A DNA stretch of 44,991 bases from an uncultured Owenweeksia sp. (GTDB taxonomy: Bacteria; Bacteroidota; Bacteroidia; Flavobacteriales; Schleiferiaceae), in contig CAKZRR010000025.1 in assembly GCA_937146805.1 (NCBI GenBank), positions 1 to 44,991 of the forward strand, given 5' to 3'. Of the stretch, positions 1-44,991 are shown piece after piece. A model generated the notes under the pieces. It was not told where the DNA came from. It saw nothing but the letters and a program-made list of their open reading frames with translations, and searched no databases. Within the stretch, counting starts at the first letter, position 1, and every line of letters starts with the position of its first letter. A program made the position numbers and the translations under genes.

Positions 1-44
1 TATGATTCAGAATCTAAAGTTCTACATTCTCTGGATAACACTAG

Positions 45-65
45 ATTCCAAATCAAGTTTGGAAT
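45..65. repeat. Small perfect palindrome (8-bp stem, 5-nt loop)
   Basis: ATTCCAAA (45-52) and TTTGGAAT (58-65) are perfect reverse complements around a 5-base loop, followed by GACAA. The form resembles dispersed intergenic palindromes found in many bacterial genomes. There is no T-run for a terminator on the + strand. Only one copy is visible in this window, so calling it a dispersed repeat is inference. Confidence 0.4.
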
Positions 66-113
66 GACAATGAAAATAAAGAAAATAACAAATAGAAATA
101 AATCAACTAAACT

Positions 114-953
114 ATGATTCTCGATTCATTTATAAATAGGCTAAGTTCAAATCCAAAAAGACTATTTTTGATTGATGGGATTGGCGCATTGATATCCATT
201 TTCTTTTTGAGTATTGTTTTAATTCAATTCAGGATAAACTACACGCCAGATCCAAATAGCCAAGAGTTAAAACTAACTACCTGGGATGCATTTGGTTATT
301 ATTCTTATTTACCTTCTATTTTCATTTATGATGATTGCAAACAGCTAAATTGGATTCCTACCATTGATAGTATTTATAATGTAACTGGAGGAAAACTATA
401 CCAAGCCAATAAAGTAGAAAACGGAAATTATGTTTTCAAATACCTTGGTGGAGTCTCATTAATGCAAGCTCCATTTTTCTTAATTGGACATTCGATAGCC
501 CTTAGTTCAAATTACAAAGCGAATGGTTTCTCACCACCATATCAATATAGTATTGCATTTGGAGCCTTGTTCTATTGCATTTTTGCTTTATTCCTTCTCC
601 GTCATATTTTACTCCGATTTTACTCTGATCACGCCGTTGCTCTAAGTATAGTATTAATGGTCTTAGCGACCAATTTAATTCAATACATCTCAATAGACAG
701 TGCTCAAAGCCATGCATTTATCTTCCCACTGTATGCTATTGTTTTATATGCAACAATCAAATGGCATGAATCACCTAAATTCAAATGGGCCGCTTTAATT
801 GGACTTATAATTGGTTTAGCCACAATTTCTAGACCTACAGAAGCAATAATGTTGTTCATCCCCTTATTGTGGGAAACACACACTAAAGAAGCTAGAATTG
901 CAAAATGGAAATTGGTAAAAGTTATCATGGTATCAATGCCTTGTCGTCTTTAG
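114..953 (+). pseudogene. GT39/ArnT-like integral membrane glycosyltransferase, 3'-truncated
   Basis: The 279-residue product has an N-terminal membrane helix (about residues 18-40), an acidic first loop with the motif DAFGYYSYLP (about 58-67), and further hydrophobic segments at roughly 110-130, 145-165, 170-195, 200-215 and 225-250. This arrangement matches the N-terminal half of lipid-linked-sugar glycosyltransferases of the GT39/ArnT type, which usually run to about 500 residues or more with around twelve helices. The reading frame ends abruptly in VIMVSMPCRL just as another reading frame begins near position 905, so the C-terminal half is missing. I infer truncation by rearrangement near position 920. 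If expressed, the product is unlikely to be active. The family call rests on layout and the Asp-Gly-Tyr-Tyr loop, and a generic membrane protein remains possible. Confidence 0.55.
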
Positions 954-1083
954 ATATCGATAGTGCCTTTTTATTTCAGGTAGATTCTTCTAAAATTTAT
1001 GGAACTCTAACTAAAGGTGGGAATACACAAATGGTTTATAATGCAGCTATAAGTGTAGATTTTTTTTTCTTTCTTAAAAAGTG
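905..1083 (+). pseudogene. 5' fragment of frameshifted unknown gene
   Basis: A short open frame starts at ATG 905 inside the tail of the upstream gene and reads MEIGKSYHGINALSSLDI onward for 59 residues. It ends in FFFFLKK and a stop at 1081-1083, just after a run of nine T (1060-1068). Shifting the frame by one base within that run joins it smoothly to the 1086-1757 frame, whose upstream codons read FLKSELELD. I therefore read this as the front part of one gene broken by a homopolymer frameshift. The true 5' end may have been lost at the junction with the GT39-like fragment. No known domain is recognised. Confidence 0.45.
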
Positions 1084-1085
1084 AA

Positions 1086-1757
1086 TTGGAATTAGATTCT
1101 ATACAGAACTTGCATTATACTTTTGTTACAAAAGATGGAAAAGAACAATTGTTACTTAAAAAAACAACAGTTACAGTTATTAACCGAGAAGGGGATGAGT
1201 ATGTGATTAACGAGGCTAGTTTTAAGGAGAGCAGTTATATTGAGCAGATTACATCGAGTTTTATCTTAGAGCTAGATTCGACCTGGAATGTTAATTACCT
1301 AGGTGAGTTTGAATCCCGAATAACAATTGATTGCAAGTATAGGAACTCAAACCAGGTGCTTTTCTCATTTGGATGGAAGTTATGGAGGATTTGGAGTGGT
1401 TATAGGGTAGTTTTTTATCAACCTACAGATGAGGAACTTGAGAATGGAATAGCCTTTTATATAGCGTACAACGCAAATGTGATTATGCAGCTGGCTAGCT
1501 ACTTATACCTACATGTTGAGAATATGAGTTGGCAGTACTTAGATGATAATAAAAAGTATTATGACTGGTACATGGACGAATACTCGGGATTATTTGCAGA
1601 GGGGTATAATCCTATGTTGCTTGTTAGGAATAGAATACTTGCAACGATCGGAACGAACATCTACTTTTATGACCCCCGTGATATAAATAAAATAGGGGTA
1701 CGTAGAGTTCCTTGGGAGAGCTATGATTATTCAAATATTGTTAAATATCGAGATTGA
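1086..1757 (+). CDS. Hypothetical protein, likely C-terminal part of a frameshifted gene
   Basis: The open frame of 223 residues begins at a TTG and has no ATG near its start. The in-frame codons just upstream continue the same style of sequence back to the T run at 1060-1068, which suggests it is the distal part of a gene that started at or before position 905. The N-terminal half is rich in alternating polar and hydrophobic residues, consistent with beta-strands. The C-terminal half is rich in Tyr and Trp (for example YYDWYMDEYSG) and ends in VPWESYDYSNIVKYRD. There is no signal peptide and I recognise no family. A strong terminator follows at 1842-1878. It could be a translated remnant or a real gene disrupted by sequencing error. 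Confidence 0.4.
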   Translation: MELDSIQNLHYTFVTKDGKEQLLLKKTTVTVINREGDEYVINEASFKESSYIEQITSSFILELDSTWNVNYLGEFESRITIDCKYRNSNQVLFSFGWKLWRIWSGYRVVFYQPTDEELENGIAFYIAYNANVIMQLASYLYLHVENMSWQYLDDNKKYYDWYMDEYSGLFAEGYNPMLLVRNRILATIGTNIYFYDPRDINKIGVRRVPWESYDYSNIVKYRD

Positions 1758-1841
1758 CATAGATTAGATTTGAAATGGATGCATACCACACTTTAAAAGC
1801 TTCTGCTAGGTACGTTTAAAAAACGCCCCACATTCTCATAA

Positions 1842-1878
1842 AAAAAGGCGGTTCCGAAATTTTCGGAACCGCCTTTTT
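1842..1878. terminator. Bidirectional rho-independent terminator
   Basis: AAAAAGGCGGTTCCGAAA (1842-1859) pairs perfectly with TTTCGGAACCGCCTTTTT (1861-1878), giving a GC-rich stem flanked by an A-run and a T-run. It lies between convergent genes (1086-1757 on + and 1896-3083 on -) and can serve both strands. Confidence 0.9.
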
Positions 1879-1895
1879 AAGTTTTTTTCAAACTC

Positions 1896-3083
1896 TTATT
1901 TTATCAAGGTAATAGAACCTCGTCTGCTAAGGGTTTGTGTTTTGTTAAGATGTGGGTATTCATACTCTACTACGTAAGTGTAAATACCTTGTTCTACAGC
2001 TTCGCCATCATAGGTTCCATCCCAAGATATACGCAGTGAGCTGCTTTCAAATACTTTTTTACCCCAGCGGTTAAAAATGTGAATACGGTAGGATACAATT
2101 TCTTCTGAGCAACTGGCCTTTACTTCAAACAAAGCGTTGCGGCTGTCACCATTCGGTGAAAAAGCACTTGGAATGTAAATCATACACTCTTCGCAATCGG
2201 CTGGGCGTACGCTAATAGTATCTCTATAGCTACAGCCTTTGGTAGAAATCTTAGCGGAGTACTCACCTGGGGTAGTAACAATTAAAACATTATCGGTTGA
2301 GCCATCGCTCCATTCAACATTTACACCAGGCGCTCCTAAGTCCAAATCAATTCTAGAGTCTACACAAATAATGGTATCTCTTGGCAAGCTTGGTAGGTCA
2401 TTGCTAACCGCTTCTACATAATCTATTAAATAGTAGGCGTAACGTGCATTTTGTGATCCTGTTAAAGGAGAAAACTGTGTGCTGTTGTCATCAGAGAAGT
2501 TACCAATGGTAAAAAACTTTTCGCCTCCTTTGGCTTTATAAACACCGCATATAGCCGTCCAATAACTTTCGGTAAGTACTGGGTCGGATGGTAAAATTTG
2601 AGGTTTTACAAAGTCAATTAAATTATTAGGAGGAATAGAATCAATAAGAGAGTCAGAAATATGCATCCCGATGTTGCGAATGCCGTAACTTATTCCAGCT
2701 AAATCGTTGTTTAAAGGTTTTACGTAATACGTAATGCGGTAGCGCTTGTTGGCTTCTAAGGGTTCTTTAAATTCCCCTCTAATGTATTCGCGACTAAATG
2801 CCGTACCGGAGTCACCAAAAACAGAGATACCTACAAATCCTTCCCCATCAAAGGGTAAAGCGTTGTTGGTAGTACTGGCGCTTCCGGGGAAACCGCAGCT
2901 TAAGTGAAAATAATCAGGTGTACCCAGTTGGCTAGCCCAAGGGCTTGAAATATCCATTAGGTCGGTAGCTAAAATGGGGCAAGAGCCTGTGTTTTCAAGA
3001 CTTCCGTTTTTCACCATATTTTGGCCAAAAACCCAACCAGAGAGCAGAACTAAAATTAGAGATGTAGCTTTTTTCATAATCAT
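1896..3083 (-). CDS. Secreted protein with gliding-motility/T9SS type B C-terminal domain
   Basis: The product is exported across the inner membrane by a signal peptide (MIMKKATSLILVLLSG then VFGQ) and is probably passed across the outer membrane by the type IX system. The last ~95 residues carry the CHU_C/type B pattern: CMIYIPSAFSPNGDSRN, then IHIFNRWGKKVFES, WDGTYDG and a GIYTYVVEY strand. The N-terminal part starts with NMVKNGSLENTGSCP and contains GTPDYFHLSCGF, a layout common in Bacteroidota surface proteins with a jelly-roll-like or adhesion domain. The middle has an Ig-like segment around LGAPGVNVEWSDGSTD. I chose ATG 3083; ATG 3077 would also give a normal signal peptide, and the longer frame back to 3110 starts on TTG. 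Its substrate or ligand is unknown. It is convergent with the decayed region and divergent from wbpD. Confidence 0.85.
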   Translation of the reverse strand: MIMKKATSLILVLLSGWVFGQNMVKNGSLENTGSCPILATDLMDISSPWASQLGTPDYFHLSCGFPGSASTTNNALPFDGEGFVGISVFGDSGTAFSREYIRGEFKEPLEANKRYRITYYVKPLNNDLAGISYGIRNIGMHISDSLIDSIPPNNLIDFVKPQILPSDPVLTESYWTAICGVYKAKGGEKFFTIGNFSDDNSTQFSPLTGSQNARYAYYLIDYVEAVSNDLPSLPRDTIICVDSRIDLDLGAPGVNVEWSDGSTDNVLIVTTPGEYSAKISTKGCSYRDTISVRPADCEECMIYIPSAFSPNGDSRNALFEVKASCSEEIVSYRIHIFNRWGKKVFESSSLRISWDGTYDGEAVEQGIYTYVVEYEYPHLNKTQTLSRRGSITLIK

Positions 3084-3174
3084 GTAACTTGAGTGCAAGA
3101 TGCTAAACAATCTTTAAATACGAAACCCTAAATGAGTTATCACCGCGTAAAAGTAAGTTAAACATCCTAAATTC

Positions 3175-3182
3175 TATATTTG
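3175..3182 (+). promoter_or_regulatory. Bacteroidota-type -7 box upstream of wbpD
   Basis: TATATTTG matches the TAnnTTTG -7 consensus of Bacteroidota housekeeping promoters and sits 16 bases before the ATG of the wbpD homologue. No clear -33 TTTG was seen at the expected distance, so this is a half-supported promoter. Confidence 0.45.
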
Positions 3183-3197
3183 CGGCAAAATTAAGTT

Positions 3198-3776
3198 ATG
3201 AGCAACAGCCACTTTTTTGCCCATGAAACGGCCCTTATTGATGAAGGTTGTACTATTGGAGCCGGCTCAAAAATATGGCACTTTAGCCATGTAATGCCCA
3301 ACTGTAGCTTGGGTGCCAATTGCAATTTAGGGCAAAACGTGGTGATATCGCCTGATGTACACCTCGGAAATAACGTAAAAGTGCAGAATAATGTTTCCAT
3401 CTACACTGGTGTAATTTGTGAGGACGATGTTTTTTTGGGCCCTTCCATGGTATTCACCAACATAATAAATCCTAGGAGTGCCGTTATAAGGCGCGATCAG
3501 TACCTAAAAACTACGGTTAAAAAGGGAGCAAGCATAGGCGCCAATGCCACTATAATTTGTGGTAATGATTTAGGTGAGTATTGTTTAATTGGAGCAGGTG
3601 CCGTTATTACCAAAGCGGTAAAACCCTATGCTTTGGTCGTAGGTAATCCTGCAAAGCAAATAGGCTGGGTAAGTGAGTATGGCCACCGATTGGAATTTAA
3701 TGCAGCGGGTTTAGCCAAATGTCCTGAGAGTGATGAGCGGTACCAGCTAAAAGAGGGCGGTGTTAATAAAATTTGA
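3198..3776 (+). CDS. wbpD: WbpD-like UDP-2-acetamido-3-amino-dideoxyglucuronate N-acetyltransferase
   Basis: This is a 192-residue left-handed beta-helix acetyltransferase. In the WbpD family the enzyme transfers acetyl from acetyl-CoA to the 3-amino group of UDP-2-acetamido-3-amino-2,3-dideoxy-glucuronate in the cytoplasm. Signature stretches are visible in order: IDEGCTIGAGSKIWHFSHV (about 14-32), the hexapeptide coils NLGQNVVISPDVHLGNNVKVQNNVS, GPSMVFTNIINPRSA (about 80-94) and ALVVGNPAKQIGWVSEYG (about 145-162). The length matches the family. The next gene starts 2 bases past the stop and is the matching WbpB dehydrogenase, so the pair probably forms an operon driven by the -7 box at 3175. 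The partner 3-aminotransferase (WbpE) is not adjacent as it is in Pseudomonas, but two other aminotransferases lie downstream. Confidence 0.85.
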   Translation: MSNSHFFAHETALIDEGCTIGAGSKIWHFSHVMPNCSLGANCNLGQNVVISPDVHLGNNVKVQNNVSIYTGVICEDDVFLGPSMVFTNIINPRSAVIRRDQYLKTTVKKGASIGANATIICGNDLGEYCLIGAGAVITKAVKPYALVVGNPAKQIGWVSEYGHRLEFNAAGLAKCPESDERYQLKEGGVNKI

Positions 3777-3778
3777 AA

Positions 3779-4798
3779 ATGAACAAAGAAAACAAGACTA
3801 TAAAATTTGCTGTGGTAGGTTGTGGCCGAATTGGGCAACGCCACGCTACTATTATCTCTAAAACACCAGAGGCCAGTTTAATGGCACTTTGCGATGCAAA
3901 ACCCAGTACCGATTTAGCTATGAAGTTTGAAGCCGTTCCGGTTTACATTAGTATGGAGGAAATGTTGGCGCAGCATACCGATTTGGATGTAATTAGCATT
4001 GCATCTCCCAACGGGTTGCATGCCGAGCAAGCCATAATGGCTTTAAATGCTGGAGTACATGTAATTATTGAAAAACCGATTGCACTTACTAAGGCTGATG
4101 CCGAAAAGGTTATTTATACGGCTCTACACAAAAGCAAATATGTTTTTGGCGTAATGCAAAACCGTTATTCTCCGCCATCAGAGTGGATTAAAAGTATGAT
4201 GAACTCAGGAGCCTTGGGTAAAATTAATATGGTGCAGGTAAATTGCTATTGGAATAGAGATGATCGCTATTACAATGGCGAAAACTGGCATGGAACGAAG
4301 GTCTTAGATGGAGGAACCTTGTTTACACAATTCAGTCATTTTATTGATATTATGTATTGGTTGTTTGGCGATATTGAAAACATTGCCACCCGAATGGTAG
4401 ATTTTAATCATCAGGATCAAACTGATTTTGAAGATAGCGGCATTGTTAGTTTCGATTTTGTAAACGGAGGCATGGGTGTGCTGAACTTTTCTACCTCTTG
4501 CTGGGATCAAAATTTTGAAAGTAGTTTGACCGTATTAGCTGAAAATGGCACGGTAAAAATTGGAGGACAGTATATGAACGAGGTAGAATATTGCCACGTA
4601 AAAGACTATTCCATGCCTGAACTGGCTCCTTCCAACCCGCCAAACGACTACGGTCCATACAAAGGGAGCGCTAATAATCATGGCTTTATGTTTCAAAATG
4701 TAATTAACGTTTTAAAGGGTAAAGAGAGCATTACCACCAATGCATTGGAAGGCTTAAAAGTGGTGGAAATAATTGAACGAATCTATAAAAGTTCCTAA
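3779..4798 (+). CDS. wbpB: WbpB-like Gfo/Idh/MocA sugar-nucleotide dehydrogenase
   Basis: The 339-residue protein has an N-terminal Rossmann fold with GCGRIGQRH (about residues 14-22) for NAD(H). The conserved Gfo/Idh/MocA lysine motif HVIIEKPIALTKADAEK follows at about 95-110, and then the C-terminal oxidoreductase sheet. In the WbpB/WlbA branch it oxidises the 3-hydroxyl of UDP-GlcNAcA to a 3-keto sugar ahead of amination. The C-terminal domain includes NCYWNRDDRYYNGENWHG and GGTLFTQFSHFIDIMYW, both typical of WbpB-type members. I start at ATG 3779; the frame extends to TTG 3773, which overlaps the wbpD stop. The adjacency to wbpD is the strongest support for the substrate. Other Gfo/Idh enzymes have the same fold, so the exact sugar is inferred. 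Confidence 0.8.
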   Translation: MNKENKTIKFAVVGCGRIGQRHATIISKTPEASLMALCDAKPSTDLAMKFEAVPVYISMEEMLAQHTDLDVISIASPNGLHAEQAIMALNAGVHVIIEKPIALTKADAEKVIYTALHKSKYVFGVMQNRYSPPSEWIKSMMNSGALGKINMVQVNCYWNRDDRYYNGENWHGTKVLDGGTLFTQFSHFIDIMYWLFGDIENIATRMVDFNHQDQTDFEDSGIVSFDFVNGGMGVLNFSTSCWDQNFESSLTVLAENGTVKIGGQYMNEVEYCHVKDYSMPELAPSNPPNDYGPYKGSANNHGFMFQNVINVLKGKESITTNALEGLKVVEIIERIYKSS

Positions 4799-4853
4799 AG
4801 TCTATAAACTTACTAGACTTTTAATTACTTTAGCGGCCTCAAACCGTTAAAAA

Positions 4854-6632
4854 TTGCTGTCAGATAGTTTTCAAATACCTTTTGTATTAAGCGTTATTGC
4901 CGCTATGGTAGTGGTAATGGTGTTTGATAGAATTAAAACATCTTGGGTGTTTTTGGGAGGTAGCGCTTTGCTTATTTTAGGCGGAAGCGTGCATATTAAT
5001 GAATATGTTTCTGGGGTAAGTAATCCAGCTATCCTCAGTGTTTTTATCCTTATTATTATTACGGCTGGCGTAAATGATCATTTTAATCTAGCGGGGTTTT
5101 TCGAATCCCTTTTTGGTAAAACGGGCAATCAACGATCTTTTATTTGGAGGATGGGTTTATCAGTTTCCGCCATTTCATCGGTTATGAATAACACGCCCGT
5201 AGTGGCTATGATGATGCCTTATGTATATCAATGGGGTCAAAAACACAATATTAATCCAAGTAAACTTTTATTGCCGCTATCGTACAGTGCCATTTTAGGA
5301 GGGGTAATAACGTTAATAGGTACTTCTACTAATCTTGTTTTAAATGGATTACTTCTCGAAAATGGAGCAGCGCCTCTCGGTTTTACCGACTTTTTAATTC
5401 CCGGTGTACTCATAACTTTGGGTTGTTTGCTATTTATGTTTGCCTTTGGTTCTTGGCTAATGCCGGATAAAAACACGACTAAAAAATCTTTAACTGAGGA
5501 AGTGCGAGAATATTTGGTGGAGACGCGCGTAACGGCCAAAAGTGGTTGGGAAGGAAAAACCGTAGAAAAGGCAGGACTAAGACAATTGGAAAGTGTTTTT
5601 TTAACCGAAATTAACAGAGGTAAAATACGACTGGCTCCGGTAAAGCCTACCGATACTTTAATGGACGGGGATGTGCTTATTTTTGCTGGTGAGACGGCTG
5701 TTACTTTGGCCTTTATCAATAAAACGAAAGAGCTGGAACTATCTAAAACCAGCCAGTTTGAATTAGCCGATGGTACCGAAATTATAGAAGCCATTGTTTT
5801 GCAAAATAGCGGCTTGGATAGGCGTACGGTAAAGCAAATTGGTTTTAGAGAAAAGTACGATGCTGCCATTGTGGGAATTCATCGTTTGGGAGAAAAAATT
5901 GGTGGTAAAATTGGCTCGGTACATTTGCGTACTGGAGATTTACTTTTAATAAATGCAGGTGCTGAGTTTAGAGAACGTGCCTCTCGAACCAATGACCTGT
6001 TAATTGTAAATAGCCTTAAAAGCCGCAAGGAGCTAGCCAATTGGAAATTGTTGTTGTTTATAACATCGGTGCTGCTCACAGCTGGACTTTTGTTTGCAGG
6101 TGTCATGGATTTATTGGCTGGCTTACTATTTATTTTAGCGGTGCAATTACTCTTAAGCATGACGAATGTAGAGCGCATTAAGAAAAATATCAGTTTTGAA
6201 TTGCTCAGTATTTTAATATCAGCCTTAGCGTTGGGTAAAGCGTTAATTAGCACAGGTGCAGCCGATTACTTGTCGCATGTTGTTTTTGCCAATGCCCATA
6301 CTTGGGATCCTATGTGGGTGCTAGGTGGAGTGTTTGCCAGTACCTTTGTTTTAACTTCCTTAATAACCAATGTGGCGGCCATCAGTATTATTTTTCCGGT
6401 GGTATTTAGCCTTACTACTTTAAATATTATTCCCGCCCAAGCGCTTTATTTAACGGCTGCCTTTGGTGCTAGTTGTTGTTTTGCAACACCTTTTGCCTAC
6501 CAAACCAATTTAATGGTAATGGAGGCAGGCAATTATAATTTTAAAGATTTTATGAGGCTAGGACTGCCTTTAAGTGTAGTATACGCCTTCATATTTTTAA
6601 CCTTTGTAGCTTTTAAATACAGTCTTTTATGA
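4854..6632 (+). CDS. SLC13-family permease with two TrkA-C domains, probable sulfate importer
   Basis: The 592-residue inner-membrane protein has hydrophobic segments at both ends flanking a soluble middle. The first half carries the SLC13/DASS signature MNNTPVVAMMMPY (about 100-112) and GTSTNLVLNG (about 158-167). The second half carries TNVAAISIIFPV and a closing ATPFAYQTNLMV. Two regulatory TrkA-C-like domains lie in between, at about residues 216-282 and 305-372. Proteins of this layout take up sulfate or related anions. The cysC gene starts 4 bases before this gene ends, and cysD and cysN follow, which strongly favours sulfate. The start is TTG 4854, since an in-frame stop lies just upstream at 4848-4850. 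A weak -7-like TACTTTAG lies at 4826. The substrate is inferred from context. Confidence 0.85.
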   Translation: MLSDSFQIPFVLSVIAAMVVVMVFDRIKTSWVFLGGSALLILGGSVHINEYVSGVSNPAILSVFILIIITAGVNDHFNLAGFFESLFGKTGNQRSFIWRMGLSVSAISSVMNNTPVVAMMMPYVYQWGQKHNINPSKLLLPLSYSAILGGVITLIGTSTNLVLNGLLLENGAAPLGFTDFLIPGVLITLGCLLFMFAFGSWLMPDKNTTKKSLTEEVREYLVETRVTAKSGWEGKTVEKAGLRQLESVFLTEINRGKIRLAPVKPTDTLMDGDVLIFAGETAVTLAFINKTKELELSKTSQFELADGTEIIEAIVLQNSGLDRRTVKQIGFREKYDAAIVGIHRLGEKIGGKIGSVHLRTGDLLLINAGAEFRERASRTNDLLIVNSLKSRKELANWKLLLFITSVLLTAGLLFAGVMDLLAGLLFILAVQLLLSMTNVERIKKNISFELLSILISALALGKALISTGAADYLSHVVFANAHTWDPMWVLGGVFASTFVLTSLITNVAAISIIFPVVFSLTTLNIIPAQALYLTAAFGASCCFATPFAYQTNLMVMEAGNYNFKDFMRLGLPLSVVYAFIFLTFVAFKYSLL

Positions 6633-7243
6633 GTGAAAAACTTCACATAATTCCACATCAACATCATGTAAATGTGGAGCACCGTAGGGCACAAAATAAG
6701 CATCAATCCTTTGTGATTTGGTTTATTGGATTGAGCGGCTCAGGCAAGTCTACCTTGGCCAGCCAGTTAGAAACTCAGCTTTTTAATGATGGCATGCGTA
6801 CCTATATATTGGATGGTGATAATATTCGATCGGGTTTAAATAAGGATTTAGACTTTTCGGAAAATGCCCGTAAAGAAAATATTAGGCGTATTGGCGAAGT
6901 AGCCAAATTAATGGTGGATGCAGGTGTATTAACACTTACTGCTTTTATTTCGCCCTTTGCTGAAGAACGTGAAATGGTAAAGCAGCTCTTAGGAGCGGCT
7001 AATTATGTAGAGGTATATGTAGATTGCCCCATAGAGGAGTGTGAAAAACGAGACGTGAAAGGTTTGTACGCCAAAGCACGTAAAGGCGAAATATCAAATT
7101 TTACAGGTATTAGTTCTCCTTTTGAGGTGCCTCAAAACCCAGACGTAGTAGTGAAAACTGCCGAAGTATCGGTAGCCGAAGGCGTAGAAAAAATTAAAGA
7201 AGCGATTTCTAAAAAGCTTCAAAATTCAATAACAACAAATTAA
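6629..7243 (+). CDS. cysC: Adenylyl-sulfate (APS) kinase
   Basis: This 204-residue cytoplasmic kinase phosphorylates APS with ATP to give PAPS. The P-loop GLSGSGKST is at residues 34-42, preceded by the family's typical FVIWFIG strand. The APS-binding strand LDGDNIRSGL and NENIRRIGEVAKL-type helix follow, and TAFISPFAEER (about 105-115) contains the conserved serine loop. The length is that of a stand-alone CysC rather than a CysNC fusion. The start codon overlaps the permease stop by 4 bases (ATGA), implying translational coupling, and cysD follows after 24 bases. In this window the PAPS has no visible reductase to feed, but two sulfotransferase-type genes lie downstream. Confidence 0.95.
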   Translation: MSEKLHIIPHQHHVNVEHRRAQNKHQSFVIWFIGLSGSGKSTLASQLETQLFNDGMRTYILDGDNIRSGLNKDLDFSENARKENIRRIGEVAKLMVDAGVLTLTAFISPFAEEREMVKQLLGAANYVEVYVDCPIEECEKRDVKGLYAKARKGEISNFTGISSPFEVPQNPDVVVKTAEVSVAEGVEKIKEAISKKLQNSITTN

Positions 7244-7267
7244 AACTCAATAAACTCAAATCTAAAT

Positions 7268-8170
7268 ATGCGTTACTCATTAACCCATTTAAAAGAGCTC
7301 GAATCCGAATCCATTTTTGTGATGCGCGAAGTGTATGCTCAATTCGAAAACCCTGCTATTTTGTTTTCGGGAGGTAAAGATTCTATTGTGCTTGCCCATT
7401 TGGCCAAAAAAGCCTTTTGGCCTGCCAAAATTCCTTTTCCATTGGTGCATATCGATACAGGTCATAACTTTCCCGAAACCATCAAGTTTAGAGATGATTT
7501 GGTAGAGGAATTAGGCGTAAAGTTGATTGTAGGAAGTGTGCAAGAATCTATTGATAAAGGGCGTGTGCGCGAAGAAACTGGTAAAAACGCCAGTAGAAAC
7601 GCTTTGCAAACCACCACTTTATTAGACACCATTGAGGCGGGTAATTTTGATGCTTGTATGGGAGGTGCTCGTAGAGATGAAGAAAAAGCACGCGCTAAAG
7701 AACGCTTCTTTTCACACAGAGATGATTTTGGGCAATGGGATCCTAAAAATCAACGTCCTGAGTTGTGGAACCTGTTTAATGGCAAAAAGAATATGGGAGA
7801 AAACTTTAGAGTTTTCCCGATTAGTAACTGGACGGAAATGGATGTGTGGCAGTATATTTTGCATGAGAACATTGCTATTCCATCTTTGTATTTAGCGCAT
7901 GAACGCGAAGTAATTTGGAGAAACAACTCTTGGTTACCGGTTTCGAAATACATTCAATTAGGACCCAACGAAACACCCGAAAAGAAAATGATTCGTTTTA
8001 GAACCTTAGGAGATATTACCATTACAGGAGGGGTAGAGTCGGAAGCTGATACATTGGCTATGATTGTAGATGAGGTAGCATCAGCTCGCCAAACCGAACG
8101 TGGAAACCGTGCAGATGACAAGCGCGGAGAGACGGCTATGGAGGACAGAAAAAAGCAAGGTTATTTTTAA
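7268..8170 (+). CDS. cysD: Sulfate adenylyltransferase subunit 2
   Basis: The 300-residue protein is the catalytic ATP-pyrophosphatase-type subunit of ATP sulfurylase, which makes APS from ATP and sulfate with CysN. The PP-loop SGGKDS is at residues 34-39, followed by PLVHIDTGHNFPET (about 59-72). Further conserved stretches are GGARRDEEKARAKER (about 131-146) and FPISNWTEMDVWQYI (about 178-192). The C-terminus RGETAMEDRKKQGYF is the usual CysD ending that contacts CysN. The length is normal for the family. It sits between cysC and cysN on the same strand, with 51 bases to cysN, and forms one transcription unit with them. Confidence 0.96.
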   Translation: MRYSLTHLKELESESIFVMREVYAQFENPAILFSGGKDSIVLAHLAKKAFWPAKIPFPLVHIDTGHNFPETIKFRDDLVEELGVKLIVGSVQESIDKGRVREETGKNASRNALQTTTLLDTIEAGNFDACMGGARRDEEKARAKERFFSHRDDFGQWDPKNQRPELWNLFNGKKNMGENFRVFPISNWTEMDVWQYILHENIAIPSLYLAHEREVIWRNNSWLPVSKYIQLGPNETPEKKMIRFRTLGDITITGGVESEADTLAMIVDEVASARQTERGNRADDKRGETAMEDRKKQGYF

Positions 8171-8221
8171 TCGATTGTTTTTAAGCCAACACCTTTTTGA
8201 ATTAATTAAATAAGACTTATC

Positions 8222-9505
8222 ATGAACACAAATAATACAGACAGTAACTCCTATTTAGATATGCAACTTTTGCGCTTTACTACAGCCGGAAGTGTAGATG
8301 ATGGCAAGAGTACCTTAATTGGTCGTTTGCTATACGATTCTAAGTCCATTTTTGAAGATCAGATAGATGCTGTACAAAGCAGTAGTGAAAAACGTGGTTT
8401 AGAACATGTAGATTTATCATTACTTACCGATGGCTTAAAAGATGAGCGTGAGCAGGGTATTACCATTGATGTGGCCTACCGCTATTTTGCCACGCCCAAG
8501 CGTAAATTTATTATTGCCGATACTCCGGGGCATATTCAGTACACCCGAAATATGGTTACGGGTGCTTCTACCTCCAACTTGGCACTTATTTTAGTAGATG
8601 TGCGTCATGGCGTTATTGAGCAAACTTGCCGCCATTCGTTTATCGCCTCTTTATTGCAAATCCCACATTTAGTGGTGTGCATTAATAAAATGGACTTGGT
8701 AGATTACAGCGAAGAAGCCTATAATAAAGTGGTGGAGCAATACAAAAACTTTGCGGCCAAATTGGATGTAAAAGATATCCGATTTGTACCTATAAGTGCC
8801 TTACATGGCGATAATGTGGTAAACAGATCTGAAAACACGCCTTGGTATGGTGGCGAAACCTTAATGCATACGTTGGAAACGATTCACATTGGTAGTGATG
8901 AAAATCACATCGACTGTAGATTTCCGGTGCAAACCGTAATACGCCCACACTCAGATGAATACCACGATTACCGTGGGTATGCAGGCAGAGTAGCTGGTGG
9001 TGTTTTTAAACCAGGAGACGATATTACTGTATTGCCCTCTGGATTTACCTCTAAAATTAAAGCGATAGATAGCTTTGATGGTGCTTTGGAAGAAGCCTTT
9101 GCGCCAATGTCTGTAACGCTTACGCTGGAAGATGATATTGATGTGGGTAGAGGTGATATGATCGTGCGACCTAAAAATCAACCAGTAGCCACGCAAGATA
9201 TAAATGTAATGCTATGTTGGTTAAACCAAGAAGGCCCGATGGCAGGAGGGAAATACGCCATTAAACATACCAGTAATGAAGCGCGATGTATGATTAAAGA
9301 GATATTGTATAAAGTGGATATCAACACCCTTCACCGTTTAGAAAGTGACAAGGAAATAAAAGGGAATGATATAGCTCGCGTGCAGTTGCGCACCACCAAA
9401 CCGTTGTTTGTAGATGAGTACAATACCAATAGAAATACAGGTAGTATTATTTTGATAGATGAAACTACTAACGAAACGGTAGCTGCTGGGATGATAATCC
9501 TTTAA
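8222..9505 (+). CDS. cysN: Sulfate adenylyltransferase subunit 1 (GTPase)
   Basis: This 427-residue translation-factor-like GTPase drives APS formation by CysD. The G1 loop AGSVDDGKST lies at residues 22-31, the G3 motif DTPGHIQYTRNM at about 100-111 and the G4 motif NKMD near 157. ERGITIDVAYRYF-type switch sequence (here EQGITIDVAYRYF) lies between. Two beta-barrel domains follow. The protein ends at the barrel and lacks the CysC domain seen in CysNC fusions, which fits the separate cysC gene upstream. A hairpin with a T-run follows, so this is the last gene of the sulfate activation operon. Confidence 0.95.
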   Translation: MNTNNTDSNSYLDMQLLRFTTAGSVDDGKSTLIGRLLYDSKSIFEDQIDAVQSSSEKRGLEHVDLSLLTDGLKDEREQGITIDVAYRYFATPKRKFIIADTPGHIQYTRNMVTGASTSNLALILVDVRHGVIEQTCRHSFIASLLQIPHLVVCINKMDLVDYSEEAYNKVVEQYKNFAAKLDVKDIRFVPISALHGDNVVNRSENTPWYGGETLMHTLETIHIGSDENHIDCRFPVQTVIRPHSDEYHDYRGYAGRVAGGVFKPGDDITVLPSGFTSKIKAIDSFDGALEEAFAPMSVTLTLEDDIDVGRGDMIVRPKNQPVATQDINVMLCWLNQEGPMAGGKYAIKHTSNEARCMIKEILYKVDINTLHRLESDKEIKGNDIARVQLRTTKPLFVDEYNTNRNTGSIILIDETTNETVAAGMIIL

Positions 9506-9525
9506 ATTAGCTTAGCAATTCATCC

Positions 9526-9566
9526 AAAATCCCGGTTGTTGATAAAAACAATCGGGATTTTTTTAG
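9526..9566 (+). terminator. Rho-independent terminator after cysN
   Basis: AAATCCCGGTTGTT pairs with AACAATCGGGATTT (one G-T wobble) across a short A-rich loop, followed by seven T. It closes the sulfate activation operon, and on the opposite strand nothing nearby needs it. Confidence 0.85.
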
Positions 9567-9662
9567 TGCCTATTGCCTTAATGTTAAATCATTTAGGATG
9601 AGAGTTGTAGAAAAAGGTGTAATTAACAATTAACTCTTAGTAACCCTTTAGTTGTAAAGCGG

Positions 9663-9691
9663 TTGGCAGGTAACATATTGGGTTATATTTG
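9663..9691 (+). promoter_or_regulatory. Promoter of the exopolysaccharide locus
   Basis: TATATTTG at 9684-9691 matches the Bacteroidota TAnnTTTG -7 box, with a TTGG at 9663-9666 placed where a -33 element is expected. It lies 29 bases before the first EPS gene and just after the cysN terminator, so it is the best candidate for driving the long EPS operon. Confidence 0.55.
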
Positions 9692-9720
9692 AGCCATAAC
9701 ATGAGTCACTCCAAGCTTTC

Positions 9721-10512
9721 ATGAAAAAAATAATAATGTTGGTGCTGCTAGCGATAGTGGGCACATCCTGTATTTCTAAAAAGAAGTTAACCTACCTTCA
9801 GGATTCCAAGGAAAACCCAATTGATTCGGTAACTTTTACAGAGCTCAATCATCAGGATTACCAGGTTCAGGCAAATGATATTCTGAATATTTCTATTAAA
9901 AGTTACAGCCCTGGATTAACTCAAATGTTTAATACCAGCGACCAATCTAGATTGAATGGGTCAGGAGGTGATTTAATGTTTTATTTAAACGGCTACTCGG
10001 TTTCGGCACAAGGCGAAATTGTAATGCCAGTAGTGGGTAATGTATATGTGTTGGGTAAAACCATCACTCAAATAAAAGAAGAGTTATCTAGTAAGCTAAA
10101 GGATTTTTTCACAGAAGAATCCTTGTTTATAAATGTGCAGTTGGCTGGAATACGATATACTGTAGTGGGAGATGTTGCTGTGCCTGGAAAGTACATCATT
10201 TTTCAAAATCAAGCTAATATTTTTGAGGCTATTGCTAATGCCGGTGATATTACCATGGTGGGTGATAGAAAGCAGGTGCAAATTATTAGACAAACGCCCG
10301 ATGGGGTTAAGTTTTATGATATTGATTTGACCGATAAAAATGTGATTTCAAATCCAAATTTCTTTGTGCAGCCCAATGATATTATTAACGTAAAGCCATT
10401 GCCGCAAAAAAGTTTAGGAATTGGTACAACTGGTTTCCAAACTTTCGCCTCTATTTTAGGTGTGTTAGCGTCCTCGCTTTCTGTTATTCTTACGCTTCAG
10501 AATATTAAATGA
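9721..10512 (+). CDS. Wza-like polysaccharide export lipoprotein (OPX family)
   Basis: This 263-residue protein has a lipoprotein signal MKKIIMLVLLAIVGTSC with the acylated cysteine at residue 17. A Poly_export domain follows with the family pattern YQVQANDILNISIKS (about 43-57), and GEIVMPVVGNVYVLGKTI (about 99-116). An SLBB domain at about 140-220 includes RYTVVGDVAVPGKY. The C-terminal ~20 residues are hydrophobic, fitting the short amphipathic or membrane helix of export channels. It should form the outer-membrane/periplasmic exit for the polysaccharide together with the Wzc-like kinase that starts 20 bases downstream. It is the first gene of the EPS operon. Bacteroidota homologues are shorter than Escherichia Wza, as here. 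Confidence 0.92.
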   Translation: MKKIIMLVLLAIVGTSCISKKKLTYLQDSKENPIDSVTFTELNHQDYQVQANDILNISIKSYSPGLTQMFNTSDQSRLNGSGGDLMFYLNGYSVSAQGEIVMPVVGNVYVLGKTITQIKEELSSKLKDFFTEESLFINVQLAGIRYTVVGDVAVPGKYIIFQNQANIFEAIANAGDITMVGDRKQVQIIRQTPDGVKFYDIDLTDKNVISNPNFFVQPNDIINVKPLPQKSLGIGTTGFQTFASILGVLASSLSVILTLQNIK

Positions 10513-10531
10513 TACAAGTAATTAGGTACTA

Positions 10532-12988
10532 ATGGCTAAAAATACTCAAGATCAACAATCTTCTGGAGTGCTGGACGCACTGGAAAACGACTCTATTGAC
10601 GTAAAGAGAATATTGTTTAAAGTAATTAATCATTGGCCTGTTTTTGTGGTGGGTGTGTTTTTTGCTTTGTTCATTGCCTTTTTTGTAAATAAGTACTCAA
10701 CAAGACTGTATAAAGCAAAAGCGGTAATGCTTATTGATACAGATCCTAGTGCGGGTGGTATAGAGTCTATTATGACTTCCTTGGGGTACTACAACCCAAG
10801 GCTAACTTTTGAAAACGAACTAGTTATTCTAAAGTCACTTTCTCTTACAGAGCGTACCCTCCGTGAGTTAAATTTTACGGTTTCCTATTTTAAAGATCGA
10901 TCTATTGTTTCGGATGAGTTGTATGGACAGGAGCCCATTGCCGTAACCATTGATTCTAGCTATGCTCAATTAACGGGTACTAGTATTTATATTGAAGAAT
11001 TAGATGCCACAAAGTTTAGTATACGAATAGATGATTTAGGGAGAACTTATCACTTTTTAACAGGGGAGCTTTTAGGGTTAACGGAGGAGGATATAAGTTG
11101 GTATAAGGGAAAGGAGTTTGCTTATGATACTTGGTTGGAAGGCCCTGGTTTAAGAATAAAAGTAGCTAAAATTAGTTCAGATTATGAGGATATTAGGGTT
11201 GTAATTAACGATGCAGAGCTTTTAATAAATCGGTATAACAATGCTATTAAAATTGCGCCATCGGCAGATGGTAGTTCGGCCATTGATATTGCCATGGTAG
11301 GCTCCGTGCCCAATCGTATTAGAGATTACATTACTCAATTTACCGAAGAGTATATTGAGATGGGGCTTGAGAATAAGAATGAAATTATTGATAGAACGCT
11401 GGATTTTATTAATGACGAGTTAAAGCAAATAGAAGACTCTTTAAACTTTGTAGAGCAAAATTTGCAGGCTTTTAGAAGTGATAATAAAATTATAAACCTA
11501 TCCAGCGAAGGGAATGAGTTGTATAGTCGTTTGTACGAAATAGAATCTGACAGAAGTGTAGAGCTAACACGTCAAAAATATTACGAGTACCTCAGAAACT
11601 ACCTTAAAAAAGACGGTGATTTTTCAGCTATTGTAGCCCCCTCTTCTATGGGTGTTGAAGATCCATTACTTCGTTCATTAATTCAAGATTTAAGCACCTT
11701 GTATTCTGAATACAATAAAGTGAAATTGAGTGCCAGCGGAAACAACCCAATTGTTAGAACCTTGCAATCGCAAATTGAAGCAAGCAAAGATGGTTTGCGC
11801 GAAAACCTTCGTAATATATTAGAAGGTTCAAAAATAAAGGTAGAGGAACTGGATAAGCGCATCCAAAAAATGGAGAATCAGGTGGCTAAGTTTCCTAAAA
11901 CGGAACGCCAGTTGATGAATATTAAACGTAAGTTTTCTATTAACGAGGATTTATACCTGTTTTTAATGCAGCGCAAGGCCGAAACCGGTATTGTAAGGGC
12001 CTCCAATAGGTCGGATAACATGGTGATTGATGGTGCCAAAGTAGATAGGGCTCCTGTAAAACCTAGTACAGGGGTTAACTACGGTTTGGCCATTATTTTG
12101 GGTGTGGTATTGCCTGGCCTGTTCGTTTTCTCAAAAGACTTTTTCAATAATAAAATTAAAACCATTGAAGATCTAGAAGATGCCTCCCAGGTACCTGTAA
12201 TTGGCGTATTGGGAAGAAGCCATAGAAGTACAAATTTGGTGGTGGCCGATTATCCAAAATCCTCCATCTCCGAAAGTTTTCGGTCTATCAGGGCTAACCT
12301 CAAGTTTATTTCTAATTCATTGGAGCCGTCTAAAGTGTTCTTAGTAACTTCCTCTGTAGGAGGAGAAGGGAAAACATTCTTATCGGTAAACTTGTCCAGT
12401 GTGTTGGCTTCTAGTGGTAAAAAAACACTGCTTATGGGCGTGGATTTAAGGAAACCCAAAATTTATGGTGACTTTGGTTTAAAGAATGAGTTTGGTTTGT
12501 CCAGTTACTTGGTGGGTGAAGCCACTTTAGAGGAGGCTATTCAAACTACCAAGGTGCCTAATCTTGACCTGCTATCTGCAGGGCCCATTCCTCCAAATCC
12601 CTCGGAGTTAATATTGATGGATAAGTTTCAAGCACTCATTGAAAGCTTGAAAAAAGAGTACGACTATATCGTTTTAGACACACCACCCATTGGCTTGGTA
12701 GCGGATGCCTTTGAGCTTACTAAGTATTCTGATTCTAATGTGTATGTTACCCGCCAAGGTTATTCAGATAGGCGTTTATTGAACTTGATTAATCAAAAAT
12801 ACACAGCTGGTGAAATTAAAAACCTGGCCTTTGTGTTAAATGATTACCAAATTAACAAGGGCTATGGTTTTGGCTATGGTTTAGATTACGGCTATGGCTA
12901 CGGCTATGGCTACGGCTATGGCTACGGTTATGTAGAGGAGGACTCGAAAACATCATTTTGGGAAAAGGTAAAATCAACATTTAAATAA
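10532..12988 (+). CDS. Wzc-type tyrosine kinase / polysaccharide co-polymerase
   Basis: This 818-residue inner-membrane protein controls chain polymerisation and export. Its Wzz domain has a transmembrane helix at about residues 35-55, a long periplasmic coiled-coil region (about 285-480) and a second helix at about 512-532. A cytoplasmic BY-kinase domain follows. SSVGGEGKT is the Walker A motif, with lysine 614. LLMGVDLRKP is the A' motif, with aspartate near 638, and YIVLDTPPIG near 716 is Walker B. The C-terminal tail has ten tyrosines in alternating Gly-Tyr dipeptides, the usual site of trans-autophosphorylation. No phosphatase gene is adjacent, unlike in wza-wzb-wzc operons. The tail is encoded by a perfect 12-bp tandem repeat that could change length. 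Confidence 0.93.
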   Translation: MAKNTQDQQSSGVLDALENDSIDVKRILFKVINHWPVFVVGVFFALFIAFFVNKYSTRLYKAKAVMLIDTDPSAGGIESIMTSLGYYNPRLTFENELVILKSLSLTERTLRELNFTVSYFKDRSIVSDELYGQEPIAVTIDSSYAQLTGTSIYIEELDATKFSIRIDDLGRTYHFLTGELLGLTEEDISWYKGKEFAYDTWLEGPGLRIKVAKISSDYEDIRVVINDAELLINRYNNAIKIAPSADGSSAIDIAMVGSVPNRIRDYITQFTEEYIEMGLENKNEIIDRTLDFINDELKQIEDSLNFVEQNLQAFRSDNKIINLSSEGNELYSRLYEIESDRSVELTRQKYYEYLRNYLKKDGDFSAIVAPSSMGVEDPLLRSLIQDLSTLYSEYNKVKLSASGNNPIVRTLQSQIEASKDGLRENLRNILEGSKIKVEELDKRIQKMENQVAKFPKTERQLMNIKRKFSINEDLYLFLMQRKAETGIVRASNRSDNMVIDGAKVDRAPVKPSTGVNYGLAIILGVVLPGLFVFSKDFFNNKIKTIEDLEDASQVPVIGVLGRSHRSTNLVVADYPKSSISESFRSIRANLKFISNSLEPSKVFLVTSSVGGEGKTFLSVNLSSVLASSGKKTLLMGVDLRKPKIYGDFGLKNEFGLSSYLVGEATLEEAIQTTKVPNLDLLSAGPIPPNPSELILMDKFQALIESLKKEYDYIVLDTPPIGLVADAFELTKYSDSNVYVTRQGYSDRRLLNLINQKYTAGEIKNLAFVLNDYQINKGYGFGYGLDYGYGYGYGYGYGYGYVEEDSKTSFWEKVKSTFK
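12890..12931 (+). repeat. 12-bp tandem repeat encoding the kinase Gly-Tyr tail
   Basis: GGCTATGGCTAC occurs three times without change at 12890-12925, followed by GGTTAT at 12926-12931. Because the sub-unit is 6 bp, slippage adds or removes Gly-Tyr pairs without breaking the frame. Confidence 0.95.
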
Positions 12989-12998
12989 TTGAAATAGA

Positions 12999-14315
12999 AT
13001 GGGCCTACTGTTGGACAAAGAGTATAAAATTGCCGTAATAGGATTAGGTTATGTGGGATTGCCACTGGCGTTGGAGTTCAGTAAAAAATTTGCCACCTAT
13101 GGTTTTGATATTAATTTAGATAGGGTACACGAACTAAGACAAGCCAAGGATCACACTTTAGAGGCTGACCCGAAGGAGCTGGAGGCGGCCATATGCCAAA
13201 GTAAAAGTGATTTACAAAGTGGCAAAGGGCTGTACTTTACCGCAAGTATGGAAGAAATTGCAGAGGCCAACGTGTATATTGTTACGGTTCCTACACCTAT
13301 AGATCAGTTTAAGTCGCCTGACTTAGGTCCACTTATTTCCGCTTCGGCTGCTATTGGCAAAATATTGAAAAAAGACGATATCGTAATCTACGAATCTACC
13401 ACCTACCCAGGTTGTACTGAAGAGGATTGTGTACCTGTTTTAGAAAAACACTCAGGACTAACCTTTAACCAAGATTTTTATTGCGGTTACTCACCCGAGC
13501 GAATTAACCCGGGTGATAAGGTAAATACCCTAACTACTATTATGAAGGTAACTTCGGGTTCAACGCCTCAAATTGCCAAAGTGGTAGATGGTTTGTACAA
13601 GGCTATAATTACGGCCGGTACGCATTTGGCACCCAATATGCGCGTGGCTGAGGCTAGCAAAGCCATCGAAAATGCGCAGCGAGATGTAAATATCTCTTTT
13701 GTAAATGAACTGGCCCTAATTTTTGATAGAGTAGGTATTGATACCAAAGACGTATTGGAAGCAGCAGGTACCAAATGGAACTTTTTAAAATACCAACCGG
13801 GTTTAGTAGGCGGCCATTGTATTGGGGTAGATCCCTACTATTTGGCGCATAAAGCACAGGCATTGGGTTACCACCCCCAAGTAATTTTATCGGGTAGGCG
13901 TGTTAATGATACCATGGGCATGTTTGTAGCCAACAAGGCTGTAAAGTTAATGATTGAAAAAGGTACCCGTGTAAAAGGTTCTGAAGTGCTAATTATGGGT
14001 ATTACTTTTAAAGAGAATTGTCCCGATATTAGAAATACTCGTGTGGTGGATATTTATGCCGAGTTTGAACAATTTGAATGTAAAGTAGATGTTTGGGATC
14101 CGTGGGTAAATGCAGATGAAGTAAAGGCAGAATACGGTATTGATGTGCAATCTACCTTTGAGGCCCTTAAAAATAAGAAATACAAAGCCATCATATTGGC
14201 AGTAGGGCATAATCAATTTGCACAAGTAAATCTTTCGGATTTAAAAGATAACGACTGTGTAATTTTTGATACCAAAGGATTTTTTGATAGAGATATAGTG
14301 GACGCTAGGTTGTAA
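12999..14315 (+). CDS. UDP-N-acetylhexosamine 6-dehydrogenase (TviB/WbpA/WbpO type)
   Basis: The 438-residue NAD-dependent enzyme oxidises C6 of a UDP-N-acetylhexosamine to the uronic acid in two steps. The N-terminal Rossmann motif is VIGLGYVGLPLALEF (about 13-27). TVPTPID lies near 98, and GYSPERINPGDK (about 164-175) marks the TviB-like branch. The catalytic cysteine sits in VGGHCIGVDPYYL near residue 274. The C-terminal substrate-binding domain begins around MGITFKENCPDIRNTR (about 333-348). Its product, UDP-GlcNAcA or UDP-GalNAcA, would feed the WbpB/WbpD pair at 3198-4798 and could also be used directly. It lies 10 bases after the kinase gene. The GlcNAc/GalNAc choice cannot be made by eye. 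Confidence 0.88.
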   Translation: MGLLLDKEYKIAVIGLGYVGLPLALEFSKKFATYGFDINLDRVHELRQAKDHTLEADPKELEAAICQSKSDLQSGKGLYFTASMEEIAEANVYIVTVPTPIDQFKSPDLGPLISASAAIGKILKKDDIVIYESTTYPGCTEEDCVPVLEKHSGLTFNQDFYCGYSPERINPGDKVNTLTTIMKVTSGSTPQIAKVVDGLYKAIITAGTHLAPNMRVAEASKAIENAQRDVNISFVNELALIFDRVGIDTKDVLEAAGTKWNFLKYQPGLVGGHCIGVDPYYLAHKAQALGYHPQVILSGRRVNDTMGMFVANKAVKLMIEKGTRVKGSEVLIMGITFKENCPDIRNTRVVDIYAEFEQFECKVDVWDPWVNADEVKAEYGIDVQSTFEALKNKKYKAIILAVGHNQFAQVNLSDLKDNDCVIFDTKGFFDRDIVDARL

Positions 14316-14351
14316 AAGCCTAGAGTATTGAAACAGAAATAACAACCTTAA

Positions 14352-14376
14352 TTTCACCAAGGTCTTTGAGGTGAAA
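14352..14376. other. Intergenic hairpin between dehydrogenase and epimerase genes
   Basis: TTTCACC (14352-14358) and GGTGAAA (14370-14376) form a 7-bp stem with an 11-base loop. No T-run follows on the + strand, so it is not a standard terminator. It may be an RNA-processing or regulatory element inside the operon, or chance. Confidence 0.25.
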
Positions 14377-14400
14377 AAACAATAATTGAAACAAAAAACA

Positions 14401-15402
14401 ATGAGTAAGGTATTAATAGTTGGAGGTGCAGGATATGTGGGTACCGTGCTAACGTCACATTTGCTTAAAGGTGGAAACGATGTAGTAGTGTTGGATAACT
14501 TTGTGTACAGCAATCAGTTCTCCATATCACCTTATTTAGGAGACCCTAATTACACGTTTATTAACGGAGACCTTGGAAAAGAAAGTGATTTAGAAAAGGC
14601 GGCTAAAGGTGTAGATCACGTGGTGGTATTGGCGGGCTTGGTAGGAGATCCTATCACTAAAAGCTATCCAGAAGCATCAGAGGCGATTAACGAGAAGGGT
14701 GTAAAAGCCTGTATTGATTACTTTGATGATAAGGATATTAAGAAGCTAATTTTTGTTTCTACTTGCTCTAACTACGGATTAATTAAAGAAGGGGAACTGG
14801 CAGACGAGGAGTTTGAACTCAACCCATTATCATTATATGCTAAAGCCAAAGTGGGTGCCGAAAAGCATGTGCTAAGTAAAAAAGGTAAAGTATCCTATGC
14901 AGGCGTAATTTTACGTTTTGCAACAGCTTTTGGCCTTTCGCCTCGTATGCGTTTTGATCTTACGGTAAGTGAGTTTACCCGCGATTTGTTTTTTGGCGAA
15001 GAGCTGGTAGTTTTTGATGAGCATACCTGGAGGCCTTACTGCCATGTTAGAGATTTCTCTCGCCTTATAGATATGGTTTTTGAAGCGGATGACAGTAAAG
15101 TGGCGTTTGAAGTGTTTAATGCCGGTGGAGACGTAAACAACTTTACCAAAAAGATGATTGTTGACGCCATCGCGGATAGGATTCCAAATTCAAAAATCTC
15201 CTATAATCAAAAAGGTAGCGACCCACGTAATTATCGAGTATCCTTTAAAAAGGTAAAAGATACTTTAGGTTTTGAACCAAATTTTACCGTAGAAACGGGT
15301 ATTGCCGAATTGATTGATGCCTTTGATTTAGGCCTGTATTCAGATTCATTAAGCCATAAGCAGCGCTACGGAAATTATGAGATAAATTATAAAAACCAGT
15401 AA
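14401..15402 (+). CDS. NAD-dependent epimerase/dehydratase (extended SDR)
   Basis: The 333-residue cytoplasmic protein begins with the Rossmann glycine motif VGGAGYVGTVL and an acidic residue after strand 2 (VVLDNFVYSNQF), typical of NAD-using sugar-nucleotide SDRs. The active site has the serine region VSTCSNYG and YAKAK (YxxxK). The substrate part includes RFATAFGLSPRMRFDL and RPYCHVRDFSRLI, patterns common to UDP- or GDP-sugar epimerases and dehydratases. I start at ATG 14401; the open frame reaches back to TTG 14386. The next gene starts 1 base after the stop and encodes an aminotransferase, so the SDR probably makes a keto sugar or epimer for it. The exact nucleotide sugar is unknown. 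Confidence 0.8.
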   Translation: MSKVLIVGGAGYVGTVLTSHLLKGGNDVVVLDNFVYSNQFSISPYLGDPNYTFINGDLGKESDLEKAAKGVDHVVVLAGLVGDPITKSYPEASEAINEKGVKACIDYFDDKDIKKLIFVSTCSNYGLIKEGELADEEFELNPLSLYAKAKVGAEKHVLSKKGKVSYAGVILRFATAFGLSPRMRFDLTVSEFTRDLFFGEELVVFDEHTWRPYCHVRDFSRLIDMVFEADDSKVAFEVFNAGGDVNNFTKKMIVDAIADRIPNSKISYNQKGSDPRNYRVSFKKVKDTLGFEPNFTVETGIAELIDAFDLGLYSDSLSHKQRYGNYEINYKNQ

Positions 15403-15403
15403 A

Positions 15404-16546
15404 ATGAGTTTTGATAGTACGGTAGAGTTTATAAAGGACAGTTTTGGAAGGCCCAACTTTATCCCGTTGCACATTCCTAATTTTTGGGGCAACGAAAAAA
15501 AGTATTTGGCAGATACTATTGAAACCACCTTTGTATCATCGGTAGGAGCTTATGTAAATAAGTTTGAAGAACACATTGCAGAGTATACCCAAACGGCTAA
15601 ATGTGCAGCCGTGGTAAACGGTACAGCTGCGTTGCAAGTTGGCCTTAGAGTGGTAGGGGTGCAAGCGCACGATGAGGTGCTAACCCAAGCGCTCACCTTT
15701 GTGGCTACTACCAATGCTATCGCATACAATTTTGCCAAACCCGTTTTTGTGGATGTTGACTTGGATACCATGGGAATGTCTCCTAAGGCATTGGCTAACT
15801 TTTTAAATGAATTTGGTGAAAGGCGCGGTACGGATTGCTACAACAAAAAAACAGGTAAACGAATAGCGGCTTGCGTGCCCATGCACACCTTTGGGTTTAT
15901 GTGCCGCATAGATGAAATTGTAGCTATTTGTAATGATTGGAACATACCCGTAGTTGAAGATGCTGCTGAAGCCTTGGGTTCTTCCTATAAAGGAAAACCA
16001 GCCGGATCTTTTGGTGAAGTGGGTGCTTTTAGCTTTAACGGCAATAAAATAATGACGGCCGGAGGTGGCGGAGCCATAGTATCTTTAAATCCTGATTTTG
16101 CAGATAAAGCCAAGTACTTAACCAATACGGCCAAAGTGCCGCATAAGTGGGAATATGTGCATGATGAGTTGGGTTACAACTTGCGTATGCCTAATGTAAA
16201 TGCGGCCTTAGCTTGTGCACAGTTTGAGCAGCTCGAAAACCTACGCCAGTCTAAAAAGGAATTGTATGAAGCCTACCAAGGCTTTTTTGCAGGAACGGAT
16301 ATAAAGCTGCGAGAAATGCCCGAAAATAGTGATTGGAACTATTGGCTTATTTGTGTAGAACTGAAAGACCGAACGGAGCGTGATGCCTTTTTAGAAGCTA
16401 CTAATAGCAATGGTGTAATGACCCGCCCTATTTGGCAATTAATGTATCGATTACCCATGTATGCCGATTGCCAAAAAGATGCGCAAACCAATGCCGAGTA
16501 TTTAGAAGAAAGAATTGTAAACATACCAAGTAGTGCAAGAAAATAA
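15404..16546 (+). CDS. LegC-like sugar-nucleotide aminotransferase (DegT/DnrJ/EryC1/StrS)
   Basis: This 380-residue PLP enzyme transfers an amino group, usually from glutamate, to a keto sugar nucleotide. The opening IPLHIPNFWGNEKKYL and TTFVSSVGAYVNKFE is typical of LegC-type members. VVNGTAALQVGLR binds the cofactor phosphate, VVEDAAEALGSSYKG contains the PLP-ring aspartate, and FSFNGNKIMTAGGGG carries the Schiff-base lysine at residue 215. LegC-type enzymes usually aminate C4 of a 4-keto-6-deoxy-N-acetylhexosamine. It is tightly packed between the SDR gene (1 base) and the formyltransferase gene (1 base). With the formyltransferase next door, a 4-formamido sugar is a reasonable guess. No nonulosonate synthase accompanies it here. 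Confidence 0.85.
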   Translation: MSFDSTVEFIKDSFGRPNFIPLHIPNFWGNEKKYLADTIETTFVSSVGAYVNKFEEHIAEYTQTAKCAAVVNGTAALQVGLRVVGVQAHDEVLTQALTFVATTNAIAYNFAKPVFVDVDLDTMGMSPKALANFLNEFGERRGTDCYNKKTGKRIAACVPMHTFGFMCRIDEIVAICNDWNIPVVEDAAEALGSSYKGKPAGSFGEVGAFSFNGNKIMTAGGGGAIVSLNPDFADKAKYLTNTAKVPHKWEYVHDELGYNLRMPNVNAALACAQFEQLENLRQSKKELYEAYQGFFAGTDIKLREMPENSDWNYWLICVELKDRTERDAFLEATNSNGVMTRPIWQLMYRLPMYADCQKDAQTNAEYLEERIVNIPSSARK

Positions 16547-16547
16547 A

Positions 16548-17438
16548 ATGAAAATAGGATACTTCGCGGATGGACCTTGGTCTCACAAGGCCTTTGAATT
16601 GTTAATTGAAGATTCATCTTTATCTATTGAGTTTATTGTTCCTCGATCGGATACTAAGGATGAAACGTTAAAGAATTACGCCAAAAAATACAACATTGAT
16701 TATTTATGCCCAGTGAAAATAAACTCGGATGAGTTTTTTGAAAAAGCGGCTAGTTACCAATGTGATTTGTTCGTTTCTATGAGCTTTAACCAAATTTTCA
16801 GGAAACGAATAATGGAACTACCCCCTCTAAAAACAATTAACTGCCATGCTGGTAAGTTGCCATTTTACAGAGGTAGAAATATTCTTAATTGGGCTTTAAT
16901 AAATGATGAAAGTGAATTTGGTATTACCGTCCACTTTATTGATGAAGGTATTGATACTGGAGATATAATTTTACAAAGAAGCTATCCAATTTCAGATCAG
17001 GACGACTACTCAACCTTGCTAGAGTTTGCCTTTAAAGGATGCTCAGAAATACTGTATGATGCTGTAAAAAGCTTACAAAGCGGTAATTACAAGCGCTTGG
17101 TGCAAACCGAAATACACCCAGTAGGGTTTTATTGCGGTAGCCGTGGCGTTGGTGATGAAATGATTAACTGGAATCAAACTTCGCGTGAACTCTTCAACTT
17201 TGTAAGGGCAGTTTGTAGCCCCGCCCCTAAGGCCACCACCTTTTTTAATGGTGAGGAGGTTACTATTAATAAAGCAAGAATGGTGAAGGATGCACCCGTT
17301 TATAAAAATAAACCTGGACAAATATTAGCCAAAACGGAAGAGGGATACTTAGTTAAAACCGAAGATTCGTTTATTGAAATATTGGAAGTAGAAACTAAAG
17401 CGAAGCTTCGAATAGGTGATAGGCTTCAAAACATTTAA
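16548..17438 (+). CDS. Sugar N-formyltransferase-like protein
   Basis: The 296-residue protein belongs to the formyl-tetrahydrofolate-dependent transferase family shared with methionyl-tRNA formyltransferase. The catalytic triad appears as Asn98 and His100 in INCHAGKLPFYRGRN and Asp136 in IDEGIDTGDIIL. The second domain (about 200-290) has AVCSPAPKATTFFNGEEV and a small C-terminal barrel like that of MetRS formyltransferases. The protein is shorter than Fmt and lies between an aminotransferase and a nucleotidyltransferase, so it most likely formylates an amino sugar nucleotide. I start at ATG 16548, one base after the aminotransferase stop; the frame extends to GTG 16533. The real substrate is not visible from sequence. 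Confidence 0.82.
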   Translation: MKIGYFADGPWSHKAFELLIEDSSLSIEFIVPRSDTKDETLKNYAKKYNIDYLCPVKINSDEFFEKAASYQCDLFVSMSFNQIFRKRIMELPPLKTINCHAGKLPFYRGRNILNWALINDESEFGITVHFIDEGIDTGDIILQRSYPISDQDDYSTLLEFAFKGCSEILYDAVKSLQSGNYKRLVQTEIHPVGFYCGSRGVGDEMINWNQTSRELFNFVRAVCSPAPKATTFFNGEEVTINKARMVKDAPVYKNKPGQILAKTEEGYLVKTEDSFIEILEVETKAKLRIGDRLQNI

Positions 17439-17445
17439 ATAGGCC

Positions 17446-18504
17446 ATGCAAGTAGAGAATACAATTTCAGAAAGAGTCATTCAAAAAGATGCCAATCTCA
17501 TTCATGCTTTAAAGCAAATGGATACAGTAGATAAAAAACTACTGTTGGTAATGGATAACGATTTGTTTGTAGGCCTACTAAGTGTAGGTGATATACAGCG
17601 GGCCATTATTCAAAATGTAGAGCTTACCTCTGCGGTATCTGAAATACTTCGTAAAAATATTAAAATTGCCAGAACAAAGGATAGCCTGCGCGAGATTGAA
17701 AAAATGATGATTCAATACCGCATGGAGTTTTGCCCAGTGGTAAATGAACAAGGAAAGTTAGAGAAGGTATATTTGTGGGAAGAGCTTTTTGGCGAAGAGC
17801 AAATAAAAGTATCGGGTAAATTTGAGTTGCCGGTAGTAATTATGGCTGGTGGGCAAGGCTCCCGTCTTAGGCCTATAACTAATGTGTTGCCCAAGCCGCT
17901 AATGCCGCTGGATGACAAAACCATGCTTGAAGAAATTTTTGACCGTTTTAATGCCTACGGTTGCGAAGAATTTTTTGTGAGTGTAAATTACAAAGCCGAA
18001 TTGATAGAATACTATATCAACTCACTCAATTTACCCCTTAATGTTTCCTTTTTTAGAGAGCCCTCTCCTTTGGGTACAGCGGGCAGCCTTTCTTTATTAA
18101 AAGGAAAAATAAACTCTACTTTTTTTGTTAGTAATTGCGATATTATTATCGAACAAGACTACCACCAGGTATTAAAGTTTCACCAAGCTGGTAATTTTGA
18201 AGTAACCGTAATTGGGGCCGTAAAGCATTATTCTATACCCTACGGAACATTAGAAACTGGAGAAAACGGAGAGCTATTAGAACTTAAAGAAAAACCAGAT
18301 CATACCATACTTACCAATAGTGGTATGTATATTTTAGAACCCCACCTTATTGATGAAATTCCAGAAGGTGAAATGTTTCATATTACCCATCTTATCGAAA
18401 ACGTAATGAAGCGAGGAGGTAAAGTTGGTGTATTCCCTGTCTCCGAAAAATCATGGAAAGACATGGGGGTTTGGGATGAATTTTTGAAAAATAAGGTGAC
18501 ATGA
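17446..18504 (+). CDS. CBS-domain sugar-phosphate nucleotidyltransferase (PtmE-like)
   Basis: The 352-residue protein has a CBS pair in its first ~120 residues, with LLVMDNDLFVGLLSVGDIQRA near 35-55. A nucleotidyltransferase domain follows whose signature VIMAGGQGSRLRPIT and PKPLMPLDDKTMLE (about 130-160) binds the NTP and metal. FFVSNCDIIIEQDY carries the metal-binding aspartate. CBS plus nucleotidyltransferase is the architecture of Campylobacter PtmE, which makes GDP-glucosamine for legionaminic acid. Here it accompanies a LegC-like aminotransferase but no LegI/NeuB-like synthase, so a different GDP- or UDP-linked amino sugar is likely. Its stop overlaps the next start by 4 bases. The nucleotide and sugar are inferred. 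Confidence 0.8.
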   Translation: MQVENTISERVIQKDANLIHALKQMDTVDKKLLLVMDNDLFVGLLSVGDIQRAIIQNVELTSAVSEILRKNIKIARTKDSLREIEKMMIQYRMEFCPVVNEQGKLEKVYLWEELFGEEQIKVSGKFELPVVIMAGGQGSRLRPITNVLPKPLMPLDDKTMLEEIFDRFNAYGCEEFFVSVNYKAELIEYYINSLNLPLNVSFFREPSPLGTAGSLSLLKGKINSTFFVSNCDIIIEQDYHQVLKFHQAGNFEVTVIGAVKHYSIPYGTLETGENGELLELKEKPDHTILTNSGMYILEPHLIDEIPEGEMFHITHLIENVMKRGGKVGVFPVSEKSWKDMGVWDEFLKNKVT

Positions 18505-19046
18505 CGGTTTTAAAAAAAATATTAGGTAGTCTGGGGCTTATTAAAACATCATCTAAAAGGTTGGAGGAATACTTAGATACGTTAGGTATTCCGTTTCGAA
18601 ATCATAATACCCAGATAGATGGTTTAACACCATCTCTAATACAGATTGGAGAAAACTTTGTTTCTGCGCCAGGATCAAAAATTGTTTCACACGATTCTAG
18701 TCTAATATTGTCAAATGGAATTTTAAGGTTTGGAAGAGTTAAGGTGGGAGATAATGTTTTTGTAGGAGCAAATAGCGTGATACTAGCAGACACAGAAATT
18801 GGAGATAATTGTATTGTTGGTGCAGGAGCAGTGGTAAAAGGAAAGTTTAAGGCGGATTCTGTAATTGTAGGGAACCCTGCGAAGAGTATAATGACTGTGG
18901 GTCAGCTTTTATCCAAAATGAATGAAGGTGAAGCCTTTGTTCAAATACCACCAGAACTACTGGTTAAAATGAAAAAGTCTAAGCTATCATTCGATGATAG
19001 AAGAAAAATTGAAAATCTAGTAAATGTCAAGATTTTCAAAAGATAA
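18501..19046 (+). CDS. Hexapeptide-repeat (LbH) acyltransferase
   Basis: This 181-residue protein has left-handed beta-helix turns from about residue 45 to 135, ending in VGDNVFVGANSVILADTEIG, NCIVGAGAVVKGKF and SVIVGNPAKSI. These are the hallmarks of O- or N-acetyltransferases using acetyl-CoA. A helical C-terminal tail of about 45 residues follows. The start overlaps the nucleotidyltransferase stop (ATGA) and its 3' end overlaps the flippase start by 23 bases, so it is translationally coupled on both sides. It probably acetylates either the nucleotide sugar made by its neighbours or the lipid-linked unit. The acceptor is not identifiable. Confidence 0.8.
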   Translation: MTVLKKILGSLGLIKTSSKRLEEYLDTLGIPFRNHNTQIDGLTPSLIQIGENFVSAPGSKIVSHDSSLILSNGILRFGRVKVGDNVFVGANSVILADTEIGDNCIVGAGAVVKGKFKADSVIVGNPAKSIMTVGQLLSKMNEGEAFVQIPPELLVKMKKSKLSFDDRRKIENLVNVKIFKR

Positions 19047-20214
19047 GATTAAGGTTTTATTGTCTAATTTCGGAGGTAAGGGGATGGGGATGATAGCTTC
19101 CATTCTCGTTGTCAGGATACTGAGTACCGAAGATTTTGCGGAATGGTCTTATTACAAGTCCTTTTTAGCCTTTTTACTTCCATTATCTGGTTTAGGTATG
19201 GATCAGGTTTTTTTGCGATATTCTTATATTAAGGAAGTAGATAAAGAAGAACTAAAAAAGCAAACCTTTAGCTTGGCTGTGTTTACGGGTGTTTTTAGTA
19301 CGCTATTGGCCACCTTTGTAATTTATTGGGTTAGGCCAGGTGATTATGTAAATACCTTATTGCTCTTATTGGTTCTTTTACAATTAACTACGGTGCAATT
19401 TAACCTGTTTCAAAAATTTTATTTTCGTATTGTAAATGATTTTGCGAGGTACTCACAGGTAGTATTTTTATCCTCCGTTTTTACTGGGTTGGCTTTAATT
19501 ATAGGGGCTCTAATTGGTATAGAGGTAATGGCCTTGCTGGTGGCCTTGTGTTTTATTATTTACTACTTGTTTTCCTCGGTACGTATGAGTTTTAGTTTTA
19601 GCAGTATTAAAACTATTAGCATGGAACGTTTGAAGTATGGCGTAAGTATTGGCGTTGGGGGTTTGTTTAATAAGAGTATTTATGTTTTTGATATAATTTA
19701 CATTGGAAATATTTTGAATAATCAGGAATTATTGGCGGGCTACAAAGTGGCCTCTTTGTTGCCATTTAATCTAATTTTATTTACAGGTGCTATTTTAACG
19801 GTTGATTTTGGTGATTTTGTAAATTTTAAAAGAAAAGATATTATAAACTACCTTATTAGTTATTGGAAAAAGGTGCTCCTTTTATTGGTTCCTGTAGGTA
19901 TAGTAATTTTTTTGTTTGGTGAGCTAATAGTAAAACTATTGTTTGGTAGTAGATACGAGGAATATGGAGAGTTAATGTTTTTCTATTTTATGTTGGTAGC
20001 GTTAATAGTACTGCTTAGGCAACCTGTTGGTAAAATGCTTACGGCCTTAGGTTACGCTACATATAATTCTGTGGTTACTGTTGCGCAAGCGATAATGCTA
20101 GGGGCTCTTTTTATTTTACCCTTTGAGTTAAGTGCTACCCAATTGATTATGTATTTTGCTTGTACGGTATTGCTGCTTTCTAGCATACAATTTATAAAAT
20201 TACTCCGTTTATGA
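19024..20214 (+). CDS. Wzx-type O-antigen/EPS flippase
   Basis: The 396-residue inner-membrane protein has about twelve hydrophobic segments spread over its length and an opening NFGGKGMGMIASILVVRILS typical of Wzx/MOP-superfamily polysaccharide flippases. It would move the undecaprenyl-diphosphate-linked repeat unit to the periplasmic face for Wzy. It overlaps the acyltransferase by 23 bases and the next glycosyltransferase by 4. The length is normal for the family. There is one flippase and one polymerase in the locus, consistent with a single polymer. Confidence 0.88.
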   Translation: MSRFSKDKIKVLLSNFGGKGMGMIASILVVRILSTEDFAEWSYYKSFLAFLLPLSGLGMDQVFLRYSYIKEVDKEELKKQTFSLAVFTGVFSTLLATFVIYWVRPGDYVNTLLLLLVLLQLTTVQFNLFQKFYFRIVNDFARYSQVVFLSSVFTGLALIIGALIGIEVMALLVALCFIIYYLFSSVRMSFSFSSIKTISMERLKYGVSIGVGGLFNKSIYVFDIIYIGNILNNQELLAGYKVASLLPFNLILFTGAILTVDFGDFVNFKRKDIINYLISYWKKVLLLLVPVGIVIFLFGELIVKLLFGSRYEEYGELMFFYFMLVALIVLLRQPVGKMLTALGYATYNSVVTVAQAIMLGALFILPFELSATQLIMYFACTVLLLSSIQFIKLLRL

Positions 20215-21338
20215 AAGTGTTAATTATAGGGCAATGCCAAGGCGGTAATGCCAAGGCTTGGCAAAATTTTTTAATGGCTTATACCGAGTTTGAGTTGGTG
20301 CATTATGTATGCCGTAATCAATGCCAAGATGACTTTTTTTTAAAGGGAGAAGGCAAGAAGGTGTTTCGCTTTTACAACCGCTTTGCAGGGATGGGCTTTT
20401 TGCGTAAAATTTGGGTAAAGCTGGTTTCTACCCGCCTATTGCCAGCTTTTATAAAAAGGATGGATGGAAAGCACGGTTATGATATCATCCATTTTCAGGG
20501 CAATTACGAACCTACTTTTAATTTAAGATTAATGAAGGCTTGTAAAGCGAAACCGGTAGTTACCATTTATGGAAGCGATTTTTACCAGCGCTACCTAAAA
20601 GGCGCTGTTGGATATAGGCAAAAATTTGAGGAAGCTATTGACCGGGCTGCACATGTACTGTTTAATTTTGAAACAGCTCACGAGGATTTTTTAAAGCATA
20701 TAGATGTACGTGAAAAATCCAGCGTAGGCTGTTTAGGTGTAAACGATTATTGGATGGAGGAGCCATTAGCAAGTCGAAAAGTATCAGAGGGAGTAACACG
20801 ATTTCTTTCGGCTAGGGGAATGTACACCTACAATAATGTAGAAAAATTAGTAGATGCTTTTATAGCCGTGTATGCTAACAATCCAAAGTTTGAATTGTAC
20901 TTGGTAAATGGATATGGGTGGGATGAACCCGTAAAGAATGCCATATTAGAGAAAGTGGAAAACATAAACAATGTACATACCGCGGTAGGCAAGTGGATTA
21001 CGGATGAAGAACTAAAGGGTTATTACGATTTATGCGATTATAACTTTTGTATTGGTTCAACGGATCAGCTTTCCGTAAGTATTGTGTACGGCTTTTTACA
21101 GGGAGCTACCAACATTCTATCACCATTAAAAAATTACGAAGAGTTAAACAAAAACAACTTTAATACGCATCATTTTTTAAAGGAGGTAAGCGTCAAAACA
21201 TTGGTCGATTTGTTAAGAAAACTTCCAAATCCAACTGAAAGCCAAAAGCAAGCGGATATGTTGTTGGCTAAGGAGCATTATTTATTCTCTAGCAGATTTA
21301 AGAATAGCATGAAGGCCTTTAAGGCGGTAACTAAATAG
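20211..21338 (+). CDS. Glycosyltransferase family 4-like
   Basis: This 375-residue cytoplasmic GT-B-fold enzyme adds a sugar to the lipid-linked repeat. The N-terminal domain includes IIHFQGNYEPTFNLRLMKAC and VVTIYGSDFYQRYL, a typical GT4 acceptor-side pattern. The C-terminal nucleotide-sugar domain starts near residue 190 with RFLSARGMYTYNNVEKLVDAF, but the classical E-x7-E motif is weak: around IGSTDQLSVSIVYGFLQG the expected Glu positions are not obvious. That makes the activation mode uncertain. It is coupled to the flippase gene by a 4-base overlap and precedes the sulfotransferase gene by 9 bases. Donor and linkage are unknown. Confidence 0.75.
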   Translation: MKVLIIGQCQGGNAKAWQNFLMAYTEFELVHYVCRNQCQDDFFLKGEGKKVFRFYNRFAGMGFLRKIWVKLVSTRLLPAFIKRMDGKHGYDIIHFQGNYEPTFNLRLMKACKAKPVVTIYGSDFYQRYLKGAVGYRQKFEEAIDRAAHVLFNFETAHEDFLKHIDVREKSSVGCLGVNDYWMEEPLASRKVSEGVTRFLSARGMYTYNNVEKLVDAFIAVYANNPKFELYLVNGYGWDEPVKNAILEKVENINNVHTAVGKWITDEELKGYYDLCDYNFCIGSTDQLSVSIVYGFLQGATNILSPLKNYEELNKNNFNTHHFLKEVSVKTLVDLLRKLPNPTESQKQADMLLAKEHYLFSSRFKNSMKAFKAVTK

Positions 21339-21347
21339 TATTAATAA

Positions 21348-22247
21348 ATGCAATTATTATTCGTTATTGGATTCCCACGTAGTGGCACCAAGTTATTGCT
21401 GCAACTGCTTCGAACTAATTCCCAAATTTCTGGCCCAAAGGTAGAGGTTAATTTGGCGCATCAATTTGAAAAATTGGACTTTGAAGCATTTAAAAAAGCC
21501 CTAGAACAATCTACTTTATGGGTTAATATGGGAGATGTAAAAAAGAAGGTGGAGTCTTTCTTAAAGGAATATAGTGTTGAGGACGAAAAAACTTGGGAGG
21601 AATTTTATATACAATTTTTAGAGAGTTGTGACTTGAACAAAGGGCAAACTTATGTTATTGATAAAAGTCCTCGCTATATTACTAAGGGAGAAGGTTTATT
21701 AAAAAATTTCCCAAACGCTAAATATATTCATATCACTAGAGATGTGAGAGCTATTGCTAATTCTCATGCTAACGTTTGGAAAAAAAATGTTTACCGTGTA
21801 GCTGACCAGTGGAATAAGTCAGTTTTAAGTTTTCATAGAGCTTCAAAGGGCAAGAGTCAGGTTTTGGTAATACGGTATGAGGATTTAGTTGAAAACCCAA
21901 AAAAATGTGTTTTAAAGATTCAAAATTTTCTTGAATTAGAGACCCCTTTTGATATAGACAATGTTAGCTCAAACGAAAGTCATGGAAGCGTAGCTGCCAC
22001 TGGTATTGTAAGTACGGCAAAAGTATCAACCTATAAGCCTTCGGTCGAAAAACGAATGGAGGAGTATGCATTTAACGGATTAAAAGAATTTGGTTATTCC
22101 GTGAAATTTGCTAGCCAGCAGAAAGAAATGCCATTTATAAGTAAACTACGATATTTTTTGAACGATCAACTAAACGTTTTGGGTTTTCATATTAAAGAAA
22201 AAGGGTTGGTAAAGGGAGTTGATTATTTTATAAGGCTTAAAAAATAG
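21348..22247 (+). CDS. PAPS-dependent sulfotransferase
   Basis: The 299-residue protein begins with FVIGFPRSGTKLLLQLL (residues 5-21), the 5'-phosphosulfate-binding loop of sulfotransferases. The 3'-phosphate-binding motif is YIHITRDVRAIANSHANVW (about 126-144), including the conserved Arg and Ser. VIRYEDLVENPKKCVLKI (about 176-193) is the next family landmark. The length is normal for bacterial carbohydrate sulfotransferases. It has no signal peptide, so sulfation would be cytoplasmic, on the nucleotide or lipid-linked sugar before flipping. It sits in the EPS operon about 12 kb from the cysCDN genes that would supply PAPS. The acceptor sugar is unknown. The gene looks more A/T-rich than its upstream neighbours. 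Confidence 0.9.
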   Translation: MQLLFVIGFPRSGTKLLLQLLRTNSQISGPKVEVNLAHQFEKLDFEAFKKALEQSTLWVNMGDVKKKVESFLKEYSVEDEKTWEEFYIQFLESCDLNKGQTYVIDKSPRYITKGEGLLKNFPNAKYIHITRDVRAIANSHANVWKKNVYRVADQWNKSVLSFHRASKGKSQVLVIRYEDLVENPKKCVLKIQNFLELETPFDIDNVSSNESHGSVAATGIVSTAKVSTYKPSVEKRMEEYAFNGLKEFGYSVKFASQQKEMPFISKLRYFLNDQLNVLGFHIKEKGLVKGVDYFIRLKK

Positions 22248-22293
22248 TCTAAATTTTTTCGAAGGTATTGCTTCAAAACATAAGTGAGATAAA

Positions 22294-23115
22294 ATGAACA
22301 ATCTAAAAAATTGGCTAAGAAGAGCTGTCTACAGTTTAAAATATCATATTGATAATTTAAAGTTACCTAATTCACCATTAATATTGGTGTATAGTAAAGG
22401 TAAAACCGGTACTACTACCGTTTTTGATACTATTAGGGGAGCTGGTAAAAACAATGTTTTTCAGCTTCATACCCTAAATGAGGCAACGATTAGCGAACGT
22501 AAACTAAGCTATCGTAAAACGAAGGCTTTGTATCCTTCAGCTTTTATTAATTCCCTTTACCTAAAACGGAAACTAGTTGGTATAATGGAGGCTAAAAAGA
22601 AAATAGAAATAGTAACAGTTGTAAGGGATCCACTGGCAATTACATTATCAAGTTTTTTTCAAAATAAGGAAAAACACTATAGAAGAGAATTAAGTAGTGT
22701 TGAAATTTTAGACGTGCTACGAGAATCTGAAATAGAAAATGGGAAATGGTTTGATAGTGAACTTTTGCAACAATTTGGATTTAATATTTTTGAAAAGGAT
22801 TTTAATAAGAGTGCAGGGTATCATATCTATGAAAACGATAACGTAAGATTGTTGGTTGTTAAACTAGAGATGGTAAATGAGACTTTAACGCAGGCGTTAT
22901 CAAGTTTTTTTGCTATTGAAGAAATGGATTTGATAAAAAGTAATCAAATGCAGGATAAGAGTTATCGTGAGTTGTATACTACCGTCAAAAACAATTTTCG
23001 TTTTAAGGAAACAGAACTCAAGGAGATGTATAATACCAGGTATATGAATCAATTCTATTCTCAATCCGAGATTCAAGTATTTATTGATAATTGGCTGGAA
23101 ACAGAAAAAAGATAA
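22294..23115 (+). CDS. Sulfotransferase-fold capsular polysaccharide protein
   Basis: This 273-residue protein has a P-loop-like LILVYSKGKTGTTTVFDTI (about 29-47), matching the 5'-phosphosulfate loop. EIVTVVRDPLAITLSSFFQN (about 107-126) matches the 3'-phosphate loop with Arg and Ser. GKWFDSELLQQFGFNIFEKD resembles the conserved block of the putative capsular polysaccharide synthesis (NKWYS) family. These families share the sulfotransferase fold, so I infer a second PAPS-using enzyme. It follows the first sulfotransferase gene by 46 bases and abuts the next gene directly. Sequence divergence from the first suggests a different acceptor rather than a recent duplication. Catalysis is not proven by these motifs alone. 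Confidence 0.75.
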   Translation: MNNLKNWLRRAVYSLKYHIDNLKLPNSPLILVYSKGKTGTTTVFDTIRGAGKNNVFQLHTLNEATISERKLSYRKTKALYPSAFINSLYLKRKLVGIMEAKKKIEIVTVVRDPLAITLSSFFQNKEKHYRRELSSVEILDVLRESEIENGKWFDSELLQQFGFNIFEKDFNKSAGYHIYENDNVRLLVVKLEMVNETLTQALSSFFAIEEMDLIKSNQMQDKSYRELYTTVKNNFRFKETELKEMYNTRYMNQFYSQSEIQVFIDNWLETEKR

Positions 23116-24252
23116 ATGGATTATAAGGAAGGTAGTTTTAATTTCTTAACTCTCATTCTAAAATCGCTTACAATCGATTTTAGTACGAAGGAAGGTATAG
23201 CAGGTGTTAATGGCCCTTACAGGGATGCGGAAACAGGTGTGCGGGCTAAGGCGCATATGATAGCTTTACTAAGTAATTTGGATAGAGCAGGCAATACTAA
23301 ACAGCACCAACAGCAAGTTGAAGGTTTGGTAACTAGTTTGCTCGAGAGCGAACATAGGTTGGCTTTTTCAGTTTTTGAGCAACGAAAAAAACCGGGCAAA
23401 GATGAGGTAAATGGAGTAATAGGAATTGCTTGGATAATTGAGGCGATGTGTTGCGCTTATCAAACCTACGGAACAAAGGAGGCAAAAATCTTTTTACAAA
23501 AGATTGAAGGAGAGTTGAATTTTAATACCAACAGAGCCTTATGGACACGCCCGGTGTTGCCGGACAATAAGTACTATAAAACCATTGATGAAACTTTTAA
23601 CCACCAATTGTGGTTGGCCTATGGCTTAGTTTTTAAAGCCAAGGCATTGGGCGAACCATTGAGCGCTAATGTGCAGGCTTATTTTGACAATCTAAATCGG
23701 TCTTTTAAAATACATAATTCGGGTTTAATTATACATGCAGTACACTATAGTAGTAGTTTAAAAAGCAAAGTGAAAACCATGCTAAAATCTTTGCGAGATG
23801 GCGTACAGGTAAGGCTGTTAGGTAAAACCAAAAAGTACAAGGAAAACGGTTACCATTTATTTAATATGTTTGCTTTTGCTCGAATGGCCGATTTGGGTTA
23901 TGCCGATTTATTTGCGGCTAATACTAGGTTTAAAAAAGCATTGGAATATACCCAAAGCTCCACGTTGTTAGCGGGGCTTTGCAACAATGAGGATGAGCAG
24001 GATTTTTATAAAATAGAACCTTTTTCAAATTTGCCCTATAATCGCTATGGTTTCCCGTATAACGTGGCGGGTTTGGAGTTTGTTTACGTAGATAAAGTAC
24101 TTGATTTGAAGGTGAGCAAAAAGGTAAAGGAGTGCTATTGGGAAAGCCAAATGAAGTGTTATGACCAAGGTAAATTAGAAGATCCGGTTTTACTAACTGA
24201 AGACGTGCCTAATTTATATTTAAGAGCCTACGAATTAAGTTTTGTTTTGTAA
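23116..24252 (+). CDS. Uncharacterised EPS-locus protein, helix-rich
   Basis: I do not recognise a named family with certainty for this 378-residue protein. It has no signal peptide or membrane segment. Repeated helical pairs punctuated by aromatic and acidic loops (for example TIDETFNHQLWLAYGL, ENGYHLFNMFAFARMADLG and NRYGFPYNVAGLEFVY) look like an (alpha/alpha)6-toroid such as those in glycoside hydrolases, lyases or isomerases. ATG 23116 follows the sulfotransferase-like gene stop with no gap, and Wzy starts 10-13 bases after its end, so it belongs to the EPS operon. A cytoplasmic sugar-binding or processing role is conceivable. The function is open. Confidence 0.65.
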   Translation: MDYKEGSFNFLTLILKSLTIDFSTKEGIAGVNGPYRDAETGVRAKAHMIALLSNLDRAGNTKQHQQQVEGLVTSLLESEHRLAFSVFEQRKKPGKDEVNGVIGIAWIIEAMCCAYQTYGTKEAKIFLQKIEGELNFNTNRALWTRPVLPDNKYYKTIDETFNHQLWLAYGLVFKAKALGEPLSANVQAYFDNLNRSFKIHNSGLIIHAVHYSSSLKSKVKTMLKSLRDGVQVRLLGKTKKYKENGYHLFNMFAFARMADLGYADLFAANTRFKKALEYTQSSTLLAGLCNNEDEQDFYKIEPFSNLPYNRYGFPYNVAGLEFVYVDKVLDLKVSKKVKECYWESQMKCYDQGKLEDPVLLTEDVPNLYLRAYELSFVL

Positions 24253-24253
24253 A

Positions 24254-24259
24254 AAGGAG
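24254..24259 (+). promoter_or_regulatory. Strong Shine-Dalgarno before the Wzy TTG start
   Basis: AAGGAG lies 2 bases before TTG 24262 and 5 bases before TTG 24265. The spacing favours 24265 as the true start. Such a clear site is unusual in this window and supports a TTG start for the polymerase. Confidence 0.5.
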
Positions 24260-24261
24260 CC

Positions 24262-25491
24262 TTGTTGAGTGTAAAAAACATACTGTACCTTTTTTATGGT
24301 TTAATTCCCTTGGCCATTTATCATTTTCCCGTTGGAGGCCTTAATCTTTCTTTGGATAGGCTGATGCTTGTTGTGATAATGTTGTCTTTTGTGATGTATC
24401 GTTTTAAAGGTGTTCCTGATCTTGCAGCTACCTCATTTATATTATTTGCTACTACCATTATGTCTGTGGTTTTGGCGAGTAGCTTCCAAATGGAAGGCTT
24501 GATCAAGTATGGCCCAAGCTGGTTTCAGTCTATTTTCGTGTTTTTTGTTTCGTCTATTTTTGCGTTTAAATTTGGAGAGGACTTTGTGAAGCGTATTGCC
24601 AAGATTCATTTTTGGATATTTTTGATTTGTACCCTTTATGGTTTTTACTATAGGTACTTTTTAGATACAATGAATTTTGAGTATCCCTTGAGTTCCTTTT
24701 TGCCAAATTTAAATGAGGATCAGCATAAAGTTGGAATGCTCTATCACAAGCGATTATTCTTTCCGCTTTCCTCGGCTCCACGGCTAGGCTTTATGGCAGG
24801 CATTCTCTTTATATTCTTTAGCTTTTATCTTAATAGAAGTAAAAAAAAGTGGTTCTTTTTGCTGGCCTCCTTATTTGTTTTGATTGTTACAATTTCCAGA
24901 GGCCCAATCGTTTCTTTAATATTAGCGTTTGCGATGGGGTATTTAATTAAAAATTTTTTTAGAGGGCGCCTAGTTTACCAGGTCATCATACTGGTTAGTA
25001 TTATTGGCTTACTCTATTTGGCATTCCAATTTATGGAGGGACAGTTAATCGAGGGCTCGAAATTCAGCCGGATATTTGATTTAGGTTCGGAGGAAGATGC
25101 TTCTTTTGAAGGGCACTTGAATGTGCGTATAAAAGTTGTTGAATATATTTTTGGAGGTGATTTTGTTAATTTGTTTTTTGGCTACGGTTTTGGTCAATTG
25201 GCGTATCATTTGTTTGTTTCCAGCGCGCATTCCTCCTATTTTACCATACTTTTTGAGCAAGGTTTGGTTGGGGTTTTTGCCTTAGGGTTAGTTTACGTGT
25301 TAATGATTGTGAAAACATGGAAATTGTATATCAAGTACCCCAGTAAACAAGCTTTTGGTTTGTTTGTCATGTCCTTGTTTTTAACTCTTGTGCACCTTGT
25401 TTATGACGCCTTTACATTAGTTATACTGTGGGCATATGTAGGGTTTGTTTGGGGTTTGTCTTATTTTTTTAAACGTAAATATGCAAGTTAG
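24262..25491 (+). CDS. Wzy-type O-antigen/EPS polymerase
   Basis: The 409-residue inner-membrane protein has about ten to twelve hydrophobic segments. A large periplasmic loop between about residues 255 and 320 contains EGHLNVRIKVVEYIFGG and FFGYGFGQLAYHLFVSSAHSSY. That loop matches the O-antigen ligase/polymerase (Wzy_C-type) layout, in which Arg and His residues act on the lipid-linked chain. VTISRGPIVSLILAF (about 213-227) is another typical stretch. It would polymerise flipped repeat units under control of the Wzc-like protein. The start is TTG 24262 or TTG 24265. The gene overlaps the next one by 11 bases. A WaaL-like ligase is the main alternative, but the operon favours Wzy. Confidence 0.85.
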   Translation: MLSVKNILYLFYGLIPLAIYHFPVGGLNLSLDRLMLVVIMLSFVMYRFKGVPDLAATSFILFATTIMSVVLASSFQMEGLIKYGPSWFQSIFVFFVSSIFAFKFGEDFVKRIAKIHFWIFLICTLYGFYYRYFLDTMNFEYPLSSFLPNLNEDQHKVGMLYHKRLFFPLSSAPRLGFMAGILFIFFSFYLNRSKKKWFFLLASLFVLIVTISRGPIVSLILAFAMGYLIKNFFRGRLVYQVIILVSIIGLLYLAFQFMEGQLIEGSKFSRIFDLGSEEDASFEGHLNVRIKVVEYIFGGDFVNLFFGYGFGQLAYHLFVSSAHSSYFTILFEQGLVGVFALGLVYVLMIVKTWKLYIKYPSKQAFGLFVMSLFLTLVHLVYDAFTLVILWAYVGFVWGLSYFFKRKYAS

Positions 25492-26383
25492 TTTGGTGGT
25501 GCCTTGTTATAACGGCATGTTATACATCTCTGCTTTTTTTGAAGCTATCCGTAGGTTGGATATTCCAATGGGCTTTCGAATAGATTTACTGATTGTAGAT
25601 AATGGAAGTACTGATAATTCGGTAAAAGAAATAAGACAAAATTTAAAAGTACTGCCAACAAATATGCAGGGTAGTTTACTTCAATATGATGAGAAGAAAG
25701 GGTCTTATGCAGCACGTAATTATGCCGTTGGTCAAACGGCCGGAGAAGTATTAGTATTTACGGACATTGACTGTATTATGCCCGCTAATTACTTCATTAT
25801 ACTGGAAAAAGAGCTTGCTAGACTGCCAAGTTCTTTTATATCCGCAGGTAAAGTGGAACTTTTTTTATCGAAAAACCCGAATATCTATGAGTATTATGAT
25901 TTTACTTTTGGATTTAACATGCAAAGTTATGTAAAGGAAAAAACAGGCGTTACGGCTAATGCTGCAATAGCTTCAACAACATTTAGTAATGCAAAAGGTT
26001 TTGATGAGGTAGAGAGCGGTGGAGATCGAATGTTTTTCAAAAGGGTTCTCAATGATAAAGATGTTTGTTATAATTATTTTCCAAACCTTTTGGTTTATCA
26101 CCCTTGCAGAAATTCCTACAAGGAGCTGATTAAAAAGGCACAAAGAGTGGGTCGAGGCTTAGCACATTATTCCTCGAAACAGTCAAAATTGAATCAGGCT
26201 AAGTTTGTTGTTAAAAATATTATTGGAGCATTTATTCAATGGCATCAGATAAAAGTTATTCAAAGTAAAAAGGAAGTTTTAAAGAGTTTTTCAATTGGCA
26301 AGAAGTTAAGGTTTGTTGGATTGATTTTCTGGATAGGTTTCTATGCAAGAATATACATAGTAAGTAAAGTTTTGAAATCGTAA
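25481..26383 (+). CDS. Glycosyltransferase family 2
   Basis: This 300-residue GT-A enzyme opens with SLVVPCYNGMLYISAF and then LLIVDNGSTDNS (about 34-45), which bind the nucleotide. LVFTDIDCIMP (about 87-97) provides the DxD-like metal site. GGDRMFFKRVLNDK around residue 183 matches the region holding the catalytic base. The C-terminal ~40 residues are basic and hydrophobic, suggesting membrane association. I start at ATG 25481, which overlaps the Wzy gene by 11 bases; the open frame reaches back to 25445 without a better start. It is the only GT2 in the locus, whereas the others are GT4-like. Donor sugar unknown. Confidence 0.87.
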   Translation: MQVSLVVPCYNGMLYISAFFEAIRRLDIPMGFRIDLLIVDNGSTDNSVKEIRQNLKVLPTNMQGSLLQYDEKKGSYAARNYAVGQTAGEVLVFTDIDCIMPANYFIILEKELARLPSSFISAGKVELFLSKNPNIYEYYDFTFGFNMQSYVKEKTGVTANAAIASTTFSNAKGFDEVESGGDRMFFKRVLNDKDVCYNYFPNLLVYHPCRNSYKELIKKAQRVGRGLAHYSSKQSKLNQAKFVVKNIIGAFIQWHQIKVIQSKKEVLKSFSIGKKLRFVGLIFWIGFYARIYIVSKVLKS

Positions 26384-26402
26384 AAATTGTTGGTTACGGA
26401 AA

Positions 26403-27572
26403 ATGAGAATTAAAGTTTTGCATATAGCTGCTTATTATAGCGGAAGTAATGTGTATAGTAGCATGGTATCTGAGCTTTGGAGAAAGGGTCTTTCGCAGCG
26501 GGTGTATGCCCCGGTGAGATATGAAGGTGAAGTTGGACGAAATAATGTGGAGGACGTTGATATTAATTATGATCAGATATTGACAAAGAGTGATCGCTTA
26601 ATGTTTAGGAAGAAAATAAGGAAGTTAAGCAAGAGAGTAGCTTTCTTATATGATTTATCGAAGGTGGATGTAGTGCATGCACATACACTTTTTTCAGATG
26701 GAGCCGTAGCCTACGAAATATTTAAGAAGTTTAATACCCCATATATAATTGCAGTTAGAAATACAGATTTGAATGTTTTTCTTAAATATATGCCTCACTT
26801 GAGGCCTCTGGCAAACAGTATATTACAAAGTGCTTCTAAGGTGATTTTTCTAAATAACGAGTATAAGGAGAGCTTTGTTAGAAAGATGACGCTAAAGCAG
26901 GATTTTTTTAATAAGCTTCATGTTATTCCTAACGGTATTGATACATTTTGGCATGAAAACAAACAGGAATTTAAGAATATCAAAACTGAAAAATTAAACT
27001 TTCTGTATGTTGGAGATTACAGCCCAAATAAAAATATACCCTACTTGCTAGCAGTACTAAAGCATTATGCTAGTAGAAGTGGGCAAGGAGATATTAGTGT
27101 TCAATTGGTAGGTGGCGGCAAGGCAAGGGGAAAATCAGGCATTGATACTGGCATAGCTGAAACAATTCGGAAGGGTTTTCCAAAAAATATGAAAGTTACC
27201 GAATTGGGAAAAGTGAAATCATTGGTGAAGCTACAGGAATTATATCAAAAAGCAGATTTCTTTTGTATGCTGTCTAAAAATGAAACATTTGGCTTAGTAT
27301 ATGCCGAAGCAATGTCGCAAGGAACTCCTATAATTTACACTAAAGGACAGGGGATTGGACCGTATTTTAAAGATTTTGAAGTGGGTTTTTCGGTTGATCT
27401 CGTTTGTGACAGGAAAGAGGATGTTAGCGAGAAACTAGACCGGCTTGTGGAGAATTATTCTTTAATATCTAAAAACGCGTCTAAAGCTAGTCAGAGATTT
27501 GATTGGAGGAAAATTACTACTGAATATTTGAGTGCATATGAAGAGATAACTTTGAAAAGTAAGATGAGTTAG
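26403..27572 (+). CDS. Glycosyltransferase family 4
   Basis: The 389-residue GT-B enzyme has an N-terminal acceptor domain with KVLHIAAYYSGSNVYSSM and VDVVHAHTLFSDGAVAYEI. After the linker IPNGIDTFWHE, the donor domain begins with FLYVGDYSPNKNIPYLL (about 203-219). The E-x7-E motif is seen in NETFGLVYAEAMSQGTPII (about 292-310). These features fit a retaining enzyme adding a sugar to the lipid-linked unit in the cytoplasm. The next gene starts on the base after its stop, so the two GT4 genes are strongly coupled. A/T content appears higher than in the flanking nucleotide-sugar genes. Donor and acceptor unknown. Confidence 0.88.
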   Translation: MRIKVLHIAAYYSGSNVYSSMVSELWRKGLSQRVYAPVRYEGEVGRNNVEDVDINYDQILTKSDRLMFRKKIRKLSKRVAFLYDLSKVDVVHAHTLFSDGAVAYEIFKKFNTPYIIAVRNTDLNVFLKYMPHLRPLANSILQSASKVIFLNNEYKESFVRKMTLKQDFFNKLHVIPNGIDTFWHENKQEFKNIKTEKLNFLYVGDYSPNKNIPYLLAVLKHYASRSGQGDISVQLVGGGKARGKSGIDTGIAETIRKGFPKNMKVTELGKVKSLVKLQELYQKADFFCMLSKNETFGLVYAEAMSQGTPIIYTKGQGIGPYFKDFEVGFSVDLVCDRKEDVSEKLDRLVENYSLISKNASKASQRFDWRKITTEYLSAYEEITLKSKMS

Positions 27573-28781
27573 ATGGCAAAAATTTTATACATCCATCAGT
27601 ATTTTGAAACCCCCGAAGAAAGTGGGAGGACTAGATCGTATTGGTTTGCCAAAAAGTTGGTAGAAGCAGGTCACGCTGTTACAATTATCACATCTATGCA
27701 TGCACATTCTAAAAGGAAAGAAGGTGTTTATCAAATTGATGGATTTACTGTTAAGTATGTTAAAAACACCTATGATAATAGTATGAGCATACCTGCTAAG
27801 TTATGGTCGTTTATTAGATTTATGGTGGCGTCCTCCATAATTTGTCTTAAAGAAAAACAGGTTGATTTACTTTATGCCACCTCAACACCGTTAACTGTGG
27901 GAATACCTGCGCTGCTGAGAAAGGTTTTTAAAAAAACACCTTATATATTTGAGGTAAGAGACTTATGGCCAGAGTTCCCTATTCAAATAGGTGCCATTAA
28001 GAATAAATTATTAATAAAGGCTTTACGGTATTTGGAAAAAAAAATATACAAGAATGCCGTTCATATTGTTGCTCTTTCACCCGGTATGAGAGATGGAGTT
28101 GTAAGTACAGGAATCAGAAAGGAAAAGATTTCTGTTATACCAAATATGTCAAAGCCAGATATATTTTACCCCAGGCCTCTTAATGAGAAAGTAGTAAAGA
28201 AGTACGGATTTGCATCAAAAGATTTTAAGGTAATTCATTTTGGTACAATGGGCATTGCGAATGGTTTAGATTATATTATTGATGCGGCTGAAATTTTAAA
28301 GGTGAATAAGGTTGACAACGTGCATTTTTATTTTGCAGGACAAGGGGCAATGGAATCTCGACTGAAAAAAGAATGCGAAACAAGGAGCCTTGACAAAGTG
28401 CATTTTTTAGGTTACATGAATACTTTCGAAATTTCGGAAGTGGTAAATTGTTGTGATTTAACTATCACGACCTTCGAAAACCTGCCTGTTTTACAAACTA
28501 ATTCGCCCAATAAACTTTTTGATTCACTCTCGGCTGGAAAGCCCTGTGTGGTGAACTCAGCAGGGTGGACTAAGGACCTTGTTGAGGAGGCCGCATGTGG
28601 TGTTTACGTTGACGCTAATCAACCAGAGGAATTAGCTAATAAGGTAATAGAGCTTAAAAGCAAGAAAGATATTTTGAAGTCTATGGGTGAGAATGCGCGT
28701 TCTCTATCTCTGAGTAGGTACGATAAGGCGTTATTATGTGAGCAATTTTTGGAGGTTATGGAAAGTCATTTAGATGTATAG
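27573..28781 (+). CDS. WbuB-like glycosyltransferase family 4
   Basis: This 402-residue GT-B enzyme opens with ILYIHQYFETPEESGRTRSY, the signature start of WbuB/WcaI-type glycosyltransferases that act early on N-acetyl amino sugars. FEVRDLWPEFPIQIG (about 127-141) is characteristic of this branch. The donor domain includes IHFGTMGIANGLDYIIDAA and SPNKLFDSLSAGKPCVVN (about 310-327). It ends 8 bases inside the next gene, a PglC-like phosphoglycosyl transferase. WbuB-type enzymes are often next to such initiators and add the second sugar, so this is a good candidate for the transferase acting on the first-linked sugar. That order is inferred. Confidence 0.88.
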   Translation: MAKILYIHQYFETPEESGRTRSYWFAKKLVEAGHAVTIITSMHAHSKRKEGVYQIDGFTVKYVKNTYDNSMSIPAKLWSFIRFMVASSIICLKEKQVDLLYATSTPLTVGIPALLRKVFKKTPYIFEVRDLWPEFPIQIGAIKNKLLIKALRYLEKKIYKNAVHIVALSPGMRDGVVSTGIRKEKISVIPNMSKPDIFYPRPLNEKVVKKYGFASKDFKVIHFGTMGIANGLDYIIDAAEILKVNKVDNVHFYFAGQGAMESRLKKECETRSLDKVHFLGYMNTFEISEVVNCCDLTITTFENLPVLQTNSPNKLFDSLSAGKPCVVNSAGWTKDLVEEAACGVYVDANQPEELANKVIELKSKKDILKSMGENARSLSLSRYDKALLCEQFLEVMESHLDV

Positions 28782-29376
28782 TAGATTAGTAAAAATAATT
28801 TTTGATTTATTGGTAGCCGTAATCGTATTATTGTGTACCCTACCAGTAACTATTTTTATAAGCGTCTTTTTATTTATTGCAAATGGCGGCAAACCTTTCT
28901 TCTTTCAAAAACGACCGGGTAAGAATGGGGTAATATTTAGCATCATTAAGTTCAAAACCATGAACGATAAAAAGGGTCCTGACGGAAACTTATTGCCTGA
29001 CGCTGAGAGGCTTAGCGCTGTTGGTCGATTTGTGCGAAAGATATCATTAGACGAGATACCTCAATTGATAAATGTTTTAAAAGGAAACATGAGTTTAGTT
29101 GGGCCACGTCCTTTGCTTCCTGAATATTTACCCCTTTATAATAGTCGGCAAAAGCGCAGACATGAAGTTAAACCGGGTATTACGGGCTGGGCTCAGGTAA
29201 ATGGTCGCAATGCCATAAGTTGGCCTGAAAAATTTGAACTGGACGTATGGTATGTTGAAAATCAAAGTTTTATACTTGATTTAAAGATTTTGTACCGAAC
29301 GGTAAAGAAGGTATTTATTTCTGAGGGAATAAATGCGGAAGGAAGTGTTACCATAGAAAAATTTAAAGGGAACTAG
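28774..29376 (+). CDS. PglC-like initiating phosphoglycosyl transferase
   Basis: The 200-residue monotopic membrane enzyme transfers a phospho-sugar from a UDP-sugar to undecaprenyl phosphate, starting the repeat unit. A re-entrant hydrophobic helix (about 6-36) is followed by FFFQKRPGKNGVIFSIIKFK. The Asp93-Glu94 catalytic dyad is in RKISLDEIPQLINVLKG, and MSLVGPRPLLPEYLPLYN follows. GITGWAQVNGRNAISW closes the domain. The length and the dyad position match Campylobacter PglC, which prefers UDP-diNAcBac, rather than the longer WbaP/WcaJ type. Downstream PglD-, PglE- and PglF-like genes support a bacillosamine-type substrate. It overlaps the preceding GT gene by 8 bases. Confidence 0.92.
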   Translation: MYSRLVKIIFDLLVAVIVLLCTLPVTIFISVFLFIANGGKPFFFQKRPGKNGVIFSIIKFKTMNDKKGPDGNLLPDAERLSAVGRFVRKISLDEIPQLINVLKGNMSLVGPRPLLPEYLPLYNSRQKRRHEVKPGITGWAQVNGRNAISWPEKFELDVWYVENQSFILDLKILYRTVKKVFISEGINAEGSVTIEKFKGN

Positions 29377-29970
29377 ATGTATTTACTCGGAGCCAGCGGG
29401 CATGCGAAAGTGATATTAGATATTCTGCAGTTGATAGGGATTAGGGTATTGGGTTTTTACGATGACAATGATAAACTCGATCTTTTTAAAGGTGTTTCTC
29501 GGCAGGGAGCCATTGTAAACATGCCAATCGTAAGTGAGCCATGTATTATTTCCATTGGTTCCAATGGGGCTCGTAAAACGATTGCGAAGAATAAACAGTT
29601 GAACTATCAAAAAGCTATTCATCCAAAAAGCACCATAGCAAATGGCGTTTTGATTGATGAAGGCACCGTGGTTATGGCTGGAGCCATAATTAATAGTGAT
29701 ACAAAAATTGGCAAGCATGTTATTATTAATACCGCGGCTTCTGTTGATCACGATTGCATAATAAAGGATTATGCCCATATAAGCCCAAATGCAACGCTTT
29801 GTGGAGGTGTAATTATTGGAGAAGGTGCACATGTTGGTGCCGGTGCGGTTGTTATTCCTGGTGTTACCATAGGAGATTGGGCTGTAGTGGGTGCTGGCGC
29901 GGTAGTGGTTAAAAATGTGGCTGAAGGAGTAACAGTAATGGGTTCACCTGCAAAAAACAGGATGCAATGA
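29377..29970 (+). CDS. PglD-like sugar-nucleotide N-acetyltransferase
   Basis: This 197-residue protein starts with YLLGASGHAKVILDIL, the nucleotide-binding motif of the NeuD/PglD family. A small Rossmann-like domain (to about 75) leads into a left-handed beta-helix. SVDHDCIIKDYAHISPNATL (about 123-142) contains the histidine used as general base in PglD, and VIPGVTIGDWAVVGAGAVVV continues the coils. The PglD reaction N-acetylates the C4 amine of UDP-4-amino-sugar to give UDP-diNAcBac. ATG follows the PglC-like stop directly, and the end overlaps a second acetyltransferase gene by 4 bases. Its motifs are closer to PglD than those of its neighbour. Confidence 0.88.
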   Translation: MYLLGASGHAKVILDILQLIGIRVLGFYDDNDKLDLFKGVSRQGAIVNMPIVSEPCIISIGSNGARKTIAKNKQLNYQKAIHPKSTIANGVLIDEGTVVMAGAIINSDTKIGKHVIINTAASVDHDCIIKDYAHISPNATLCGGVIIGEGAHVGAGAVVIPGVTIGDWAVVGAGAVVVKNVAEGVTVMGSPAKNRMQ

Positions 29971-30557
29971 AGACGTACGTAGTTGGAGCTGGAGGGTTTG
30001 GTAAAGAAGTAAGGAGTTTTATGGCCCCAAGGTTTGTGTTTGGAGGTTATATAGATGATAATATCCGAGTAGACGATGTAGTTTGCGAAATTGACGCTTG
30101 TAATCAGCTTGGAGCGGCAAATATAATTTTAGCTATAGGTAGCTCAGGAGTAAGAAGAGTTATCATGGAGCGCATGGTAAATGGCTTTATATACCCAGTG
30201 ATTTTGCATCCTTCGGTAATTTTACAAAGTCCTATAACAACAAGGTTTGGTAAAGGAACCATCATTTGCGCGGGTTCTATTTTTACTTGTAACATTACTT
30301 TAGGCAAATTTTGTTTAGTAAACTTAAACTGCACTATTGGACATGATGTAAAAATGGGGGACTTCTGTTCCTTAATGCCATCCGTAAATATTTCGGGCGG
30401 AGTTACTCTTGAAGACGAAGTGTTTATTGGTACAGGCGCAACGGTATTACCTGGTATTACTATTGGTGCCGGTGCCACAGTAGGAGCAGGTGCTGTAGTT
30501 ACCAAAAATGTAGCTCCCAATGCGGTTGTCATAGGTGTGCCTGCCATTCCTGTTTAA
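29967..30557 (+). CDS. Second NeuD/PglD-like acetyltransferase
   Basis: The 196-residue protein has the same two-domain plan as the preceding gene: an N-terminal nucleotide-binding domain with YVVGAGGFGKEVRSFM and IILAIGSSGVRRVIM, then beta-helix coils. NLNCTIGHDVKMGDFCSLMP carries a histidine at the general-base position, and LPGITIGAGATVGAGAVVTK ends the helix. Its sequence differs greatly from its neighbour, so it is not a recent duplicate. It may acetylate a second amino sugar, for example the product of the LegC-like aminotransferase at 15404, or be an O-acetyltransferase. It overlaps the preceding gene by 4 bases. Substrate unknown. Confidence 0.82.
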   Translation: MKTYVVGAGGFGKEVRSFMAPRFVFGGYIDDNIRVDDVVCEIDACNQLGAANIILAIGSSGVRRVIMERMVNGFIYPVILHPSVILQSPITTRFGKGTIICAGSIFTCNITLGKFCLVNLNCTIGHDVKMGDFCSLMPSVNISGGVTLEDEVFIGTGATVLPGITIGAGATVGAGAVVTKNVAPNAVVIGVPAIPV

Positions 30558-30565
30558 ATTTTGTT

Positions 30566-31663
30566 TTGAAAGTTGCACTCATCATACCTTCCATTGCTGG
30601 TGTTAAGGCATTTTTTATAAGCCTTATTAAGGCTATGCAAGCGCAACAAATAGAAGTGGTTTTATACACTTCGTTTGAGGCTAGAGGCTTTGAGTGGAAG
30701 GGTGATTTGCCGGAAAATGTAGAGGTAATCCAAATAGAATTTCCAACCGCTGGGAAAAAGTGGAAATGGCTAAAAACCTTTTTTAAACTTCAAAAGAGTA
30801 TCAAAAAGAATCATTTTGATGTGGTACATGCTCACTTTACGTTGGGTATACTAATGCTATTGTTTTTAAAAACTTCAGCCAAAAAATGGGGCACCTTTCA
30901 TGGTGTATATCATTTAGCCGAAAGTGGCTTTATATCTAAAATGGTAGGAGAATTAGAGAAGAAAGCTTTTAAGAGTTTTGATAGAAGTTTTGTGTTAAAT
31001 CAAAGAGATTTTAAGGATTTAAAGCACCATGCCAAGGTTAAGTTAATGCCCAACCCGGGGGTAGGCGTTAATCTAGATAACTATAGATATCAAGAGGTAA
31101 ATCAATCTAAAAAAGCTGAACTGAAGAAAACGTTTGGCTATGATGCCGATGTTAAGCTGCTTCTTTTTGTGGGCAGATATACTCTCTTTAAGGGGGTAGA
31201 GGACGCTATTGCTGCGGCAACTATACTGCATAAAAAAGGCTGTAATGTTCGATTATTACTATGCGGAAAATTAGACATGCAGCATCCGATTGATGGATTA
31301 AAACCCTTGAGTTTTGTGGACGATTTAGGCTGGAGACAGGATTTGCCACAATTGATGAAAATGGCGGATATTTTAGTTTTTCCCAGCGTAAGAGAGGGCT
31401 ACCCTGTGAGTTTGCTAGAAGCTGTAGCCAGCGGGTTACCTTATGTAGGCTACAAGGTAAGGGGGGTAGAAGATATTAATGAAATTTATGAAAAAGGAAT
31501 ATTGGTGGCCCCAAATGAGGTGAATAAATTAGCTGAGGCCGTTGAAAACATTTGCTATAAAAATTATCCAATTACACCTTTATCTAAAGAGGAATATTAT
31601 AGTTTAGGGCGTCAGCGATTTGTAGATTATCAAATGGCTGAATATGCGCGTTTGCTTGACTAA
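30566..31663 (+). CDS. Glycosyltransferase family 4
   Basis: The 365-residue GT-B enzyme begins at TTG 30566 (no nearby ATG) with KVALIIPSIAGVKAFFISL. HFDVVHAHFTLGILMLL and KKWGTFHGVYHLAESG form the acceptor half. The donor half starts with LLLFVGRYTLFKGVEDAI (about 193-210) and includes FPSVREGYPVSLLEAVASG (about 272-290), the E-x7-E motif. This is the last of five glycosyltransferases in the locus. It follows the second acetyltransferase gene by 8 bases, and the aminotransferase gene comes 23 bases later. Donor and linkage unknown. Confidence 0.87.
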   Translation: MKVALIIPSIAGVKAFFISLIKAMQAQQIEVVLYTSFEARGFEWKGDLPENVEVIQIEFPTAGKKWKWLKTFFKLQKSIKKNHFDVVHAHFTLGILMLLFLKTSAKKWGTFHGVYHLAESGFISKMVGELEKKAFKSFDRSFVLNQRDFKDLKHHAKVKLMPNPGVGVNLDNYRYQEVNQSKKAELKKTFGYDADVKLLLFVGRYTLFKGVEDAIAAATILHKKGCNVRLLLCGKLDMQHPIDGLKPLSFVDDLGWRQDLPQLMKMADILVFPSVREGYPVSLLEAVASGLPYVGYKVRGVEDINEIYEKGILVAPNEVNKLAEAVENICYKNYPITPLSKEEYYSLGRQRFVDYQMAEYARLLD

Positions 31664-31686
31664 AGCGTTACTTTAAAAGTTTTTTT

Positions 31687-32850
31687 ATGAAGGATAAGAT
31701 TTGGTTGTCGTCTCCCCACATGGGCAACAACGAACAGAAATATGTAAACGAAGCTTTCGATACCAACTGGATAGCGCCATTAGGTCCTCATGTAAATGGT
31801 ATGGAAAAAGACATCGAATCTTTTAATTCAGTAGGGCATGCAGCGGCACTTTCATCTGGTACGGCTGCCTTGCATTTGGCCTTAATACTAAATAATGTAG
31901 GCCCAGGTGATGCTGTTTTTGTACAAACTTTCACTTTTTCAGCTACGGTAAACCCTATTTGTTATCAAGGAGCTACTCCGGTTTTTATTGATTCGGAGCC
32001 AGAGACTTGGAATATGGATCCCCAAGCTTTGGAGGCGGCCATTACGCAAGTTAAAAATGGAACTTTAAAAAATGAGAAGGGACAAGTCCTAAAGGCTAAA
32101 TGTATTTTGCCAGTTCACCTTTACGGAATGCCTGCTAAAATGGACGCTATTATGAAAATAGCAGAGCAATACAACTTGCCCGTTATTGAGGATGCGGCTG
32201 AAAGTCTGGGTGCAACTTTTAAGGGGCAATACACCGGTACTTTTGGTGATTTAGGGGTTTATTCATTTAATGGAAATAAAATAATAACTACCAGTGGTGG
32301 AGGTGCCTTAGTAAGTGATTCGCAGGAAAAAATAGAGAATGCACGTTTTTTGGCTACTCAAGCTCGAGATAATGCGCCTCATTATCAGCATTCGCAGGTG
32401 GGTTATAATTATAGAATGAGCAACGTGTTGGCAGGCATTGGCCGGGGGCAAATGCAAGTGTTGCCTACAAGAATAAATCAGCGTAGAGCCAATTTTGAAC
32501 GCTACCAAGCGTACTTTAAAAGCTGGAATGACAAAGGTTTTAATATAGAGTTTCAAGAGGGGATGGAGACTTGCTTTAGCAATCGTTGGTTAACCTGTGT
32601 TCTGATTGATCCCTCTAATAACAAGGGACTTAGTCGCGAAAAAATACGATTGCACTTAGAAACAGAAAATGTAGAAAGTCGCCCATTATGGAAACCGATG
32701 CACCTGCAACCAGTGTTTAGTCATTTTCCTTTTTTCGGGTCGGGCTTATCTGAGGAGCTGTTTGATATTGGTTTATGCTTGCCATCTGGTTCCAATTTGG
32801 TAGATCAAGATTTTGATCGAATTTTTGGTGCATTAGACCAATGTTTTTAA
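31687..32850 (+). CDS. PglE/EpsN-like UDP-4-keto-sugar aminotransferase
   Basis: This 387-residue PLP enzyme of the DegT family opens with IWLSSPHMGNNEQKYVNEAF and FDTNWIAPLGPHV, the characteristic start of PglE/EpsN-type aminotransferases. AALSSGTAALHLAL binds the cofactor phosphate, PVIEDAAESLGATFKG carries the ring-binding aspartate, and YSFNGNKIITTSGGG carries the Schiff-base Lys198. These enzymes convert UDP-2-acetamido-4-keto-2,4,6-trideoxyglucose to the 4-amino sugar. The required 4,6-dehydratase is encoded 188 bases downstream, and PglD- and PglC-like genes lie just upstream, completing a bacillosamine set. It is the last gene of the operon that starts at 9721; no clear terminator follows. 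Confidence 0.9.
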   Translation: MKDKIWLSSPHMGNNEQKYVNEAFDTNWIAPLGPHVNGMEKDIESFNSVGHAAALSSGTAALHLALILNNVGPGDAVFVQTFTFSATVNPICYQGATPVFIDSEPETWNMDPQALEAAITQVKNGTLKNEKGQVLKAKCILPVHLYGMPAKMDAIMKIAEQYNLPVIEDAAESLGATFKGQYTGTFGDLGVYSFNGNKIITTSGGGALVSDSQEKIENARFLATQARDNAPHYQHSQVGYNYRMSNVLAGIGRGQMQVLPTRINQRRANFERYQAYFKSWNDKGFNIEFQEGMETCFSNRWLTCVLIDPSNNKGLSREKIRLHLETENVESRPLWKPMHLQPVFSHFPFFGSGLSEELFDIGLCLPSGSNLVDQDFDRIFGALDQCF

Positions 32851-32920
32851 AGTTTGTAAGGGCTAAGGTTATTAAAAGAGGTTTGTCTAAAACTATCAGT
32901 AATCAAACTATAGGGATCGG

Positions 32921-32979
32921 GGTTAAATAACTAGCTTTAACCAGCTATTTAGTAAACTGTATTGATTAGTTAGTACAGT
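32921..32979. promoter_or_regulatory. Two short inverted repeats upstream of the dehydratase gene
   Basis: GGTTAAA (32921-32927) pairs with TTTAACC (32936-32942), and ACTGTA (32956-32961) with TACAGT (32974-32979). They lie in the 188-base gap, shortly before a TATTTTTG -7 box. They could be operator half-sites or small RNA hairpins, or chance in A/T-rich DNA. Confidence 0.25.
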
Positions 32980-33004
32980 AAATGGTAACCCTATAATTAT
33001 TGAG

Positions 33005-33012
33005 TATTTTTG
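33005..33012 (+). promoter_or_regulatory. -7 box upstream of the PglF/CapD-like gene
   Basis: TATTTTTG matches TAnnTTTG and lies 27 bases before ATG 33039. No convincing -33 TTTG is seen. It suggests that the dehydratase, Wzi and exosortase genes have their own promoter apart from the EPS operon. Confidence 0.45.
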
Positions 33013-33038
33013 CCACACTACCCGAAACCCAATATTAA

Positions 33039-34973
33039 ATGATTCGTAAAATATTTACCCGACTTTCTGAGCGCTATTTGGCCCGTTGGGTAATTTTGGT
33101 GTTCGACCTTTTTTTGGTGGCGATTAGTTTTGCCTTTGCGGTAGTGGCGCGTTTCAATTTTGATTTAACGATAGTTGGAGAGAAAGATCTTTTAGGAAAA
33201 CTTCCTCTGGTAGTGATTTGTTATGGGGCAGGTTTTCTAGTTTCCAGGTCATTTATTGGCATTGTTAGGCATACCAATATTAGAGATGCCCGAAATATTT
33301 TTAGAGGTTCACTTTTTGCCTTGGCTTTGTTACTGGCGCTTTCTACCGTAGAAAAAATGAGCACGGGTAGCGTAGGTTTCTTATTCGTGCCCCGCTCTAT
33401 CTTATTAATTCACTTTTTGGCCACCATTTTCACTTTAATAGGTTCTAGGTTTATGGTGAAAAGTGCCTACGATTCACTGCTAAACAAAAATAAGAGTAAA
33501 GAAATACGCGTATTGCTTTTTGGAGCAGGTCTTTCCGGTATGACCACGGCCGATACACTAAAGCAAGACCCAAAAAATGACTACAATCTATTAGGCTTTA
33601 TTGATGATAATCCCCGTAAAAAAGGAAAGGCCATAGGGGGGGTAAATGTTTTTCATTCTTCAAAGGGGTTTACAAAGGAGTTTGTAGAAAAGCATCAGCC
33701 CGATTTGTTGATTATTTGTGTGCAAAATGGCTTGTCTATTGCTCGTAAAAAAGAAATAGTTGACTGGTGTTTAGCCAATGCTATTCAAGTTAAGATTGTG
33801 CCACCACTGGAAGATTGGATTAAAGGAGAACTGAGTACCAAACAAATTAAGTCGGTGCGCATTGAAGAGTTATTGGAGCGTGACCCCATTGAACTAGATA
33901 ATGTAAATATTGCCCGCGAAATTAGAGGAAAGGTAATTTTAGTTACGGGCGCAGCGGGTTCTATTGGTAGTGAAATTGCGCGTCAAGTATTGCATTACAA
34001 ACCCGAAAAAGTGGTGTTGTTAGATCAGGCCGAATCGCCTTTGTATGATTTACAGCAGGAGCTTAAAACAAAGTATAAGGATCAATCAGATATTTGGGAA
34101 TTATGCATTGCTGATGTTACAAACCCACTAAGAATTCAAAGGGCCTTTGAAGCTTTTGAACCCCAAATTGTATTTCACGCGGCAGCGTATAAACACGTGC
34201 CGCTTATGGAGGCCAATCCCTTTGAAGCCATCAATGTAAATGTGATGGGAACTCGCCTTTTGGCGGATCTTTCGGTACAATTTGATGTGGAAAAATTTGT
34301 AATGGTGAGTACGGATAAGGCCGTAAATCCTACCAATGTAATGGGGGCCACAAAGCGCTGTGCCGAAATTTATACCCAAGGCCTTTTTGGAAAAGTGGGG
34401 AACCAAACCCAGTTTATCATCACTCGTTTTGGTAATGTTTTGGGATCCAATGGTTCTGTTATTCCTTTGTTTAAAAATCAAATTGAGCAAGGTGGTCCAA
34501 TTACCTTAACGGATAAGCGTATTACGCGCTACTTTATGACTATACCAGAGGCTTGCAACTTGGTGTTAGAAGCCGGAAGTATGGGTAATGGAGGTGAGGT
34601 TTTTGTTTTTGACATGGGGCAAGCGGTTCGTATTTTCGATTTGGCTAAAAAAATGGTCATGCTATCTGGGCTCGAAGTAGATAAGGATATTGAAATTAGA
34701 GAGGTAGGTTTACGCCCAGGTGAGAAACTCTATGAAGAGTTATTGGCCGTATCGGAAACTACTAAACCTACGCACCACGACAAAATTTTGATTGCGCAAG
34801 TGCAAAATCAAAGCTTTAAAGAGGTGAAGGATAAGTACGATGACCTAGAGAAGAGTCTTTTTAGAAATGATAACCATGAAATGGTGGCAGGGCTCAAACA
34901 AATTGTGCCTGAGTTTATTAGCAATAACTCTGAATTTGCTAGCCTCGATTTGAAGAAAATAGTGAATGACTAA
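33039..34973 (+). CDS. PglF/WbpM/CapD-type UDP-GlcNAc 4,6-dehydratase
   Basis: The 644-residue inner-membrane protein has four N-terminal transmembrane helices (within about 15-150), a first Rossmann-like domain with LLFGAGLSGMTTADTL (about 165-180), and the catalytic SDR domain. That domain starts with LVTGAAGSIGSEIARQVL (about 304-321), followed by HAAAYKHVPLMEANP and VSTDKAVNPTNVMGATK. In the last motif Met435 replaces the usual SDR tyrosine and Lys439 is kept, as is normal for this dehydratase branch. The enzyme makes UDP-2-acetamido-4-keto-2,4,6-trideoxyhexose, the substrate of the PglE-like aminotransferase upstream. The stereochemistry at C4/C5 cannot be read from sequence. It overlaps the Wzi-like gene by 8 bases. 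Confidence 0.93.
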   Translation: MIRKIFTRLSERYLARWVILVFDLFLVAISFAFAVVARFNFDLTIVGEKDLLGKLPLVVICYGAGFLVSRSFIGIVRHTNIRDARNIFRGSLFALALLLALSTVEKMSTGSVGFLFVPRSILLIHFLATIFTLIGSRFMVKSAYDSLLNKNKSKEIRVLLFGAGLSGMTTADTLKQDPKNDYNLLGFIDDNPRKKGKAIGGVNVFHSSKGFTKEFVEKHQPDLLIICVQNGLSIARKKEIVDWCLANAIQVKIVPPLEDWIKGELSTKQIKSVRIEELLERDPIELDNVNIAREIRGKVILVTGAAGSIGSEIARQVLHYKPEKVVLLDQAESPLYDLQQELKTKYKDQSDIWELCIADVTNPLRIQRAFEAFEPQIVFHAAAYKHVPLMEANPFEAINVNVMGTRLLADLSVQFDVEKFVMVSTDKAVNPTNVMGATKRCAEIYTQGLFGKVGNQTQFIITRFGNVLGSNGSVIPLFKNQIEQGGPITLTDKRITRYFMTIPEACNLVLEAGSMGNGGEVFVFDMGQAVRIFDLAKKMVMLSGLEVDKDIEIREVGLRPGEKLYEELLAVSETTKPTHHDKILIAQVQNQSFKEVKDKYDDLEKSLFRNDNHEMVAGLKQIVPEFISNNSEFASLDLKKIVND

Positions 34974-36564
34974 TTGGCTGAAATTAATGCTGTTTTTTTT
35001 GCCCTTTTCGGGAATGGCACAGTATCAATTTTTACAACTCAATACCTTTAACGAATTACGCTACGCTCAGCGGGTTTACACTATTGATGGAGCTTTACAC
35101 AGCTCAGTGAGGCCTTATTCCTTATCTAAATTACGAGGTAGTTCCGAATTGCCAAATATGTTTCCGGCTAGTAAATCATTTACTTTAAAAAAGTGGATTC
35201 CCCGCAAAGCCTTTAAGGAGCATTTTTTAGATTACAGAGGAGATAACTTTTGGATTACAGCAGACCCAGTTGTTAACTTTCAAGCAGGAATGGACTTGGA
35301 GGATGACAAGGTGTACCTAAACTCAAGAGGCTTTATGGTACAAGGAAAACTGGGTAATAAGGTGAGTTTTTATTCTGCTTTTACCGAGAATCAAGCCATC
35401 TTTCCAGAGTATATAAATTCTTTTGTAGATACATTTACTGTAGTTCCGGGTCAAGGTTTGTCTCGGAGTTTTAAAAGCAATGGACATGATTTTAGTTTAG
35501 CACAAGGTGAAGTTAGCTTTAAAGCAGATGAGATTTTTACCATTACACTTGGGCAAGGGCGTAACTTTTTTGGAGATGGTTATCGCTCCATGTTTTTATC
35601 CGATGTGGCTTATCCTTATCCATTTGCTAGGATACAAACCCAATTTGGTAGAGTAAAATACACCAATTTGTGGGCGCAAATGTTTGACTTTCAGGATAAA
35701 AATACGCCATCCGATAATAACCGAAAAAAGTATTTATCAGCGCATCATTTAAGCATCAACCTTACCAACCGTTGGAATGTTAATTTATTTGAAGCCATTA
35801 TTTTGGCCGATACCAACCAACAAAACGCCATTGATCCCTCCTTTTTTAACCCTGTTATTTTTTACCGACCAGTGGAGTTTGCTGTAGGTTCAAGAAGCGG
35901 TAATGCCCATATAGGAATTGGTTCTTCCTATAAATTATCGAAAGAGGTAATGGCTTACGGCCAATTTTTATTGGACGAACTTACAGTTGATGAATTTTTT
36001 AGTGGATCGGGATATTGGGCCAATAAATACAGTTGGCAATTGGGGCTTAAAATGTTGAAATCTTTTTCTGATAAAAATATGCTTTGGCTGCGATTAGAGG
36101 CCAATGTTGCGCGACCCTATATTTACTCACACAACGAACCATTAAGAAACTACAGCCACTATGGGCAGCCATTGGCACATCCTTGGGGTTCCAACTTTTA
36201 CGAAGGTTTGGCTCAAGTTATTTATCTAAGAGATAAATGGGAGCTAGAGGCAAGGTTTCACTACGGAATTAGAGGTTTGGATTCGGCAAGCTCCAATTGG
36301 GGGACTAATATTTTTGAAAGTTACCATGGCCGCGAGCAGAACTATGATAACAGTATTGGCCAGGGTGTAGAAGCTACTTACTTCTATGCGCAATTGCGTT
36401 TGGCGTATTTAATAAACCCTGCTTCGGGCTTAAAAGCCGAAATAGGTTTTAGAACTAGAATGTTGGAGGCAGATACTAAAGTGAATTTGTACAGTGCTCA
36501 AAATTCGAGTACTATTTTGTTTGGCTTACGGACCGAGTTATTTACTAACTACTATGATTTTTAA
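34966..36564 (+). CDS. Wzi/RemB-like outer-membrane beta-barrel protein
   Basis: This 532-residue protein has a signal peptide ending near FLPFSGMAQ (residue 19). A long series of alternating aromatic/polar strands follows, ending in TELFTNYYDF, whose final Phe is typical of Bam-inserted barrels. ITLGQGRNFFGDGYRSMFLS (about 185-204) matches the conserved region of the capsule assembly Wzi family, and GSGYWANKYSWQLGLKM is another barrel stretch. In flavobacteria such proteins include RemB, linked to gliding and surface polysaccharide. The overlap with the dehydratase gene and the nearby EPS locus suggest anchoring or assembly of the polysaccharide at the outer membrane. Wzi and RemB cannot be separated by eye. 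Confidence 0.75.
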   Translation: MTNWLKLMLFFLPFSGMAQYQFLQLNTFNELRYAQRVYTIDGALHSSVRPYSLSKLRGSSELPNMFPASKSFTLKKWIPRKAFKEHFLDYRGDNFWITADPVVNFQAGMDLEDDKVYLNSRGFMVQGKLGNKVSFYSAFTENQAIFPEYINSFVDTFTVVPGQGLSRSFKSNGHDFSLAQGEVSFKADEIFTITLGQGRNFFGDGYRSMFLSDVAYPYPFARIQTQFGRVKYTNLWAQMFDFQDKNTPSDNNRKKYLSAHHLSINLTNRWNVNLFEAIILADTNQQNAIDPSFFNPVIFYRPVEFAVGSRSGNAHIGIGSSYKLSKEVMAYGQFLLDELTVDEFFSGSGYWANKYSWQLGLKMLKSFSDKNMLWLRLEANVARPYIYSHNEPLRNYSHYGQPLAHPWGSNFYEGLAQVIYLRDKWELEARFHYGIRGLDSASSNWGTNIFESYHGREQNYDNSIGQGVEATYFYAQLRLAYLINPASGLKAEIGFRTRMLEADTKVNLYSAQNSSTILFGLRTELFTNYYDF

Positions 36565-36566
36565 AG

Positions 36567-37151
36567 ATGTGGAAAGAGTTTAGGCCGACCATTTTTTTTC
36601 TGGTTAAGTTTTTTGGAGTCTATTTTTTGTTCTCCTCTTTGTACGGTTTGTTTATTAGTAGTTACGATAAAGCCGAGCCTTCTGAGGCCGACCCTATTAC
36701 CCATTTTATTTCGGTAAACTGTACCAATACGGCCAGTGTATTTGGCTACACTCCAACCTTGGTTTATAACGATCACAATAATAATGAGGCGGATGCCGAG
36801 GTTACCTATGATAGTATTTGGTTAAATGGAACCTACGCTATCTCGGTAGAGGAAGGTTGTAACGGCATAAACATTATGATTTTATTTATAGCCTTTGTGG
36901 TGGCTTTTGGGGGTACCTTAAAAAATATGCTCCTGTTTATTCCTGCCGGGATATTATTTATCCATCTAGCTAATATTGGGAGACTTATGTTACTCAGTTT
37001 AATAAACGTAGAGTGGAATGGTCAAGCCTTTCACTTTTTTCACAAGTTTGGTTTTACAGCAATCATTTACGGAGCCATTTTAGTATTGTGGTACTTATGG
37101 GTAACTCGTTTTTCGGGTAAAAACATGAGTTTTAAAAAGACCTTAAAATGA
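36567..37151 (+). CDS. xrtF: Exosortase family protein XrtF
   Basis: The 194-residue multi-pass inner-membrane protein has the exosortase/archaeosortase catalytic set: Cys98 in VEEGCNGINIMILF, Arg139 in HLANIGRLMLLSL and His159 (or His156) in FHFFHKFGFTAIIYG. The length and the N-terminal layout match the XrtF branch found in flavobacteria. Exosortases process short C-terminal sorting tails and, in other lineages, are genomically tied to EPS clusters. The gene lies 2 bases after the Wzi-like gene and overlaps the associated-protein gene by 4 bases. Its substrates are not in this window: neither secreted protein here ends in a helix plus basic tail. Confidence 0.9.
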   Translation: MWKEFRPTIFFLVKFFGVYFLFSSLYGLFISSYDKAEPSEADPITHFISVNCTNTASVFGYTPTLVYNDHNNNEADAEVTYDSIWLNGTYAISVEEGCNGINIMILFIAFVVAFGGTLKNMLLFIPAGILFIHLANIGRLMLLSLINVEWNGQAFHFFHKFGFTAIIYGAILVLWYLWVTRFSGKNMSFKKTLK

Positions 37152-37588
37152 TTAAACGACTGGCCTTTATTACATTGGGTTGTTTAGGATTAGGCTTGGC
37201 TTATGTTTTTCAAGAGTATTTGGATGCGTATTCGGTCTTGTTTGAGTTTTCATTTCCCAAAAAATTGGAATATACCGCTCATTTTACGGAGGTGGAAACC
37301 TTTCCGTTTGTAGTGAACAAAGTATTTAGGTATTTGGTGAATGATTTATTCTCAATCGCCATTATTTACGGGTTGTTTTTTGAGAAAAAGTATGCTCGTT
37401 TTGCTTTTTGGGTAATGGCCTTTGGTTTGGTTGTTATGCTGCCTGCCTATTTAGTTATCTACCTTAATAGACCAGAGGGATTCTCTTCCATGTTGTCGCA
37501 TTTACATCGTGTGGTGATGAACCCTGTGCTCATGATGTTGCTGATTCCAGCTTTTTTTTATCAAAAGAAAATACAAGCCAACTCCTAA
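37148..37588 (+). CDS. Exosortase F system-associated membrane protein
   Basis: The 146-residue inner-membrane protein has about four hydrophobic segments. The sequence HFTEVETFPFVVNKVFRYL with FSIAIIYGLFF and MLSHLHRVVMNPVLMMLL fits the small protein that co-occurs with XrtF in flavobacteria. Its biochemical role is not known; partnership with XrtF is inferred from invariant adjacency in the family and here from a 4-base gene overlap. No catalytic motif is visible. It ends this cluster, and a new -7-like box at 37600 precedes the ABC exporter genes. Confidence 0.8.
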   Translation: MIKRLAFITLGCLGLGLAYVFQEYLDAYSVLFEFSFPKKLEYTAHFTEVETFPFVVNKVFRYLVNDLFSIAIIYGLFFEKKYARFAFWVMAFGLVVMLPAYLVIYLNRPEGFSSMLSHLHRVVMNPVLMMLLIPAFFYQKKIQANS

Positions 37589-37599
37589 CGTTTAATTAG

Positions 37600-37607
37600 T
37601 ATTTTTG
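37600..37607 (+). promoter_or_regulatory. -7 box upstream of the ABC exporter genes
   Basis: TATTTTTG matches TAnnTTTG and lies 38 bases before ATG 37646, just after the preceding stop codon. No clear -33 partner is seen. Confidence 0.4.
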
Positions 37608-37645
37608 CAGCCCCTTCTGCTAGCTATTTTCAAGAAACTCATTTT

Positions 37646-38317
37646 ATGATTGAATTATCTGGGATCACTAAATCCTATACCATCGGTAATAGATCGATGC
37701 AGGTACTCAAAGGCGTTGATGTAAATATAAAGCAAGGCGAACTGGTGGCCATTATGGGCTCCTCAGGTTCGGGTAAATCTACATTGCTCAACATTCTCGG
37801 TATTTTAGATGATTATGAGTCGGGTTCTTACAGCTTGGCCAATACCTCGATGAAAAATTTGAGCGAGAAAAAAGCCGCTCAGTATCGCAACAAATTTTTA
37901 GGTTTTGTTTTTCAGTCTTTCAACCTTATCACATTTAAAAACGCACAAGAAAACGTAGCCTTGCCCTTGTATTACCAAGGTGTAAAACGATCTAAACGGA
38001 ATGAGTTGGCCTTGCAATATTTAGATAAGGTAGGATTAAAAGATTGGGCCGAACATTTACCAAGCGAAATGAGTGGTGGACAGAAGCAACGCGTAGCTAT
38101 TGCACGGGCGCTCATTAGCCAACCCAAGGTTTTATTAGCAGATGAACCTACTGGAGCGTTGGATACTAAGACCTCGTATGAGGTTTTGGATATTTTTAAG
38201 AGGATAAATAAAGAAGAAGGTATTACCGTGATTATTGTTACGCACGAGCAGGATATTGCCGACATGACCGACCGAATTATTTATATGAAAGATGGTTTGA
38301 TTCAAAATCAAGTTTAA
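37646..38317 (+). CDS. MacB/LolD-type ABC transporter ATP-binding protein
   Basis: This 223-residue ATPase has the Walker A motif GSSGSGKST (about 38-46), Q-loop FVFQSFNLI, signature [15 protein letters not shown] (about 142-156), Walker [16 protein letters not shown] and the switch histidine in IIVTHEQDI. The DEPTGALD stretch is typical of the MacB/LolD/FtsE group that works with FtsX-like permeases. It is the first gene of a four-gene exporter unit with two permeases and a periplasmic adaptor. Cargo could be a small molecule, peptide or lipoprotein. The context gives no direct clue, although it lies next to EPS and XrtF genes. Confidence 0.93.
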
Positions 38318-38327
38318 GCGTAAGGTT

Positions 38328-39560
38328 GTGTTTGATTTAGATAAATGGTTTGAAATATTCGGAACGATTCGCAAAAATAAACTGCGAACCTTTTTAACGG
38401 GCTTTAGTGTAGCTTGGGGTATTATGATGCTGGTAGTACTTTTGGGTGCTGGCGAAGGTTTGAAAAATGGAACCACCTCACGCTTTTTAGCGGATGCCAC
38501 CAATACACTTTGGATTAATGGCGGACGCACATCTTTATCGGGCAAAGGCTTTAAAGCCGATAGACCTATTACGCTGAAAAACGAAGATTTAACAAGGAGT
38601 TTACAGCAAAACCCAGGACTATTAGAATATACGGCCAGCCGTAATTTTTGGAACTCACAGGTTACCTTTCAATCTGAGACAGGTACTTATGAAGTACGTG
38701 GTATTCATCCGGGTAATCAATATATGGAAAAGAACCAGGTGCTTAAGGGGCGGTATATTTCCGAAAAGGATTTAGATGAAGCCCGAAAGGTGGCAGTTGT
38801 TGGTAATAAGATTGTAAAGGACATCTTTAAGGAAGTAGAACCAATAGGTAAATACCTGAGGGTAAATGGAGTATTATTTGAAGTAGTAGGTATTTACAGC
38901 GATGCAGGTGGCGAAAATGAAGAAGATAATGTGTATTTGCCGGTAAATGTGGCGCAAAAAACATTGAGTCAAACTCCAGAGGATTTAAGCCGATTTATGG
39001 TGGCCTTTGATGAGAGTTACACGTTGGAACAAAGTATGGAGCTGCAAACAAAAATTATTGAAGATTTGGCGGTACATCATAATTTTAACCCAGAGGATAA
39101 ACGAGCCGTGCGGGTTTGGAATAGACTGGAAAACATGAAGGAAGCTGTAGGCATCATTAACGGTATTAATATTTTTGTTTGGGTAATAGGCATATTCACC
39201 ATTATTGCGGGCATTATTGGTGTTAGCAATATTATGATGATTGTGGTGAAGGAACGTACACGCGAAATTGGTATTCGTAAATCATTGGGCGCCACTCCAG
39301 GGTCTATTATTTCGCTTATAATGCAAGAGTCGGTGGTGATTACACTTTTTTCGGGCTATATAGGGCTGGTACTAGGTGTGTTAGTGGTAAATGGTGTAGG
39401 AGGAAGTATTGAAAGTGAAATGTTTTCGAAACCCGAAGTAAACTTTGAATTAGCCTTAATTACCCTTGCCATTTTAGTGGTGGCGGGTGCCTTGGCCGGA
39501 TTTTTTCCGGCACGTAGAGCGGCTCTCATAAAACCGATAGAAGCCCTTAGAGAAGAATAA
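38328..39560 (+). CDS. MacB-like ABC transporter permease 1
   Basis: The 410-residue inner-membrane protein has one N-terminal helix (about 18-40), a large periplasmic MacB_PCD-type domain (about 45-270) and three C-terminal helices of the FtsX fold. Conserved stretches include GVSNIMMIVVKERTREIGIRK and FFPARRAALIKPIEALREE at the C-terminus. The start is GTG 38328 (FDLDKWFEIF); the paralogue downstream begins with the parallel FDRDQWHEIG from ATG, which supports this choice. It follows the ATPase by 10 bases and precedes the second permease by 1. Two non-identical permeases suggest a heterodimer. Confidence 0.9.
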   Translation: MFDLDKWFEIFGTIRKNKLRTFLTGFSVAWGIMMLVVLLGAGEGLKNGTTSRFLADATNTLWINGGRTSLSGKGFKADRPITLKNEDLTRSLQQNPGLLEYTASRNFWNSQVTFQSETGTYEVRGIHPGNQYMEKNQVLKGRYISEKDLDEARKVAVVGNKIVKDIFKEVEPIGKYLRVNGVLFEVVGIYSDAGGENEEDNVYLPVNVAQKTLSQTPEDLSRFMVAFDESYTLEQSMELQTKIIEDLAVHHNFNPEDKRAVRVWNRLENMKEAVGIINGINIFVWVIGIFTIIAGIIGVSNIMMIVVKERTREIGIRKSLGATPGSIISLIMQESVVITLFSGYIGLVLGVLVVNGVGGSIESEMFSKPEVNFELALITLAILVVAGALAGFFPARRAALIKPIEALREE

Positions 39561-39561
39561 T

Positions 39562-40827
39562 ATGTTTGATAGAGATCAATGGCATGAAATAGGGGTAGTA
39601 CTGGGACGTAATAAATTACGAACCATGCTAACGGCTTTTGGCGTTTTTTGGGGCATATTTATGTTGGTAATAATGCTGGGAAGCGGTAACGGCTTAAGCA
39701 ATGGAGCGGGTGCTATGTTTGGCGGTACTGCCACCAACAGTCTTTTTATGTGGTCGCAAGGAACATCCATGCCGTATAAAGGATTCAAAAAAGGAAGAAA
39801 TTATAATTTTAGAAATGCAGATATCGATGCCATTTTAGCAGCAGTACCCGATATTGAGTATTTATCTCCTCGCTGCCAAGCGGGTGGACATAGAGGTGCG
39901 GCCAATGTATTGCGAGGAGTAAAGAACGGGGCATTTTCTGTTTCGGGAGATTACCCAGTATATGCCAAAATACAGCCCTACGATATGGTACAGGGTCGCT
40001 TTATTAACGATAATGATATTGCAGAAAAGCGGAAAGTGTGTGTGATTGGTATGGAAGTGTACAATGCACTCTATAACTCTGGAGAAGAGGTAATTGGCAC
40101 TTATATAGAAGCCAATAGTATTAGCTATAAGGTAGTTGGTTTAATGCAGAGTATGGCAGATAGCCCTGATAGAGCTGAAGAGCAGGAAAAAAGTGTGATT
40201 ATTCCATTAACCACATTTCAAAGAGCTTATGCTTGGGGCGATATTATTGGCTGGTTAAATATTACTTCTAAGCCGCATGTGTCGGTTACCGAGGTTGGCG
40301 AGCAAATTAAAGATGTGTTGCGCCAACGACATAAAATTCACCCAGATGACGACCGAGCTTTTGGTAGCTTTAACCTTCAGGAAACCTTTCAGCGTATGAT
40401 GGACTTGCTCACGGGTATTCGCGTGCTATCCTTTATAGTTGGAACCCTCACCTTATTAGCAGGAGCTATTGGCGTAAGTAACATTATGTTGGTAATTGTT
40501 AAGGAAAGGACCAAAGAGTTTGGTGTTCGTAGAGCTATTGGTGCGGCTCCCGCAGTAATAATGAAACAAGTAATGTTGGAGTCCATCACACTTACCGTGG
40601 TGGCTGGCGTTTTAGGCATTATTGCTGGAGTATGGTCTTTGGAGTTAATATCTACATTAATGAACAATTTTGCAGGCGAGGGCGGTTTTTTTAGAAACCC
40701 CGGAGTAAAACTACCTATTGTAATAGCGTCTTTAGTAATATTAATAATAAGTGGATTATTGGCGGGGTTAATCCCAGCACGCAAGGCGGTAAGCGTAAAG
40801 CCGGTAGAAGCCTTGCGCTATGAATAA
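39562..40827 (+). CDS. MacB-like ABC transporter permease 2
   Basis: This 421-residue protein is a divergent paralogue of permease 1 with the same plan: N-terminal helix (about 18-40), periplasmic MacB_PCD-type domain, then three helices. GVSNIMLVIVKERTKEFGVR and GLIPARKAVSVKPVEALRYE mirror the first permease. Residues between, such as LRGVKNGAFSVSGDYPVYAK, differ strongly, so the two subunits probably have distinct periplasmic surfaces. It starts 1 base after permease 1. The duplication is old by sequence divergence. No outer-membrane TolC-like factor is encoded nearby. Confidence 0.9.
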   Translation: MFDRDQWHEIGVVLGRNKLRTMLTAFGVFWGIFMLVIMLGSGNGLSNGAGAMFGGTATNSLFMWSQGTSMPYKGFKKGRNYNFRNADIDAILAAVPDIEYLSPRCQAGGHRGAANVLRGVKNGAFSVSGDYPVYAKIQPYDMVQGRFINDNDIAEKRKVCVIGMEVYNALYNSGEEVIGTYIEANSISYKVVGLMQSMADSPDRAEEQEKSVIIPLTTFQRAYAWGDIIGWLNITSKPHVSVTEVGEQIKDVLRQRHKIHPDDDRAFGSFNLQETFQRMMDLLTGIRVLSFIVGTLTLLAGAIGVSNIMLVIVKERTKEFGVRRAIGAAPAVIMKQVMLESITLTVVAGVLGIIAGVWSLELISTLMNNFAGEGGFFRNPGVKLPIVIASLVILIISGLLAGLIPARKAVSVKPVEALRYE

Positions 40828-40864
40828 TAATCAAACATCACCCTTTTAGAAATACATTGAATTC

Positions 40865-41953
40865 ATGAAAAAGCTTTTTAGAATTTTACTCGTAGTGCTT
40901 GTGCTAATAATTTTTGTTTTCACACTCTACTACCTTTATGATAAATCAAAACAAGACCCTAAGATTTACCAAACCGAGCAAGCTTTTTACAGCGATATTG
41001 TAAATAAGTCAGTTGCCACGGGAAGCATAATTCCACGTGAGGAAATTGAGATTAAACCCCAAATAAGCGGTATTGTAACCAGTGTGTTGGTAGAAGCGGG
41101 AGATCAGGTAACGGCAGGGCAGGAGCTAGCTCATATTCAGGTTATACCGGATTTAGTCTCGCTAAATAATGCCGAGAATAGAGCGGAAATGGCCCGTATT
41201 TCTTTAGGAAATGTAAAAGCCGATTTTGACCGTAATGAAGGACTTTTTAAGAATAAAGTGATTTCCCAACGTGAGTTTCAGGATGTGGAGCTCCGTTATA
41301 AAAATGCTAAGCAAGAACTTTCTGCAGCTCAGGATAATTTGGAGATTGTAAAAGAAGGAGCCAGTAAGAAAAAAGGCAGCGCCTCTTTAAATAAGGTAAA
41401 AGCCACTATTTCGGGTATGGTGCTAGATGTACCAATTAAGGTGGGTAACCAGGTTATTGAGAGTAATACTTTTAATGAGGGAACCTCCATAGCTTCGATA
41501 GCCGATATGCACGATTTAATTTTTGAAGGTAAAATTGATGAATCGGAAGTAGGTAAAATAAATGAGGGCATGGAAATTTTACTAACGGTGGGCGCCATCG
41601 AAAACAAACAGTTTAAGGCAGTATTGGAATATATTTCACCAAAAGGTGTAGAAGAAAGTGGTGCCATACAGTTTAGAATTAAGGCGCGTGTAAAGCTAGA
41701 TAGCAATGACTTTATTAGAGCGGGTTACAGCGCTAATGCAGATATAGTGCTTTCTAAGGTAGATTCTGTTTTTGCTATCAGCGAAAGCTTATTACAGTTT
41801 GAAAATGGTAAGCCCTATGTAGAGGTGGCTATAGGAGAGCAACAGTTTGAAAGACGAGATGTGAAACTGGGTCTTTCGGACGGTATTACGGTTGAGGTGA
41901 AGGACGGCATTAGCGCAGAGGATAATATTAAAGTTTGGAACAGAGCGCAATAA
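40865..41953 (+). CDS. MacA-like periplasmic adaptor (HlyD/RND family)
   Basis: The 362-residue protein has an uncleaved N-terminal membrane anchor (about 4-26), a biotinyl-lipoyl-like half motif IIPREEIEIKPQISGIVTSV (about 55-74), a helical hairpin (about 95-150) and the returning lipoyl half SGMVLDVPIKVGNQV. Beta-barrel and membrane-proximal domains follow, with LTVGAIENKQFKAVLEYIS. This plan is that of MacA and related adaptors linking ABC permeases to an outer-membrane channel. It is 37 bases downstream of permease 2 and completes the exporter except for the channel, which must be encoded elsewhere if used. Confidence 0.9.
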   Translation: MKKLFRILLVVLVLIIFVFTLYYLYDKSKQDPKIYQTEQAFYSDIVNKSVATGSIIPREEIEIKPQISGIVTSVLVEAGDQVTAGQELAHIQVIPDLVSLNNAENRAEMARISLGNVKADFDRNEGLFKNKVISQREFQDVELRYKNAKQELSAAQDNLEIVKEGASKKKGSASLNKVKATISGMVLDVPIKVGNQVIESNTFNEGTSIASIADMHDLIFEGKIDESEVGKINEGMEILLTVGAIENKQFKAVLEYISPKGVEESGAIQFRIKARVKLDSNDFIRAGYSANADIVLSKVDSVFAISESLLQFENGKPYVEVAIGEQQFERRDVKLGLSDGITVEVKDGISAEDNIKVWNRAQ

Positions 41954-42200
41954 ACTGCTGAGAAAGCCTTATTTTAGCAGTATTAGTTTGTTGGTTAGCA
42001 GTTGTTTAATTCAACTTTTTACAATCAAAATAGAATTTTAAGCAGAATTTGGTGAAACCTCGCGATTTTTCCTTCTTTCATTTTTTGAAGGCTGATTCTA
42101 AATTTCCCCTTATTTCTAGTAACTTAGGTTATAAGCATTTTTAAAATGTATTAAACGTTGATGTTTAGTACTTTAGAGGCAGAAACTCTACTCTAATATT

Positions 42201-43151
42201 ATGAAACGTTTAAACCTACCTATCCTGCTATTATTAGCGGGAACAATTTGGGCGCAAAACCGAACGCCTCGCACGTATTACAATCGTTTAAATAATGAAA
42301 TCCATGTTTTTCATTACAAAAGCATGAATTTTTACCAAACGCATCTTACCGAAAGTATGGGTAAGAGTGCTACGGCTCGCTTAAAAGCAGTAAACGAACA
42401 ATTGGTATTAAGTCGTAAGCGTGTAGAAAGTGTTCCTGCCTATAGAAGTGATGCTAAACTTAGAGATACCTACTTAGCGGGTCTGGATTCGTTAATTGAT
42501 ATTTTTGAGAACGACTTTAAGAAAATTGAAAACTTAAAGCGTTACCGTCAACAATCCTATAAAGATTTATTGAGCTACTATAATGCCCTTAACGATGCTG
42601 AAAAGCGCGTTAAAAAGGCTGAGGAAATGCTGATTCTAGCGGAAGAGGACTTTTCTACTAATAACTCTATGAAGTTACAACGCGATACTGATAGAGATTT
42701 GCGATACAAAAAGTTTGAGCAAATAAATGGTCTTAGTAGAGCGATGACTTTACAATTTTATAAGGTAGATCATCAACTGAAAAGTTATTTGGAAATAATT
42801 GATGGTAACAGAAACCTAAATTTAGATACTTACGATTTAGACGAGAAAGTGGCGCAACTAAGAGCGGATGCAGAAGAGGCGTTAATTGAAATAAACATAT
42901 TGGAGCTGGAAGATTTTAATACAGATTTTCAGAAAGAAGCCATGGCTTATATGAAGTTTGTAATCAAACAATCTAACCAAGTGTTGCAAAAATCGGCCAG
43001 CATTATGGGCACTGAGCCTTATTATTCCGATAACTGTCGTGATATACGTTTAGATCTTCAGTTTTTTGAGGAAACTTACAATACCAACCGTAAGCAATTA
43101 ATGGATACTCGAATTAAGTGGTTAAAGAATTCTTTTGCCGATTTGAAGTAA
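42201..43151 (+). CDS. Secreted coiled-coil protein of unknown function
   Basis: The 316-residue protein has a signal peptide (MKRLNLPILLLLAGTIWAQ) and a mature part that is almost wholly helical and charged. Heptad-like stretches lie at about 45-145 (for example KKIENLKRYRQQSYKDLL and DAEKRVKKAEEMLILAEEDF) and 190-260. Two cysteines are not prominent and there is no T9SS tail, so it probably stays in the periplasm or is surface-associated. I recognise no family with certainty. It has its own 5' gap of 247 bases and a terminator downstream, so it is a single-gene unit unrelated in sequence to the exporter upstream. Confidence 0.75.
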   Translation: MKRLNLPILLLLAGTIWAQNRTPRTYYNRLNNEIHVFHYKSMNFYQTHLTESMGKSATARLKAVNEQLVLSRKRVESVPAYRSDAKLRDTYLAGLDSLIDIFENDFKKIENLKRYRQQSYKDLLSYYNALNDAEKRVKKAEEMLILAEEDFSTNNSMKLQRDTDRDLRYKKFEQINGLSRAMTLQFYKVDHQLKSYLEIIDGNRNLNLDTYDLDEKVAQLRADAEEALIEINILELEDFNTDFQKEAMAYMKFVIKQSNQVLQKSASIMGTEPYYSDNCRDIRLDLQFFEETYNTNRKQLMDTRIKWLKNSFADLK

Positions 43152-43185
43152 ACAATACAAGGAACGTCATGAAACGTTTTGCAAG

Positions 43186-43214
43186 AGGCTGTCTGAAAGG
43201 ACGGCCTTTTTTTA
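43186..43214 (+). terminator. Rho-independent terminator after the coiled-coil gene
   Basis: AGGCTGTC (43186-43193) pairs with GACGGCCT (43200-43207) through one T-G wobble across a 6-base loop, followed by seven T. It ends the 42201-43151 transcript and lies between convergent genes. Confidence 0.85.
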
Positions 43215-43248
43215 TTTTAGGGTGATTTACTTGGGTATGGCCCCATTT

Positions 43249-44379
43249 CTACCTGACAACTGCAATCTTGGTTGTTTGATAAAAGTTATTGGAGCCTATT
43301 CTACAGATGTAAATACCGACTGGAAGGTTACTTGTCTTTAGTTTAAAACTATGCAATCCTTCTTGAAGGAAGGGGGAAGAGACTTCTCTTATAAGTAACC
43401 CCGTTTCGTTATAGAGTTTTAATTTTACAAAGATATCAGATTCTATTTGGTAACTAATAGAAGTATAATTGGTTGCAGGGTTAGGAGATGCTGAAATGTT
43501 TAGAGGGGAGCGATACTCTTTAACATGGTTAGTAGGAGAAACAGATGTGATTCGCCTTAACAGGTTGCTGTTATTTTCCGAAACATAAATTGTGTCTCCT
43601 TTTGAGCTTACGGCAATACCATCAGGGTTGGTAAATTGAGCTGTATTTATATCTCCATCTACAGTACCGGGTATACCATTTCCTAAAAAAGTGCTCAATA
43701 CATTGTTGTTTATATCGTATCGATACACTTTGTGGCCACCTGTAGAGGTGATAAACAAACTGCCTTTAGAGTAGGTCATAAAGCCTATGGGTAAATCTAA
43801 GATGGTGGTGAGCGAATCTTTATTTCCTAGGGAGTCAATTTTATAGATTATACCATCTATCAAGTTAGAAGCATATAAAACATCCTTTTCATCTATAGCC
43901 AAACCAACGGGCTGGTTTAAGCCGGTAGCATAAGTGCTAACCGTACCATTTCTGGTAATCTTACTGATGGTGCCGTTTCCATAGTTGCTAACGTAAAGTA
44001 GGGTATCCGAATCAAAGACTAAGTTAGATGGTTGATTTAAACCCGCGGCAAAAGTGGTAACAACACCAAGCTGAGAAACCGTACTTATTTTGTTGCTCGA
44101 AAATTCCGCTACAAAAAGCAGATTGTTTGGGTCAAAGGCTAGCCCTGCTGGTTGGCTTAAACCAGAAGCGTATAAAGTACTGACTCCATTTGGTGTTGTT
44201 TTATGGATGCTGTTTCCGTTAAAACCACTCCCAAAAAAATCAGAAGCAAATATATCCCCATTCAGGTGTATCGTTAGTCCATTATTAATTCTGGGGCTTG
44301 GCCCAGCTACTGTTTCTAGAATTTGACCAATACCATTTATGGCGGCCATTGTCAATAAAATGGAAAGAAGATGTTTCAT
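43249..44379 (-). CDS. NHL-repeat beta-propeller protein with T9SS type A sorting domain
   Basis: This 376-residue protein has a signal peptide (MKHLLSILLTMAAINGIGQ) and about six NHL-like repeats, each with a phrase such as GLNQPSNLVFDSDTLLYVSN, GLNQPVGLAIDEKDVLYASN or FTNPDGIAVSSKGDTIYVSE, giving a beta-propeller. The last ~75 residues are a type A T9SS domain: ISASPNPATNYTSISYQI, then LYNETGLLIREVS and NLPVGIYICRIG. It is likely secreted and attached or released at the cell surface. Ligand unknown. It lies 27 bases after the deaminase gene on the same strand, so they may be co-transcribed, although the functions look unrelated. Confidence 0.9.
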   Translation of the reverse strand: MKHLLSILLTMAAINGIGQILETVAGPSPRINNGLTIHLNGDIFASDFFGSGFNGNSIHKTTPNGVSTLYASGLSQPAGLAFDPNNLLFVAEFSSNKISTVSQLGVVTTFAAGLNQPSNLVFDSDTLLYVSNYGNGTISKITRNGTVSTYATGLNQPVGLAIDEKDVLYASNLIDGIIYKIDSLGNKDSLTTILDLPIGFMTYSKGSLFITSTGGHKVYRYDINNNVLSTFLGNGIPGTVDGDINTAQFTNPDGIAVSSKGDTIYVSENNSNLLRRITSVSPTNHVKEYRSPLNISASPNPATNYTSISYQIESDIFVKLKLYNETGLLIREVSSPFLQEGLHSFKLKTSNLPVGIYICRIGSNNFYQTTKIAVVR

Positions 44380-44406
44380 TGTTTCTGTTTAAGGCTAGAA
44401 TCTAGA

Positions 44407-44883
44407 TCAGTATTCAGTTTTGTCATTTTTTTGAATCCAAACCTTAAAAACTTCAAGAGCCTCCTCTCTCAGTACCTGATCGAATTTAATTTGACGATTT
44501 TCTATGCTAACGTCCAGTTCGTTATAGATAAATTGATCGTCAAATTCAATTTCTGCAGCATCAACTCTATTGCAGGCATAATACACCTTATCGGGTCTTG
44601 CCCAATAAATAGCACCAAGGCACATTGGGCAGGGTTCGCAAGAAGTATAAATGGTACAACCCGTTAACTGAAAAGAATTCAATTTTTCGCAAGCCTTGCG
44701 TATAGCTACTATTTCGGCATGTGCGGTAGGATCGTTTTTAGAAGTAACCCGGTTGAATCCTTCCGATATAATTTTTCCTTCCTTAACAACCACTGCTCCA
44801 AAAGGACCGCCAGCATTATTCTCCATTCCATGTTTGGCGAGCGCTATGGCTCTTCGCATAAAATTGTTGTTTTTAATGGACAT
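44407..44883 (-). CDS. guaD: Guanine deaminase (CDA-fold nucleoside deaminase)
   Basis: The 158-residue zinc enzyme has the cytidine-deaminase-fold motifs PTAHAEIVAIRKAC (about 52-65; zinc His and catalytic Glu) and TSCEPCPMCLGAIYWARPD (about 80-98; two zinc cysteines). AAEIEFDDQFIYNELDV near residue 110 is close to the Bacillus GuaD pattern and unlike tRNA adenosine deaminase TadA. GuaD hydrolyses guanine to xanthine in purine catabolism. The length matches GuaD. It is the first gene of a minus-strand pair with the NHL-repeat gene. TadA is the alternative, but the C-terminal part favours GuaD. Confidence 0.85.
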   Translation of the reverse strand: MSIKNNNFMRRAIALAKHGMENNAGGPFGAVVVKEGKIISEGFNRVTSKNDPTAHAEIVAIRKACEKLNSFQLTGCTIYTSCEPCPMCLGAIYWARPDKVYYACNRVDAAEIEFDDQFIYNELDVSIENRQIKFDQVLREEALEVFKVWIQKNDKTEY

Positions 44884-44932
44884 GGTGTTTTGTATTCAAG
44901 TTGTTAAGGAGCCGTTTTAATCAATAGAATTC

Positions 44933-44951
44933 CCCGAGGCTCTGCCTCGGG
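44933..44951. repeat. GC-rich perfect palindrome near the window end
   Basis: CCCGAGGC (44933-44940) and GCCTCGGG (44944-44951) are perfect reverse complements with a TCT loop. It is far more GC-rich than the surrounding DNA and has no T-run, so it looks like a dispersed intergenic palindrome rather than a terminator. Only one copy is visible here. Confidence 0.45.
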
Positions 44952-44991
44952 TGTCGGGTAAAGATATTTAGATTTGTGACTATGAGTGAGC

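Follow-up and report, generated by a model that had tools for sequence, protein, structure and literature searches.

A packed amino-sugar gene module that may supply a formamido sugar donor in a genome without a detectable nonulosonate synthase

Results and discussion

A five-gene module without the lower half of the nonulosonate pathway

In a 44,991-nucleotide stretch of DNA from an uncultured Owenweeksia sp. (the window), five genes at 14401-19046 are, in the reading that we favour on balance, an operon for the upper half of a legionaminic-type pathway, in which two enzymes are swapped, the lower half is missing and the sugar donor keeps its 6-hydroxyl. This reading draws on what was observed of gene content and gene contexts, on what the genome lacks, and on the clade and motif to which the first enzyme belongs. 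The relevant features of the window are as follows.

3198-3776: left-handed beta-helix (LbH) gene, upstream in the window; its relatives in locus L012 come after a TviB-like gene
3773-4798: oxidoreductase, upstream in the window; its relatives in L012 likewise come after the TviB-like gene
12999..14315, plus strand: TviB-like UDP-HexNAc 6-dehydrogenase (NF011729, 557.4 bits, under the cut-off of 592), just upstream of the SDR gene
14401..15402, plus strand: SDR, predicted Cj1427-like NDP-sugar C4-dehydrogenase (Epimerase/SDR); ATG start, with an in-frame TTG at 14386
15404..16546, plus strand: LegC-family PLP aminotransferase (DegT); gap of 1 base after the SDR gene
16548..17438, plus strand: N-formyltransferase (Formyl_trans_N and Formyl_trans_C); gap of 1 base, counted from the ATG
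17446..18504, plus strand: CBS-domain sugar-1-phosphate nucleotidyltransferase (CBS and NTP_transferase); gap of 7 bases
18501..19046, plus strand: LbH acyltransferase (Hexapep); overlap of 4 bases
19024..20214, plus strand: Wzx-type flippase (PF13440/PF01943), overlapping the LbH gene by 23 bases
31687: second aminotransferase of the window (LegC model, 387.2 bits, just below the cut-off of 420)
33039-34973: membrane 4,6-dehydratase homologue of the PglF/WbpM type (PseB model 204.9 bits, FnlA 148.9 bits, both below cut-off)

The initial annotation, made from the sequence alone, had described a tight amino-sugar set with gaps of 1 to 7 bases or overlaps, and this description holds: all five ORFs are intact, run in the same direction and belong to the families named. 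The aminotransferase was also rightly called LegC-like, as it scores 513.9 bits with TIGR04181 against a cut-off of 420. For the formyltransferase, an alternative GTG start at 16533, upstream of the ATG, would create an overlap with the LegC gene. Since the SDR and aminotransferase, often with the nucleotidyltransferase, are found together again in other genomes, the grouping is not due to chance. With a flippase gene overlapping the module, the likely destination of the sugar is a surface polysaccharide made in a Wzx-dependent manner. The TviB-like 6-dehydrogenase probably belongs to the route of a different sugar in this cluster; we considered it as a member of the module and retained it only as part of a rival reading (see below), since none lies within 11 kb in 19 of 24 SDR loci, some of which are short.

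These 24 loci are the window, L006-L018 and L030-L039, with short contigs among them (L008, L011, L013 and L014). Kept outside the counts were duplicates (L009 = L019 = L028; L010 = L020 = L029), nested loci (L003-L005 in L037-L039, L021-L027 in L030-L036, L050-L056 in L057-L063) and two entries that are the window itself (L002 and L049).

The absence of NeuB/LegI, LegG and a CMP-transferase, at first noted only for the module, extends to the whole genome, which is 98.86% complete. The synthase family PF03102 has no match in it (9 of 14 control genomes do have matches), the sole CTP_transf_3 (PF02348) protein is KdsB, so that no LegF/NeuA was found genome-wide, and the best genome-wide scores for the LegG/NeuC hydrolysing 2-epimerase (TIGR03568, 65.9 bits against a cut-off of 235.9) and for the LegB 4,6-dehydratase (127 bits against 475) are below cut-off. 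The search for neuB/legI homologues that had been suggested thus turned up no pair of NeuB/LegI and NeuA/LegF that the module could feed. Within 14401-19046 there is also no 4,6-dehydratase of the bacillosamine (PglF/PglE/PglD) type; the PglF-type gene of the window is 14 kb away and accompanied by its own aminotransferase and acetyltransferases. Sets of SDR, LegC and nucleotidyltransferase without NeuB are also present in the sister genomes G116, G384 and G150 and in G637. NeuB is present in 9 of the 24 SDR loci, and complete nonulosonate clusters start with the SDR-LegC pair in at least five relatives.

The SDR resembles a C4-dehydrogenase rather than LegB

The SDR falls into one clade with Cj1427 (support 100/100), away from the 4,6-dehydratases and 4-epimerases, in a tree that includes 19 of the 24 SDRs (L013, L015, L031, L033 and L038 were omitted as partial or close kin). 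A tree placing it with LegB/RmlB is rejected (p-AU 7e-5), although the branches are long, which calls for some caution, and it is not in the clade of the genome's UXS-type homologue. Its AlphaFold model (pLDDT 92.3) has as its top PDB match 6vo6_D, 'Cj1427' (Z 39.1, rmsd 1.9, 306 aligned). Counting against C4 oxidation, the two proteins are only 39% identical, and Cj1427 acts on GDP-heptose.

The motif STCSNYG is conserved in all 24 loci, whereas LegB has STSEVYG and the genome's RmlB STDEVYG; of our two alignments, A1 contains 20 of the 24 SDRs (without L013, L015, L031 and L033) and A2 14 of 24. Counted from the catalytic Thr, the SDR thus has TCS in 24 of 24 loci, compared with TNS in Cj1427, TSE in LegB and TDE in RmlB, and the dehydratase acid/base pair that follows this Thr is present neither in the SDR nor in Cj1427. 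Table 1 of PMC8987622 gives this pair as DE, DK, SE or CE for 4,6-dehydratases, TunA and Pen; its entry for sulfoquinovose synthase, MG with acid and base unknown, counts against C4 oxidation. In the same table TunA, a 5,6-dehydratase, has TCE and uses the Cys as acid; that the SDR has a Cys at this place is another observation against C4 oxidation.

An assignment of the SDR as LegB was ruled out by score (54.6 bits against a cut-off of 475), motif and tree, and these sequence features make it improbable that the SDR is any kind of 4,6-dehydratase. As it looks like a C4-dehydrogenase of the Cj1427 type, the sugar should keep its 6-hydroxyl. LegB is absent at 1e-60 from 22 of the 23 other SDR-bearing genomes, even though 9 of the 24 SDR loci contain NeuB, and an aminotransferase immediately follows the SDR gene in 22 of 24 loci. 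Two distant relatives of the SDR occur in a plasmid collection: on a Cupriavidus plasmid a LegC-like gene comes after it, and on a Haloterrigena plasmid an aminotransferase comes before it.

An L-2-hydroxyglutarate oxidase gene lies near some relatives of the SDR

PMC10680097 describes Cj1427 as a C4-dehydrogenase that relies on alpha-ketoglutarate to reoxidise the NADH bound to it, with L-2-hydroxyglutarate as the product. An L-2-hydroxyglutarate oxidase scoring over cut-off is encoded upstream of the SDR in 6 of the 19 loci that have at least 1.2 kb of upstream sequence (directly in five, three genes away in one). If a genome is taken to have 1.3 copies in 3000 genes, the probability of such adjacency by chance is about 1e-13 (7e-9 for 4 of 17); compared with formyltransferase loci that lack the SDR, it is not significant (6 of 19 vs 0 of 7, p 0.15). 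It counts against the reading that no such oxidase adjoins the window locus; the one in this genome lies on a different contig. Only adjacency is informative here. We discarded mere presence of the oxidase as evidence, since it is common in SDR-less members of the window's family (11 of 15); it is found in 13 of 18 SDR genomes and 13 of 35 others, with none over cut-off in five SDR genomes (G445, G742, G749, G750 and G751). By analogy, the window SDR is predicted to reoxidise its NADH with alpha-ketoglutarate, forming L-2-hydroxyglutarate.

Formyltransferase, nucleotidyltransferase and LbH protein

The suggestion that the module makes a formamido sugar gains support from seven relatives of the formyltransferase in other genomes (41-68% identity): NeuB adjoins the gene in 7 of 7 loci, and in 4 of 7 the gene lies exactly between LegC and NeuB, an arrangement that fits formylation of the amino group installed by LegC. 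These relatives accompany other keto-sugar enzymes, among them LegB (L060, L061) and PglF-like genes (L057, L058). Since none of the seven shares a locus with this SDR, they do not bear on retention of the 6-hydroxyl. Among sugar enzymes, the best solved matches of the formyltransferase are ArnA domains, and alignment to ArnA reveals that N-x-H and Asp are kept (NCH, IDEGIDTGD); we take these Asn, His and Asp to be the catalytic residues. Its predicted target is the 4-amino group.

The nucleotidyltransferase is 58-59% identical to its counterparts in L010 (from Fodinibius halophilus 2W32, a NeuB-less strain) and L012, which are neighbours of an SDR-LegC pair. The label 'PtmE-like' reflects its domain architecture, CBS plus NTP_transferase, which is presumably that of PtmE, a GlcN-1-P guanylyltransferase. 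Reading a nucleotide preference from sequence was abandoned, as the best 25 NCBIfam matches are a mixture of GTP, UTP and dTTP families, all below cut-off. The enzyme is predicted to supply NDP-HexNAc, with GDP favoured. The LbH protein has a weak NeuD-like match (57.1 bits against a cut-off of 160.8), and no ORF of the 23 other SDR loci or the seven formyltransferase loci has it as its best match; it is a candidate for O- or N-acetylation.

Proposed pathway

For the pathway as a whole, the individual reactions, the choice between GDP and UDP, and the stereochemistry are all inferred. The nucleotidyltransferase would activate HexNAc- or HexN-1-phosphate, perhaps to GDP-GlcNAc, and the SDR would oxidise C4 of NDP-GlcNAc (perhaps the GDP form) and, unlike LegB, would not eliminate the 6-hydroxyl. 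The NADH bound to the SDR would be reoxidised by alpha-ketoglutarate, and the resulting L-2-hydroxyglutarate could be recycled by a separate L-2-hydroxyglutarate oxidase. LegC would aminate C4 from glutamate, so that alpha-ketoglutarate is regenerated, and the formyltransferase, replacing the acetyltransferase LegH/NeuD, would formylate the 4-amino group. Because NeuC, NeuB and a CMP-transferase are missing, the product, a nucleotide-linked 2-acetamido-4-formamido-2,4-dideoxyhexose with its 6-OH kept, would itself be the direct donor for a surface polysaccharide, built with the products of the neighbouring genes for export, flippase and glycosyltransferases.

Alternative readings

The LegC substrate could instead come from the PglF/WbpM-type homologue encoded at 33039, a further point against C4 oxidation. 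The SDR would then be an epimerase or oxidase acting elsewhere, and the product UDP-2-acetamido-4-formamido-2,4,6-trideoxyhexose. 4-Keto-6-deoxy sugars are the classical substrates of LegC aminotransferases, and the formyltransferase relatives near LegB or PglF-like genes fit this source. However, the aminotransferase at 31687 and two NeuD-type acetyltransferases form a set of their own near 33039, the SDR has an aminotransferase beside it in 22 of 24 loci, and the L-2-hydroxyglutarate oxidase that six relatives carry would be needless for an epimerase; we regard this source as unlikely.

Less probable still is an Arn-like route, in which the TviB-like enzyme would form UDP-HexNAcA, the SDR would oxidise C4 and release CO2, and a 4-formamido pentose donor, comparable to UDP-Ara4FN, would result from the action of LegC and the formyltransferase. 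The ArnA domains matched by the formyltransferase agree with it, as does a 6-dehydrogenase-like gene that immediately precedes the SDR in the window and in L035 and is separated from it by one gene in L006 and L036. Yet a search over 11 kb reveals such a gene in only 5 of the 24 SDR loci, in the fifth of them (L012) 8.8 kb away, the SDR is outside the UXS-type clade, and the 6-dehydrogenase may belong with the oxidoreductase and LbH genes at 3198-4798.

It is improbable, too, that the SDR is an unrecognised dehydratase using Cys122 as the acid, as in TunA, which would make the sugar 6-deoxy and leave only NeuB, NeuC and NeuA missing: the TCE of TunA resembles the TCS of the SDR, but the adjoining base (Glu or Lys) is missing in all 24 loci, and the characterised member of the clade, Cj1427, has TNS and is reported to form the 4-keto sugar. 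Decay of a nonulosonate cluster that lost NeuB, NeuC and NeuA, leaving a functionless remnant, is very improbable, for although close kin of the SDR, LegC and formyltransferase occur in complete clusters, the five ORFs are intact and packed and NeuB-less sets recur in G116, G384, G150 and G637.

Wider implications

If, as we favour, the SDR is a C4-dehydrogenase, clusters read as legionaminic would yield a different sugar, closer to sialic acid in that its terminal hydroxyl is kept, and the L-2-hydroxyglutarate oxidase genes beside such enzymes in sugar clusters would be accounted for. In the window, the same upper pathway could serve without a nonulosonate synthase. More tentatively, and a little short of an even chance, the SDR-LegC pair may found a separate amino-sugar branch, one that aminates C4 but does not deoxygenate C6. 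Together with NeuC, NeuB and NeuA (in Pontibacter, Balneola, a Pelagibacteraceae genome and others; the Pontibacter diazotrophicus locus is L007) it would lead to 5,7-diamino-3,5,7-trideoxy-nonulosonic acids in which the C9 hydroxyl is retained, a class that would stand between the sialic and the legionaminic acids; without them, as in the window, the formamido hexose would be the donor. In the open-licence literature searched, we found no 5,7-diamino nonulosonates keeping the C9 hydroxyl, nothing on PtmE and CBS in a legionaminic context, nothing on 6VO8 or on hydroxyglutarate in connection with nucleotide sugars, and nothing relevant on legionaminic acid with a C4 dehydrogenase or, by title, on hydroxyglutarate with nonulosonic acids; among the matches listed for 7-trideoxy ulosonic acids, none concerned a bacterial nonulosonate by title.

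Comparison with known systems

The module shares with the CMP-legionaminic acid pathway (LegB-LegC-LegH-LegG-LegI-LegF) a LegC over cut-off, together with a nucleotidyltransferase and an amide-forming transferase, as in the NeuB-bearing relatives. It differs in that LegB, LegG/NeuC, LegI/NeuB and LegF/NeuA are missing, the first enzyme comes from another SDR clade, and a formyltransferase replaces the acetyltransferase. In Halorubrum sp. PV6, the Leg-type cluster for N-formyl legionaminic acid (PMC6137143) also contains a probable formyltransferase gene, but its pathway is complete, with annotated LegB, LegG, LegI and LegF.

With Cj1427 of Campylobacter jejuni, a GDP-heptose C4-dehydrogenase, the SDR shares clade, fold, the SPRMRxDL segment and the lack of a dehydratase acid/base pair, but it is followed by an aminotransferase, not by an epimerase and reductase, and its predicted substrate is NDP-HexNAc. 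The ArnA/ArnB route to UDP-4-formamido-arabinose proceeds by C4 oxidation, amination and N-formylation, the same order as proposed here, and the formyltransferase is akin to the N-terminal domain of ArnA; however, ArnA decarboxylates a uronic acid, whereas the SDR of the window is an unfused protein and comes from another clade. WbpB, a UDP-GlcNAcA 3-dehydrogenase that works with a D-2-hydroxyglutarate dehydrogenase, presumably belongs to a different protein family from the window SDR, and involves C3 and D-2-hydroxyglutarate in contrast to the C4 and L-2-hydroxyglutarate proposed here. Its likeness to our scheme is in its tightly bound NADH, in alpha-ketoglutarate as the electron sink and in the recycling of hydroxyglutarate, as described in PMC8651671.

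Gene content of the module and its surroundings

The initial annotation had described a five-gene amino-sugar module, and this was confirmed: 14401-19046 is taken up by five intact genes that all run in one direction, and the module overlaps a Wzx-type flippase gene. It is situated within a polysaccharide cluster, with glycosyltransferase-type genes and a weak, below-cut-off Wzy_C match downstream, and the following features:

9721, export protein, upstream of the module
10532, GNVR-domain chain-length-type protein, upstream of the module
14401-19046, + strand, the module: SDR, LegC-family aminotransferase, formyltransferase, CBS-nucleotidyltransferase and LbH acyltransferase

The aminotransferase scores 513.9 bits against the LegC model (cut-off 420) and is a true member of that family. 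The LbH enzyme shows no association with the module in the other loci compared. The cluster also encodes a 378-residue protein (23116-24252) for which neither Pfam nor NCBIfam gave a match at the thresholds applied. A second amino-sugar set (28774-34973), comprising a phosphoglycosyltransferase, two NeuD/PglD-type acetyltransferases, an aminotransferase and a PglF-type membrane dehydratase, has a gene make-up resembling that for di-N-acetylbacillosamine. The window polysaccharide may be sulfated: a sulfotransferase gene (21348-22247) is found among the polysaccharide genes, and upstream of these (4854-9505) are genes for a CitMHS-type transporter, APS kinase, a PAPS-reductase-domain protein (CysD-like) and a GTPase (CysN-like). 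The same four-gene run lies upstream of the SDR of Pontibacter diazotrophicus (L007, 2107-6885). Past the cluster, 36567-37588 encodes the exosortase family protein XrtF (143.3 bits, cut-off 90) and its associated membrane protein (62.9 bits, cut-off 35).

The lower nonulosonate pathway is missing from the genome

The genome carrying the window (3.16 Mb, 58 contigs) is 98.86% complete. Since a profile search of this genome gave no match to NeuB, the best NeuC score was 65.9 bits (cut-off 235.9), and the sole CTP_transf_3 protein is KdsB, the claim that a nonulosonate synthase is missing holds genome-wide, with no NeuB/LegI and NeuA/LegF pair found. We infer that the module represents the upper part of a nonulosonate-type pathway, that it includes a Cj1427-like dehydrogenase and a formyltransferase, and that its end product is a nucleotide hexose. 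This reading upholds and sharpens the initial finding.

The SDR resembles Cj1427

LegB was ruled out as the identity of the SDR (54.3 bits, cut-off 475). Its closest solved relative (6vo6/6vo8, E 2.5e-52) bears a title that names Cj1427 and calls it an essential NAD-dependent dehydrogenase from Campylobacter jejuni. Cj1427 is also the best structural match of the SDR's AlphaFold model (pLDDT 92.3; Z 39.1, rmsd 1.9, 306 residues). The fold alone is not decisive, because the protein ranked next, the hypothetical dTDP-glucose 4,6-dehydratase 2hun, reaches Z 37.5. The tree comprised 30 proteins; in it, 19 SDRs of this family and Cj1427 fall on one side of a branch (100/100), apart from RmlB, LegB, UXS, GalE and TviC homologues, and a constrained tree placing the 19 SDRs with LegB and RmlB, without Cj1427, was rejected (p-AU 7e-5). 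The grouping of these sequences with Cj1427 thus appears strong, but not final because the branches are long.

The motif STCSNYG is present in all 24 SDR loci and invariant in a 20-row alignment. A review (PMC8987622) describes the residues after the catalytic Ser/Thr as DE, DK or SE in 4,6-dehydratases, CE in TunA, DK in Pen, and MG in sulfoquinovose synthase, whose acid and base it gives as unknown. The corresponding residues are TCS in the SDR, TNS in Cj1427, TSE in the LegB compared and TDE in the RmlB of this genome.

SDR relatives in clusters with and without NeuB

An aminotransferase lies immediately 3′ of the SDR in 22 of the 24 loci (17 nearest LegC, five of other DegT types; the exceptions are L017 and L036), and NeuB is found within 11 kb in nine. 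Five loci (L007, L009, L016, L018, L035) share the order SDR-LegC-NeuD-NeuB-NeuC, then a nucleotidyltransferase and NeuA, with a formyltransferase and deacetylase intervening in L007. At 1e-60, no LegB was detected in 22 of 23 SDR genomes, and therefore the SDR appears to take its place in these nonulosonate clusters. We predict that the SDR relatives with NeuB make 9-hydroxy 5,7-diamino nonulosonates, as a broader class that may not have been described before.

A form without NeuB also occurs, as in Fodinibius halophilus 2W32 (L010; SDR-LegC-deacetylase-formyltransferase-NeuD-nucleotidyltransferase), whose genome (G637) lacks NeuB, and in three loci (L037-L039) whose genomes belong to the same genus and family as the window. 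Of these genomes, G150 and G384 have no NeuB, and the sole match in G116 is partial (40.6 bits, above the Pfam cut-off of 22.1 but far below the 200-350 bits of cluster-borne synthases) and was taken for a related aldolase. The genomes of L006, L011 and L017 (1.2, 2.4 and 4.0 Mb) gave no NeuB match; L012 (SDR-LegC-nucleotidyltransferase) has none nearby, its genome carrying NeuB on another contig.

The formyltransferase is associated with a different nonulosonate type

At 1e-45, the formyltransferase was detected in eight of 395 genomes of the phylum, including the window's own, and it adjoins NeuB in all seven others. It lies directly between LegC and NeuB in L057, L058, L059 and L061 (58-68%), is separated from LegC by a NeuD-type gene in L060 (60%), and is directly 3′ of NeuB in L062 and L063 (41%). 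The keto-sugar enzyme is LegB in L060 and L061, PglF-like in L057 and L058, and, in L059, L062 and L063, a divergent SDR whose motif reads STSE. None of these seven stretches contains a Cj1427-like SDR. The window thus joins two nonulosonate types, taking its first enzyme from one and its acyl transfer from the other. The window formyltransferase retains Asn, His and Asp, which we take to be the catalytic residues, and would formylate the 4-amino group installed by LegC.

A nucleotide-sugar 6-dehydrogenase is directly beside the STSE-motif SDR in L059 (4995-7398), L062 (3-2311) and L063 (13617-16123), in clusters with LegC, NeuC and NeuB (TIGR03026 above cut-off for L059 and L063, BLAST only for L062); these may follow a nonulosonate route via a hexuronate to an acidic or shortened ulosonate. 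Three nonulosonate-type clusters have a PIG-L/BshB-type deacetylase beside a formyltransferase of a second kind (L007, 14954-16509; L010, 12149-13652; L061, 5885-7425), a pair that perhaps swaps an N-acetyl for an N-formyl group.

Proposed pathway and recycling of alpha-ketoglutarate

From the observed gene content and absences we infer every reaction of the following pathway. A sugar would be activated, oxidized at C4 with alpha-ketoglutarate as acceptor, aminated with glutamate, which would return alpha-ketoglutarate, and formylated; the NDP-linked sugar would then be used directly as donor. By analogy we favour GDP as the nucleotide, because Cj1427 uses a GDP sugar and the C. jejuni enzyme PtmE is a guanylyltransferase of the CBS type. 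In C. jejuni, the Leg pathway is described as starting from GDP-GlcNAc (PMC9298399), whereas a preference for UDP-GlcNAc is described in B. subtilis (PMC7439481).

Cj1427 is reported to bind NADH tightly, to reoxidize it with alpha-ketoglutarate, yielding L-2-hydroxyglutarate, and to produce a 4-keto heptose (PMC10680097). Nineteen SDR loci extend 1.2 kb or more upstream of the SDR, and six of them have a nearby gene above the curated L-2-hydroxyglutarate oxidase equivalog cut-off (402-482 bits, cut-off 299), immediately upstream of the SDR in L008, L009, L010, L032 and L033 and three genes upstream in L006. The L-stereoisomer specificity of this family fits the reported Cj1427 product. Under a simple gene-position model with assumed copy number, the chance of such adjacency is about 1e-13, or 7e-9 when only four loci are taken as independent. 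Several observations speak against this link. The one homologue in L017 is weak and convergent (168.7 bits, under cut-off). Adjacent oxidases were found in none of the seven SDR-less formyltransferase loci, a contrast with the SDR loci that is not significant (p 0.15). No oxidase above cut-off was found in five of the 18 SDR genomes examined, and presence at the genome level is uninformative. The window's genome has a copy on another contig (507.9 bits). A parallel is WbpB, described as paired with a D-2-hydroxyglutarate dehydrogenase (PMC8651671).
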